Assembly (NCBI GenBank): GCA_963971425.1
Contig: OZ020519.1
Span: 14,896,028 to 14,960,027 of the forward strand
Direction of reading: 5' to 3'
Source: Bryoerythrophyllum caledonicum
Lineage: Eukaryota; Streptophyta; Bryopsida; Pottiales; Pottiaceae
Length of the DNA: 64,000 nt
Position 1 is the first letter of the stretch. The number at the start of each line of letters is the position of its first letter. The position numbers were made by a program, and so were the translations under genes. The notes under the pieces are model-generated. The model made no database searches. It worked only from the letters and a program-made list of their open reading frames with translations, and was not told the origin of the DNA. Below, one piece after another: positions 1 to 64,000 of this stretch.

Positions 1-59
1 CTCGTATTCGTAGCGGTGCCTACCAATCTTAGTTGCGACGTTTTTCCACGGGAGATTTT

Positions 60-520
60 GTTTATCTGCAGCGAGAGGCATCCACGACGTTGGACATCAA
101 GGTAGGGCGCACTATTCTTTGTGTAAAGGATGTATTGCCCAGTGGCATCTTGTTGCTAGAAGACAAGGATGGCCGGAAGTGTTGAGAGCACTCTAAGAAT
201 TGTGCTCGATGCCATTTACCCATTGGTGGCTCCATTCATCCGGAGTTGGCTGTTGTGCCAGACGGCCTTCCTTGTTTTGTGTGTGGTAAGAAGAAGGTCG
301 CGGCTACCAAGTTGTTTTGTGACCATTGTCAGCGTGATTGGCATATGGCTTACTTGACGCCGCCTCTTTATACTTTACTGTCCGGGGATTGGACTCAAGC
401 CCTTGTTGTCGGAGGTCTTCGAGCGAGATTTCATCCAATGAAGCAACTTGAATTCCTTGTGGACTTGTCACTATATGGTGAGTTGCTATCCAGTTGGATT
501 TCTTGGTTTTGATTCAAGGA
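60..520 (+). mobile_element. Fossil coding fragment with two zinc-binding clusters (PHD-like), probably retroelement-derived
   Basis: Reading this stretch on the plus strand gives a short conserved-looking fragment with a C-x2-C-H cluster (NCARCHLPIGG) followed by a PHD-like finger: C-x2-C, then LFCDHC and RDWH, ending in a TPPL motif. The preceding text (VLPSGILLLEDKDGR) resembles the small beta-rich module that sits before such fingers in some plant retroelement polyproteins. That family link is from memory and not certain. The fragment is eroded, with a few breaks, and no flanking element could be delimited. It may instead be a decayed host PHD-finger gene. Confidence 0.35.
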
Positions 521-767
521 TAGGCAATGAGAAGAGTGACCAAAGGATTGGCAACAAAGTTTCTTAAGGCGATTAGAGATGGAGCTCACATTGCACCTAG
601 CCTACCCTCTCTTTGTTACTTCTCCATATACTTATTGATTCAGTAAGGAGCGACATCTTTGTTTAGATGTGTACAGTTGTTGCAGCGACTTCATCGTGAC
701 GTTTAGTCTTGTTAGTGTTGTATGGTCGTTGTTGGATAGAGGGTCTCTTTATCCGCCACAAAGGGCA

Positions 768-1332
768 CCTGAGGGTGTACTATGTATACTTGTTTTAGTG
801 TATCTTTTTGTTTATTTGATGTTAGTTAGGACTCTTGATCTGTTGTGGTTATCGATTTTCCTTTACACAATAGCTGTGAGAGGACGTAGCATCGAGGGTC
901 TCTCCGTATCGTGGTGTTTTAGCATAGATTAATTTGTTACTAATCTACGCGTTCAGGGACGTAAGGCGCATCGCATTCATTTGGATGATTTCCATCCACT
1001 TTAGGTTGTGTGTGTGTGTGCGTATAGCGCTGCACACGCCCTTGACTTGATGTCTTTGTTAAGTCAAGCTTTGTAAATTAGGATGGAGAGTAGGGATTGT
1101 GAGTTCGTGCTTGTAAGTGATGGTGTAGTCATTAGTAAAGGCTTGTACATATTTCCTACTATCTTGCATTCGCTGATTCTCTCTTTGTGGCGTGCAAGAC
1201 GCTTAACTACGAGTGATATGCATTTCTTTCCTTGAGGGTGTATTTTGTATACTTGTTTTAGTGTATGTTTTTTGTTTATTTATTATTGGTTAGGACTCTC
1301 GATCTGTTATGGTTATTGATCTTTCTTTAGAC
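768..1332. repeat. Pair of about 105-bp direct repeats
   Basis: Bases 768-873 and 1229-1332 are clearly related. Both start with a 'gagggtgta' stretch, share 'tatacttgttttagtgtat', a T-rich middle, and 'ttaggactc' before a 'gatctgtt(a/g)tggtta' block. They are about 85 percent alike by eye and 461 bases apart. Nothing that would make them LTRs (PBS, polypurine tract, pol) lies between them, so they look like tandem or nested copies of an unidentified dispersed repeat. Confidence 0.6.
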
Positions 1333-1339
1333 GACATAT

Positions 1340-1835
1340 AACAAACTCACCAACGCAAGAGCTTTGAGATTGACAGCTGAAGGCACTGAAGATCAAACCA
1401 TTCATGAATCTTCATAAAACTAGAGCTCGGATCACCTTTGATGCACAAGACGCACTTATTGTTGGGGTTGTCCGGCTGCAGTAGGGTTTTGGTGCGTGCG
1501 GGCGAGACAACATATACAAGAGGGTCTAGTGGATGTAGGAGCTCAAGGCAAAGAACGGGGAGGTGGACGAGCATGATGCAACAGCCGATATGGGGACCCA
1601 ACATAGGATTGTGGGGCGGGGAGAGGGGGCTGAGCGGACCACTTAGACGAGCAGGAGGAGCAGGCTCTATTAGAACGAGCCCTTAGTACTGAGGGTCGGA
1701 GGAGATTGGTGCTCAAGTTTCGACGAAGTTTGTTTAGGGCTTCGTCGACGCTGATGATTGTTGACGACTCTTTTTGTTTGTTGGTGACTTTGTTATTTTG
1801 TTTGGTGACTATTTTCGATTGTTGGTGTTCATGAA
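1340..1835. other. Stretch without a supported gene
   Basis: This moderately GC-rich segment has short open frames on both strands but no recognisable domain, no splice signals that would extend them, and no similarity to the other genes in the window. It lies directly beyond the 3' end of the antisense LINE relic. Confidence 0.4.
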
Positions 1836-2460
1836 AAGAAGAAGAATCTTGGTCTCTGAGGGCGGCCGGAGTGAATAGAGTGTCTATTTGTTCCACCACT
1901 AAATCAAATGTCCACCAGACAAAGGTTTAGTAGTATGAAACTACTCCCCCCTCTTAAGGGTAGACACTATGTAACGAGTAACCAAGGACCAATCAGAGCC
2001 ACATGGCTCAATTCAAAGAGATGGAATGTAAAGGTCAAGTGTGTGTTTTTTGAACAATTTTAAGGAGTATCATATAATTTGGGAAGAGGTTGGTTGTTTA
2101 TGTAGGAGAATGGACATTGCATGTTGAATAGCAATGGTGTTAATTTTTGTGAATGTCTTTTTTTATTGGATTAATGGGAATATTGAATGTTTTTTCAAGA
2201 ATTTTCATAAAGGGGATAAATGTAGTAGCTCTTGCTCCAGCGGCAATGACAATAAGAGGGTCAAATTTCCATCCTTGAGTTGCAGTGTCATTAATAAGTG
2301 GTTTGTACTTATTGATTTTGTTTTCAATTGTTTATTGGAAAAATCTATCATTATAGTATTTGTATTCAATAATTTGGATAGTAAGGTTCATTGGTGTTCA
2401 CGGCATGATGGAGCACTAACTGTGGTTTGGGAACATTTTTTCTTGCATTGAAGTTGTTTG
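1836..2460 (-). mobile_element. Truncated, decayed antisense copy of the dual-endonuclease LINE family (3' end only)
   Basis: On the minus strand this segment matches the 3' end of the 15.8-kb LINE at 23,943-39,790. Around 2140-2330 it encodes text such as DPLIVIAAGARATTFIP and ENKINKYKPL, which line up with DPLIVITSGARATTFIP and QNKIDKYQPL of the intact element's C-terminal nuclease domain. Around 1880-1985 it matches the 3' UTR: an exact 'tactcgttacatagtgtcta' stretch and a GGAACRAAYAGACACT block. It ends in a short TTC tail near 1836-1850. The reading frame carries at least two stops and a frame change, so the copy is dead. It shows that the family has older members in this genome and that the C-terminal domain is conserved between copies. 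Confidence 0.85.
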
Positions 2461-2576
2461 TTAAGTGAGGCAAAGATACCATGAGTTTTGGCCTTTTTAA
2501 TTTAATTTTTGAAATAAAAAGTAGTCCTAGATAGGTTAAGGTTTCAATTATTTGTTGAAGTTGGCTAAGATTCATG

Positions 2577-4430
2577 GTTTAACCCCTAAAGGATCGATGT
2601 CCCCTCGGGGGACGTTTTGAGTTTAGGTGAGGTACCACGTTCTCAATTCTAGGCATTACTTTCTGAGATTCTGTATTGAATGGCCAGCTTTTGATTAGCT
2701 TTGCATAGACACAAATTTCGTAGAATTCCGACTTACGGTTCAAAAGTTACAATTTATTTTCACATATATATATAAATAGTGCAGCAGTTTTGTGTGACAT
2801 ATCACAAATACTGTCCCCAAACTTTAATAACTTCTAAATTCAATAGAAATTCGAGTTTTTGTCCATTTAAAAGACTGAAAATGTCCTCTTGGAAAGGAAA
2901 TTGAGATCTTTGCATCTACCGTACGGATTTGTGAATTTCAAATATTTGAGAAGGATATGATATATGCAAAATATAAAGTGTATTGTTGATTCTCGGCACA
3001 TAGGTGCATTGCAGGATTTTTTAGGACATCTTCTACACCTCTTCTACTTCTAAAATTTGGTGCACATGTGCCTAACATGATCCTTTTCAAGTTAAGACAA
3101 TAAAATTGCGGCCCGTAGTGCAAAAAGTTGCCATAGAAGGTGGTCGAAGTTTGTTGAAGGTGTATAGTATGACCTGAAAAAGAGATTATGTCGCACTTCA
3201 AAGGCTAATATCTTTCAATCCGTGCGGTCAAACTTACCAAAATTTTCACCACACACTCTCCTACAAGTCTAGTACAAGATCCTACCGTTAAATTTTCCAA
3301 AAAATGATTTGTATCATTTTGTGTCGAATGCACTGAAAATGGCAGATTTGGAGTGTTTTTGAGGAAAAATTGCCTTGGTCCTTTAGGGGTTAACTTGACC
3401 TGTCTATCTTCATTCTCAAAGGGGATGGAAGCTACTTCTAACTTGGAATATGCATTTATAAGTGATGGAACTAGGTTGTAAATACTTTCTATTTGTTTGT
3501 GGATTGGCGATATTGTATCTAAATACAAGGTTTACCTCATGAGAGTTGAATCATGTAAATTTAAAGTTTGACAATTCCATTTGATTCTTTGGAAATAAAT
3601 CTTAAAAGTTCAAAAGATATGATGTTGATTACAACCTCTATAAAAGTATATAGATGTTGTCATACATTTACATTGTGCAATACAAAGTTATCATCATAAC
3701 CACCAAGTAAATAATCCTTATACATCAGTCGAAAATTGTGAATATAGGCACGTATTTTACTCTTTGGAATACAAAAAAAGTATCAAAGTTTAGCAAGACT
3801 TACACCTTTGGATTGAAGATTCTTCATCTAACATCTTTCATTTGGAGGTCATTTCAATATCTCAACCTTATCAAGTTCAAATACAACACTATACATGTAG
3901 AATATTGTGGCCACCAGTGGCACCTTCTAACATTAAGGGCTAACCAAGTAAACACCCTTCAAAGATGTGCCATAAGTCGCAACAAGATACTCATCCATTG
4001 TAAGAATTCAAACCAAGATTTCGCACACGTAGGCACAACAATAACATATCGAGAAGAAGCTTGTAAATTTGACATGTTATTTGTTTGTAAAGCGAGGCAT
4101 TCCAAGGCTGAAATATATCAAGATGTTCGGAATGATCTAACCCTTGAGAGACCAAGTGTCCATTCGGGGGACACTTTCACTATAATCACCTCTCAATGCG
4201 TACGGTCTAAATTCACCACATCATCTCATAAAAATTTAGAAAAAAACCCTACAACTGCACTCTGAAAAAGTTCATCTCGGTAGTTTTTAATCAATGGAGT
4301 AGAGATTCCTTGAAAATGCCTTGGTCCTTTCAGGGTTAATTTATAATCCAATATCTGAATCCCCATTTACCGTGAATTTTAATATTCAACCCCTGAAGAA
4401 CCAAGTGTACCTATGAGGTACAAGTCGTTC
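2577..4430. repeat. Degenerate interspersed repeat family with short covarying hairpins
   Basis: Several short blocks recur here: 'aacccctaaaggaccaagtg' and variants followed by a small hairpin (2599-2613, 4154-4176, 4406-4422), reverse-oriented copies without the hairpin (3370-3390, 4316-4336), and a 'tttcaatccgt(g/c)cggtcaaa' block (about 3213-3235, 4449-4470). The same blocks recur near 19,780, 20,530, 43,430-43,450, 44,740 and 45,440-45,475. No coding capacity is visible. They look like a non-autonomous repeat family of unknown class. Confidence 0.6.
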
Positions 4431-5395
4431 CACTTTGACTGCAAATAATTTTCATCCGTCCGGTCAAAATTCACGAAATATTTACCACATCATCTCGTAT
4501 AAGTTGAGAAGAAGATTCTACGATTCCATTCTCAAAAAGTCCATCTTCGTAGGTTTCAATAAAATGGAGCACAGACTCCTCTAAAATGCCAGGGTCAGAG
4601 TTGAAAAAAAAAATCCCAAATTTTCTCTCTACAATTTGTTGAAAGCTTTGGTAGGAAGTCAGCCCAGAAGGGTGGTGATGATGCCAACTCTTTCCCCAGG
4701 CTTTCCGCTGCAATCATGCCCACATGACTCGCTTCTGTAATTCACAATCACCTCAGGGTTTCATGGAAAGAAAAAAATGGGCAACAATCATGGAGCTGGT
4801 ACCACTCCAAAAACAATAATACCCTCTATGCCTTGGTCGGATCCATACAAAATTAATCTTATGATGGAGACTGTCCAAATTTTAAGGGATTTGTCGATTG
4901 TAATACCCAGGCAATACTCATGCAATACCTAGATGATACCCGCTGTGTGGATTGGAAAAAATAATTAACTCGTCTAAGGGAAGCTACATATTTTGTAATC
5001 TGCCCATACGTGATGCTGCTTTTGCCGACCTAGTCAATGAGCTACTGATTGATACTAGTTAGCCTGCATGTGCACTGTAGTGAAGCTGGGGCAGCTTCAT
5101 CGTTCACAGAGAGCAGCGTTGGTGTTTTGCGGAAGCGAATGTGAAGCAGTGCCGGAGTCTCAGTTCGCAGTCAGGTGAGATTTCGGAGCTGGGGGAGTAT
5201 CCGTTGCTTATCTGGTGAGATTTTGAGTTTCGAAAAGAGTTTCGGAGAAGGTTTGTTTTTCAGGTTGGTGCAACTTTTTTATCTTGAAGCGTCGGTGCGC
5301 TTTGTTGAGCTTTGGTTTTTTAGGTTGTGGTGCTGTAGATCAATTTTCAGGTTGAAGGATTTGCCCTGACGACGATCATCTTCTTCGAGGTTGAC
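4431..5395. other. Intergenic and 5' region upstream of the receptor-like gene
   Basis: No gene is visible. The segment from about 5090 becomes more GC-rich and runs into the start codon at 5396, so it probably holds the promoter and 5' UTR of the receptor-like gene. No convincing TATA box was picked out. Confidence 0.4.
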
Positions 5396-8300
5396 ATGAT
5401 GGCAACCGATGTAGTAGCTGCTGCGGCCTTTCTGGTGGCGCTTTTGATGCAGCTGTGGGGGGACGCTGCAGCTCTGAATGCGAGTACGGCCACCTATACG
5501 CTCGGCTTCCTGGCGCCCTCGCCGGACTCTGTCATCCCCGCCAGCCTCGCCACTGAATGGTAACCGCTCCGTTCTCTCAGAAGCAAAATCACCTCTAAAA
5601 TCAGTCCAAAGGAGAGAACGGTGACCGATATTCATTAGCTTCACTCTCACAGACTTGCGTTTGGCGACGAGGAGCTGTCTTGGAAGGTGAAGAAGGAGGT
5701 CGCCGTTCTCCCTGGGTTTTTAGAGAACTGAGGTGGTAAGCGCTATCGATCGTTTGCCACTGACATGTTTCTCTTGTGCAGGGATTCGGCGTTTCAAGTG
5801 GCGATGGAGGTGCTGAACGGCGAGAACCGGTCGTACGCGCTGATCCCGAGCAAGCTGTATACGGAGTGCGACTGGCAGAAGGGGCAGCATGCGGCGGAGA
5901 CGCTGCTGCGGCCGCTGATGGTGCCGCCGTTCCTCGGCGGCGTCGGCCCCGCGTGCACGGACGCCGCCATGTCCGCGGGGCGCGTCTTCCGCGAGAAGAA
6001 CTACCCGCTCATCTCCTTCGCCGCCACTTCCGAGAGCCTCAACAGTCGTGTGTTCTACCCCACCTTCTTCCGCACAGTGTAAGAACTCTTGCTCTTCTTC
6101 TCCCTTTTGTTGCACTTTTGTTGCAAGAATGAGACACTCTTTCGATTCTCTTGGAAAAGACAAGATATGCTTGGTGGTACCGAGGAGGTTTTCCTGCGCT
6201 TGTTTGATAAGCTTTTAGCATCTGCAAGAGTATCCTGCTTGGGAATTTTTTTTTTGGAATCAGAAAGAATGTTCCGTACGGCTGATTAGGTTTTCCTGCT
6301 CTTCTTTTCGTTGCTGCAGGTATAGTGATAAGCACCAGGCAGCCGCCATAGCCGCCAGTGTGAGTGTCAAATCACCCTTTTTTCCTTTTTTTTCTGTGGT
6401 GTAGAGATATCCGAGACGTCCATTAACTGTTTGTTATAATCTGCATTTGTGTCCAGTGCAAAGTGATGGACCAACTGGTGATGGTTTTACAGTTTTCTTC
6501 TCTGGCTTGATCAGTCACTTTTGTACTTGGAATTATGTAAGACTCTTGCCAGAGGTTAAGTAATGCTGAAAAGTCACTTGAAAAGCAACCATAGTCTCAA
6601 TCAGATACCCTTCTTTTGATTTAATACTCCCCTCTTTGAATAGATATTAGATCCATTTGGACAAGCTTGGTGGTCTCTAAATATAAGCCAAAGTAGTTTC
6701 AGTCATCTGGAAAGAGTTTGCATGAGATTCCTTGTTGAATAGCAGCTGATTTGAGAAGTCTTTAAGGGTGATTTTAGTTCAATAGAAAATGTAATAGGAT
6801 ACATGTGTTACCAGAACAATTGCATGCCATGTCTATGTAATTGGTCCAGAGGCACTAATTTGTGCCTAATGTGACTTTGAACTCAGGTGGAGAAGCTGCA
6901 AATCAAGCGTCTCAGGCTGTTGACAACTCAACAGTACTACAGCGTAAACCTGGGCCAAAACATAGTTGAAGTGAGTATTCAAACCAAAGAGTGATGCACT
7001 AAAACAAGGAGCTGATTAAAAAGGTGAGGTTGTTTAAGACACCAAAGTGTTTTTTAACAAGATTAAGGTACTAGAGTTTTTACTGAAAGTTCTTCTAAAA
7101 GAGGAAAGGGAAGAGAACATACAAAATTAGAATGAGAAAGTTCTTCTTTTGCACGGTCGGCTCTGGCGTGCTTTCTCTTTTGTTACTAGTTACTTCCTAG
7201 CAATTACATTGTGGAACAAAATATGTGGCAAAATGTAATTTGTAATAAAATTATGTTCCAAAATCGGATTAATTTGTTCCAAAAAAATTGATACTGTTTT
7301 TTGGCCACATATTTTGCAGGCGGTGGGTTCTTTGGCAAATATAACTGAATGCCTTCTTCACAAAGGGGCGAATAACAGCATCAACAGCACAGAGCTTGCT
7401 GGGTATTTGGAATCAGTTGGACAAGACGAGTTCATTGTAATGGCTGTGCACCCGAATCACGCTTATGATATTTGGAGCGCTGCATACAAACTGGTATGCA
7501 TATCATTTCTAATCAAAATGACATGTGCATTTCTACTTCATTTGGTTCATCTCGAACCCTGTCGTTTTTCACAAGCATTTTAGGACTTGCGTGAGTCAAT
7601 CTGGTAAGTACCCCTTATCTGTATTTTGCGTCACTTTTTGAGTGAGGAGCAACATGATTGCTGGTAGTGAAGAGAAAAGAGAGGTTAGATGTGTTTGAAA
7701 CTAGTTTTGTGTTTTCTTCTACAATTTTTACGCAAAAGAAAGGTTGGAGAGTTCTAGACAAAGACTTGACTTTACAAATAACTCTAATTCTGCTTGAGTT
7801 GTGGTTCTCATAATCTACATTCTTTGAACCTGGTACAGGACAGGATAAGGTACCCATTCTGGTACTTTGGAACAGATGGAGTAACTGCTTTTGATCCTGC
7901 AGAGACAAATGCAACAGGTGAGCATGGTGAAGGAAAACCTTGCTGAAGAATGTTAGTGATGTGATGTACTAATTTGTAGGGGTGGTTAACATCACATAAT
8001 AATTTACCGCTAACTTATGCCTTGTATGATGCAGATCCCATTTTGGTGACCGCCTTGGAAGGAGAGCTTGGAGTTTCCCCTCACGGTATGAATTTCCAAA
8101 CCATGAAAAGTCACAAATTTTCAGTAAGATACCCCCTCTCCAACCTCTCGTTTTAGCCTAAAATGTAGAGATAGTTTCTAACCTCTAATGATCCACCAGG
8201 CGGCGACATTGGCAACAACAAGGCGTGTGAGAAGTTTTACTCTTACTGGAAATCCAAGAACTACCCGGGCTTCCCGTCGCAAGGCATGGCCCGCACGCGC

Positions 8301-10367
8301 GCGTACGTGCCGCACCTCATCGACGCGGTGCAGACGTACTTCTTCATCGTCGACAACCTCATCAAGGCGAACATCTCTGTGACCAAGGATGCGGTTCTCA
8401 TGGCGCTTAATGGGTCCGGGCCTGGGTTTGTGCAGTTCGAGGGGTGCAGTGGGGTGGTGGCGTTTGATAACGCCACTGGAAGTCGGAGTGTGGCGGCGCA
8501 GCATCCGGTGTATGACCTCGTTTCTCTCACGCCCAAGTACTGGGAGGTAATGTACCTGAATCTCTCCACCATGCAAGTTCCTTATTACAGTCACCTCCGT
8601 CTACAAAAGCATCTATTACAACAGCTAGCTTCCTCTACAAAACAGTCACCTCCCTACGACAAGGCTGTTGTAACAGATGTTTTTAACAAACAGCTAGCTT
8701 CCTCTACAAAACAGTCACCTCCCTCTACGACAAGGCTGTCGTAACAGATGTTGTTTTTAACAAACAAGGCTGTTGTAGAGGGAGCTGATTGTTTTGGAAA
8801 GTGAGCGGTAGATGTCAGGAGTTTTAACCTATGATTTTTTTTTTTAATTATAAACTTTTTATAACCATTTTGAATGATTAACATTGAAGTTTTTGTTAGA
8901 GTCCTTTAGGAAGAGGGGGAGGAGGGTGAGATTTACGTAGCATGAGAGATTTCATGATCTCTCGTTTTGCACCAATGAAAGTAGTAATGGGCCATCAATG
9001 TTCTTTGGCGCTACCCAATGCAACTAAAGCTCTTCCATAGTATCCCAAGTTTTCAAAGAGGAGACTAGTGGTTCTCCAATTTTTCCAAAGCCAAGCCACC
9101 CTCTTCATGTGGTCTTATTATTAACATAAGATCATAATAATAGGGGTTGACATATGGGGTCACTTTTAGGAAAACTTCAAAAATACATAGAATATTGACC
9201 TCTATTTTGATGAACTAAAACTAGCTTAAAATAGCTCTCAATATCTGTAAGAAAAGGCGGCTGGAATTCATGGTAGCCTACCCAAGGCAAGCTAAAGCTC
9301 CTCCTCTAGTTCCCTAAGAGTTGACCAATAGTTCCCCCACACCTCTCCCAAGCTAAGTCACCCTCTCCACATGGTCCGAGTTTCTCTCATAAAACTATAA
9401 AATAGGGGGTGACAATGCTGTAGAGTGTCACCTCTACACTTTGAGGAGTACTCCATCCTCCAAATCTCGCGTGACTTTACAAATAACTGCAACATCTTAG
9501 CCCATGTCTGCTTTTGGATTAATTTGCACCTCTGAAGGATATGAAGCATGTGTGCAGATCAAGGGTGAGATCACAAGCAACGGAGTTTTGCTCAACTTAT
9601 CGCCCCTCACACAACCTGGAAGCGAGTATGGAGCAAATGCGGTATGTCACTATGCACCAAACTTGCTATGCATATATACATCTTGAACATGCAAATTATA
9701 ACTGTAATTCAAACATTTTGGATTTTTCAATGACATTTCTGAGTCCTGTAGATTAAACAGGGCACATTAGTTTTTTCACATGAATAGCGAAGATTTTACA
9801 AAGATAGATAGCACAATATGCATTAGAAAACAGCAAAAACAACAAATCTATTAGCCTCTTTTGTGCTAAGAGCTAGAAGAAGGTAGTTGTAAAGCCACCC
9901 AAAGTTTCAACAAGATAGCCTCTTTTGTGCTCATAGTTATTAGATCATTGGAAGAGTCTCTCACCTGGAATTTTCCATTGGAAGAGCTCACTGGTCTCTA
10001 AGTTCAAATTAGAAGTAGTTTTAGCCACCTTTGCAAATGAGGCCATGTTGTTGTGATTGGTGTGGTTTAAGATGTTATAAGTGGTGTTTTCTAGAGAGAT
10101 CATTTTTCTTTGCCTCACTCTTGTTTCTCTAATTGAATTCGCTGTTGTTCGCAGACGTATGTGGGACCGGATCCAAATGGGTTGTCCAGCAAGGCCAAGG
10201 CGGGCATCATCGTGGGCACGCTCTTGGGCGCAGTGGCGGTGCTGTTCCTGGCTGCAAGCGGCCTCTACATGTACCGACGACGCAAAACCTCGGACCGGAC
10301 CGTCACCAGGACCGAGTCCAGGCGGCGAATCATGGATTCGGAGAGTTTTGGAAGCTCAGATGGATAG
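5396..10367 (+). CDS. Single-pass receptor-like protein with ANF/GABA-B-type ligand-binding ectodomain (10 exons, 510 aa)
   Basis: Exons read from GT-AG signals: 5396-5559, 5782-6078, 6320-6359, 6887-6970, 7320-7493, 7839-7917, 8035-8085, 8200-8546, 9558-9641, 10155-10367. Phases join without a break to give 510 residues. Residues 1-27 form a signal peptide. The ectodomain resembles the periplasmic-binding fold of receptor ligand-binding regions (Pfam ANF_receptor): GGVGPACTDAAM, ISFAATSESLNSR and FYPTFFRT closely follow the GABA-B receptor pattern. A single membrane helix spans about residues 457-480, followed by a basic 30-residue tail (RRRK...) ending in an acidic/serine stretch. There is no kinase, cyclase, channel or seven-helix domain, so the layout is like a clearance or co-receptor. 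Ligand and partner are unknown. Start chosen at the first of two adjacent ATGs, which gives the signal peptide. Confidence 0.8.
7217..7316. repeat. 13-bp perfect inverted repeat spanning an intron end
   Basis: CAAAATATGTGGC at 7217-7229 is the exact reverse complement of GCCACATATTTTG at 7304-7316, which runs into the splice acceptor (AG at 7318-7319) of the receptor-like gene. The intervening 74 bases are AT-rich with two further GTTCCA repeats. In the pre-mRNA the acceptor could be paired. It may also be a remnant of a small inverted-repeat element. Confidence 0.6.
8600..8785. repeat. Tandem duplication of about 85 bp in intron 8
   Basis: A unit containing 'ctagcttcctctacaaaaca' followed by 'gtcacctccct' and 'acgacaaggctg' is repeated twice, with a partial third copy ending in 'aacaaggctgttgtagaggg', which is partly the inverse of the unit. 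The block lies in the intron between exons 8 and 9 of the receptor-like gene. Confidence 0.7.
8945..9450. repeat. Two copies of a dispersed repeat of about 220 bp inside intron 8
   Basis: Copies at about 8945-9190 and 9240-9450 share a series of blocks in order: 'caatgcaactaaagctc' or variant, 'agttgaccaatagttc' or variant, 'ccaagccaccctcttcatgt', and 'ataggggttgaca' or variant. A third copy with the same block order lies at about 20,755-20,975 in the intergenic DNA. No coding capacity or terminal repeats could be defined. The family is not recognised. Confidence 0.65.
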
Positions 10368-10658
10368 AGGGAGCATGCCATAGCTCCGGTCTCTTCCACA
10401 CGTTTTGTACACTACAGAGTAGGCAACGCCAAGTGTTCGTCATGACTATCTGTGGGTTTATGACAGAGATATTAATGTAGACAGTAGACATTTCAGTACG
10501 TCAAATGAGTGGAGAACAATTGCATATGTGCAACAACGAGAACAACAAATGATTGACAATTGCATATGTGCGACAACTGGGACATTGAGGAGATGTGGGT
10601 AAACTGAGAATCTCATTGAGTATTGCTTCTTTACAAGTGATGCCGACAAATTGAGCAT

Positions 10659-11402
<744 letters not shown>

Positions 11403-12944
11403 TGGTGACGGATTCTCCACACTCCGAGTGGGGTCGAGGATGCACAGCAGACGAAGCGCGTTTTGGACGACGTACGGCTGCGTGCGCACGATGCGAGCTC
11501 TTGTGGGAGAGAGACCTAAGCGACGATGGGATAGAGATCTGGGTGTGGCCAATCGCCAAGCTTCAGTGTGCACCACCCACAAACAAACGCCTTCGGATAA
11601 GGCGAGGCTCTTTTCGTTGCATGCTGCTGCCACCAGGCTCACTTGGCGCACCCCTGCCCATCCCACATGGCACCACTTTTCATGTAAATTTCTTTCTATG
11701 AACGAACAGATTATAAGACAACGATTGTGACGGATTAGAATTCATGTTACTCTACGGTTTGGATTCTTTTCTGTTGTGTATCATGAGCTTATGACCCTTC
11801 GCCAGCAATCAACGGAATGTGAAGGCTTCGGTTGTAATTCTGAAATGCGAGTGAATTCTGAGATTTCACGACATGCTAGTTGGACGTTCTGAGTACGTTT
11901 CAATCGTACCTTTCATTGTTGTATGTGTGGAAAGGGCCGAATCCGGAGCTCCACACTCGAGATGAAATGGGTCGCCATGGTGGTGTCAAGGGAATCATGG
12001 TTGCAGCTCTGCTCTCCTAAACCTCAACCGATGATGACGTCTCTTCCCCTTTCCACTGTAGTTGCATTCTCGCGCTTTCATATCAAGCAGCCCGATCCAC
12101 TGATGAGTTGTCCCTTTCGAGTTGTCTCTCGTTGCGTCGTTTAGGTCATGCATCATGACGTTGTTCAAAGAAAGTGTTGATATCTACCCTACCCATCGAT
12201 TGTGACCTAGTCAGAATCCTCCAAGCATTAGGGTTACCACTTGAGTTGCCTGAAGTTACAAATGCATTTTCTGAGATTTGCATCATCTGCTTGACGTTGT
12301 GCATCAGGCATTGAAATGGTTCGAGCGAGCTTTTAGGGTTACAATGCCTGATGTAGATAGGGGGAACTTTGCTTCTCTTGCTTGTCATGGTTGCCTTTGG
12401 AAGAGAAACCGCAGTGCAGAGTTCCGTGGTACGTGTATTGTTCTGGCGAAGCGGTCTGCATTGAGCATGTGACGTGAGTAACTTGCTGTATGGTGTCATG
12501 CTTGTGAAACTGTTCACCATGCTTGACGACATCGAAGCTTGTGTTCATCTCCTCATCGTCGGTGTATTTATAAGTTCAGCGGCTTGCTTCAGGCCTTCTT
12601 CCAGCACAGGTCCCACTTTCGTTCTGGACACGCGCTTGCTTGAAGAAGCATGGTTTCGGTTGGGAGGAAGGTCGGTTATACCGTTTTGGAAACCCCAATC
12701 GTCTTCTCTTTCTCTTGGCTCTTCGAATTCTCCTCGTATTGACTGGGAGTCGGACACCACCAGCCTGTACGTTTTAGGTTCATGGATTGCACGCTTGGAA
12801 TGTAACCTTGAAGGTTGGAGTAATCAAGATTGAAGAAGCGGGAAAGACAGGAGACGTCTGTCAATGCTAAGCGAAGTGGGATGCCGAAGATTTTCTGTCC
12901 TCGCTTTGGGCCCTCCAGAGAATTCCTGAACACCGAAGAAGAAA
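11403..12944. other. Divergent intergenic region between psaK and the RING-H2 gene
   Basis: No supported gene is visible. The left part should hold the psaK promoter (minus) and the right part the promoter and 5' UTR of the RING-H2 gene (plus). A TATA-like 'gtatttataag' lies at about 12,561 on the plus strand. Several open frames of up to 120 codons exist on both strands, but none shows a domain or repeat pattern. Confidence 0.45.
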
Positions 12945-15900
12945 ATGTGGCCATATGGGAGGGGCCAGGTGCCTCATCCAGCTCCGTCGCCCTTGCTTCA
13001 GAATTCCACAGGCTACAATCCAGGAGGAAACCCTCACATGCCTCTGCCCTTGCCTCAGAATTCAACAGTCTACAATCCAGGAGGATACCCTCAAATGCCT
13101 TTGCCCTTGCCTCAGAATCTCACACTGTTCAATCCGGGAGGATACCCACAGATGCCTCTGCCCTTGCCTCAGAATCTCACTGTGTACAATCGGGGAGGAA
13201 GCCCACAGATGCCTTTGCCTCTGTTTCAGAACCCCACAGTCTACAGTTGGAGAGGAGATCCCGAAATGCCTCGGAATTCCTTAGTGTCCAACCCAGGAGG
13301 AAACCCACAGATGCTTCAGAACCCCACAGTGTACAATCCGGGAGGAAATTCACAGAGGCCTTTGCCCCTGCTTCAGAATTCCACATTCTACAATCCCGAG
13401 GTTCAGAACCAGCAGGTCACAATCTTCCCGAACTATGTGAGTTATGCACCCTACTCGGATCATGCTCGTCCAGCGTCCTACTCGCAGCAAGAGAGGAGAG
13501 TCCCCGTGACGCAGGACCAGATGGCTGGAGACCAGAATTGGCTCTTCCAGAACCGCTACAGGTGCGAATTGCCGAGATTAGTGTTTGAGTCGCATGTCAT
13601 GGACAGGGGACTGAGGTTCTAATCTGGGTGAGCGCAGGAGGGAGAGCAGGCCACTGGATTTCCAGAACGGGGAGGTGGTGATGGTGCGGTGCAACCAGCA
13701 GAAGTGGCTCTACGGGCTGATTCAAGGGATGTCAGCGCAAGGGTTACGGATATGGATCGCGGACGCCAACATTCTGGTGAACGTGCCGCTCGTCCTGGTG
13801 CCCACTCATGTGCTCAAGATGTCGCTGCTCCCCGAGCTACAGGGCGTGCCACCTCCGGAACCCGTGTGGACGATGTCCTTCACCGACGAGAATGAGAGTC
13901 GGAAATCGCTGGTGCAATGTGTGCGTCCTGCACACCTCTCTCATCGCCAGCTCTTCCATAAGTTTGGTTGCATGGAGTGCGCCATCTGCGGGTAAGGCAA
14001 ACCCCTAAATCATCCTGCGGTTCTTCGAGATGGGAGAAAGACATGTCATTAAACGAGTGTTCCTTGATACAGAACGAGCTTGTCGGCGATCAACGTGGTG
14101 AGCCCTTGGAACTGCAGCCACCAAGTCCACGACTGCTGCCTGCAGCTCCGAATGCAGCACACCTCCACCCCAGTCTGCCCTTCGTGCGAGCCACCATCCT
14201 CAAGAGACGACCGCCCCACCTTGCAGCTTGTGCCATCAACTTTTGCTGGCACAGGGTCAGAGCTACAGTCCACAAGTTCAAGCAATGAGCAGCCCCAGCA
14301 ATGGCTCGATCTCCAGTGCGCGTGTGGATTCAGAGGCTCAGTAGATTCAGCGTGCATTGGCAACAAGAATGCATACGTCTTTTGCCCGAACTGCCACCGA
14401 CCTGTGAATGTTAACCGAAGTGAGGACCTCCCGCGTGCCTACTCAGACTCGGACAGAGAAATCCTTCAGAGAGAAAGTGTACCGGAGCAGGAAGTCGGGT
14501 GGAACACATTTCAGTCTTTCAGCGGTTTTAGCAGGTAGTTTCAATCGCCCCTTGCTTGAAAGTTTTAGCAATCTGTTGAAATTGCTCATGGGATGTCGTT
14601 TTCTACAGACTGGAAGCTATTCAGGAAGGCTCTCAAGAAGGAATATGCTCGACGCCTCCCTCACCTAATCGAACAGATGGTTCGAACATGCAGCCATCTC
14701 CCAGCTTTCCCAGCTCTTTGCTGGACGATTTGTTGACTGCACTTCCCCCAACTCAAGTCGCGAAGGGAATATCTAGCGCTCGAAGCTCTTTGCAGGATGG
14801 TTTATTGATTGCACTTTCCCCACCTCAAGTCACAAAGGCGACATCCAGTCCTCGAAGCTCTTTTGTGCCCACTGCACCTTCCCCACCTCAAGCCGCAAAG
14901 AGGAAATCCACTGTTCAAATCTCTTTCCAGGATGAAGTAATGACTGCACCTTCCCCACCTCAATGGGGAAATCCAGTGCTCGAAGTGGGGAAATCCTGTG
15001 CTCGAAGTTCTTTAGAGGATGCCACATTGACTGCACCTTTCCCACCTCAAGTAACTCTGAACCAGAAGGGGAAATCCGGTACTCGAATATCTTTTCAGAA
15101 TGACGTACTGACTGCACCTTCTCCACTTCAAGTCAAAAAGGGAAAATTAGCTGATCGAAACTCTATGGAGGGTGGCTTATTGACTGCACCTTCCTCAACT
15201 CAAAACGATACCCTAAACGAGCAATATTCCAGTAGCCGAAGTTCTTTGCAGGATGAGCCTTCGTCTTCACGAAGTACCCTAATTCGTCAAGACGATGCTT
15301 CACCGAATGATGCCCAAAACAACCACCTGACGTTTCCTGAAGCAGGTGAGTTGTTGTTTTACATGTCAATTGTTGTCTTTTGCGGTTGATGTTGCGTTTA
15401 ACTACTGACTCCTTCCATATTGATCTTGTGTTCGCTGCAATGATCCAGACGAATCGTCAGGGAGAGTCCTCGAGGCAGAGACTCCAACCTTATGGGCCCC
15501 TCACAGGCAGAACTTATTTAGGAGGGCGAACCAAGTAGACTGGATGACGGGGGAATTTGATGAAGAGAGCGAGGAGAGCCAAGAAGCGAGCTCTTCGAAC
15601 GATTTTGCCGTTATTGCTCCACCAGTGTACGTCAACCACTTCGAGAATTTCGTGAAACTGGCCATGGCCAGTGAGTCAGCTGCCAAAGAGATCCTCGCCA
15701 ATGCAGCGGCTTCCCCGTCCTCATCAGTAACTGAGGTCCGTCCCGCACCTGCTGCCTTCTTCTCAAGGGGCCCTGAAGCTCCTGCCAACGTCACACCGCT
15801 GCGTGCCTTTCGCCCTGCTCTGCTGCTAGAGCCACCTCCAGAGCCGGTCCCTGAAAGTGCCATCATCGCACAAACGCGTGCCCTCTTCTCAAGGGCCGCT

Positions 15901-16155
15901 GAGCCCCCTGCATTGGTCACAGAAGGAGCCATCGTCAAACCAGCTCGAGCCCTTTTCTCGAGGGCCGCTGGGATGATCACAGAGGCGCCTGCCTGGGTCA
16001 CCAAGGTCAGAGATCCCAACGGATCAGGCCCATCCGGAGAAACTCCTCCGGCGTGGATCACTGTGATCAAAGACGGTGTAGATTCTCGGAAGGAGAACCC
16101 TCAGCAGTGGGAATCGGACAGGCTGGGCAGGAAAAAGGAGGTCGAGTACTTCTGA
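12945..16155 (+). CDS. Proline-rich RING-H2 zinc-finger protein, likely E3 ubiquitin ligase (5 exons, 958 aa)
   Basis: Exons with GT-AG junctions: 12945-13561, 13638-13991, 14073-14534, 14609-15345, 15449-16155. Phases join cleanly to 958 residues. An in-frame TGA lies just upstream of the ATG. Residues 16-150 carry imperfect 19-residue repeats (NPGGYPQMPLPLPQN type). A RING-H2 finger is split across exons 2 and 3: C320-x2-C323, C338-x-H340-x2-H343-x2-C346, C359-x2-C362. A second cysteine cluster follows (C406-x-C408 ... C428-x2-C431). Exon 4 adds 25-30-residue repeats around LTAPSPPQV. The rest is Ser/Pro/Ala-rich and probably disordered. RING-H2 fingers usually recruit E2 enzymes, so ligase activity is inferred; substrate and location are unknown. 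It converges on the BIC-like gene. Confidence 0.7.
12990..13390 (+). repeat. 57-bp minisatellite inside exon 1 of the RING-H2 gene
   Basis: About seven imperfect 57-bp units, several shortened, start around 'cctctgcccttgcctcagaa'. The unit length is a multiple of three and lacks stop codons in all three forward frames, so three long overlapping frames are open here. The proline/glycine/asparagine frame is taken as coding because it joins to the RING exons by good splice sites. Confidence 0.75.
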
Positions 16156-17018
16156 CCACCACAGCTCCAGCACCGTAGCTTCCTGGTTCAGAAATAGCCT
16201 GCAAGTTACTGTTTGCCATTTCCATAAATGGTGAAGTTATCCCACTCTCAATCAGGACATTGAACAGTAGACCTCGTGTAGAATGGTCGTTTACGGTCTG
16301 GGAGTGATGATCGGCTTGAGCTAGGGAGCCAGGCATGAGAGGAAACCAGGCATGAGATGAATGGTGCAGAGCTACTTCATGTAAAATATTTTTAATTCTA
16401 TAAAGTTCACATGTCTTTCGTTGGCAATCATCACAAAATTCACGAGTAAAGTGCAAGGCACGATCTCTGCTTTCCCACAACAAGACGAATGCATTTAGGT
16501 TGGAAAAGTTTCTTACTTAATTGGATGAACAGTCGTTTTTTCATGTGGCATCTTCTCCATTTACAGGGGTATTTGTTCTTTGCTTTCCGCCGCGGTCCAA
16601 TGACGCCTTGCTGCCTCCTCTCCTCAAGACTCAGAATCCAGATTACCACGCATTACGAGTGGACGATGGTTGTGAACGTTGAAAGCCATGTGTTTTCTGC
16701 TACGATCTCTGCTTCTACGCTTCGGTGCTGTTGTGGCTACTTACCTGAACTGTACAGAGCGCATTTCAGGTCACTGTTGTGCTTCGTAAGATTCAGGTTC
16801 CGATATTTTAAGCTACACACATTCGTGCACAGAGTCAGAACGTCGACAGGGCAAAAATAGGGCGTTTCAATGACTTTCTCAAAATGATATATGATACAGA
16901 GAATGTTGCCATCTTAAACTCTTTGCGCACTCTTCAATTGAAGTTGCGTACGCTCTAATCAATGTAGAGTACAACAATGTACACTAATCGGCTAATTCCT
17001 ACACTGAAGAGCTGATTA
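16156..17018. other. Convergent 3' intergenic region
   Basis: No gene is seen between the stop of the RING-H2 gene (plus) and the stop of the BIC-like gene (minus). The segment should hold both 3' UTRs and poly(A) sites. No repeat or RNA gene was recognised. Confidence 0.45.
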
Positions 17019-17984
17019 TCATGATTCCAAAGGATGGCTTACAGTATGACAACCAGAGGGTCCAGAGGACGTAGCACCACGGAGATGTCTGGGGTTCACC
17101 GAGTCCGAAACCAAGGCAGCTCGCGCCATCATCAGACCTAAAGGACGAAGAGCAGCCTCGATGTTCCCGAACGCCACAAACTCTTGGAGCTGGGTCTCAC
17201 CTTGCCATTCATTTGGGATGACCACATGCCGGGACTGCTCGCTGCTGAACCGTCTGAGCCTCTCTCGTTGAGACATGTAACTGTCCTGCGACTGCGATTG
17301 GGACTCTGATGAGGAATCTGCGTCCTCAAGAGACAGAGACATCTCATCGACACTAGGGCCTGAGCTGCCAGAAACATCTCGACTTCGCTCAGCCTTCGCT
17401 GCCAACATGAGCCTCTCCCTCTGCGTTTTGAACCTGTTGGGCTTCTCCTCTGGTTCACTGGCGGGAAGTGAGGCAGCAAAATCATCGTCTGCATCCAACT
17501 GGTACCTCGAGAGGTTGAACCTGTTTTGTTTAGTCCGTGGAGGTGAGCAGGACGGTACGAAGGGCATGTCTTGTTCGTACTTCCTTTGGCGCATCTCCCC
17601 AGATTGTTGCAAATACGAATTATCGCGCAAGTCATACTGTCCACGATATCCTTCCTCTATGACAGAACTCGGATGACCAGATCTCTCCATCATATCTCTC
17701 TTCGTTGACTGCATAGGGCCAGTACCATTCCCAGAGGATAGCCGCCCGCAATGGCTGGAGGAAGCCCCATTATAAACCTCGATATCTCTTGGAGACAGGG
17801 AGTGATTAAAAGACGAAATGGGGTACGATGTAGTATGCACAGCGCCGTGATCAGACTTGGACGATGTAATCTTGCCCAGCACATCGACGGTACGTCTCTT
17901 CGCGTCTAAGTCGTACCCTTCGCTCCTCGAAGAGCTTCGCTTTCGTTCGGTCGAAGGCCTCTTCTTGTCCACGTCTTGAAGCAT
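17019..17984 (-). CDS. BIC-like inhibitor of cryptochromes (321 aa, long N-terminal extension)
   Basis: The C-terminal part (about residues 240-294) reads RERLRR, a short linker, then VIPNEW, QLQEF, and finally PLGLMMARAALV. This matches the cryptochrome-interacting domain of plant BIC proteins, whose consensus runs from RERLKRHR through IPxxWG and LLKDW to PxGxxSARAAL. BICs bind photoexcited cryptochromes and block their dimerisation in the nucleus, forming a negative feedback on blue-light signalling. Seed-plant BICs are about 120-150 residues; here a Ser/Arg/Lys-rich, probably disordered N-terminus of about 240 residues precedes the domain and contains nuclear-localisation-like KKRPSTERKR and DAKRR. 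The CDS lies in one exon. ATG 17,984 is used because an in-frame stop lies just upstream. A 5' UTR exon appears to start at 18,120. Confidence 0.7.
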   Translation of the reverse strand: MLQDVDKKRPSTERKRSSSRSEGYDLDAKRRTVDVLGKITSSKSDHGAVHTTSYPISSFNHSLSPRDIEVYNGASSSHCGRLSSGNGTGPMQSTKRDMMERSGHPSSVIEEGYRGQYDLRDNSYLQQSGEMRQRKYEQDMPFVPSCSPPRTKQNRFNLSRYQLDADDDFAASLPASEPEEKPNRFKTQRERLMLAAKAERSRDVSGSSGPSVDEMSLSLEDADSSSESQSQSQDSYMSQRERLRRFSSEQSRHVVIPNEWQGETQLQEFVAFGNIEAALRPLGLMMARAALVSDSVNPRHLRGATSSGPSGCHTVSHPLES

Positions 17985-18032
17985 CTCCACAAACTTTTAC
18001 TGTTGCTGTACGCACCGAGAGACCGCTGAGTA

Positions 18033-18062
18033 TCAGAATGAAGTTGCCGCTTCCGAGGGCAT
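18033..18062 (-). promoter_or_regulatory. Upstream ORF of 9 codons in the BIC-like 5' leader
   Basis: The presumed 5' UTR exon (starting at 18,120 after a TTTCCTTTCAG acceptor on the minus strand) holds ATG CCC TCG ... TGA, encoding MPSEAATSF, 48 bases before the main ATG. Such uORFs commonly lower translation of the main frame. Whether this one is used is inference. Confidence 0.4.
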
Positions 18063-19153
18063 CCCGAGAACCACCAAATGACTGAGACGAGTCGAGGATT
18101 GCACTATGATCAGTCGTGTCCTGAAAGGAAAATCAGCAGGGAATAACTTCAGTCAGTGTCGTGTGAGAACAAGTCAGGAAAGGGGTGACTGCACCTACAA
18201 TGTTCGAGAATACATGTCTGGAATCGAGCTATGTATCAGCATTCAATGCACTTTCGTTATCCTGCATCTCAACCTTGCGTCACCAAATGAAAACACGGAC
18301 TAACAAAATACGAAGTTCCACATACAGAAGCGGACTTGCCAGCAGTCGAACCAGGAGATAAAATACGATACTAGTTTTGCTTAATTTGGACCTACGCTCA
18401 TTCAACAGCAAACGCCTGCAAACGAAACCCCTTCTACACATGCACACGCTTCCGATGAAGACAGAAAAGCCTAGGTTCCACAACAATCACTCAGCAGTAC
18501 ATGAACGACCTCGACGCCCGAACGACTAACGTCGCCATAGAACCTAACCGTTAAACGTGAACCTCGACACAGTCCCATCTCGGAACTCACAAACAAGACC
18601 CAAAAAAAAAAAAAAACTTCGAAATGCACGAAAACTCCACAAAAATCCCAAAACAAAAACAGCAAACCGAAACATCCTCTCGTTACAATACGCGACTTCA
18701 GCACAAGACCTCGACAGCAGCGACCTCACGCTTGACGAAACGGACGACAGATTCCACGAAAACAAAGCTCCATGAGAGAGAAAAGCTGCGCCGGACCTGC
18801 TGCGACGCCGCCTCCGAGCGTGCACAAACTGCAGGCGAGTGTCCGGCGGTCCGCGGGGGAGGTTGGCGAGGCGAGGGAGGCTGTAGTGCGGGGAGGCGCC
18901 GGGGACTTATTGCGAGGCGGTGCGAGGCGAGCGCGGCGAAAAGGAGTGGTGGTGTGAACGGGGCGCGCGCGGGCATGGGAGGCCGGGCGCGGGGACGTGG
19001 CTGGGCCGTGGCCAAGGAGGAATCGAGTGGCGGAAAGGCGCGGGGATAGGGGGTGCTTTTCGGGCGACCAATCCACGCCGCGCTTTTGATTGCGCTCTTG
19101 ATATTTCTCGCGGGCAGCCTGGCAAGGGCGACGGAGATGACCGTCCGTCGCCG

Positions 19154-19258
19154 CCGATGCCTTTTCGTCCGGAGTCGCCTTTTCCGTCTGGGTCACCTTT
19201 TTCGTCCCGAGTCGCCTTTTTCGTCCGGAGTCGCCTTTTTCGTCCGGAGTCGCCTTTT
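19154..19258. repeat. Tandem repeat of about 19 bp
   Basis: Five copies of a unit close to 'cgtccggagtcgccttttt' lie head to tail, with the last three almost identical. Confidence 0.8.
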
Positions 19259-19279
19259 GGTTTCCGATTTCGACGGTTA

Positions 19280-19368
19280 TAGAAATTGTAGGCTTGTCTT
19301 TTACAGTATTGTAGGCTTGTCTTTTGCGGTATTGTAGGCTTTTCTTTTGCGGTGTAGTAGGCTTGTTT
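19280..19368. repeat. Tandem repeat of about 23 bp
   Basis: Three to four copies of a unit close to 'attgtaggcttgtcttttgc' plus 'ggt' follow directly after the 19-bp array. The last copy is diverged. Confidence 0.8.
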
Positions 19369-20754
19369 GTTTTTCTATTGTAGTTTTTTTATTTACTTCT
19401 CGTTTTTTATTTTACTTTCTGCTTTTGTGGGATGGGATTTTTGGAGAATGGCGTGGAAATGAGATTTGGGTTTTTTCTAAAGTTTTTCTAGAAGAGGAAC
19501 GCGAGGGTGGGATTTAACATATGGCCGAGGAGTGTTTTTTTAGCCTGCGAGAATCTATGAGTGTTCTAGTTTGTGAGGAAATAACATCTATGCTCAAGGT
19601 ACATTTCATCACAACTTTATTTCACGGAAAATCATAGTAGCTCGCCGATGCTTGCACTAGTTTTGTTGGCAATGGTCTCAGTAGATGTCCGACCAAAGGT
19701 CTTCGTTTGAACATTTCATAGAGGTGGCCTATAATAGAGTTTGCTACTGAGATTATCGACCCAAAAATGGACATTATGCCTTAAAGGACCAAGAGTGTGA
19801 GGTGGACTTTTGTAAATCTTGGGCATGTTCCCATAATCCTAATTTACATTTTTCATTCTTGAAATTTATTTTGAAGATGCAAGAAGATAATAGTTATTTG
19901 GGTATATGATATGTGTTTTCATTGGACTCAAAAAAAATGGGTTGTCATCCCAAGTGATTTTTGTTGAGGCGGGGTCTCTTGGATATTCCAAAGAATTCGC
20001 TGCAATCCTCTTTCAAATGTGAGAATTCTGGCTTAAATAAGTAATGTATCTTAATTTGGTATTGACAAACTAAAAATTGATAATCTATGGTGTAAAGATT
20101 TATTCCAAGACAAGTCAAAGTGTTATCAACCTTCTCTAAGCAAGGTGCAAAAAACTAATTCAAGTCTTTGTACAATCAAAGATTTTGAATTTTTTCTCAA
20201 TAGATTTTTTATTCTTCAAGGAGAAGCATGAACCTTTTGTTTTGAACATTTATATTTTAAGTATACACAAAAATGAACTTATTAGAAATCAACGTATGTT
20301 CTGGCATCCTTCAAATCCCTTATCATTGCTGAATTTTTTTTAAATGCTTCACTTCTCTTCTACCTTTAAAAATTGGTGTACAAGGAACTAACATCATGGG
20401 CATTGTTATGATATGAAATTTAGAATGTTTGTGGTGCAAAATTGTAGTGAAGTGAAGCCAAAGTTTGGTGATCCTTATTTTTTCCTTACAAGGGCAAAAC
20501 AATTTCTTCTTTACTTTCAAACGCTATAATCTTTCAATCCATCCAACCAAACTTTATAAAAACATGTGAGCATGTGTTCTTGTAGTATGGATTGAGATAT
20601 TGTCGTTGGACATAAAAATAAAAGCTTAATTTTTCATTTCCACTTTTTGTTATATAATGAAGTTATGGATAGTGGTTTTGGTGGGAAATAGTCAAGGATT
20701 TCTAGAAGTTAAATTTTGAAAAAAAATGGAGCATGAAGAATTTTATGCTTTGTA

Positions 20755-20975
20755 TCTTTCCTCCAATGAAATAGTGAGTGGATATGGCAATCGATGTTTT
20801 GGGGCCCTATTCAATGCAAGCTAATTTAAAGCTCCCCATTATACTCCAAGTTCCCAAGAGAATTTGACCAATAGTTCCTCCACATCTCTTCCAAACCAAG
20901 TCACCCTCTTCATGTAATCTTTGTTGCTAACATAAGTTCATATAGTACAAGGTGACACGTAGTCACCCCCCCTTA
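20755..20975. repeat. Third copy of the dispersed repeat also found in intron 8 of the receptor-like gene
   Basis: It shares 'ctattcaatgcaagcta', 'gaccaatagttcctccacat', 'aagtcaccctcttcatgtaa' and 'acaaggtgaca' in the same order as the copies at 8945-9190 and 9240-9450. Function and class are unknown. Confidence 0.6.
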
Positions 20976-22039
20976 TCATTTACATATAAATGTTACAATG
21001 TTAGCTTTGTAGGAAATACGATAACATATAAATGTTACAATGTTAGCTTTGTAGGTATATATCTTACAATCATTGAGCAATTTGGGCACTGATGATAGAC
21101 CCTTTTGTCAACTTCAAAATTTGGTGTATAAGTAAGCTACAAAATATTTCTGTAAAATTGTTTAAAAAAATACAAACATTTGGTATAGAAAATCACACTT
21201 TTACTAGAGTCTTCAAGGTTTTTACACATTGTCAAGCTAGAATATTGAAACACCATTTTTTAATGTAGAAATCACTTTTCATAAACTATTTCTCTTATTT
21301 GAGGATATTTGCAAACCAAGTAAACCTTATCTAAAGCATAAATTTGACACCAAGTGAAGTCAAGTTTGATAATCGTTCCAATAGATGAAGGAAAAAGAAA
21401 CACTCTCTTTACTTTCAAGATTGTAACTTTATAGTCCGTGTAGTCAAAGAGTACAAAACTTACAAAGCATGTTCTTCTAATAGTGTAGATTAAGATCTTA
21501 TGCTGGTCAAGTTCATTTTATAGGTCATATTAAGATCTTATGAATTGAAAATTTTATTTTCAAAATTGAAAATAAATCTCAATTTTCCTCTTGGCTATAC
21601 ACATTATAATTAGAAGTTATGTTATGTTTTTGAGAAAAAAATAATTATGAAATATAAGGAAATAAAAGACATGTGGAAGGTGCCTTAGTGTACATGGACC
21701 ACTTGATGGTCACATTGTGTAGAAAAGGGGGATTTATTTGGTTTGGGATGTTGGTAGTGGTGTAGAAAGCAAAATTATATGGTAATCATCTTAAAAAGCT
21801 TGTAGCAAAGATATGGAAGTTGAAGAACTTGAAGTCACATTTGCATTGTTGTTTGTAGCAATGCTAAGTACCTGTATTAGAATAATATTAGATATAAAAA
21901 AGACAACGAAATCCAAAACTCGAAATCAAATTAAAAATAAAAAATAAAAGACAAACATACTTACAAGGGAAGATTGCAACTGAGACATTGAAGCTGGAGA
22001 AATGTGGCAATCGAGTGCACATTGAAGGTAAATATGCAT

Positions 22040-22135
22040 AAAGGGCACCATGGCCTTGGTGTGGTGGTTTGGATCATGGCACACCAATTAGGTGGTTGTG
22101 AGTTCAAGTCCTAATGATGTGGTGGTGCCTACCAC
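22040..22135 (+). mobile_element. tRNA-derived SINE head (candidate)
   Basis: A pol III A-box-like 'tggccttggtgtgg' at 22,051 is followed about 49 bases later by a B-box-like 'gagttcaagtcct' at 22,099-22,111, which is the tRNA spacing. The segment does not fold as a real tRNA by eye, and the following sequence belongs to another repeat, so this is called a SINE head and not a tRNA gene. No poly(A) or T tail or target-site duplication was identified. Confidence 0.45.
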
Positions 22136-22137
22136 AT

Positions 22138-22375
22138 GAGGATTGCTATCTTGTGAGCGGTCAATGGTGAGCAATGAGCATTGAGCTACAAATTTAGGAT
22201 TTAGGGTTAAGGTTAAGGGTCTAGGATTTGGGGTTTATATTTTAGGATTATGGTTAAGTAATAAGCAACACTTTCATATTTTTCAAAGAAAAAGTACAAA
22301 ATCATTATTTTTCACTTGTTTTGTTTCTATTCACCGCTCATCGTTCACCGCTCACAAGATAGCATTGCTCGTTCC
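22138..22375. mobile_element. Small inverted-repeat element (MITE candidate)
   Basis: The left end 'gctatcttgtgagcggt' (22,147 onward) and the reverse complement of the right end (22,330-22,370) match over about 35 bases with a few mismatches, enclosing about 150 bases that include degenerate 'ttagggttaaggtt' text. No coding capacity. The superfamily is not assignable because no clear target-site duplication was seen. Confidence 0.5.
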
Positions 22376-23930
22376 ATTACACTATTCTATGTATCGTGGC
22401 CATAGGCTTGGTGAAGAGAATGAACAAACACTATATTCACACATGTCCCCTTTAGATACCAGAGTCCTTCTACTTCTTCTTCTTCAATATGCATGATGCA
22501 TAGCAAATTTGTTGAGTTCCCTAAAGCGATCGAAGCTCTTTTTATGCACAAAGTGTGTTTAATTTTTTTGAAATAAAGGCATTAAACTTGCGCTAAATTG
22601 AGTTTTCACTATGACCTAACCTTAAAAGGACAAAATTGATGCAAAGAAAAGGCTACAGGTATTTCTCTAACCAATTTTTTTATCAATTTAACCTTATCAG
22701 ATATGCTTAGGAATATTTACAAGGTGGTGAGTATGGTTGTGAGATGTAGGCAAATAATCTCATGGCATGCAAAGTCTTCTTAATGCCATTGAATTTTTAA
22801 TATTTTTTTTCCTAAGTTTCATTCTTAGTCACAAAGTCTTTCATTTCTTTTTCTTGTTTTGGCTCAACTATCCCTCACATAGTAATAGTTTTCGGATATT
22901 TAAAGAAATTTCAACAATTAGTTAAGGTTAATGTGTAGTGAGGTGGCACGCTAACATCCACATAACACTTACGTAGACTATCATGCTTTACAATTAAAAC
23001 AATTGTCTTTAAAATGTTTCAATATTGATTAATGACTTACTAAATATTTTTAAAAAATCATAACTGATAAGATTGAAGTATATAGAATGTAGAATTATGT
23101 TTTTAAGATGCAATAATGCCTTCTATTAAATATTTTTATGTAAAAGTCATGTTTTGAACAAAAAAGTCCAATTTTTTAAAACTTTGTTTAGAATCGTTAT
23201 ATAATGAATATTACTTAATATTTTCGTTTTTTTTGAGATCCTTGCAAAAGTCACAAAACAAATTCAAAGTTGATCAAAGACAATTGTATATTAAAATCTT
23301 TATTAAACCTTCAATACTTATTAATCTTTTACTATTCCATTCTTTTATTAGATTCAATCATATTTGAAATTATAGCACTTGCAATTTGAAATTATACAAT
23401 CATTATTGTATATGAGACTTTGGAGGGTTTGTTAACTTATAACCATAGTGACTATACCTATAAGGCAATCAAATCTCTAAAATTCTATACAGTGCCTCTA
23501 TTATAACAACATATTGTAAATTGCAATTGATGTGAAAAGCCACAATTTTGATTATAATCATAACTTTTAAATTTTGACATCAAATTTGAATATTTTATAG
23601 TGCTTTGAATTCAAATCATCACTTGTTTTGCATCCAAAAGCCATTATGTTGATTTTGTAGGACATTGATGTTACAAAATTGTGAAAATTGAAAAATGTAT
23701 TAAAAAAATGCATGACATTTTGATGTAAAACCAAATGTATGTTTTGATAAATTTTGGATTTATTATTTGTTTATTGTCCATCTATTAAAAATATAGATAT
23801 ATCAATAATATACTAGAAAAAATGAATGAATTTCATATTTTTATTTTTATTTTTATTTTAAAAACTAATTTATTGACTCTACATGCTACCAAGGTTACTT
23901 ACTACACGTATAGTTTGCTTCCAATCAATG

Positions 23931-23942
23931 TGTATGTTATTG
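23931..23942. repeat. Left target-site duplication of the LINE
   Basis: TGTATGTTATTG here is identical to 39,791-39,802, directly after the element's TTC tail. Twelve matching bases at exactly the two ends are the expected mark of target-primed reverse transcription and fix the element borders. Confidence 0.95.
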
Positions 23943-24329
23943 GAACAAGAGATGAGTGAGGAATAGCTCCGCTCTTCCCGGTGAGGAGGGTGTGGGTGTT
24001 AGGCAAATTTTGAAGCACAACGCAAGAAGAGTTGCTGGGCCTTCTTGCAGATCCCGGTTGTGCTTTACATTGCTGAAGAAATGGTGTGGGATACTCAATA
24101 TGTTGGGCAGGGAAGTTAGATCTAGTGATAGATCGAAACCTGCAACTAGATCAATGGAAATGTGGTGATGGGAGAGTAGGGCAGATCTGAAGCGGGGCCC
24201 TGTGTTGGACTGGATCCAGAACACAGATCCCAGATTGATGTTGCCAGGTTCAGATCTGGATCTAGATCTGAAAGAGAGTGTCACCCACACATTGCACCCA
24301 CACCTGCCGAGCCAGGATGCGAAATAGAA

Positions 24330-27300
24330 GTGATGAAGCATACACACAGGCAGAAGAGGAAGCAAGTGAAGCAACACATAGATCAATCTCCACAACGAGA
24401 AGATGTACTTCTCTCCCCCCTTGCATGCTTTATGATTATCAATATTTGCTTTTGTACATGTTATTTCTTTGCATCTAACTCGCAGGAACACCAAGACCAA
24501 AGTACAGTACATGACCACACCTGCACCAACTACAACCTCGAACAAATATATCCGAACCGACTAAATGAGAAGCAGCCACAAAGCGACTACGAAGACCTGA
24601 TGCATCAGCAAGCCATTGACCTGTTTCAACGCAAAAACGTTAAGGTAAGTATTTCTAACCCACCCTTGCGACTCTCTACACTAACTCTCCGCTACCACAT
24701 TACTGCAGTTACCAGAAACACCTCGGGAGGGAAAAGCAGTAGTCGCAACAAACCAAGAGCGCACCATGAAGAACATAGTAGAACAGCAGATGTTGTAATC
24801 GAGAGGAGTGGAAACATCGAGAAGAGCTTCAGAAACACCTGCTGCAACCACATCAGCGAAATCAACACTCGCAGGAGCTGCCCCAGCATCAACAAACACC
24901 GACTGCACCAACATCTCAACCGAAATGAAACCACAAATGGAGACAACGAGCAAGAGAAACGAGCAAGCATCCAGACTCAAGTTGTTGAACGGTCACCTGC
25001 CAGAAACGTAGAGGTAAGCGTCCTGAACCCTAACTCCTTCACACACCTAGACCATAGCCGCCACCTAAGTAAAGCATGCAACAGAAACCTAAACGATATG
25101 CACCACCGATGTAGAAATCAAAGGTGCAGAACCTCTCCCATAGTTAGCAAGACCAAAATACACACAATTCTGATGAAACTGCACCTGCCTGAAGCTATGA
25201 ACGTATGCCACAGAGTCAATCATGTAGTAAGCAAACACAAATCGCACAGAGTAATAACGAAAAGACAACTACCTCTAAAACCGAATGAACGAAGCAATAG
25301 AATAGCATTACAAATTGCATATATAAGAAATGAGAGACACAATGCATCACACAACACTTCAAAGTGGGAGCCCTGTACAGAGTTAAAGATCAGAGTTAGA
25401 GAGCATAGTACCAGAGTGAGAGAGCGATGGAGAGATCTAGAGCGACAGAGTAGAGTGTCGCAGTGCATCGCCTCTAGAAGTAGCTCCAAGCTGTGGAGGG
25501 CAAAAGAACAGTCGGCGACTGATAGAGACGGCGAGGGGACGACTCATACGGCCGCGATTGAAGAAGTGTCGAAGACGAACACGAAGAAGACAGGAGACGA
25601 GGAGTGGTGCAAAGAGGAGGAGCGGAACACAATCGAGGAGGACCAGCACATCGATGCAGAGGAGCTGTTGAGAGAAGACGAGAAACAAGTGAAGGACGCC
25701 GAGGAGCTTGTGAGCGACGCAGAGGAGCCGTGGAGCAACAGTGAGGAGTCATTGAGCGACATCGAGGAGCCACTGAAAGACGTCAAGGAACCGTTGAGCG
25801 ACATAGAAGAGCCGGTCAGTGACGTTGAAGGGCCGTTGAGCGACGCCGAGGAATCGCTCGGAGATGTCGAGGAATCACTCCGAGACGCCGAGGTGCCGTT
25901 GAGGTACGCCGGGAAGCCGGTGGACGACGTCGAGGAGTTGCTGAGCTACGTTGGGGAGCAGGGGAACGGCGCCGAAGAGCGAGTGATTGACGCCAAGGAG
26001 CGGCACAACAGCGTGGAGGAGTCGTTTAGTGACGCGGAGAAGCGGCGCAACAACGACGAGGAACCACCCAACAACGCGGAGGTGTCGTACAGCGACGCGG
26101 AGACGCTGTACAACAACGTAGAGGGGAGCTACAGAGACGTGGAGGAGCGATACAGAGACGCGGAGGAACGGTCAACCTGCAGTCTCCAGAAAACCGATGT
26201 CAGCACGACAGGAGAGAAGACGAGGAGAGAGAAGACTAGAAAGAAAGAAGCCTGGATTGTGAGACTAGCCCTGAATGCTTTCAGAAGGACGAAGTTCAGA
26301 AAAAGAGCAAACAGTGGCAGTGGCCCACTAACGCGAGGAACAGGAACCACCAGTCAAGAAGATACAAGTGAACCAGCAGAGGATACACAAGTTGCAGAAG
26401 ATGTCAAAGCTGAGGGAAAGATACCAAGCTTAAGTCAAACTTTGGTAAACAACAACCTGAAGGACCAAACGAAGCTATGCATGTACACTTCGACAGCACA
26501 GAAGGCGATAGTTGCAACTGAGGCGGTCGAGAGAAGAAGGAAGACCCACACTGAAGGAATTGCACCAATCTTCAAATCAGGTATGTACACTACCCATTGT
26601 ATGTACTTTGCTATGATAATATCATCCTATGTTGATCTTCACTTCCTCCCAATCTTGCACTCTATAAGCCCACAACTCAATTTGTGGAATGATGCAAGAA
26701 AGGGGCTGATAGGAAGTACGAATGAGAATATCCATCCACTTATACAATCCAATGTTGTTTCTATCAGAATGTTTGCTCTTCAAACTACTCCCCCTGCAAA
26801 GAGATCTCTTGAGGAGTGCATGAAAGAAGTTTCACCTCAAAAACCCAATGGGGCAGGAGTATCTTCCCTCCAAAAGAAAGCTAAGGCAGCTAAGCTGCCA
26901 AGGCCGCCTTATTGGTTGGGGTTTCATGCGCTCAATGCATTAGGGCAACTCAACAACACACCAATGGAAGAGGTACTATCAGTCAGTGAATACGTGAAAA
27001 AAGGTATGTCACATGAGGAAGGGCTGGAATGTCAAGATGCAATCATTTCATTTGCTCATGTATGTCAAGAAGTGTGGGGCCCCACAAAGGAAGAGGGAAG
27101 TGAGAACCATTTTAACCTCACCCAACTCCCACACGAAGTAGAGGTTGATGAGTATGGATTTTCGCTGGATTATCAAATCGCCATCTTCTTTGAGATAGAT
27201 GAAGGAAGTTATAAAAGAAATATGGTCTTTGAGCTAGTCAAAGAAAGGCTTCAAAAAATGAACATTGCAATTGGAGAGTTGTTGGGTGAGCCTATTGCAA

Positions 27301-28418
27301 TCATGTGCTTCCATAAATCTGACAAATGGAGTGGAAGTGTGAAACTGCATTTGAAAAACCCACAAGTGGATGGCAAAGCTCTTCTATCAGGAGAATGTCC
27401 CTTCATTCTTAAGCTGGATGAAACCCTTTACATGCGTGGCAAGGTATGTAAATCCTATGATTCTTTTGCAATTGCCAGTCTCCTCTCTGTAAGGATCAAC
27501 AGTCCCTCACTTAAAGGAAAAACATGGTACAATATTTTCTATGAGATTGTGGATGAAGGTTTTAAGAAGGGTATAAATTATGAGATAACTACCATCCAGA
27601 AGAATGAAAATGCTGACTTTGCTTGGATTAAGGCACCAACCCCCGAAGAAGCTAAAAAGATAAAAGCAAAGAAAATTGCCTTTGAAAATGAAATCTTTGA
27701 GGCAAAGTTTGCAAACAGAGGTACATTGTCAGAGGAGGATAAATCAAGGAAAAATGCTTTGATATTAATCATCCGGAACCTAAACAAGGTCAAGTCCCCA
27801 AAAGAACTAGAAGATGCAATCAAAGAACACATGGGAGAAGCAAATGTGGTGGATATCTATTTCCGCCTTGAAAATGGCAAGCATGTAGGATCTTGTAACG
27901 TCCAGTGTGTCAATGCTGCCATATATAAGAAATTTGTTAAAAAAAGCCATAAATTGCTAGGAAAATATGTTGAATTCTTCCCTCACCCAAAAAGTATGGA
28001 TGGGTCCAACAAACCAAGTCAAGAGGAACTTACCCGCCTAGGCTTCTCAGACATCAATACTGCTATTGCAAATACTGTAGAGACACTGAAAGTTGTACCT
28101 GCTGATGGCTGCTCCAAAAAAGACATTAACGCCATGATTGAGACTGCTATCCAGAAAAGTGCCTCACAGACCATACAAGAGATTCGCTCAGAAATGGGCA
28201 GCCTCAAGGAAACTATTGTAAAAGAGGCCCAGGCCTACGCTGACACAATTACAAACACCTCTACCGAGGAGATCAGGAGAGAAATGCGTGTACTTCGCAA
28301 CCAACTCAGCAACTCGATGGCATTTTTCGAAAATGCTCTTCCAGCCTTGCAAGCTCCACCAGCACCGCAAGCTCTACTAGCCCTGCAGGAAACTACCAGC
28401 ATGGACCAGTCAAACTAG
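24330..28418 (+). CDS. LINE ORF1 protein: acidic heptad repeats, RRM-like folds, C-terminal coiled coil (up to 1362 aa)
   Basis: This is the first open frame of the LINE. The true start is unclear; the first ATG of the frame is at 24,333, but the first 350 codons are Arg/His/Asn-rich with intron-like signals and may be leader. Codons for about 22 acidic seven-residue units (SDAEEPL type) lie at 25,694-26,170. The C-terminal third looks folded: around residues 945-1030, 1050-1120 and 1140-1200 three beta-alpha-beta blocks (e.g. ALILIIRNLNKV ... VGSCNVQC ... KYVEFFPHP) resemble RRMs, which are common in LINE ORF1 proteins. Residues 1263-1335 are a predicted coiled coil. The likely role is binding and packaging the element RNA. 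No CCHC knuckle is seen. It ends 89 bases before ORF2. Confidence 0.7.
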   Translation: MMKHTHRQKRKQVKQHIDQSPQREDVLLSPLACFMIINICFCTCYFFASNSQEHQDQSTVHDHTCTNYNLEQIYPNRLNEKQPQSDYEDLMHQQAIDLFQRKNVKVSISNPPLRLSTLTLRYHITAVTRNTSGGKSSSRNKPRAHHEEHSRTADVVIERSGNIEKSFRNTCCNHISEINTRRSCPSINKHRLHQHLNRNETTNGDNEQEKRASIQTQVVERSPARNVEVSVLNPNSFTHLDHSRHLSKACNRNLNDMHHRCRNQRCRTSPIVSKTKIHTILMKLHLPEAMNVCHRVNHVVSKHKSHRVITKRQLPLKPNERSNRIALQIAYIRNERHNASHNTSKWEPCTELKIRVREHSTRVRERWRDLERQSRVSQCIASRSSSKLWRAKEQSATDRDGEGTTHTAAIEEVSKTNTKKTGDEEWCKEEERNTIEEDQHIDAEELLREDEKQVKDAEELVSDAEEPWSNSEESLSDIEEPLKDVKEPLSDIEEPVSDVEGPLSDAEESLGDVEESLRDAEVPLRYAGKPVDDVEELLSYVGEQGNGAEERVIDAKERHNSVEESFSDAEKRRNNDEEPPNNAEVSYSDAETLYNNVEGSYRDVEERYRDAEERSTCSLQKTDVSTTGEKTRREKTRKKEAWIVRLALNAFRRTKFRKRANSGSGPLTRGTGTTSQEDTSEPAEDTQVAEDVKAEGKIPSLSQTLVNNNLKDQTKLCMYTSTAQKAIVATEAVERRRKTHTEGIAPIFKSGMYTTHCMYFAMIISSYVDLHFLPILHSISPQLNLWNDARKGLIGSTNENIHPLIQSNVVSIRMFALQTTPPAKRSLEECMKEVSPQKPNGAGVSSLQKKAKAAKLPRPPYWLGFHALNALGQLNNTPMEEVLSVSEYVKKGMSHEEGLECQDAIISFAHVCQEVWGPTKEEGSENHFNLTQLPHEVEVDEYGFSLDYQIAIFFEIDEGSYKRNMVFELVKERLQKMNIAIGELLGEPIAIMCFHKSDKWSGSVKLHLKNPQVDGKALLSGECPFILKLDETLYMRGKVCKSYDSFAIASLLSVRINSPSLKGKTWYNIFYEIVDEGFKKGINYEITTIQKNENADFAWIKAPTPEEAKKIKAKKIAFENEIFEAKFANRGTLSEEDKSRKNALILIIRNLNKVKSPKELEDAIKEHMGEANVVDIYFRLENGKHVGSCNVQCVNAAIYKKFVKKSHKLLGKYVEFFPHPKSMDGSNKPSQEELTRLGFSDINTAIANTVETLKVVPADGCSKKDINAMIETAIQKSASQTIQEIRSEMGSLKETIVKEAQAYADTITNTSTEEIRREMRVLRNQLSNSMAFFENALPALQAPPAPQALLALQETTSMDQSN
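24645..24708 (+). other. Candidate small intron in the LINE 5' region
   Basis: AAG/GTAAGT at 24,645 is followed by a CTAAC branch-like motif, a pyrimidine tract and TACTGCAG ending at 24,708. The 64-base length is not a multiple of three. Similar signals occur nearby (acceptor CTAACTCGCAG ending 24,484; donor GAG/GTAAGC at 25,015; donor CAG/GTATGT at 26,581). Splicing of the leader would change which upstream codons belong to ORF1. Confidence 0.35.
25694..26170 (+). repeat. 21-bp coding minisatellite in LINE ORF1
   Basis: About 22 tandem units of 21 bases, close to 'agcgacgccgaggagccgtt' plus 'g', encode a seven-residue acidic repeat (SDAEEPL, SDIEEPV, RDVEERY and so on). Units diverge toward the 3' end. 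Confidence 0.85.
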
Positions 28419-28507
28419 ATTGGACCAATGTAGCGATAGCACTAGTACTTAGAAAGTATAAACTCCAAAAAGTATTTATTTTTAATACTACAGACAAACA
28501 ATATTAT

Positions 28508-31500
28508 ATGCTACATTCTATACACATCATTTACCACGTTGATTCCTTTGATACGATTCTCTTCTTTCTCCCTCTCCTACCTATATACCAAAAATATTTC
28601 ACCTATCTCCCTTTTCCTATATATTATCCTTTCTTTATATACTCTTTCTTTACTTTTACCTATATATTCTTTTCTTTTATTTTCATTACATATTCTTTTA
28701 TTTTTTATAAACTTTTTATACTATTTTCTTTACATACGACTATTGTTATATATTCTTTTTTCTTACATCCCTACCTTTTCCTTATCATTATAAAATCATC
28801 CCTTATCTTTACATGTGGCTTATCTTCACTTATAAAACTTTATTGTCATACTTACTACCACCTTAAAAATTTTAACATTATTTCACCATTCCTCACTTGC
28901 AGATTCGTGCATGGCTCAATTCCACCTGTAGCTCCTTGCATTAATTCCTATAACACCCTTTCACACAAATCAACCCACACTTGTGTCAAGGGTTTTAACA
29001 TTATAAAGCCCCAAATTAGAACTTTACAACTTGCGCCTATATTACTATTAACTGTAGCAAGTACAAAAACACTTAATATCAAATACACATTAACTACCAT
29101 TACACTCACTATAAACATAATTACAAAGCCAACAAGAAACACAAACAAAGACATATACATGCTTTCAAACAAACACAACCTCAACAACATAAAAATAATA
29201 AAAGCTCTAAAATTCACACAAAAATCAAAAATTATGAAACACAATATCAAACCCACACATTATAAACTTCTACTACTTTTAGGCGGAGAATTAGAAATAA
29301 ATCCGGGACCGTATACGATGAAGTATACAAATACAGCTTCATATACATGTACGGGGACAGATACATATACGGATACATATACAAATACATATCAGAATAC
29401 GGACACAAATACATCTACAAGTACAGATACGAATACAGGCATAAACACATGTACGGGAAAAATTTCTAATGTAAAAATAAATACAAGAAACACATGTACG
29501 GGAAAAAATGGAATAAATAATAGAAGGAAGAAGAAAATAAGTATCATAACTACAATGAACAGTAATACGTATACTGATACGTACACCAGCAAGTACACTG
29601 ATATATATACTCGTACGATTAAAGACAAATACACTATAATATATATTGATACCGATATAAATACGGATACATATACGGAGACACATACAAATACAGATAA
29701 GAATACAGAGACGAATACATCTACAAGTACAGATACAAATACAAGCATAAACACATATACGAAAAAAAATACTAATGTAAATACAAATACAAGTAAGGAT
29801 ATGGACACGGATACAGATATAGGTATAAATACTCAAACAACAACTTATCAACCATTGCAAAAACCAATATACAAAATAGAAAGAATGATAATAATAATAT
29901 ACTACTTCTCACACAAACTAAGTAAAAATTCCAAAAAGAAAAGTATCAAAACCAAAATAAAAAATAAAAGGAATAAGAGAAAAGATGGGATTAAAATAAA
30001 TAATAGAAGGAAAAAGAAAATAAGTATCATAACTACATATAACAAAATAGGAAACAATATAAATGAAAACAATCATAAATTTTTTGTAATAAAGATACAT
30101 AAGGGTAGAAGGGATTCTAAACCCAAAAACCATCAAAAGGCAAGGAATACGAAAATGGCTAAAAATAGAAAAATGAAGGAGAGTAAAAAGAGATATAATA
30201 AATTAAATAGAAAGAAGATAGATATTTATAAAATTTCAGAAGTTTTAATTAGAGCAAGTAATATTAAAAATAAAATAACAAAAATGGAGAGGATATGTAA
30301 GAAGAAAAGAAAGGGTAAAGTAGAAAACCATTATCATAAGAAAAGAAATAATAAGAACATAACAATAAACAATAGAACTAAAAATAGAAAATCCTCCCTA
30401 AGAAATTCAAAAATAAGGGATGGAAAATGCACCAAATTAGTAATGGGAATTAGTTATAATAAGAATACCAATGTGAAGGACATAGCTATAAACAACAGTT
30501 CTAAAAATAGAAAATGCTTCCTAAGAAATTCAAAAATAAGGGATGGAAAATGCACCAAATTAGTAATGGGAATTAGTTATAATAAGAATACAAATGTGAA
30601 GAACATAGCTATAAACAGCAGTACTAAAAATAGAAAATGCTTCCTAAGAAATTCAAAAATAAGGGATGGAAAATGCACCAAATTAGTAATGGGAATTAGT
30701 TATAATAAGAATACAAATGTGAAGAACATAGCTATAAACAGCAGTATTAAAAATAGAATATCCTTCCTAAGAAATCAAAAAATAAGGGATGGAAAATACA
30801 CCAAATTAGTAATGGGAATTAGTTACAATAAGAATACAAATGTGAAGAACATAGCTATAAACAGCAGTACTAAAAATAGAATATCATTCCTAAGAAATCC
30901 AAAAATTAGGGATGGAAAATGCACCAAATTAGCAATGGGAATAAATAATAATAAGAATACAATTAGAAAGACTATTTCTAAAAACAGCAATACTAAAAAT
31001 AGAATAGGCTTCCTAAGAAATTCAAAAATGACGGATGGAAAATTAACCAAACTTGTAATGAGAAATAAAAATGTCAGAGTAAAAATAAATAGAGAAGATA
31101 GGAATAATAAAAGAGTACAGATTAAAAATAGAAATTGGAATATAAACTACATGGATAAATGGAAAATTAATAGTAATATTAAAAACTATATATATAAAGT
31201 TGGGGAGAGTTTGCGATTAAATAGTAGAAATTTGTTGAGAGTAAGTAGAATTATTAAAATAGGAGGTGGGATTCATGTTTCGCCGGCCGGGTGGGCGCCT
31301 CAGGCGCCAAAAATAGACTTACTAAAAATAGAAATTCTAATAAAAGTAAGAATATATACGAATTTGATTAAAATAAATATCAATCTGTTTTTAGAAATCA
31401 TAGTTTTAGACAAATTATGTTTAGAAAGAAATCTTTTAGAAAACTCATTTTTTCAATATACGGGTACATATACTGATACGTATACTGATACGTATACTGA

Positions 31501-34500
31501 TACGTATACTGATACATACACCGATGAGTATACTTATAAATATACTGATATAAATACTGGTATATATACTGATACACATACTGGTATGTATATAAATACA
31601 AATACTTACACTTGTACAAATGCAAATACCAATACAAATAGTGGTACGTGTACTCATACGAATACTAACACAAATACTAGCAAAGATACTGATACAAATA
31701 CCAAGACAAAAACCGTGACTTATACTAATACAAACATACAAAAGAATACTAATATAATACCACATAAAACTACATACACACACACAAAGACAACCACACA
31801 CCATCAACGAAACACATACATATACATACACACATACAAAGACAAACACACACAATCAAAAAAACACAAATACCAAAGCCACATTCAAAAACAAAAAATT
31901 CTAAAACAAAACAAGAAACCCATCTACTACAAACTACTAATATTAATTGGAGGAGACATGGAGACTAACCCAAGACCCATGCCGAACATATTAAAAAGAC
32001 ACCCCGCTTCGCACAAAAAGTGTACCAAAACATATTTTATACCAAATACTAATACAAACACCAAAACAAACAATTGTACAAACCACAAAGTATATAATAA
32101 CACCGCATATGAAAAAAAGGATTTAAAAGCCACTTTAAAAACCAACATAAACCCACATACAAATAGTCTTAAACATAATAGTTACATATGCACACGGACA
32201 AAAACAACCAAGGTAAAATACAACCAATTTTACATACATCCATACTCTACTAAAACAAAAACAACCACAAAAAACACATGGACTAAAAATAAACTAAAGA
32301 CGAAAACAACTACACCTACTATAAAAATAAACAAACCCACAACTCATACACAAAATACAAATATCCACCTACCCCCAAACCAACAAGTCATTAATAACAC
32401 AACAAAGCTTTTAAAATACATCACTAAACATATATACCACAAACTTCTACTACTTCTAGGAGGAGACATTGAAACCAACCCGGGACCCATGCCTAATATA
32501 CTAAAAAGACATCCTACATCACATAAGAAAAATGCCAAAATCTACTTTATACCTAATACCATAAAACTCCAACCAGAATATGAACACATTGCAAAACCCT
32601 TCGCACCATTTCTAAAAAACACACATACATTACACCACATACAAAACACTTCCCACCCAAACATTGCCCAATACATACAACAAAAAAATACGCATCCACC
32701 ACCCCACATCTTATATGCACTAATAATCACTACTCATCCAAACATAGATGAATGTAACCAACTTCTAAATCCACAAAATTGGAACACAATTACATGGACT
32801 AATACACTCCTACAAACCTTACTAACCTTACAAAACCCACCAGAACGACACATTTACACTCCACACCCCTATACTGAATTCCTAGTAGACAACCAAAATA
32901 TTATAAACCATGAGAACTCAATACATAAAAGACTATACGACTTCTTACATAGTCAAGACATACCACCCTCAAATGATATAATAAAACTAAAATTTCCTTA
33001 CCTTCCTAATAACCTCATAAATGAATCACTAAAATGCCTAGACCCTATACCAGAATACACCCACCCACCCCCACCTCTTCCCTACATCCCTCCTCAAAAC
33101 CAAAATCAAAACATTAGACTAAACCAAGAAAATACATACATAATCACATGGAATGCCTCCTCACTAAACACTGCCCTTCCTAGCTTACAAACTCTAGTCG
33201 CAAACACAGACACACCACCGGCTCTTATAGTTATACAAGAAACAAAACTAACCGCCACAAAATCTACAAAATATATACAAAATATATTTCAAGACTATAA
33301 ACTCATCTTTAACAATACACATGCACTTACAAGATGCATGCAACAAAGGAGACCATACACACCGGGCCGCGGTGGCCTCCTTACATTAATACACAAAAAA
33401 TATACATTCCCCGGCAACATCAACAAAATCCCTACCCCAATGCACATATCACCATACATTCAAATAATTAAAATCACTAATCACCCACTACAATCGTGGT
33501 TAATCTTTCACATGTATATGCCATCCCATCCCGAAGATACTAGATTTCTCTTAGATATACAAAACACTATTACAACCCATATTAATAATCATCCCAATCA
33601 TACATACCTATTATGTGGAGACTTCAATAGAGACATAGCGCTAATTGGCCGCCAAAATGGAAACCATCACACCCCCCCTCAAAACATTGATTACCAATGG
33701 CGCCGCTTCACAGAAAACTTAAACTTCACTTACATCAATACCGATACACAATTCTCTAGACAAGGTGGCTACAATTATAGTGATTGGAGTCTAATAGATG
33801 GTTTCTATATAAATACAAACAACAACACACAATACACCTCCACAACAAACAAAGATATTATTCTCAATTCGGACCACTCACCCGTACAACTGCACATCCC
33901 AAATAACACACTAATTAGTAGAACTCCTACAATCCCAAACAAAGACACTATACGCATACTCAACCCCATCCCAAAAACCAACATAGAAAAATTCAACACA
34001 AAATTCTTCGAAGAAAACACCGTACAAATAGACTCCCTCATAAACACTCTTGAAATCAATAGTCAATTAACACAAACACAATGGCAAGAAGCATGCCACT
34101 CTCTAGACAAACTCATCAATAAAATCTCTGATACACTAGAACAAACTTGTAGAGCACACCCAATACCCCAAATGACAAACAGAACCTCTGAACAAGGCGG
34201 ATATCTACCCCGCAAACTTTCTAAAACTTGGAAACAACACTTAACCACATACCATACCATACGTAAAACCATTAGAATTGTAAAAAACAACCCTCAATGG
34301 CGTAACCACCCCATACACAACGAACTACTAACTATACAACACATCCAAATCCCTACCCCGCCGCCTCCGGACCTTCCCCACGATACATGGATAAAAGATA
34401 TCGCGATAATTGCAAAAAATGCCAACATACAAGCCCGGAAAATAATCACAAAATACACAAAAGAAAACATTAAAAAAGCCATCTCAAAATACAGACAACT

Positions 34501-37500
34501 ATACGAAATCAGCCCCAAAAAAATTAACAAAAAAGTCTTTAAAAACCTTGAATCCCCACCAATGGATTGTATCAAAGATCAATATAATAATATTCTAACT
34601 AACCCCGAAGACATTGCGAATGAAATATTCAACCAACAAACAAAAACCAATAGACCAACAGTACCAACATGTAATTACCAGCCACAACATACAATAGAAT
34701 GCACATGTGCAATACGCCAATACCCTTGGCACGACCTAGACGGATATACCCTTGACAAACGGGGCGAACCAGAAATTCCACTACATAAATACCTCAACAG
34801 AGCCACATACGACACATGCCTCCAAAATCTTGGAAATAATAAAGCCCCAGGCCCAGACCGCATACCAAATTCAATACTGAAAAACATGCCTCCAAGATTT
34901 CATAAACTACTATTCCTATTCTTTTCTCACTGCTATAAACGAAAACAAATACCAAATTCATGGAAAACAAGTGCAACAATTCTATTATACAAAAAAGGCG
35001 ATCCATCCATGCTACCCAATCATAGACCAATTGCACTAGCTAACACAATATATAAGTTTTTTACCAGTACACTCACCCACATACTATCCTCATACGGCGA
35101 AAAATTCAAAATCCTACATGATAGTCAAGAAGGATTTAGAGCGGAGAGAAGTACCGCACGGCAAATACAAACTATAATAGCCGCATTAGAAGACGCAAAA
35201 TTTACTAACCAAGATATATACATACTATACGTGGACTTCAAAAATGCCTTTGGCTCAATTGATCATGCCAGACTTCTAGCAATAATGTCAGACCTTGGCT
35301 ACCCAAAAGAGGCAACTACACTTGTTGGAAACATCTATTCCCAATCATCTACTTGCTATATCGGCGAACACTTTGGGAAAACAAAACCTATACCCATCCA
35401 AAGAGGAACTATACAAGGGGACACCCTTAGCCCATACTTATTTATTATATTTTTAGAACCACTACTTAGATGGCTAGAAAGAGGCAATAATGGATATACT
35501 TTCGGCACATCACAAGTCACAATAAATTCCGCCGCATACGCAGATGACCTAGCCACCATAACTAACAAAATCAAATCAATCCAAATACAACTCCATAAAA
35601 TTGATAGATATTGTAAATGGGCTGGCATGGATGTGGGAGTTCCAAAATGTGCGGCTACCGGATGCCCAAACAAATCTAAATTGAACCCTACCACTTTCAA
35701 AGCCCTAATGCAAACCTCTAACATCAACTACCGCAACCAACCAATCCCTATACTACACCAAAACGAACCATACATATACCTAGGTACAAATCTTGTTCCC
35801 TCACTAAAATGGAAAATCCAAATCCACACTACAACCACAAAGCTCATCAAACAATGCAAAGAACTAACAACATGCCCAGCCACCATGAAACAAAAAATAA
35901 AAATGGTTGATACCGTACTACGCCCAGGTGTGGCATACAGTTTCTACGGTGTACCATACTCTATGCCAGCTATCAAAAAACTTGATAAAAAAATAATAGC
36001 CATACAAAAAACCATATGTGGATTACCAAAATGTATGTCAAACGCAATAACCCAACTACCACATAACCTATTTGGACTTGAAGCTTTCTCCCTCAAAAAC
36101 GCATACCTCCGATGTATAGGCGAACAACTGCAAAATGCTCTAAACGATAAAGGAAGACTTGGGAAAATATATAATGGATTAACTCACTATGTCCTTGCCC
36201 AATATGGTGGCGCTGAAAACATACCGAGAATTAAAAAAAGTGACTGCATAAGATCACCAATAACACGAACATTCTTCTTATTAAAACATATAGCTAAAGC
36301 CCACCTTAAAAGTACGCTCCCGAACTTCCTCACTAATCCTACGACACTAGAAATACTATGGCGCCAAGAAACATTAAATCATAACACACTCAATGCCCAA
36401 CTCTCCCAAAAGCTTCTACAAAAACTCCTCTCAAAAAATATTTTTGAACTAAACCAAATTACCTTACCTAACGGTACACACATCATGAACAATGAGGACT
36501 TCAAAACCTACCACTTCACCCCATCTAAACTAATAAAGAGTGCCCTAAATGTTGCTAAACAACTATTTTGCCACATAACATGCCCCACTATATGTCATAC
36601 TCCTTGCAACATACACCCATACTCTCATACACTTAAAGATCCATTCATCACCTTCAACAATAACATCATCCCAAGAAATATTCCCACACCAACCAATCCC
36701 CCTAACCCTCCACATACATACCACCCCCGCCCCCCAACATACATCCCCAAAAACCCTACCAAATACCCCATTAATAATATCATAAACCATAAACATATCC
36801 AACACACAGACACAAATAACATGCAAAATACCTACACAAAATATCTATGCCAATGGCAACACAATGATAATACATACAATAAATGGCTCCCCCAAAGAGA
36901 CCTTTTTCCACGGCATGACACCAATACCTCCACACATAACACTGAAAAATTAAAACAATACTACCTAAAGATCCAAAACAAAATATACTCAGATATCATC
37001 CTTGCCCACCATCCACAAGAACAATCCTCAGACTCAAGGTGCGTAACGCCACCCATAATTATCCCACTCTTAAACATCTACACAACAGAATGCAACCCCG
37101 AAAATGATATCCTTACATCCTCAAACACAATTCAAATAAATAACAATCAAGCACATCTATACGAAGAAAACGGCCGACATTTACACACCATACCCATTAC
37201 CCGGCTCCAATGGTTATGGAACCAATATCATATAAAATTACAATCCCCTACAAACATTGAACCAACAACCCAACCCTTTGAAACCGAACTAATATGGCTT
37301 TACCAAAGATATAAATATCGAATACCAAAAACTGACCCCCTCAAAAATGCGCAATACACAATACCCACCCCCATTTTAGACTCACTGATATCATCCTTTA
37401 ACATTGAACACTCATACTTTTCCTCCCCGATTACATGTCCTACCAAACTAAATAAATTCTACTCACCGTACGAAAGAGACAAAATATTTGGATCCCTAGG

Positions 37501-39517
37501 CAAGGCCTTTGAACACAAATGGATCGGAAATGGAATAGCTCACCCCCACAACGAGGAAGACATAGAACAAGCCATACATTGGGCTAGACTTGCCGCCAAA
37601 CACGATCCAAATAACACAAAAACAATCATCGTCACACCGAACAACAATTGGTACCAAAACAACAGCCAACATTCAAACCCATTCCCAGATTCCCACATCA
37701 TTGCATTATTCGAAGCAGACACAATACCATACGAAGAACCTAATATCCCACCCGAGCTAAAAAAACCCCGAATAGAGCCATCTACATTACAAATACTATG
37801 CGTCCATCATCAAAATCAAAACCTGGGCTCCCTAGAACAACTTGCGGAACTTACCTCCATATCAGACAATCTAGACATACAACGACCATACACAAAACCG
37901 GCCCCACCAACACCCATACAAACCCCAGTAAACAAAAGTAAAAAATGGTCAAAATTAAACTATGATAACAACACATTAAACTACTCCGTCATACCTCCCC
38001 CTCTCCCAGACTACCCAACTCATACCACACCAAAATTTAACCCCGCATACAGTTATTACACCGACGGCTCCTTTAAACCACCGGAACAAATTAGCCCGGG
38101 CTCTTGGCGAAGAGAAAAAGCTGGCTATGGCATATATAATTCTACCAAAGAAATTAAACTAGCCAAAAGACTCCATGGACTACAAAATATCCTCAGAGCA
38201 GAACTCATGGCCATTCACAAAACACTACAAATCATTACAACAAAATACAAAAATGAACCTGCACATATATTCACCGATTGCATAAATGCACTCTACCTAC
38301 TAAACACTCAAATAACACACCCAACCCTTCACAACAGTCACCCCGACCAAACCATACTAACATCAATGGTACAAATGTTACAAAAACGTACACAAATCAC
38401 AACCCTTCACAAAGTCAGAGCCCATGCCAACATTGATGGCAATGAACAAGCAGACAAACTTGCAAAAGAAGGCCGAGAAAAAACACACAAAAAAGCCAAA
38501 GACCCTCACGAACATGCTCATGCCACCCCATACTACTTTCAAAAAGAAGATTGGCCTTCCAAAGAAGATACCCCCGACAAAGGCCCAATTAGATTTCTCG
38601 GCAAATATCTCAAAAAACAAGACCTCTACAACAACCTGGATACAATCTCAGAAAATATTCCTAACATAGAAAAATGGACTAACAATAACGACATAGACAA
38701 TGAACTCTCTACAAACTTTTGGAAAAACCCCATCATCTCAGACTCACAAATAACGTGCCTCATCAAATTCCGTACGGGTCAATACATGGGAAACGCTCGC
38801 AAACAACTCTTCTTTGGAATAGAAAGATTCCCATCCATAACATGCCCCATATGCCCCTCAACGGACCCGGACACATGGCTACATGTGCTACTCAAATGCC
38901 AAAACCACCACATACACTCTCTAATTGTTAAAAGACATAACAAAGCGGTATGGGAAGTCCGAAAACTAATCACCTCCTACAATAAATCGAGATGTTTCAT
39001 ACTTATGAACGCCGGCACTTTTAATAGCAATCCACAAGAAAACACGGTCCCCCCATGGCTACTTCCATGCTCATGTATGACCCAAAGATGTCATTGCAAT
39101 GCTAGGCTCAAACCGGACATTCTTTGTGTCAAAGGTTTACCATACAACGACCCACCACCCGAGAACATCAACCAAGACTACACCATTCAATTCATCGAAT
39201 TTACATATTGCAACGATAGATTCTCCCCGGAAACAATACAAAACAAAATAGATAAATACCAACCCCTCATAGACGACATCATTGCCCTCGGCTGGAATGT
39301 GGACCCCCTTATTGTTATCACATCCGGCGCTCGTGCCACCACCTTTATCCCATCTATGAAAACTCTCGAAGATACCTTCAAGATACCCATTGATACAATT
39401 AAAACTACCTTTAAAAACATCAACACCATCGCTATTCAACATGCCATGTCTATTTTACTGCATAAACGCAAAATCGAAAACAACCAAGTCCTCCCTGATA
39501 GGCAAGACCCCCCTTAG
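28508..39517 (+). CDS. LINE ORF2 polyprotein: 2A-like motifs, APE, RT, PCIF1-like domain, RNase H, CCHC, restriction-like nuclease (3669 aa)
   Basis: One uninterrupted frame. Residues 1-110 are very hydrophobic. 2A-like motifs end at residues 268 (GGELEINPGP), 1157 (GGDMETNPRP) and 1327 (GGDIETNPGP). Between the first two lie Thr/Asn/Tyr-rich hexamer-encoded repeats and six basic 41-residue repeats. APE endonuclease: about 1540-1795 (IQETKL, GDFNRD, SDHSPV). RT: about 2100-2450 (NKAPGPDRIPNS, YVDFKNAFGSIDH, IQGDTLSPYLF, YADD at about 2342). A PCIF1-like methyltransferase-fold segment is proposed at about 2976-3088. RNase H: about 3180-3325 (YTDGSF, AELMAI, FTDCINALYLLN, HANIDGNEQADKLAKEG). 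Zinc finger: CPIC ... H ... C at about 3447. C-terminal nuclease: KPDILCV, IEFTYCNDRF, KIDKYQPLI (3534-3590). It copies the element RNA at the nicked target. The start codon is uncertain; translation may begin anywhere before the first 2A. Confidence 0.9.
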   Translation: MLHSIHIIYHVDSFDTILFFLPLLPIYQKYFTYLPFPIYYPFFIYSFFTFTYIFFSFIFITYSFIFYKLFILFSLHTTIVIYSFFLHPYLFLIIIKSSLIFTCGLSSLIKLYCHTYYHLKNFNIISPFLTCRFVHGSIPPVAPCINSYNTLSHKSTHTCVKGFNIIKPQIRTLQLAPILLLTVASTKTLNIKYTLTTITLTINIITKPTRNTNKDIYMLSNKHNLNNIKIIKALKFTQKSKIMKHNIKPTHYKLLLLLGGELEINPGPYTMKYTNTASYTCTGTDTYTDTYTNTYQNTDTNTSTSTDTNTGINTCTGKISNVKINTRNTCTGKNGINNRRKKKISIITTMNSNTYTDTYTSKYTDIYTRTIKDKYTIIYIDTDINTDTYTETHTNTDKNTETNTSTSTDTNTSINTYTKKNTNVNTNTSKDMDTDTDIGINTQTTTYQPLQKPIYKIERMIIIIYYFSHKLSKNSKKKSIKTKIKNKRNKRKDGIKINNRRKKKISIITTYNKIGNNINENNHKFFVIKIHKGRRDSKPKNHQKARNTKMAKNRKMKESKKRYNKLNRKKIDIYKISEVLIRASNIKNKITKMERICKKKRKGKVENHYHKKRNNKNITINNRTKNRKSSLRNSKIRDGKCTKLVMGISYNKNTNVKDIAINNSSKNRKCFLRNSKIRDGKCTKLVMGISYNKNTNVKNIAINSSTKNRKCFLRNSKIRDGKCTKLVMGISYNKNTNVKNIAINSSIKNRISFLRNQKIRDGKYTKLVMGISYNKNTNVKNIAINSSTKNRISFLRNPKIRDGKCTKLAMGINNNKNTIRKTISKNSNTKNRIGFLRNSKMTDGKLTKLVMRNKNVRVKINREDRNNKRVQIKNRNWNINYMDKWKINSNIKNYIYKVGESLRLNSRNLLRVSRIIKIGGGIHVSPAGWAPQAPKIDLLKIEILIKVRIYTNLIKININLFLEIIVLDKLCLERNLLENSFFQYTGTYTDTYTDTYTDTYTDTYTDEYTYKYTDINTGIYTDTHTGMYINTNTYTCTNANTNTNSGTCTHTNTNTNTSKDTDTNTKTKTVTYTNTNIQKNTNIIPHKTTYTHTKTTTHHQRNTYIYIHTYKDKHTQSKKHKYQSHIQKQKILKQNKKPIYYKLLILIGGDMETNPRPMPNILKRHPASHKKCTKTYFIPNTNTNTKTNNCTNHKVYNNTAYEKKDLKATLKTNINPHTNSLKHNSYICTRTKTTKVKYNQFYIHPYSTKTKTTTKNTWTKNKLKTKTTTPTIKINKPTTHTQNTNIHLPPNQQVINNTTKLLKYITKHIYHKLLLLLGGDIETNPGPMPNILKRHPTSHKKNAKIYFIPNTIKLQPEYEHIAKPFAPFLKNTHTLHHIQNTSHPNIAQYIQQKNTHPPPHILYALIITTHPNIDECNQLLNPQNWNTITWTNTLLQTLLTLQNPPERHIYTPHPYTEFLVDNQNIINHENSIHKRLYDFLHSQDIPPSNDIIKLKFPYLPNNLINESLKCLDPIPEYTHPPPPLPYIPPQNQNQNIRLNQENTYIITWNASSLNTALPSLQTLVANTDTPPALIVIQETKLTATKSTKYIQNIFQDYKLIFNNTHALTRCMQQRRPYTPGRGGLLTLIHKKYTFPGNINKIPTPMHISPYIQIIKITNHPLQSWLIFHMYMPSHPEDTRFLLDIQNTITTHINNHPNHTYLLCGDFNRDIALIGRQNGNHHTPPQNIDYQWRRFTENLNFTYINTDTQFSRQGGYNYSDWSLIDGFYINTNNNTQYTSTTNKDIILNSDHSPVQLHIPNNTLISRTPTIPNKDTIRILNPIPKTNIEKFNTKFFEENTVQIDSLINTLEINSQLTQTQWQEACHSLDKLINKISDTLEQTCRAHPIPQMTNRTSEQGGYLPRKLSKTWKQHLTTYHTIRKTIRIVKNNPQWRNHPIHNELLTIQHIQIPTPPPPDLPHDTWIKDIAIIAKNANIQARKIITKYTKENIKKAISKYRQLYEISPKKINKKVFKNLESPPMDCIKDQYNNILTNPEDIANEIFNQQTKTNRPTVPTCNYQPQHTIECTCAIRQYPWHDLDGYTLDKRGEPEIPLHKYLNRATYDTCLQNLGNNKAPGPDRIPNSILKNMPPRFHKLLFLFFSHCYKRKQIPNSWKTSATILLYKKGDPSMLPNHRPIALANTIYKFFTSTLTHILSSYGEKFKILHDSQEGFRAERSTARQIQTIIAALEDAKFTNQDIYILYVDFKNAFGSIDHARLLAIMSDLGYPKEATTLVGNIYSQSSTCYIGEHFGKTKPIPIQRGTIQGDTLSPYLFIIFLEPLLRWLERGNNGYTFGTSQVTINSAAYADDLATITNKIKSIQIQLHKIDRYCKWAGMDVGVPKCAATGCPNKSKLNPTTFKALMQTSNINYRNQPIPILHQNEPYIYLGTNLVPSLKWKIQIHTTTTKLIKQCKELTTCPATMKQKIKMVDTVLRPGVAYSFYGVPYSMPAIKKLDKKIIAIQKTICGLPKCMSNAITQLPHNLFGLEAFSLKNAYLRCIGEQLQNALNDKGRLGKIYNGLTHYVLAQYGGAENIPRIKKSDCIRSPITRTFFLLKHIAKAHLKSTLPNFLTNPTTLEILWRQETLNHNTLNAQLSQKLLQKLLSKNIFELNQITLPNGTHIMNNEDFKTYHFTPSKLIKSALNVAKQLFCHITCPTICHTPCNIHPYSHTLKDPFITFNNNIIPRNIPTPTNPPNPPHTYHPRPPTYIPKNPTKYPINNIINHKHIQHTDTNNMQNTYTKYLCQWQHNDNTYNKWLPQRDLFPRHDTNTSTHNTEKLKQYYLKIQNKIYSDIILAHHPQEQSSDSRCVTPPIIIPLLNIYTTECNPENDILTSSNTIQINNNQAHLYEENGRHLHTIPITRLQWLWNQYHIKLQSPTNIEPTTQPFETELIWLYQRYKYRIPKTDPLKNAQYTIPTPILDSLISSFNIEHSYFSSPITCPTKLNKFYSPYERDKIFGSLGKAFEHKWIGNGIAHPHNEEDIEQAIHWARLAAKHDPNNTKTIIVTPNNNWYQNNSQHSNPFPDSHIIALFEADTIPYEEPNIPPELKKPRIEPSTLQILCVHHQNQNLGSLEQLAELTSISDNLDIQRPYTKPAPPTPIQTPVNKSKKWSKLNYDNNTLNYSVIPPPLPDYPTHTTPKFNPAYSYYTDGSFKPPEQISPGSWRREKAGYGIYNSTKEIKLAKRLHGLQNILRAELMAIHKTLQIITTKYKNEPAHIFTDCINALYLLNTQITHPTLHNSHPDQTILTSMVQMLQKRTQITTLHKVRAHANIDGNEQADKLAKEGREKTHKKAKDPHEHAHATPYYFQKEDWPSKEDTPDKGPIRFLGKYLKKQDLYNNLDTISENIPNIEKWTNNNDIDNELSTNFWKNPIISDSQITCLIKFRTGQYMGNARKQLFFGIERFPSITCPICPSTDPDTWLHVLLKCQNHHIHSLIVKRHNKAVWEVRKLITSYNKSRCFILMNAGTFNSNPQENTVPPWLLPCSCMTQRCHCNARLKPDILCVKGLPYNDPPPENINQDYTIQFIEFTYCNDRFSPETIQNKIDKYQPLIDDIIALGWNVDPLIVITSGARATTFIPSMKTLEDTFKIPIDTIKTTFKNINTIAIQHAMSILLHKRKIENNQVLPDRQDPP
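29282..29311 (+). other. 2A-like ribosome-skipping motif 1
   Basis: Encodes GGELEINPGP preceded by a leucine run, fitting the 2A consensus D(V/I)ExNPG/P except for Glu in place of the first Asp. Skipping would release residues 1-267 from the rest. The Asp-to-Glu change probably lowers efficiency. Confidence 0.6.
29330..29850 (+). repeat. Hexanucleotide coding array 1 (ACNNAT type)
   Basis: Runs of six-base units such as ACATAT, ACGGAT, ACAAAT and ACAGAT encode alternating Thr-x dipeptides (TDTYTNTYQNTDTN). The array is interrupted near 29,460-29,560 by a small AT-rich segment and contains many potential N-x-T sites. Confidence 0.8.
30363..31065 (+). repeat. Six tandem 123-bp units in LINE ORF2
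   Basis: Each unit encodes about 41 residues around KNRKCFLRNSKIRDGKCTKL followed by VMGISYNKNTNVKN. Units two to four are nearly identical and the outer ones are diverged, as expected from unequal exchange within the array. The encoded segment is strongly basic. Confidence 0.9.
31457..31750 (+). repeat. Hexanucleotide coding array 2 (TATACTGATACG type)
   Basis: Four near-perfect 12-base units of TATACTGATACG are followed by diverged hexamers encoding alternating Thr with Asp, Tyr or Asn. It resembles the array at 29,330-29,850 and lies just upstream of the second 2A-like motif. Confidence 0.85.
31949..31978 (+). other. 2A-like motif 2, probably inactive
   Basis: Encodes GGDMETNPRP. The conserved Gly of NPGP is Arg; in studied 2A peptides the NPG/P core is needed for skipping, so this copy is probably dead. 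It is followed by MPNILKRHPASHKK, which recurs after motif 3. Confidence 0.65.
32459..32488 (+). other. 2A-like motif 3, canonical
   Basis: Encodes GGDIETNPGP after a KLLLLL run, a full match to the 2A consensus. Skipping here would release a 2343-residue enzyme polyprotein beginning with Pro 1327 and carrying all catalytic domains. Confidence 0.8.
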
Positions 39518-39558
39518 GAACTTCGCCACTTTGTCTCTTCTTGATTGGTTGCCTGTTT

Positions 39559-39591
<33 letters not shown>

Positions 39592-39790
39592 TAGTTAGTT
39601 TGGTCGTGGTTGGTCGTTGTCGGTTGGTTTCTGGCTACTCGTTACATAGTGTCTACCTTCGAAAGAGGGAAGTAGTTCCAGTTCGCTAATTCCTTGTCCG
39701 GTGGGCATGGTCTTAGCAATGGAACGAACAGACACTTTATTCACGCCGGTTCCCTTCGGGAACCGGCGTTCTTCTTCTTCTTCTTCTTCT
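39518..39790 (+). promoter_or_regulatory. LINE 3' UTR with stem-loop and TTC tail
   Basis: The 3' UTR holds a run of 30 T (39,561-39,590), a block shared with the antisense relic at 1880-1985, and a perfect 12-bp stem at 39,743-39,769 (ACGCCGGTTCCC, loop TTC, then the complement). It ends in about seven TTC units that abut the target-site duplication. In LINEs the 3' end commonly contains the structure recognised by the reverse transcriptase; that role here is inference. Confidence 0.75.
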
Positions 39791-39802
39791 TGTATGTTAT
39801 TG
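39791..39802. repeat. Right target-site duplication of the LINE
   Basis: TGTATGTTATTG, identical to 23,931-23,942. Confidence 0.95.
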
Positions 39803-40723
39803 ATTTTTTTCTCTTTCCACTCATTAATCATTTTCATTTAAAATAAACTATTGTACCAAATGGTCAAGTTTGGTATTAGAAAAAATCGAATATAGCATTC
39901 AAAGTCTTTTGAAAATTTATTTTTTAAATAAAATATTTATTCTTAAAAATCAATTATTTATTCTCAAAATATTTACTCATATTCAATGATTAATTTTATT
40001 ATGGTTTCTTTGAAATTATTTAAATTAATTAATAAGACTTACTAAAATTTAAATTCAATGAAATTTATATTAATGAAAGATAATAAAAGAAGTACAAACA
40101 ATTTGAAAATATATCATAAAAAAACCTACCAATTTTTGTAGGATTTTAAAATCCTCACTATTTTTGTATTGAATATTTTACTCATTTGATACTATTTCAA
40201 TAGTTTTAATTGTTTTTGAAAGTATCAATAAATAAAATATGCATAACATTATAGCACATACTACAATGTGTATATACGTGCCTAAAGTATGATACATGTC
40301 CAACATTAATTGAATGGGAAGCAAGAATGTAATAATTATTAGTTTATACAAGAAGATTACATGGAATTTGAGAACACTTAACAATTAAAACAACAAAAAT
40401 GATCAAGTATTTGGTTTAATTTTGAGTTGGTTTTTTCAATTATGATTTTTATTTTTTTGCTAAACTAAATTGTGTGATACACTACAATGGTCAATTTACT
40501 TACCAATGACTATTGGTATTATCAAAAGCACCACTTGCCACGATGTCTTTTTTATTCTCTATCATTATCTTAGGTTTTGAGTACAATTTTTATTTTTTTA
40601 AATCATATTTCATGCTCAACAATCATTTTGTCAAACATCAAGTGTACTAGGTTTAAGATTGAAAATTGATGAAGCTTTTATCATATTTATAGAACTTTTT
40701 CAAACACCTTTTGACATTACACA
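39803..40723. other. AT-rich intergenic region upstream of the 14-3-3 gene
   Basis: No gene or repeat is recognised. The last 100 bases should hold the 14-3-3 promoter and 5' UTR; a TATA-like 'catatttatag' lies at about 40,682. Confidence 0.5.
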
Positions 40724-42019
<1,296 letters not shown>

Positions 42020-44182
42020 GAATTATATGTAATAATTCATTTTCAATGTCATTTTTTCAATTATAAAATTTAAGAACTACATTGTACACTTAACATCACA
42101 AATTTTAAAATAAATAAATAAAGCTTTAAATTATTAGAGATTGTTTGGTATACTTAACTTGTTAAGTGTTAGTTATCATCCAATTCTAATTTTTTCTATT
42201 TAAACTGTTGTATTTGCAACTTTTACTTTGAAGATATTCATGAGATTTGTTTATTTGAATAATCTTTCTTGAGTAATGATCACATTTGAACCAACTAATC
42301 TCTTCATAAAATTGTATTGTATTTTATTTTGATAATTTATACTTTCAAATACTTTGAACTTCACAAAAGAATGTAGGTGGTTAAAAATGCAAGTTTTTCT
42401 TTGATTTAGAATTTTGATCCATTTAGGTTATACACATAATTTATTTAGAGAATGAAAAACATAGTTGTATGATTTTATATTTTTTATTAAAGAACTTTTC
42501 TTAGGAAGATTATATTTTAATTTTTGAAATATCAATAACTAAGTGAAATTAAAAACTAACATCTCAATGAAAGCTACTCTAGATCTTAAATAAATAGATG
42601 AAATTTCAAAATGAATTTTTTTATTACATGCAAAGAACTCTTTCTAATGCCTTATGTTGATTTAATAACCACAAATCTAATTTGTGAGTTCTAAACATTA
42701 CGGTATTCAATATATTAAATATTTTATGACTTAAGATGCATCTCTTTCAAAATATTATTAATTCACAAATAAAATTAATAACACTTGTAATAAAAGCAGT
42801 GGAACCCTTGTTGTCTCAAACGGACCAAGGAAATCCCTAGTTAAGTAAAAGTAAATGCCTCTTGTTTACTATAAATACCTAGGTTTCCTAGGTATTTTAC
42901 AATTTTTTTTGAAGTAAATGCCATGTGGCATCACGTGGTCACCCCTTCTGAGTTGGCCTCTCCTCCAAGGCCCTTCTGCACTTATTAGATGAGAAGACTA
43001 GCTCAAGACCATATTTTGCAATATTATATATAAGTGTGGTAAAAGGTGCTACTATTTCATACGTATACTAGAATGGTTTTCTTACATAAATATATAATTG
43101 TTCAAAAAAAATTGGCTCCTCTCAAAGTGAGAATTTTGGATTATGCATTTTTTTTTCTTGTAGAATCTTAAAGTAGGATATGTTGGCCATTTGTATTGAA
43201 AATCACAAGGTTAATAGAAGAGTGATACTTAATAAGTGCTCAAATAGTCCAAATCCCCTTAAGCGCTTGCCTTTGCAAAAAACTACTTTGGAGAGCCTAG
43301 CTTTTTCATCTAATGTCTTGAGCATTAAAATTTTTACTTTGTACAAAGCTCCTTGATTTTCCATTTAGGAAAAAAATTCAAAAAATTATGTTTAAAATTG
43401 ACGTTGTAGGTTCAACTATATAAAAAGCCTATTTATAGGCACTTGGTCCTTCAAAAGTTAAAAGCATCTTTGTAGCTCCATAGTCATGAAATTCAATTTA
43501 AGCCACCTTTGAGAATGAAGAAAGAAATGTCATGTTAAACCATGTATTTAAGCCACCTTTTTTTTCTTTGAGCTAATTATAGATATTTAGAGTTATCATA
43601 GTTGATTTTTTGTATTTAAAGTGAGAAAGAGGTCAAAAGATAAAATTGATGATGTCTTTGTGATACAATTTTACATATAACTTTAAAATAGATTCAACAA
43701 TCAATCACTTTATGTAAATTACTTCAATGTAGATTATTGGAGAATAGAACTTCCTTACTCCTTTAAGCAAAGTTGAAAAGTCCATGCCAAATGTACACAA
43801 TTTAGAGATTCTATGGACTTAAAGAATCATTCAAGTTATTAAAGAAGTACAAACACCTTCAACTTTCAATTTTTGTCCAATTCTTATCCATAAGAACATT
43901 CAATATATAGATAACGCCTTTCCATGAGATCAATGATCTACTCATTTTACAAAAAATATATTATTTGGTGCAGGCATTGGCAAACTATAGTGATTTTTAT
44001 AAAATGGGGTCACAATGAAATGTATCCATTGAATAGATAATGTTCCGTACAATCTATTACATGAGTTCATAGACCTTAAAAGTTAAGAGCATTGCTAGCA
44101 ATTCCTTGCACGGGCCTTGAAACGGGGAGAAGCATTGTAGCAGGTTAGAGATCAAGGAAACAACTTCCTACCACAATCCTTA
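42020..44182. other. AT-rich intergenic region with repeat pieces
   Basis: No gene is seen. A perfect palindromic hairpin (AAATACCTAGG, loop TTT, complement) lies at about 42,873-42,897. A reverse copy of the 'ggaccaagtg' hairpin repeat lies at 43,427-43,455. Confidence 0.5.
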
Positions 44183-44559
44183 GAGCATCCCCACCTCTTC
44201 TCGCCCCCAATCACGGTGGAATGAGGATAATTTAAATATGCCAGGTGAGAGCTCCACAATAGGCCCCACCGCAGACCGGCGACGACTACAAAGTGAACTC
44301 CAGCCTACTTGTCACTATCGACATTGACAATAACTTGGTAAATCAGCTTAGTAAAGATTCATTTTAAAAAAAAACAAACAATCATAGTGCAACTCGCGGC
44401 CAAACGCGGCCCATTGGTCTCCCGGCAACAGAGTGTATAGAAGGCAGCTTAGACGCTTGCCCATCATACTTTGACTCCCATGAGGTTTGCACCCCACTAG
44501 GATAGAAAACAACGACCACCACATGCCGCCACCATGTCTATAGACGGGTGGGGGTGCTC
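44183..44559. mobile_element. Tourist-like MITE (PIF/Harbinger type), 377 bp
   Basis: The left end GAGCATCCCCACC and the reverse complement of the right end GAGCACCCCCACC form terminal inverted repeats of about 13 bases with one mismatch. Both ends are flanked by TTA (44,180-44,182 and 44,560-44,562), the target-site duplication typical of PIF/Harbinger elements. The interior is GC-richer than its surroundings and non-coding. Confidence 0.75.
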
Positions 44560-44562
44560 TTA

Positions 44563-45560
44563 GAGAGTTTAACCCGTAAATTACTTTGACAATTTCACAC
44601 CAAAAACACTGGAAAACTCCTTGTTTTAGTGCATTAAGGAAGAAGGAAAAAACTCTTATTTCTTGGAAAACAACCGCAGGATCTCAATTATGACTTATGA
44701 AGTAACATACTCACAAACTTTATAAACTTTGACCACACGGATTGAAAGATATATAGTGTTTGAAGTAGCAAAGAGGGTTCATTTTCTTCCATGTGAGCAA
44801 TCGATCAACAGACTTCACTTGGTGTCCAATTTTTGCACTACACAAGGTCTAAATCCATTACCATTATGTTAAGCATGATATTAGTTCCTTGTACAACAAT
44901 TTTTAGAGGTAAAGAAGGGGTGTAGCATATTCAAAACAATTGTGCAGGGAGTAGAGGTTCAAAAATTGTCAATTCACATCATGTTGTTTTGTAAACTTAA
45001 TATGTTTTAGAATGAGAATCCGAATAGTCAATGACAAGGCTAACACCACATATTGCCATGGGGAAAATAAAAAGTAGAAAATATCTCTAAATTTTAGTTG
45101 GAAAGGAAGAAGATTTTTGGATACCTTGCCCAACAATGTGCCACAATGTGTGAAAATGGAGTAGTATGCTATTTTCACTAAAAACAAGAGATTTTTTTTG
45201 ACAACATGGAAGGAAATAATATTTGCTAGTATTGAAAATCTCACATTCTATAGTGTCCTAGTAAAAGTTTTTGGAGTTGCCCAACATGCCCACTCTCCCC
45301 ATCTAAACTTCAAAACACTATAATATTTTCATTGAATGTGGTAGGATAAGGGAAAATTGGACTTCCACAACGTTCAGTAAGGTCCATGTACAGTAAAAAT
45401 TTCAAAAAAGAATGTTGTAAATTGACACTGTAGGGACCTACCCGAACCTTCAATAGTCCCCCCAAGGGACTTTTGGTAATTTAGGGGTCAAACTTTCTGT
45501 GAGTCCCTCTGAACATGGCCAGGGAGAATTGACCCCTTCGCTCGTCCTTACCCGAGGTGG
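44563..45560. other. Intergenic region with repeat pieces, left flank of the MULE
   Basis: It contains the 'ctttcaatccgtgtggtcaaag' block in reverse near 44,735 and another hairpin of the 'ggacc' repeat family at 45,455-45,471. No gene seen. Confidence 0.5.
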
Positions 45561-45970
45561 GCCCCCGCCTTAATTGCATGGGTCACTACAGTCAATCCGG
45601 GTCACTACAGTCAATCCGGGTTCACGGTGTCAGGGCCCGGTTTTAGCCCTGACACCGCGAAGACCGACCCTTCTCCCCAAGCGCCTTTTCGCCTCCTTCC
45701 CACGATAACTGCCACTCTCGCCCTCAATTATTTCGCGCTGCCCGTCTCTCTTTTCGGCACTTCTCGCCGAAAAGTCCCTTCGCCCCCGCCTTCTCCGGAT
45801 CACCGAAGTCACCTTCTCGCCCCCGCCACGTGTACACCAGAATGACCCGCCCTTCTCGGCGGATGCCGGCGCGAAGTGTCATCCACATCGTTTCGTACTG
45901 CGCCGTCTTTCGCAGGATCTATTGTGCCGTATAGCACCTTGCCGGAAGGGGAGTGCTTGTCTCCGCGTGA

Positions 45971-48900
45971 ATGGAGTTCCTCGATCTCAATCTCCCCATC
46001 CAAGACAGGCCGAATGGGAATTCTGGCGAGACGGCGGCACCAACCGTTGCCGATAACGGGGCAGCAGGGAGGAAATGGAGGCGTCAAGGGAGAAAGAAAC
46101 CGGCTGGCGTGCGTGAGAAGGGGGTGGAGGACCTTGATGCCGCGTTCCGGGAAGGCCAGCATGCAGACTACCTGAAGAAACACGGTTACAAGGTTCTTCG
46201 GATGCGCGATTCATTACAGAACCCTCCTCCAGGGATTTTGACGTGGAAATGTCTTAGGTGGAACATGGAGGCCGAGAATGATACGAAGTTCGTAGACGAT
46301 CCGCAATCATCGAAGAGGAAGCAGTCCAAGCTTATCGCCTACATTCCCTGGGATAGGGTCTCGGATTTCGTGGAGGGTGAGCAGTCTGGCCGAAAGGATG
46401 TAGAGACTACCTTCGTCCGCGACAAGAACGACCCCACAAACGTCGGCGAGAAGACGCACTATCGGTGGAACTGCCACATCGAGTACCAGCGGTAAGTGAA
46501 TCACGACCTCTGATATCACATTCAATATACACGGTAGATCTGCTTATCGGCTGTGCCATTACATCTCTTCAGTACCGCACGTATCTCTGATGGTCAACGC
46601 CGATAAGCAGATGGCGTTGTCAATACGGTCCCGAAGACAACAGGGACAAGATCCAAGCTATCACGCCCAAAATGACACCAACGCCATCGAAATACAATCA
46701 CAAAGGGAAACAACTTACGTCCGGCGCTGGCCAGAAAGGCCCTCGTGCCACTGATGCGAAGGAGGGGGGCTCTATGAAAGTGGGCTGCCAATGTCGATTC
46801 TACGTAAAGAGGTACTATTTTCTACCATATATCGCCGAGATAGGGTACTTTTGCTCGGAACATGTCGACACACAGGGCCTCATCGTCCACGATAAGGACA
46901 ATGTGCAGAGGGGAAAGCTCCGCTTTCGGAAGTACATATCGGAGGAAGTAAGGCTTTGGGTTTGTAGGCAATTTGAAGAGCAAGTTCCGATGGCAGCTAT
47001 AATACAGAAGCACCAGAAGCTGGTACTGAAGGCACGGGATGAGGGCACTCTTACGCCTTCTCGGGATTGTTTCCTTAGCATGGAGGACATCTGCAACATA
47101 TGCGGAGACCGTGCGCAAGAACTATACAAGAAACACGACAACGACGCTGAGAGTGTGAGAATGTGGGTCCGAGAAAACCGAGGTACGGTTTTTTACTACC
47201 AAGACCCCGGCAGCAAGGTCGACGGAGTGCTGAATGCCGATAACGTACCCTTTGTAATTGGGATTCAAACCCCATTTCAGACGCACATGATGCTGAAATA
47301 CAGTCACGATAACATTATTGCTATAGACGGGACATTCGCAACGAACAACAAAAATGTACACATACCTTTACCGTGCTCCATGTAGGGTCCGTATAAAAAT
47401 TAGGAGCACTCACTCCCATACCGCTTAATTCCTTGCTTGCATGTCCAGTATCCGCTCTTCACGATGATGGTATTCGACGAGTGGAGAAACGGTGTTCCAG
47501 TGGCTTTCGTGATCACTGCGAAATCCAAACAAGCAGATCTAGTCCCTTGGATGCGCGCTCTGAACCAGAAGTTGGTGCAGATAAGGCCGGACTGGAGACC
47601 CACTGCCTTTGTACTTGACGACGCCGATAATGAGATCAACTCTCTTCGGTAAGCAATTTAGCATTCTTACGTTATCGGGTGACGGGCTTCAGCGAGTTGT
47701 ACTTATCGGCGTGTCGGGTTATCGCAGGGAGGTTTGGCCGCACTCGCATCTATTTCTATGTCTCTGGCATGTTCGTCGAGCGTGGCAGAAGAATGCATGT
47801 GCTAAGTTGAAAGACATGGAGACGAGGGCCGGAGCTTTGCGAATTGTGGGCTCACTTATGTACGTATCAGAGACACCTAGTGACTTCCAAGATCCTTCGG
47901 CGAGAGCTCCCAGCGATAAGGTGTGGAATTTGGTAGAGTGGGTGCGGCACGTTTACGGCGAAGCTAAGGCTCTCTTGCCAGACGCTGATGCATACTGGAA
48001 GTACTTCGACAAGGAATGGCTCCCGAAAATCAAAATGTGGGTTGTGGGAGACCGGAAAATCCCCCATGCTGGCCAGGACACCACTGCAGCGATCGAATCA
48101 TACCATTCTAACATGAAAGCAGTGCTCCGGCAATCCAAAAGGAAGCTTATCGGCCGAAGGATGGACTGGCTTATTTATGAGCTCACTGGAAATGTCATCG
48201 AGAAGTATGATTACAGTCACTGGTGTAAGCTAAACGGTTTTGTAAAGAACAAGAGGCAGCGGCAGATCATGGTCAATGCAATCAACCAAGCAAACATAAT
48301 GTGGTCACCTTGCCCGAGTGGTCGGGAGGTCCTGCATACGTTAAATCCTCGAATAGGAGACACATTACGTATGCGGTATACAATCCATGCACCGTATGGG
48401 CCGTCTGCCAATGTGTTCATTCCCAGAAAGGTAACATCTGTAAGCACCAGGTTAAGGTCCTGAAAATGACAAGACCTGACCTGGCGGAGGGCAAAATTGC
48501 TAGATATCTGGGCTCCCTTCGCGGCACAATCCAAGGAGGAATGACGAATCTTCTCCGCCAAGACAATGGTCGACACCCGAATACCGAGGGCTTCCCCGAT
48601 AATGATGTTCCCTCCGATACCGAAGCCGGAGATGTAACCCCAGTGACTTCCAACCTTCGAGAATTAGAGGAGACATGGGTATGTGACTTTGATCGTATGC
48701 ATCAGCTTGTCCTGAAGCTACTCGAGAAGGCTTATCGCCAACCGTTGCTAGCAAGACACTTGGATGCAGCTTTGCGCAACACCGACGCCACCCTCTCAAG
48801 GTTGGAGGCTGAAATCGAAGCCGGAATGCTTCATCCACTCCAGGATGTAGCTGCACCGCTCCCCACAAATGAGGACGGTCTTGGAATGAGGCTCCGAAGG

Positions 48901-48981
48901 TTGCATGACTTCCTGGATTCCAGAGGTTTTCGGGTGAGGTCCGTTCCACCTAGCGAAAGACTAACTCAAGAAACGACTTAG
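45971..48981 (+). CDS. MULE transposase with DDE core and SWIM zinc finger (4 exons)
   Basis: Exons by GT-AG signals: 45971-46491, 46611-47355, 47449-47648, 47728-48981. Domains in order: a FAR1/MULE-type N-terminal region (VGCQCRFYVKR ... FCSEHVDTQG), the catalytic core with D in AIDGTFATNNKN, YPLFTMMVFDEWRNGVPVAF, D in FVLDDADNEINSL, LCLWHVRRAW, E in AIESYHSNMK, and a SWIM finger (VCQC ... ICKH). Exon joins restore the family pattern exactly (for example NNKN/YPLF and NSL/REVW). Within the last exon the frame changes once between about 48,300 and 48,370 with no plausible intron, so this copy probably carries a frameshift. The enzyme would bind the element ends and cut and join DNA in the nucleus. 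Introns 1 and 3 contain two and three TTATCG motifs. Confidence 0.8.
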
Positions 48982-49358
48982 GTTATCGGCACCGATGTGG
49001 ATGAGTATAAAGGGCAGAGGATTTCAGCTACAAACCTGCACCAATAACCATTAGTAATCTTATCGGTAGAATACTGCCGATAAGATGCTCTTAGATTAAG
49101 TTCCATGCATCGGCTGAAATTTCCACTGAAGTGATATTTCTTTAGTTTGAAAGTTAAAACTCAACATTCAATATAATCGGCAAAGACTGGATTTTAAGTT
49201 CCGCTTACAAGCCTCTGCAAGGGGGTCCCAAAATCCGTTTATGTACGCTATCGAAAAAATTGTCATTTACAATGAATGAAATGTACAACATCGGCATCCT
49301 ATTAATCTGTATAAATTCCTGGAGTCTATCGACTATGTACAACACCCCCCCTTATCGC
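48982..49358. terminator. Convergent 3' region of the two MULE genes, with a TTATCGG hairpin
   Basis: No gene. At 49,057-49,086 a 13-bp stem with one wobble pair (ATCTTATCGGTAG, loop AATA, CTGCCGATAAGAT) places two copies of the element motif in inverted orientation between the converging genes. A role in transcript ending is speculation. Confidence 0.4.
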
Positions 49359-52300
49359 CTACTTCTTTGTCTTGGTGGTGCCCTTCGGTTTTCTCGTTTT
49401 TTTCGGGCTTTTCGGCGCGGTTGACTTCTTCCGCCTTCCTCGAGTCACTGGTGGGTTTGTGAGCACGTTGAAGCCCTGAAGATCACGATCCCCCACTGTC
49501 TCCGAAATACCAAGAACTGGGACTTCCTTCTTCTTCACCGTCTCTGTACCGGCTTCCACGAAAACTACGTCCGGACTTCCGCTTCCGAACTCCACCGTAT
49601 CCTGACCACATAGATTAAGGGCATCGTGGAACGGAAGCGGTGCGACAATCTCCGTATACAGCGCTTGCATGAACCATCGGTACGCCTTCTTCCCGTCCCA
49701 CTCCAGATATTTGGTCTCCGTCACGGTCTTCTCCTCCGCCTCTTTGCGCCCACCACGTGCGATCAGGTACTGCCAGAAATCCAAGCCTGCCATGAAACCA
49801 CACTCCCAGCTTTCTTTCTGACTAGGCAAAGGCAACCTTATCGGCGATCGACTCTGCCATTCAGTCCAACTCCGAGATCCGATCCTCACGCCCTTCGTGG
49901 TTGCCCATCCCATGTGCACAAGGAAGATGAAGTTGTTCACTTCCCGACCCTTGTGCATGCCTTTCGCTGGGTCCAGGTGATACATTCGCCTTTGCTCCAC
50001 GACGAATACGCTCCAGTGACCCTTATCGTGGTAAGGGACGATAAGGGTATTCGGCGTCTTGGTGGTGCTACGGAACGAGCGGCTGAGAAAGCTCACGATG
50101 TCATCCCAACCCTTCGCTTCATCCGCCAGATAGCACTACAAAGTCGCCGATAACCAGTTGTGCGTGTGATGATACTGGATTCGAACATGCTCCTTCGCAC
50201 GGTAGACGACATGCCTAAGGATGAAATCCAGAAATGTGCCTTCCATTTCCCGCTTGTCCTTTAGCACGCAATGCCAGTCCTGTAGTGCGAGCGAGACATC
50301 CACGGCTTGCCGAAGGTCTGGACCGAAAAACCTCATACCTCCAGTCAGGTCCTTCGGGTGAGTAAAACGAGGCCTGCAATTCAGAAGAGAGCGGACGTTA
50401 GACAACAAGTGATGATAAAGAGTAGGTGTCAGAGAACACGATAACATAGACGACGACACTCACCGCCGCATTAGGACCTCTACAATAATGTCGAGGTTCT
50501 TCTCTATCATGGATGCGTCATACTCCTCGGCTTCGTAGCAGAGCGAGGGCTCTTTCTCCCAGGACATACAGTCTGACGTACATACTCCGCGGTTCTCCTT
50601 CGACATGCACGTATACGCCGCCATCTGTCCTTCCCTTCTGTTCATAACACGCTCTTCGAGTCCAGGATAAACCCAAATACTAGACATCCCAGATTCCTGT
50701 GCTTCCTTGATAAAGCGCAATGCCAGTCTGATCTCCTCGGGGTCCATCTCCTTTGGAGTAGGGTTATCGGGCTCTTGCGAAGGAGGAGCCTGAACGGGTC
50801 CTAGCGGAGGAGCAGGCATATCGAGCTCTGGCGAAGGAGCAGGCTTATCGGGCTCAGATACTAGAACAGGGCTATCAGGATCTGGCACTGAAGCAGGCTC
50901 AACAGGTTCTGGCGGACTGGCATGGTTTTGGGGCTCTGGCGGGGTAGCAGGGTTCTTGGGCTCTGGCGGGCTAGCAGGGTTCTCGGGCTCTGGCGGAGGA
51001 GCAGGGTTATCGGGCCCTGGCAGAGAAGCGTAATCGGAGTCCGGAGAGGGAGCCTTCCCTGGGATTGGATGACTTTCGAAGGGTGTCACGGAAGGCGCCT
51101 CGGGAACCACCGGGGGACTATCAGTAGAGTCCAGGTTTTCAATACCTTGACTCGACAGAGGGAACGATAGACGGTGGGGTTTAATGCCGGGTTCCGTCTC
51201 CCCCGTACCCCCAAACACAACATGCTGAAGAGGGGTGTCGAATTGAGATAGCCCCATCAGCGACTGTGAAGACTCCGGAAAGCCGAGGGTAGGGTCATTC
51301 AAAGCTTGTGTCCACGAAAACTCCATGGGAGATGGGTTATCGGCGGGACGGCCCGGTGACTTCACCGTTGTAGAAGCGGGCTCTTCCTGGACGCTATCGG
51401 GAACACCTCCCTGACGTATTTCGTCGCTAGGCCCCTCTTGTGCTTCCTTCGTAACTTCGTCCATACACTTGTCGGGGAATCCTTCGTCTTCGTTACTCCC
51501 TGGGAACCGATTCTGGACGCGGAATTCGTTCGAGGTTCCTTCGTCCATGTGAAGGAGGGTGGCTGCACCCTCGAGGTCCCTTGTTCGGGTAGACGTCTTC
51601 CGCCGAATTTCGTCATGTGAAGTCACTGGATGCCCTTCTCGCCGATCCCACTCTCTTTTTACCAGACGCGACACGGCGTTCTTGCAATCTGCCTCTGCAA
51701 GATCCCTTTCGCGTGCCCCGGTAGGATCTACAGTGCCTGCAAAAGCCTTATCGTTAGTCACAGGAAAATAACGGAGATACCAAGAATGAGGAAGAAAACA
51801 GTTAGATGAATGACGGGGTTATCGGATAAATCTTACGTGGAACGTAGCCGGCATACATGAAGTCCAGATCCTCCCTTGCCAAGCAGTTCTCGTCCAGGGT
51901 ATCCCAGTGTTCGTAGGTACCCTTATCAGCAGCACACCACTGTCGAACGAAATCCTTTGGATGACTCCTTGCCGTGTCCACGACAGTGCGAGCATGGACC
52001 ATTTCGATGAAGCGCAACACAGAATCTTGCCCGCCGTTCTTATTATCGCGGAGCCGCGAGAACGCCGCCGAGAACGGGAGGTGCATATCGGATGCGTCCC
52101 TTCCGAAGAGGAAGGGACTCAGGACTTCGTACATTTGAGACGGCCCATCCCAATTTTCCACTGGGGCGTCCAAGTACAATTCAATGCTGGCAGGCCCGGG
52201 GATTACGCTAGGGTTGCACATATTCCGGCCCCTGAAAAACAACGGAGTCAAGTAAACCGATAAGGGACGATAAGAGACGATAAGAGACGATAAGGGACGA

Positions 52301-54393
52301 TAAGGGACGATAAGAGACGATAAGGGACTATGAAAGACGATAAGGGGCGAGAAGACACGATAAGGGACAAGTTTGTGGCGAGAAGGAAAAACTTACACCG
52401 GCGAGAACCCGTTGCAAACGAAGTAACACTTCAACAGCTTAGCTGGAGCCGGAGACGGGGCAATGTCGATTCTGATAGAAATTAGACGGTGCACGACATC
52501 TCGAGCCTCGTCAATGTTGTGCGTCCATGGCAGTGGGGGCAGCAATGGTCGAAGAATCTTGTTCATCGCGCAATACCCGAAGAGATTGTTGAAGTCCCAT
52601 CGAATAGAATCTGTTTCCACCGCCCTATTGGCATCAAATCTACTCATCTCCATCGTGACTAACTTCTCCCTGCACCGCTTTTGTTTGTCGTTTTTGGCCT
52701 GCAAAGCCGCTTCTAACTTGACGCACTCCAACATATGCGTCATGTATGCCGACGTTCCTCTCGATGCCTCTGTCCAGACCTCTTTCGTTGTACTGTAATC
52801 CGGATTCTTTGCCAGATTGCAAAGGCTTGACAACTGTTGAAGCGAAACAGGGTTATCGTCGAAGCCGACCCCTTCGGAAATGCAGGCACCGAGAGCCTGG
52901 TGGAACCTCCCCTGGCTGCCTCCAGACTCCACCAAGGACAAGACGTACTTCAACAGCTCATCTTCGGAATGTAAACTTCCCATCGTGATACTGTCGAGCA
53001 GACCATGCTTGAGGAGTAGATATAGCGGCGTTATCGGTACCTTCCTCTCGGGGGTGGGCACCAATTTCAATGGGAAAAGGCGCGCAGCGTCCTCCTGTAC
53101 TTGCCGAAACATCTCGGCCCTCTCCGACTCCAAAGCTTGCTCCCTGCTACCTTTCGCCGGGAGAATGAGGCGCTTATCGGGATTCGCACCATCATTAGAG
53201 CCTAACCGAAGTATACTGGCCAATGTCAGCGGCGGTCGCTGTTCCTTCTGGGCCGAGGATTGGGGGGATTTGTGCAAGGTTATCGGCGTTCCTTCGTCAG
53301 AGTAGGAGGGTCTCTCGGCATTACTCGTCTCTCTGAACCGCTGTTGCACCGGTGGGGATCGATGCCTTCTCGCCATCTCGGTCTCTTCCACAGACATTTC
53401 CGTAAGCCTTTTCGCCGTTGCTGGGGGCCGGAATGCCTTCTTCGAGGACTCTTCAAATCTCGCCTTCTTCGTGGCCTCTTCAGCTTGTGCCACCTTCTTC
53501 GGTACATTCTACTTCGCAAGCTCCGCCTTCCGGAGGACGATGGAGGAATTCCTCTTGGGCGCCGGCGCGAGTGCGGACTTCCGGACTTTCGACATCGGGT
53601 TCTCGGCACCGGAATTCCTAGAGGCATCATCCCCGGACGGAAGAGCGCCCTTCTCGCCGTGCACAGTCAGAGTCCGTGCGTTATCGGCCTCATGATCTGT
53701 GCTGTGATCTCCTCCCGACTCTGCCGAGGAAGAAGTATCGTCACTTGACATAGCTTTCGGGGGCGGAGGTCTTTTCCGAGAAGCCGCCGCGGTACGCTTC
53801 TGCGGAGGGCCCTCCTCTGACAGCTTCTTCCCGCGCTTAATTCGACGTCGACTGTTCGGTTCCTCCTCATTATCGGCACCCTTCCGAGGCCTCCTCTTCG
53901 TGGCTATCGGCTCTATGGTACCGAATACCTGAATTGCATCTTCAGCCGACTGGCAATCCCGAAGTCGTGCCACAAAGTTCGCCACATCCCTGACGCCCAA
54001 ATTGGGATACGACGGCATCTTCACGCCCTCCTTCCCCTTCCCTTCGCACAATGCATGGTTCCGGTGGAGGTTGAAGCTGTGCTTCTGGTGCGTCGTGTTG
54101 CAATGAATGCACAGTATCTGCTTGGGGCCGGTTTGTCCAGGCGGTACGATGGGCAAGTCTGGTCCATGCAGCTCCAGAATAAGGTCCCTCGCCTCCATCA
54201 CCTCCCAGCTATCGCGCCAAATGTGGTCGTTCTCAATGACGAATAGCTGCTCGATCCTCCCCGTTTCCTTGTTGTAGGTGGGCGGAATCCCTTTCCTGTT
54301 CTCCACCGGGATCTCATCAAACAGTGGCTTGCAGAAACACACCGGCCGCTTCGGCATTTTTACGGTCCTGCGAGGAAGGACATTGCCGAACAT
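49359..54393 (-). pseudogene. MULE accessory gene: zinc finger, Pro-rich repeats and Ulp1/C48-type protease
   Basis: Exon blocks on the minus strand: 54393-52397, 52231-51837, 51736-50464, 50373-49359. The N-terminal part has a zinc-finger-like CIHC ... H ... H ... C cluster (about residues 95-120), then a basic Lys/Arg/Ser-rich region. The middle carries repeats such as PEPENPASPPEP. The C-terminal part is a Ulp1-like cysteine protease: GHWSVFVV (His), HLDPAKG (Asp), KESWECGF (Cys). Such proteases cleave SUMO-like modifiers, and in plant MULEs they appear as fusions or second genes. In-frame TAG codons at 53,506-53,508 and 50,136-50,138 interrupt otherwise continuous text, so this copy is probably dead unless read through. 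By analogy with VANDAL accessory proteins it is a candidate binder of the TTATCGG motif; that is inference. The start may be the ATG at 54,357. Confidence 0.7.
52257..52396 (-). repeat. Intronic tandem array of a 10-bp unit carrying the TTATCG motif
   Basis: Within intron 1 of the accessory gene about eleven head-to-tail units of CTTATCGTCC (plus strand GGACGATAAG) are present, nine keeping CGATAAG. The array fills most of the 165-base intron between donor and acceptor. It is the densest cluster of the motif that is dispersed through the element. Confidence 0.9.
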
Positions 54394-54435
54394 GAAACCT
54401 TATCGCAAGAAACGATTATCGGGAACCCTAAAACT

Positions 54436-56685
54436 CTTAAACCCTAAACCTGGACGCTTTGCAAAATTTTCTACACCTTCACACAGCTTACTTTCCAACG
54501 CCCTGTAGTCAGATAAATAGGCAGAATTTTCCGTTTGGTAGAAATTAGGGCTAAAATGCATGTATTTACCAATAGGATCAGTTTTGTGATGTAAATAGAT
54601 TCTATTAGTAATATCTTTCCCAATTGGTGCGTTAGTAAGAGCAGATCCCGGTAGGTGAGTGAAAGAACATGGTTGAAAAGGCACATCTGATGGGAGAGGT
54701 ACAAGGGTTAGGAAGAAACCGATTGAGTTTTAGTTTTTCCAAGCCTGCAGTGCTGGAGCTCCTTCCTGGTGATAGGAAGTTTTGTTGAGTTGGTGCTCTG
54801 GAGATCAGTTTGGTGTTGTGTTGCTGGTTGAGAAACTTGTTGAAACTTGTGATTACCCATTGGAGAAAACCTGTAAATATTAATATGATAAGTATATTTT
54901 GGAAATTGTGAACTTTGTGTGACTGTGTTTGTAATTTGTGTTTGCCAATTGTATGTATATCAATTGGAGAAACAGTGATGCTCAATTGAGTGAATGCTGC
55001 AGTAAATGGGATATGATGTGAGTGGAACAATATATGTTACCAATTTTGTGTAGTTGAAAACAGTGACAAGTACTTGAGAGATTGATTAATTTTCTTTATT
55101 GGAGAATCAGAAAGTTGTGTACTTGTGTGCATGTTGTGGAGGTTGAGAAACCATTGATGTAATTGATGTGATGGATGGTGAAAGTTGTGTATTACCAATG
55201 TGGTGGTAAGGTGACTAATTGGGAATTGTGACTATTGTGATTAAAGTGCAAATTGGAGGACTGTGGTGATTGTATGTGTGGACATTACCCATGGGAAATT
55301 GTGACCCATCAGGGAGAGACTGATTTGGGAAAAGAGCATAATCGGACTTGATAATTTTGGTTGTGGGTAGAACCCTTTTATAATCTGTGATGGAGAATTT
55401 ACCAATTGGTGGTTGAGTTAACGTATGAACGCATGGAGTTAATCCCCATTGGTGAGAGTAATTGAGCTTTGAGTTCTGAACCGATTGGAGTAAAGTACTG
55501 AAAATCGAATTTTACCAATTGGGAGTTCAAATCAGGAGTTGATTGGAGTGGAAATACCCATGGGAGAGAAATCAAACCTGCGTTTGATCAAAAGAATAGA
55601 AAATAAGAAAAATAATAAAAATGAATAAATAGAAAAATAAAATATAAAAATGAGTGAAGATCAAAGAATGAAAAGAGATTGAAATAGAAAAGAATAATGG
55701 AAATAAGAATTCAAATTATTGATGTTTGATTACCAATGGTAATGTGAGACGATTGTATTGAATGAAGAAGATTTGGAACCAATTGGAATTAAAGAACCAG
55801 CATGGATGCATGCCATGATCTGGATGCCAATTGGTGATGTATGCTGTCTGTGAGTTAATAACCATGGGAATCTGTATTACCCATTGGAAGAAGAAGTGAT
55901 CCAGAAAATAAACCGATTGGAGCGTGAGCAGACCCGTGTCTGTTAATAGAAAATTATAAATAAATAAAAACTAAGGTGATCATGGAATAAGATATGTCAT
56001 TGAAATCAATTGGAGAATATTAATAAATTACAAACCATTTGAAGAACTGAGAAAGGAGTGTCATTGTAGAATGAAATAGTAAATACCATGAGGAAGTAAT
56101 GCCGAGAGATTTAGTTGGAGATTATGCCAGGTGTGAGATTAACCCATAGGGAGTTGATTGATAAATTGCGGAATTTGTTAAGCCAGAAGTACGGTAGAAC
56201 ACACTATTTGGGAAGACAAATCCATATAGTGGATTTGGAGACAAAGCGGAGAATTTGTGAAGAAATTCACATATTGTTGAGGACCAACAAAAATACTCCA
56301 ATCGGTGTTGTGTTAAGAGAGGAAGATTATCAATGGCTGATTAAGTTTGAGCCCGAGTATACTTGGACGGGAATTATACGGGAACCCGATAGTGTTGAAG
56401 CTGCTATGTATTGGCAGCTTGGTGAATATTATGAGAATGACGAACTCAATTTGGAGCTGGAGGAGCTATCAATTATTGAAGACTAATTGCTTGGTGGTTA
56501 GTTGATTGTAGTTTTTGTATATACTATGATGTTATAGATAAGGCCATTAATCTATGGGAAATATAAAACGGGAATTAAAAGACTAAATTGTGACATCCTA
56601 AAGTATTTAAGAATTCCCTACTTCCTCGAGAACGAATCTATACAGTGGGTTGTAAAAAGCCAATCGTAAAAATACTTATTCTACA
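54436..56685 (+). mobile_element. 5' LTR region of the Ty3-type element (left border unresolved)
   Basis: The sequence right before the PBS ends in ...CTACA (56,685), as expected for an LTR end. Leftward, CCAATTGG-type motifs become dense from about 54,620. The left LTR border was not found: the visible start of the 3' LTR (63,773 onward) has no clear match here, so the 5' LTR may be diverged, rearranged, or joined to MULE sequence near 54,440-54,560. Telo-box-like AAACCCTAA lies at about 54,439. Confidence 0.5.
56115..56486 (+). CDS. Small unassigned ORF inside the Ty3 5' LTR/leader (123 codons)
   Basis: An open frame of 123 codons lies upstream of the PBS, so within the LTR. It has normal-looking amino-acid composition (charged, with helices such as HRELIDKLRNLLSQKYG and an acidic C-terminus) and no recognised domain. 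Extra ORFs are known in some large plant Ty3 elements, but usually between LTR and gag or after pol. Function unknown; it could be chance. Confidence 0.4.
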   Translation: MEIMPGVRLTHRELIDKLRNLLSQKYGRTHYLGRQIHIVDLETKRRICEEIHILLRTNKNTPIGVVLREEDYQWLIKFEPEYTWTGIIREPDSVEAAMYWQLGEYYENDELNLELEELSIIED

Positions 56686-56687
56686 TT

Positions 56688-56705
56688 TGGCGCCGCTGCC
56701 GGGGA
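56688..56705 (+). other. Primer-binding site of the Ty3-type element
   Basis: TGGCGCCGCTGCCGGGGA, two bases after the LTR end. This PBS type is typical of plant Tat/Athila-group Ty3 elements and differs from the initiator-Met PBS of most chromoviruses. Confidence 0.85.
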
Positions 56706-59700
56706 AGTGGCGAATTTTATTTTAGGAAGAATTTAGAAATTTTATTCCCTATCGGATGGGATAAAAAGAATTATGATAAATATATGATAGAACAATTGTG
56801 AGAAGAAATATTAAGAATGATTAATGTCCGAAGATGAAACTCCAAAACCAAGTGAAGAAGTAATTGCTCCTACTCCTAGATCCATAAGGGCTGAGAGAAG
56901 AGCAAAAATACGATTGGATATAGAATTACGGCAGAGAGTACAAGTTGATCAACCAGGTAGTGGACCAAATTCTCCTAGAAATTTTGGTATAAATCCAATA
57001 AGAGTAAGCCCTTATTTAAGTGCGGAACAAAAATTAAGAATTCAACAGTGGAATACCACTGGGGTAACTCTAAATTTGGAAGATCAATTCCAATCAGTGA
57101 GAACCACATCCCCACCTGATTGGAATCAAACATTTGAGGGACCAGTGGGAGAATCACCTCTATGGAATCCCTACAGTTCTCAAATATTTCCTGAGGAAGT
57201 TAATTGGCCTGAGGGAAGTCGTCACCAATTGGGAATATCACCTGAATTAAATCCCAATAGTGAAAACCAATTGGTACCAGTAAATTATGGATCTTACCAA
57301 TTGAATGATCAAAATGAAGTGATCAACAATAGGAGAGTTGGTGATCAAGCTATTGATAGAGCAGAGGGCATTGCCTACTCTATAGTTATTGATGCATTAC
57401 AATCAATAGTAAGGGAACCTCCTGCATCTTGGCATTCGTGTGAAGACCGATCTTTAGCAAGTTCATCTAATTACCAATCGGTAATAAATCCATTTGAGTT
57501 AAGACGAGCATTAAATTATACCATTAGTCACCCTAGGTCAAGTGATTCAGATTCCACTAGTACTCAAAGTTTATCCACCGAAAGTAGTGGAGATTCTAGT
57601 GCTGAATTGGTAGAACTTAGCAGGCCTAGAGTTAATAGAAATCCTTTTGGGTTTAAGTCAAATAATCTTCCATTAAAAACAAGATCACCAGAAGTTGTAG
57701 AACCACCCATTGAGGAAGAAAGAAGAGAAGTAGCAGCCATGGCGGCTAATGTGTTGCCTGTTGTAATGATACCTGGTCAAGCTACGGACCGCCCTTATGC
57801 TACTATACCCTTCCCTATTTTCTATGGTCAACCTGGTTCAGATCCCGATAGGCACATAAAAGAGTTTTTAACTGCATGTAATTCCAACAATGCATGTCAT
57901 GAAACCCATTGGTTAGCAATTTTCCCTGGTACATTACAAGGGAGTGCTAGAGATTGGTTTAATAGACAACCAAATGGGACTTTTGCAAATTGGGTTGCTT
58001 TAAGAGATACATTTTTAGAAACATTCAGGCCTATTGCCTTTAACGGAAAATTGATGGATCAACTCCACGATCTTACCATGAATCAAGGAGAGACGATAGA
58101 TTCCTACTACGGAAGATTTAGTGACATCATCATGAGAATACCTCAAGGGCAGGTTGTATCTGATGAGGAAAAATTAAGAATATTTCTCAAAGGATTGAAT
58201 CCTTCAAGATTGAGAACAAGTGTTAAAGAAGGTCAACCTGCTAACTTGGCTGCTGCATATGCACGAGCTAAGTTCATGGAAGAAACTATCTATGAAGACC
58301 TATTGGGTGCCGCAGTGCAATCCAATATACAATATATATTTCCACCTGGGAAGACGGATTATACCACACCAATTTTGGCTCCTAATCCAAATCCAGGTTA
58401 TGTACAATCCAATAAAGTAAATATGCCACCAAATTTGCCAACACCATATTATGTTACTAATCCAATAAATACTGCTCCACCGGGTGGACAGTTAACCATA
58501 GCAGCCCCAGTTCAAACAAATGCTGCTATAGGAAATCCATCAATTGTTTATCCTACCCCATTACAGACTATGGAATCCCACATCCTCAGTCTAACCGATA
58601 AGGTAGCTGAATTAGCGGTGCAAGTCACCAATTCCAAAGTAAAGAGAGACAATCCAGTAGATGAAAGAGCCCATATTTGGTGTACTAATTGTAAGGGACA
58701 AGGACACATGTTAACCGATTGTCCCTCTCCATTAAACCAACCACCTGAGTGTAGATTCTGCGGAGGTCATCATGACATCTCCAATTGTAATAAGTTAAGG
58801 AATAATTTAAGAAATTCTATAAGAAATCAAACCCGAAATGGCCAAGTATACCAAATAGAGGATACTAATGACCAAATGAGATACAATGCAAACATTCAAT
58901 CAAACAATTGGAATAATGATGGTAATAATAATAATTGGAATAATCGAAGAGTTTGGAATAATAATCGAAGTAACAATGGGAATCAAAATCCCAATCCTAA
59001 TTTCAATAACAATAATAATAACTTTAATAATGGCGGATACCGAAGAAATCCCAATAGGTATATTCCTAATCAAAACCAGGGATGGTCTGCTATGCCATTT
59101 GGGAATCCTAACCAGAATGGACCCACCTATGGAGGCCAAGATCCAAGTTGGGAAACTAATCCTAATACTCAATGTTTTAATTGTAAGCTATGGGGTCATG
59201 TATCCAGAAATTGTCCCAATGCTAGGGCGAGTGTACCTTATATTCCCCAATGTGGCAATTGTAAGCAACAAGGACATACAAGTGCTCAATGTAATGGACC
59301 AAGGATAAATGGGCCTCGAGATACCGATGGGCTGGTGCAAAATAAGGACAAGAGCCCTAAATTGGTACTTGTAGAGGATTATCCAGACAATAATAATAAT
59401 AACAGTAACAATTGTGCAGTAAATTATGTAGGTACCATGAGTAAAGAGCAAATTGATTGCCTAATTAAAGGAATACCAATTGAATATGATTGTAATGAAA
59501 AAGTAAATAATGTTGAGCGAGTGGTTACTAGAGCAAGAGCAAATAAACAAATACCAGATGGGACTCAACCTCTAATTATTATGGAGGGATCTAACCCCAT
59601 TATGACAGGTGCCATGAAGGGAAGCCACCCAATGGGAAATAATCACACTCAGCCTATTATTAAGGATCCAGTGGCTTTAACTCAAAAAGGGAGTCCTCAA

Positions 59701-62700
59701 CCAAGTGGTAGCAACCCAATGAGGTTACCACATAATGATGCCCCTGATGTACGTATTGATAGTACAGTACCTCGAGGTACGAGGTCATTAAATCCAATAG
59801 GTGATCAAGTATTTCAAGAATTTAATCCTGTTTCAACTGTACATAATCACCAATTGAAATCAACCATACCTCCCATGGACAAAGCAACCAATGAAGAAGA
59901 GTCACCAATTGTGATACAACCAGACCATCCCAATTGGAGAAAAAATGATTTTTCCATGAACAAAACAGTCCCATTGGCTGAACGGACCAGATCTAATCGG
60001 CTTAAAGGAAAGAGATCCAGACCCATGGGTATTATGCAAGACGTGGTACAATATGACCTATTGGATGATTTGGGGAAAATAAAAGCTGATATTTCAATCA
60101 GACAATTGTTGGGGATAGCTCCCACTTGTAGGGCTTCTTTACAATCCCAATTGGTGAGGAAGAGAAATAAACCCACAGTCAATGAGGTGGCAATCAGTTT
60201 TGATCCTGGAGCCCCAACTTTGGATGTGAATATTGATGGATTAGTGGTGACTGGAGTACAATTGGATGGCGGTTCAAGTGTTAACCTTATGAACAAGGAC
60301 ACCATGTTGGCATTACATTTATCAGGGTTGAAAGAAACCAAATTGGTGTTAAGAATGGCTGACCAGAGCCGAGTAAAACCTATGGGGATATTACCTGCAG
60401 TAAAAACTATAATTGCAGGTATCCTCTATTGGATTGACTTTATTGTTTTTCAGCCAAGTTCTTCTTATGCGTCATATCCCATATTGTTGGGGCGTCCATG
60501 GTTATATCAGGCCCGAGCTATTGAAGACTGGGGACAAGGTTTGATAATTATTGGTGAAAAGAAGAATAAAGTAAAAATGAGTATGTATCCAAAGCGGTAT
60601 TCTGGTGAGACCCAATGGGAATCTCCAGCAATTACCTCTGATCAGGGATATGATTCTGATGACGAGCATGATGACTTAAGAGCCCATCGGATTCAAACTA
60701 ATGTTCACACCAATAATTTCTACTCACCATTGGGAACATATGTAGAATTGGGACCAGGTGAAATTTTAATCCCATGTGGTGAAGATGTCGACTCGGATAA
60801 AGCCATTGAATCATGGCTGACCGATAGGCCTGTTTATGCAATTGAGGCTCCACCCTCCGAATTGGAACCACCTTATGAAAGTGAACCTCTTTGGGATTAT
60901 TCTTCAGATCCGACCCCTATTGCGAAACATGTTCCTAAGGACCAATGCATGGAGCTAAATCTTGGTACCCCTGAAGATACTAAAGTAATTCACATTAATT
61001 GTGAACTTACCAAATTGGAGTTAAAAAATTGGAAGGAGTTTTTTAGAGGACATGCTTCCAATTTTGCATGGAGTTATAAAGATTTGAAGGGCATTCCAAC
61101 AGAGGTATGTCAACATCACATTAACCTTGAGGAAGATAGTAAGCCTATAAGGCAACGTCAACATCGGTTAAATCCTAAATATTCACTGATGGTGAAAGAG
61201 GAAATTGACAAACTATTGGATATTGGATTTATATATCCAGTTCCTTTTAGTGAATGGGTTAGCCCAATAGTTGTTGTGCCCAAAAAGAATGGAAAAATCC
61301 GCATATGTCAGGATTTCCGAAGGTTGAACTCTGCCACAAAGAAAGATTATTTTCCCCTGCCATTCACAGACACCATACTGGACGCTGTGGCGGGCCACGA
61401 ATGTTATTCGTTTCTCGACGGTTTTAGTGGTTACAATCAAGTAAGTATAGCTTTAGAAGACCAATTGAAAACAACTTTTACTACCGATTGGGGCACTTTT
61501 GCCTATCGGGTAATGCCATTCGGATTATGCAATGCGCCCGCAACCTTTCAACGAGTAATGACTGTGGCATTTCAACAATTCTTAAGACACTTTATGGAGA
61601 GTTTCCTTGATGATTTTTGTGTTTTTAGCACAAAGGAAGATCACAAAGCAAAATTGGAATTATGTTTAGCCCAATGTGATAAGTATGGCATTTCCCTTAA
61701 TGCCTCAAAGTGCCAATTTATAGTACCCTATGGGAGCTTTTAGGTCACATTGTTAGTAATGAGGGTATTAGCACCGATCCAGATAAAATTGCTTTAATTG
61801 TGAATACACCTAGACCAACAACTGTAACCGGAGTAAGAAGTTTTGTGAGTTTGGGAAGTTATTACCGTAGAGGTGTTGCAGGTTATGCCCAATTGGCTGC
61901 TCCTCTCACAAATTTATTAAAAAAATTGGAAAAAGGGGATAATCCAGTTTGGACACCCGATTGTGAAAAAGCCTTTATCCAATTAAAGGAAAAGCTAAGT
62001 TCCTCTCCAATATTAATTCCACCAAATTGGGATGAGCCGTTCCACGTGTATGTGGACGCCTCTAATATTGCATTGGGATGTGTGTTAAGCCAAAAGGATA
62101 AAGCCAATATGGATCATCCCATTTACTTTGCAAGTCGCCAATTGATAGCTGCAGAACGGAATTATTCAACAACTGAGAGAGAGGCTCTCGGAATGGTTTT
62201 TGCAGTTCAAAAGTTTCGACATTACCTATTGGGATATCCATTTACCTTCTACGTAGATCATGATGCCCTTAAATATCTTATAAACAAGCCTGATCTAAGT
62301 GGGCGATTAGCCCGATGGGTACTTCTATTCCAGGAATTCAATTTTACAATTGTGGTTAGACCAGGAAAGAGTCATGCCAATGCGGACCATCTTTCCCGAT
62401 TGGAGCCACTGCCAGCTGATATGTTAAGCCCCATTGATGACAATTTACCAGATGCTCAGCTATTTGAGGTCGATGTGATCCAACCTGAATACAGACAGAT
62501 TCTGGAATATTTAACTACAAATAAAGTCCCATTGGACTTTACACCAAAACAGGTGAGTACGTTAGTGCACAAGTGTGCTCCATACACTCTCATTGATAAT
62601 ACTTTATACAAAAGGGGAAAAGATGACATCTTGAGAAGATGTATTTATAAAAATGAAATTCCATTGGTTTTAGAGGGCTGCCACACTGATGTGTGTGGTG

Positions 62701-63772
62701 GTCACTTTGCTGGAGAAGCAACCGCGAGGAAAGTCTTATTGGCTGGCTATTGGTGGCCAGAATTATTTAAAGATGCTAATTATTATACAAGGAAGTGTGA
62801 TCCTTGTCAGCGTATTGGAAAACCGACCCCAACTTCGGCTATGCCACTTCAACCCCTATTGGCATTAGCCCCATTCGAAAAATGGGGTATCGACTTCGTT
62901 AGACCCATTGCCCCAGCCACCAGACATGGGCGTAATCGGTATATATTGGTTGCAACTGACTATGCAACAAAATGGGCGGAGGCCGCAGCTACAAAGTACG
63001 ACGATGCTAAAACGGTGGCGAAATTCTTGTATGAAAATATTTTATCACGCTATGGGTGTCCCAAGGAATTAATAAGTGACCGCGGAACTCATTTTTTGAA
63101 TGAAACTATTGAGTTACTCACGAAGAATTTTTTCATAAAGCATCGGAAGACCAGTCCCTATCACCCACGTGCGAATGGACAGACGGAGAAAACAAATGGC
63201 ATACTATGTAAGATCCTTACTAAAACAATTGCCGGAGCGGCAACCGACTGGGATGAAAAACTATGGGGAGCTTTATGGGCTTACCGTACAGCCTACAAGG
63301 TTACCACAAAATATACACCATTCCAATTGGTGTACGGTCAAGAGGCCATCATTCCCATTGAATTTGAGATACCCACCTTACGGGTCGCAATTGAACACCG
63401 ATTGGGAGAAGAAGAAAGTTTAAAGGCCCGGTTATTCCAATTAGAATCTTTGGACGAAGAACGAAGAATGGCGGTGCATAATACTTATGTGGCTCAACAA
63501 AAGCGGAAGTCATTCTATGATTCAAAAATCCGACATAAAGAGTTCCAAGTTGGCAACTTAGTTCTCCTTTATGACAGTCGATTTTTTAAATTTCCAGGAA
63601 AGCTCCAAATGCATTGGTTGGGTCCATATGAAGTAGTGGATATTAAACCAAATGGCTCGGCTCAATTAAAAGATTTTGAGGGGAATTTACTTCCCACTCA
63701 AATTAATGGCTATCGGCTAAAACCCTATTTTACATAAGCCGAGGACGGCTTAAAAATTGGGTGTGAAGGGGG
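56706..63772 (+). mobile_element. Ty3-type LTR retrotransposon fossil, gag-pol region (Tat/Athila-like, no chromodomain)
   Basis: Parts in order: gag capsid region (about 57,780-58,320), four CCHC zinc knuckles (about 58,680-59,300) around a long Asn-rich stretch, an aspartic protease (about 60,200-60,500), reverse transcriptase (about 61,050-61,900) with the FLDGFSGYNQ and FLDDF motifs, RNase H (about 62,040-62,400), and integrase (about 62,680-63,600) with the HHCC and DDE regions. The C-terminus ends in the FPGKLQMHWLGPYEV type common to Tat/Athila elements and no chromodomain follows. The element looks nearly whole, with about one break in pol, and is probably young. The 3' LTR continues past the window. 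Confidence 0.85.
63765..63772 (+). other. Polypurine tract
   Basis: GAAGGGGG directly before TGTCTATA, the probable first bases of the 3' LTR. Confidence 0.7.
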
Positions 63773-64000
63773 TGTCTATAAAAGTAATAATAATATATAT
63801 TTTGAAAAAGAAAAGAAAAGAAAAGAAAAGAAAAACATTTAAAATTTAAAATATAAATATATGAAAAATAAAAATAAATACGGATAATATAAAAATAATT
63901 ATATTTAAATAGCAAAATCACTCCAATAAGTAGATGAGATCAAGAAGATTTTAGAATAACCCCAATGGGACGTAAGGTACTGAATGATGGCAAAGGAGAT
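63773..64000 (+). mobile_element. Beginning of the 3' LTR, cut by the window end
   Basis: It starts TGTCTATAAAAG after the polypurine tract and is strongly AT-rich with an AAAAG microsatellite at about 63,805-63,835. Only 228 bases are visible. Confidence 0.6.

What the first reader, a model, noticed from the sequence alone, without database searches (positions are those of the whole stretch)
23931..39802. A complete 15.8-kb LINE with a perfect target-site duplication and open frames
The 12-bp TGTATGTTATTG at both ends fixes the element at 23,943-39,790. Most LINEs are 4-8 kb. Two long frames (up to 1362 and 3669 codons) are uninterrupted, so the copy looks young and potentially mobile. Such a size in a plant LINE is not something I know to be described.
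Basis: partly seen in the sequence, partly recalled or inferred. Interest (0 to 1): 0.9.

Follow-up and report, generated by a model that had tools for sequence, protein, structure and literature searches.

The report
Giant plant dual-endonuclease LINE with StopGo
This is a complete, recently copied 15.8-kb jumping gene in a plant-lineage genome that carries two different DNA-cutting domains, a protein-release signal best known from viruses, and a worn-down copy of an RNA-cap methyltransferase that is nevertheless kept under strong selection.

Summary
One 15,848-bp LINE (23,943-39,790) lies between perfect 12-bp target-site duplications. The host assembly holds further copies with the same two ends; all 7 copies whose two ends were read (this one and 6 others) have different exact 12-14 bp duplications. 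In 14 of 22 scored copies the 2,150-residue enzymatic stretch has no stop.

It is not a usual plant LINE (L1 or RTE). ORF2 encodes an APE endonuclease, reverse transcriptase, a weak chromodomain-like stretch, a PCIF1/CAPAM-fold domain, RNase H, and an R2-type restriction-like endonuclease. Two endonucleases define Dualen/RandI. A StopGo/2A motif (DIETNPGP) sits just before the conserved enzymatic part; a DNA pattern for it (Gly left free) has 1,444 matches in the host, 0 in the reversed control. The PCIF1-like domain marks a large RT clade (61 of 63 tips, 0 of 16 others) and evolves at dN/dS near 0.1, yet lacks the catalytic Asn here. Much of the size is expandable low-complexity coding sequence.

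In a sister family 39 of 40 scored copies are identical over 692 bp, so amplification is very recent. The host has LFY and dynein heavy chains: a streptophyte. StopGo activity and the PCIF1-like domain's role are inferred, not shown.

The parts
23931..23942 (.). target-site duplication, 5' copy (TGTATGTTATTG)
   Evidence: 7 of 7 paired copies have their own
23943..24332 (+). 5' untranslated region; sequence shared by copies begins at about 23951 (GATGAGTGAGG), the nucleotides before it vary
24333..28418 (+). ORF1, 1,361 aa from the first ATG (frame open from 24180)
26850..28415 (+). conserved ORF1 core; beta-alpha units that look RRM-like (my reading) and a long C-terminal helix in a low-confidence model; the part before it is not conserved
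   Evidence: 8 homologues at 50-56%; model pLDDT 46
28508..39517 (+). ORF2, 3,669 aa (frame open from 28244)
28508..32464 (+). fast-evolving low-complexity N-terminal part of ORF2
   Evidence: dN/dS 0.87 and 0.47 in two comparisons of parts of it
30331..31064 (+). six 123-bp tandem repeats (41 codons each)
29288..29311 (+). 2A-like motif 1 (ELEINPGP, non-canonical)
31955..31978 (+). 2A-like motif 2 (DMETNPRP, Gly lost, presumably dead)
32465..32488 (+). 2A/StopGo motif 3 (DIETNPGP, canonical) directly before the conserved enzymatic part
33128..33907 (+). APE-type endonuclease
   Evidence: PF03372 8.3e-7; motifs QETK, GDFN, SDH
34778..36187 (+). reverse transcriptase and thumb (YVDF, YADD)
   Evidence: PF00078 5.2e-27
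36776..36907 (+). chromodomain-like stretch (weak)
   Evidence: PF00385 E 0.014, below cut-off
37085..37822 (+). PCIF1/CAPAM methyltransferase-fold domain with degenerate catalytic motif
38048..38497 (+). RNase H
38705..39514 (+). CCHC knuckle and R2-type restriction-like endonuclease (RHN, KPD, E)
39591..39768 (+). structured 3' UTR ending in a stable hairpin
   Evidence: z -4.18; covarying pairs
39769..39790 (+). (TTC)n tail
39791..39802 (.). target-site duplication, 3' copy

Best explanation
A complete, recently inserted copy of a giant non-LTR retrotransposon of the dual-endonuclease (Dualen/RandI) type, in a streptophyte genome.

Shown by sequence: ends, target-site duplications, many copies, domain order, and selection on every enzymatic domain.

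Proposed working:
(1) A full-length RNA of about 15.8 kb is made (inferred).
(2) ORF1 supplies an RNA-binding, coiled-coil protein (inferred from a low-confidence fold).
(3) During ORF2 translation the ribosome does StopGo at DIETNPG|P (motif and selection shown, activity inferred). This sheds a dispensable low-complexity leader and releases a protein of about 2,343 residues: APE, RT, chromodomain-like, PCIF1-like, RNase H, RLE.
(4) RT recognises the structured 3' UTR and UUC tail and primes on a nicked target (target-primed reverse transcription, inferred). Two endonucleases are available for the two strand cuts (inferred; both are under similarly strong selection). RNase H removes the RNA (inferred).
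(5) The PCIF1-like domain lacks the catalytic Asn here. It most likely works as a nucleic-acid- or cofactor-binding module acting on the element's RNA or RNA-DNA hybrid (inferred).
Against: No expression, StopGo or enzyme data. The RT could not be placed against reference Dualen sequences (none at hand). Cysteine protease, recalled as a feature of Chlamydomonas Dualen, is not found in this copy, although some relatives carry such domains. Most clade members collected show no NPGP motif, so StopGo is not universal in the clade; some of those proteins may start after it. The ORF1 fold confidence is low. The chromodomain match is below Pfam's cut-off. 8 of 22 scored copies do have stops.
Confidence: 0.85

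Rival explanations
1. Two neighbouring elements, one giving ORF1 and one giving ORF2.
For: ORF1 and ORF2 are in different frames, with 89 nt between the ORF1 stop and the first ORF2 ATG.
Against: Other copies have the same 5' end and a matching 3' end about 15.8 kb apart and share one duplication per copy.
Confidence: 0.01
2. The PCIF1-like domain is an active adenine methyltransferase that marks the element's RNA or new DNA.
For: Fold and Pfam match; 25 of 62 proteins keep Asn at the catalytic position, 22 of them as NPEY.
Against: In this element and P0003 the position reads His (HPHN, HPHS), and HPHN is kept in three diverged host copies; PCIF1 needs N553 and F556 (PMC10544176, passages).
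Confidence: 0.12
3. The PCIF1-like domain is a structural relic without present function.
For: Catalytic motif lost here.
Against: dN/dS 0.09-0.15; present in 61 of 63 tips of the clade. Three of the four linkers measured are at 0.15-0.35 and one short one at 0.06, the domain at 0.11.
Confidence: 0.08
4. The 2A-like motif is a by-product of low-complexity expansion without StopGo activity.
For: Three copies lie in a repeat-rich zone and one has lost Gly; most clade members collected have no NPGP.
Against: The third copy is conserved at the same place in families at about 60% and 85% identity; 1,444 pattern matches in the host, 0 in the reversed control.
Confidence: 0.1

Closest known systems
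Dualen/RandI LINEs (Chlamydomonas; cryptophytes)
   Same: APE plus restriction-like endonuclease (PMC4640811, PMC3636483, passages) and RNase H (PMC4640811, passage); short-repeat tail, as in Chlamydomonas SINEs paired with RandI, (ATT)n or (CTTT)n (PMC3747384, table passages)
   Different: 15.8 kb; PCIF1-like domain and StopGo motif are not named in the passages read; host is a streptophyte; whether classical Dualen also has the PCIF1-like domain could not be tested
R2 (restriction-like endonuclease LINEs)
   Different: From general knowledge R2 has no APE, RNase H or PCIF1-like domain and is rDNA-specific; no common target motif was obvious by eye in 7 insertions
Plant L1 and RTE LINEs
   Same: endonuclease, RT, often RNase H
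   Different: A land-plant review lists only these two LINE superfamilies (PMC9033089, passages); they are APE-only (general knowledge)
L1Tc and sea-urchin LINEs with 2A
   Same: 2A-like sequences in LINE proteins (PMC4981915, passages)
   Different: Described there from trypanosomes and sea urchin; the 2013 paper's title calls the multicellular ones APE-type (cited reference, not read)
PCIF1/CAPAM cap m6Am methyltransferase
   Same: methyltransferase-domain fold (human residues 417-668)
   Different: NPPF replaced (HPHN); the match starts at human residue 417, so the part before it is not matched; sits inside a LINE polyprotein

Membership tests
Dualen/RandI | APE endonuclease upstream of RT | tested here: met
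   PF03372 8.3e-7, motif residues
Dualen/RandI | restriction-like endonuclease downstream of RT | tested here: met
Dualen/RandI | RNase H domain | tested here: met
   PF00075 1.2e-14
Dualen/RandI | RT groups with reference Dualen elements | not testable with these tools
   no reference Dualen sequence was available; tree made only from relatives found
Dualen/RandI | cysteine protease (recalled, not taken as defining) | tested here: not met
   no Pfam match in this copy; Josephin in P0005 (below cut-off), peptidase accessions in some relatives
non-LTR retrotransposon by target priming | target-site duplication and a specific 3' end | tested here: met
PCIF1/CAPAM methyltransferase | methyltransferase-domain fold | tested here: met
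PCIF1/CAPAM methyltransferase | NPPF catalytic motif | tested here: not met
   HPHN in this element; filed as PCIF1-like fold only
StopGo/2A | (D/G/C/N)(V/I)ExNPGP motif | tested here: met
   DIETNPGP; motif definition PMC12846837, abstract passage
StopGo/2A | ribosome skipping activity | not testable with these tools
   needs in vitro translation
chromodomain | Pfam Chromo above cut-off | tested here: inconclusive
   E 0.014, 15.7 bits against cut-off 25.1

The most novel reading that the evidence does not exclude
A whole lineage of dual-endonuclease LINEs captured a CAPAM-type methyltransferase fold once, let its catalytic site decay repeatedly, and kept it as an essential non-catalytic part of the insertion machine. 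Many of the lineage's members free their enzyme by StopGo, so that one plant-lineage genome holds more than a thousand natural StopGo sequences and an ongoing burst of giant LINEs.
Probability: 0.5. Interest if true: 0.85.

Novelty: new variant of a known kind. Interest (0 to 1): 0.74.

Why it matters
LINEs with both endonuclease types are little studied, and a review of land-plant elements lists only L1 and RTE (PMC9033089, passages). Here such elements are abundant, partly intact and apparently still moving in a streptophyte, so the question of what two endonucleases do in target-primed reverse transcription becomes testable. The PCIF1-like domain links a cap methyltransferase fold to retrotransposition. 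The StopGo motif in LINE copies is notable because a 2026 survey found no evidence for natural use of StopGo by plant viruses (PMC12846837, abstract passage).

Tried and rejected
Two-element reading: rejected. An L1 or RTE assignment: rejected by the R2-type endonuclease. Ribozyme at the 5' end: Rfam gave nothing at the gathering score and one chance-like CRISPR-repeat match at E 0.56. tRNA: none. ORF1 identity by Pfam: nothing above cut-off; the structure model is weak and was not searched. The RLE profile made also matches four L1-like outgroup proteins, probably through the zinc knuckle, so its counts (68 of 81) are not proof of endonuclease; fold and motifs are used instead. Chromodomain profile: 2 of 81 proteins, which the call did not name; one is a clade member of at least 2,000 residues, presumably this element; P0003 has the stretch by alignment. 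The script read the catalytic motif one column early and printed 0 of 62; one search counted the right column. Two full-length candidates (C10:21.0 Mb, C2:6.49 Mb) were dropped from the duplication count because the fetched stretch held no 3' end; a sister copy lies within the span of the first. The chance value uses a first-order model of the flanks. The 3' UTR pair counts have no shuffle control. Paper searches for PCIF1 with retroelements and for giant LINEs listed nothing relevant; only listings, and passages of two papers, were seen. A 2016 review of eukaryotic adenine methylation, which I recall as possibly mentioning retroelement-linked methyltransferases, is not held, so priority for that domain is not established.

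Full report
Observation. The 12-bp TGTATGTTATTG occurs twice on the + strand, at 23931-23942 and 39791-39802, and the two long frames are as described. The first 1,519 codons of ORF2 are AT-rich and repetitive, yet have no stop, where a first-order model expects about 120. The host assembly is held without a name: 437,360,962 bases in 894 contigs, the window being C7:14896028-14960027. LFY (best match 104 bits) and dynein heavy chains (10 matches, 9 over the cut-off) point to a streptophyte that probably has flagellate sperm. That inference is from general knowledge; the host's name is unknown.

Other copies. The last 491 bp matched 42 places, only 40 of 3,724 first-look candidates being scored. 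All 30 loci fetched reach the same end, with TTC repeats after the hairpin, and have 30 different sequences after the repeats (for L011 and L017 the printed flank still holds repeats, and in L009 it is another truncated copy). The first 500 bp matched 9 places at 99-100% (rounded) from query position 1-6, self included. Both ends were read for 7 of these 9. All 7 have an exact duplication of 12-14 bp, each different, abutting the TTC tail; none of 200 shuffles per copy reached the observed length. One of the 7 is a mosaic whose 3' end is only 80% identical. Between the duplication and the shared start (GATGAGTGAGG) lie 8-56 variable nucleotides, so the 5' junction carries filler. Two candidates were dropped because no 3' end was in the stretch fetched. 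With the 2,150 residues from APE to RLE as query, 22 copies of 14,563 candidates were scored, all 98-100% identical; 14 of 22 have no stop, 8 have one to four.

A clade, not an oddity. A search with the RT region found 65 long proteins, 2,023 to 4,923 residues; only four carry an organism name, the green alga Cymbomonas tetramitiformis. Only proteins of 0.55-1.75 times the query's length are candidates, so shorter Dualen proteins could not appear. An iterated profile found the PCIF1-like domain in 62 of 81 proteins collected, this one included. On an RT tree of 79 tips, 63 form one clade (support 0.845); 61 of these 63 have the domain, the two without being P0004 (1,228 residues, which ends before the domain's place) and P0034; 0 of 16 other tips have it. 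Of 62 clade members of at least 2,000 residues, 52 match the five profiles APE, RT, PCIF1-like, RNase H and RLE and one more also the chromodomain profile; the order RT, PCIF1-like, RNase H, RLE holds in 58 of 58 with all four. The RLE profile is not fully specific (see Tried and rejected); in a 30-sequence alignment the endonuclease's Pro-Asp pair is at least 90% conserved. Some relatives add Pfam domains whose accessions I recall as Josephin, Ulp1, OTU, PHD and cytosine methyltransferase; SET (P0079) and UCH (P0007) lie outside the clade.

The methyltransferase-like domain. PCIF1 depends on NPPF, and mutants at N553 and F556 are used as inactive forms (PMC10544176, passages). At the aligned place 25 of 62 proteins have Asn, 22 of them as NPEY, 18 have His, and this element reads HPHN. 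Still, dN/dS is 0.11 against the sister family and 0.09-0.15 against four more diverged host copies, and HPHN is kept in three of those four; the printed stretch of the fourth did not show the motif. So the domain is constrained although its catalytic site is not that of PCIF1. A non-catalytic binding role is my inference; that review's reference list cites a catalytic-dead Drosophila Pcif1 that regulates gene expression and fertility (title only seen). The aligned part starts at human residue 417; PCIF1's helical domain, said there to bind the cap, is at least largely not matched.

StopGo. ORF2 holds three 2A-like motifs: ELEINPGP, DMETNPRP and DIETNPGP. Only the last fits the published motif (D/G/C/N)(V/I)ExNPGP (PMC12846837, abstract passage). 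It lies right before the part that is conserved with relative P0006, which has DIETNPGPMPNI at the same place. Between this element and the sister family, codons 1310-1332 differ only synonymously, at 6 codons. The degenerate DNA pattern for GDIETNPxPMP, x being any codon, has 738 + 706 matches in the host and 0 in the reversed control; of the 100 listed, all on contig C1, 91 have Gly at x (my count of the list). Canonical or near-canonical motifs also occur in P0019, P0022, P0031, P0044 and P0055; most other relatives show none. Activity was not tested.

Why so large. ORF1's conserved core is the last 520 or so residues (8 homologues, 50-56%); the rest is not conserved. In ORF2 the first 1,326 residues evolve fast where measured (dN/dS 0.87 and 0.47 in two comparisons) and include six 123-bp repeats. 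About 6.5 kb of the element is therefore poorly conserved coding sequence.

Recent movement. A sister family (L068), 85% identical in protein over 2,699 aligned columns, has the same StopGo site. Of 40 places scored from 4,657 candidates, 39 (the query's own included) are identical over 692 bp and the fortieth nearly so. Ten loci were read: 9 different flanks, two unplaced contigs sharing one. In the PF12237 search of the host, 150 of 2,614 candidates were scored, all over the cut-off, 33 of them with a frame of exactly 3,087 residues and the same score (my count).

3' end. The last 200 nt fold better than all 200 shuffles (z -4.18). In 31 distinct copies several pairs change on both sides, such as C-G to U-A and G-C to A-U (no shuffle control, and some pairs are broken in single copies). 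This fits recognition of the 3' end by the reverse transcriptase, which is inferred. Chlamydomonas SINEs paired with RandI/Dualen also end in short repeats (PMC3747384, table passages).

Novelty. A review of land-plant elements names only L1 and RTE among LINEs (PMC9033089, passages). Dualen is reported for Chlamydomonas and its relatives (PMC8226300, passages) and cryptophytes (PMC12747079, passage). Searches for PCIF1 with retroelements listed no such report, but most subscription papers are not held. I file it as a new variant of a known kind. Assignment to Dualen rests on architecture; a tree with reference Dualen sequences could not be made.

Noticed in passing
L068 (host C8:15553600-15563590) and 39 further places: Sister LINE family with 39 of 40 scored copies identical over 692 bp and a 3,087-residue open frame: a very recent burst.
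   Followed up: partly
L038 and L064 (host C3:14.1 Mb): A copy with a 5' end 98.6% like this element but a 3' end only 80% like it: a mosaic, perhaps from template switching.
   Followed up: no
L002, L003, L007, L015, L017, L019, L020, L023, L028: Nine of 30 loci have diverged LINE pieces of the same kind directly beside the copy, in either orientation.
   Followed up: no
window 40715-41221: Exon of a 14-3-3 gene (PF00244, 2.7e-59) about 0.9 kb downstream of the insertion.
   Followed up: no
window 56821-63737: Ty3/Gypsy element, gag to integrase, in two overlapping frames.
   Followed up: partly
window 45971-48981: Frames that look like a MULE-type transposase (recalled); no Pfam match in the two pieces tested.
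   Followed up: partly
P0058, P0057, P0062, P0064; P0079 outside the clade: LINE proteins with Pfam accessions I recall as cytosine methyltransferase, PHD and SET domains, suggesting repeated capture of chromatin domains.
   Followed up: no
window 39561-39590: A run of 30 T just downstream of the ORF2 stop, upstream of the structured 3' UTR.
   Followed up: no
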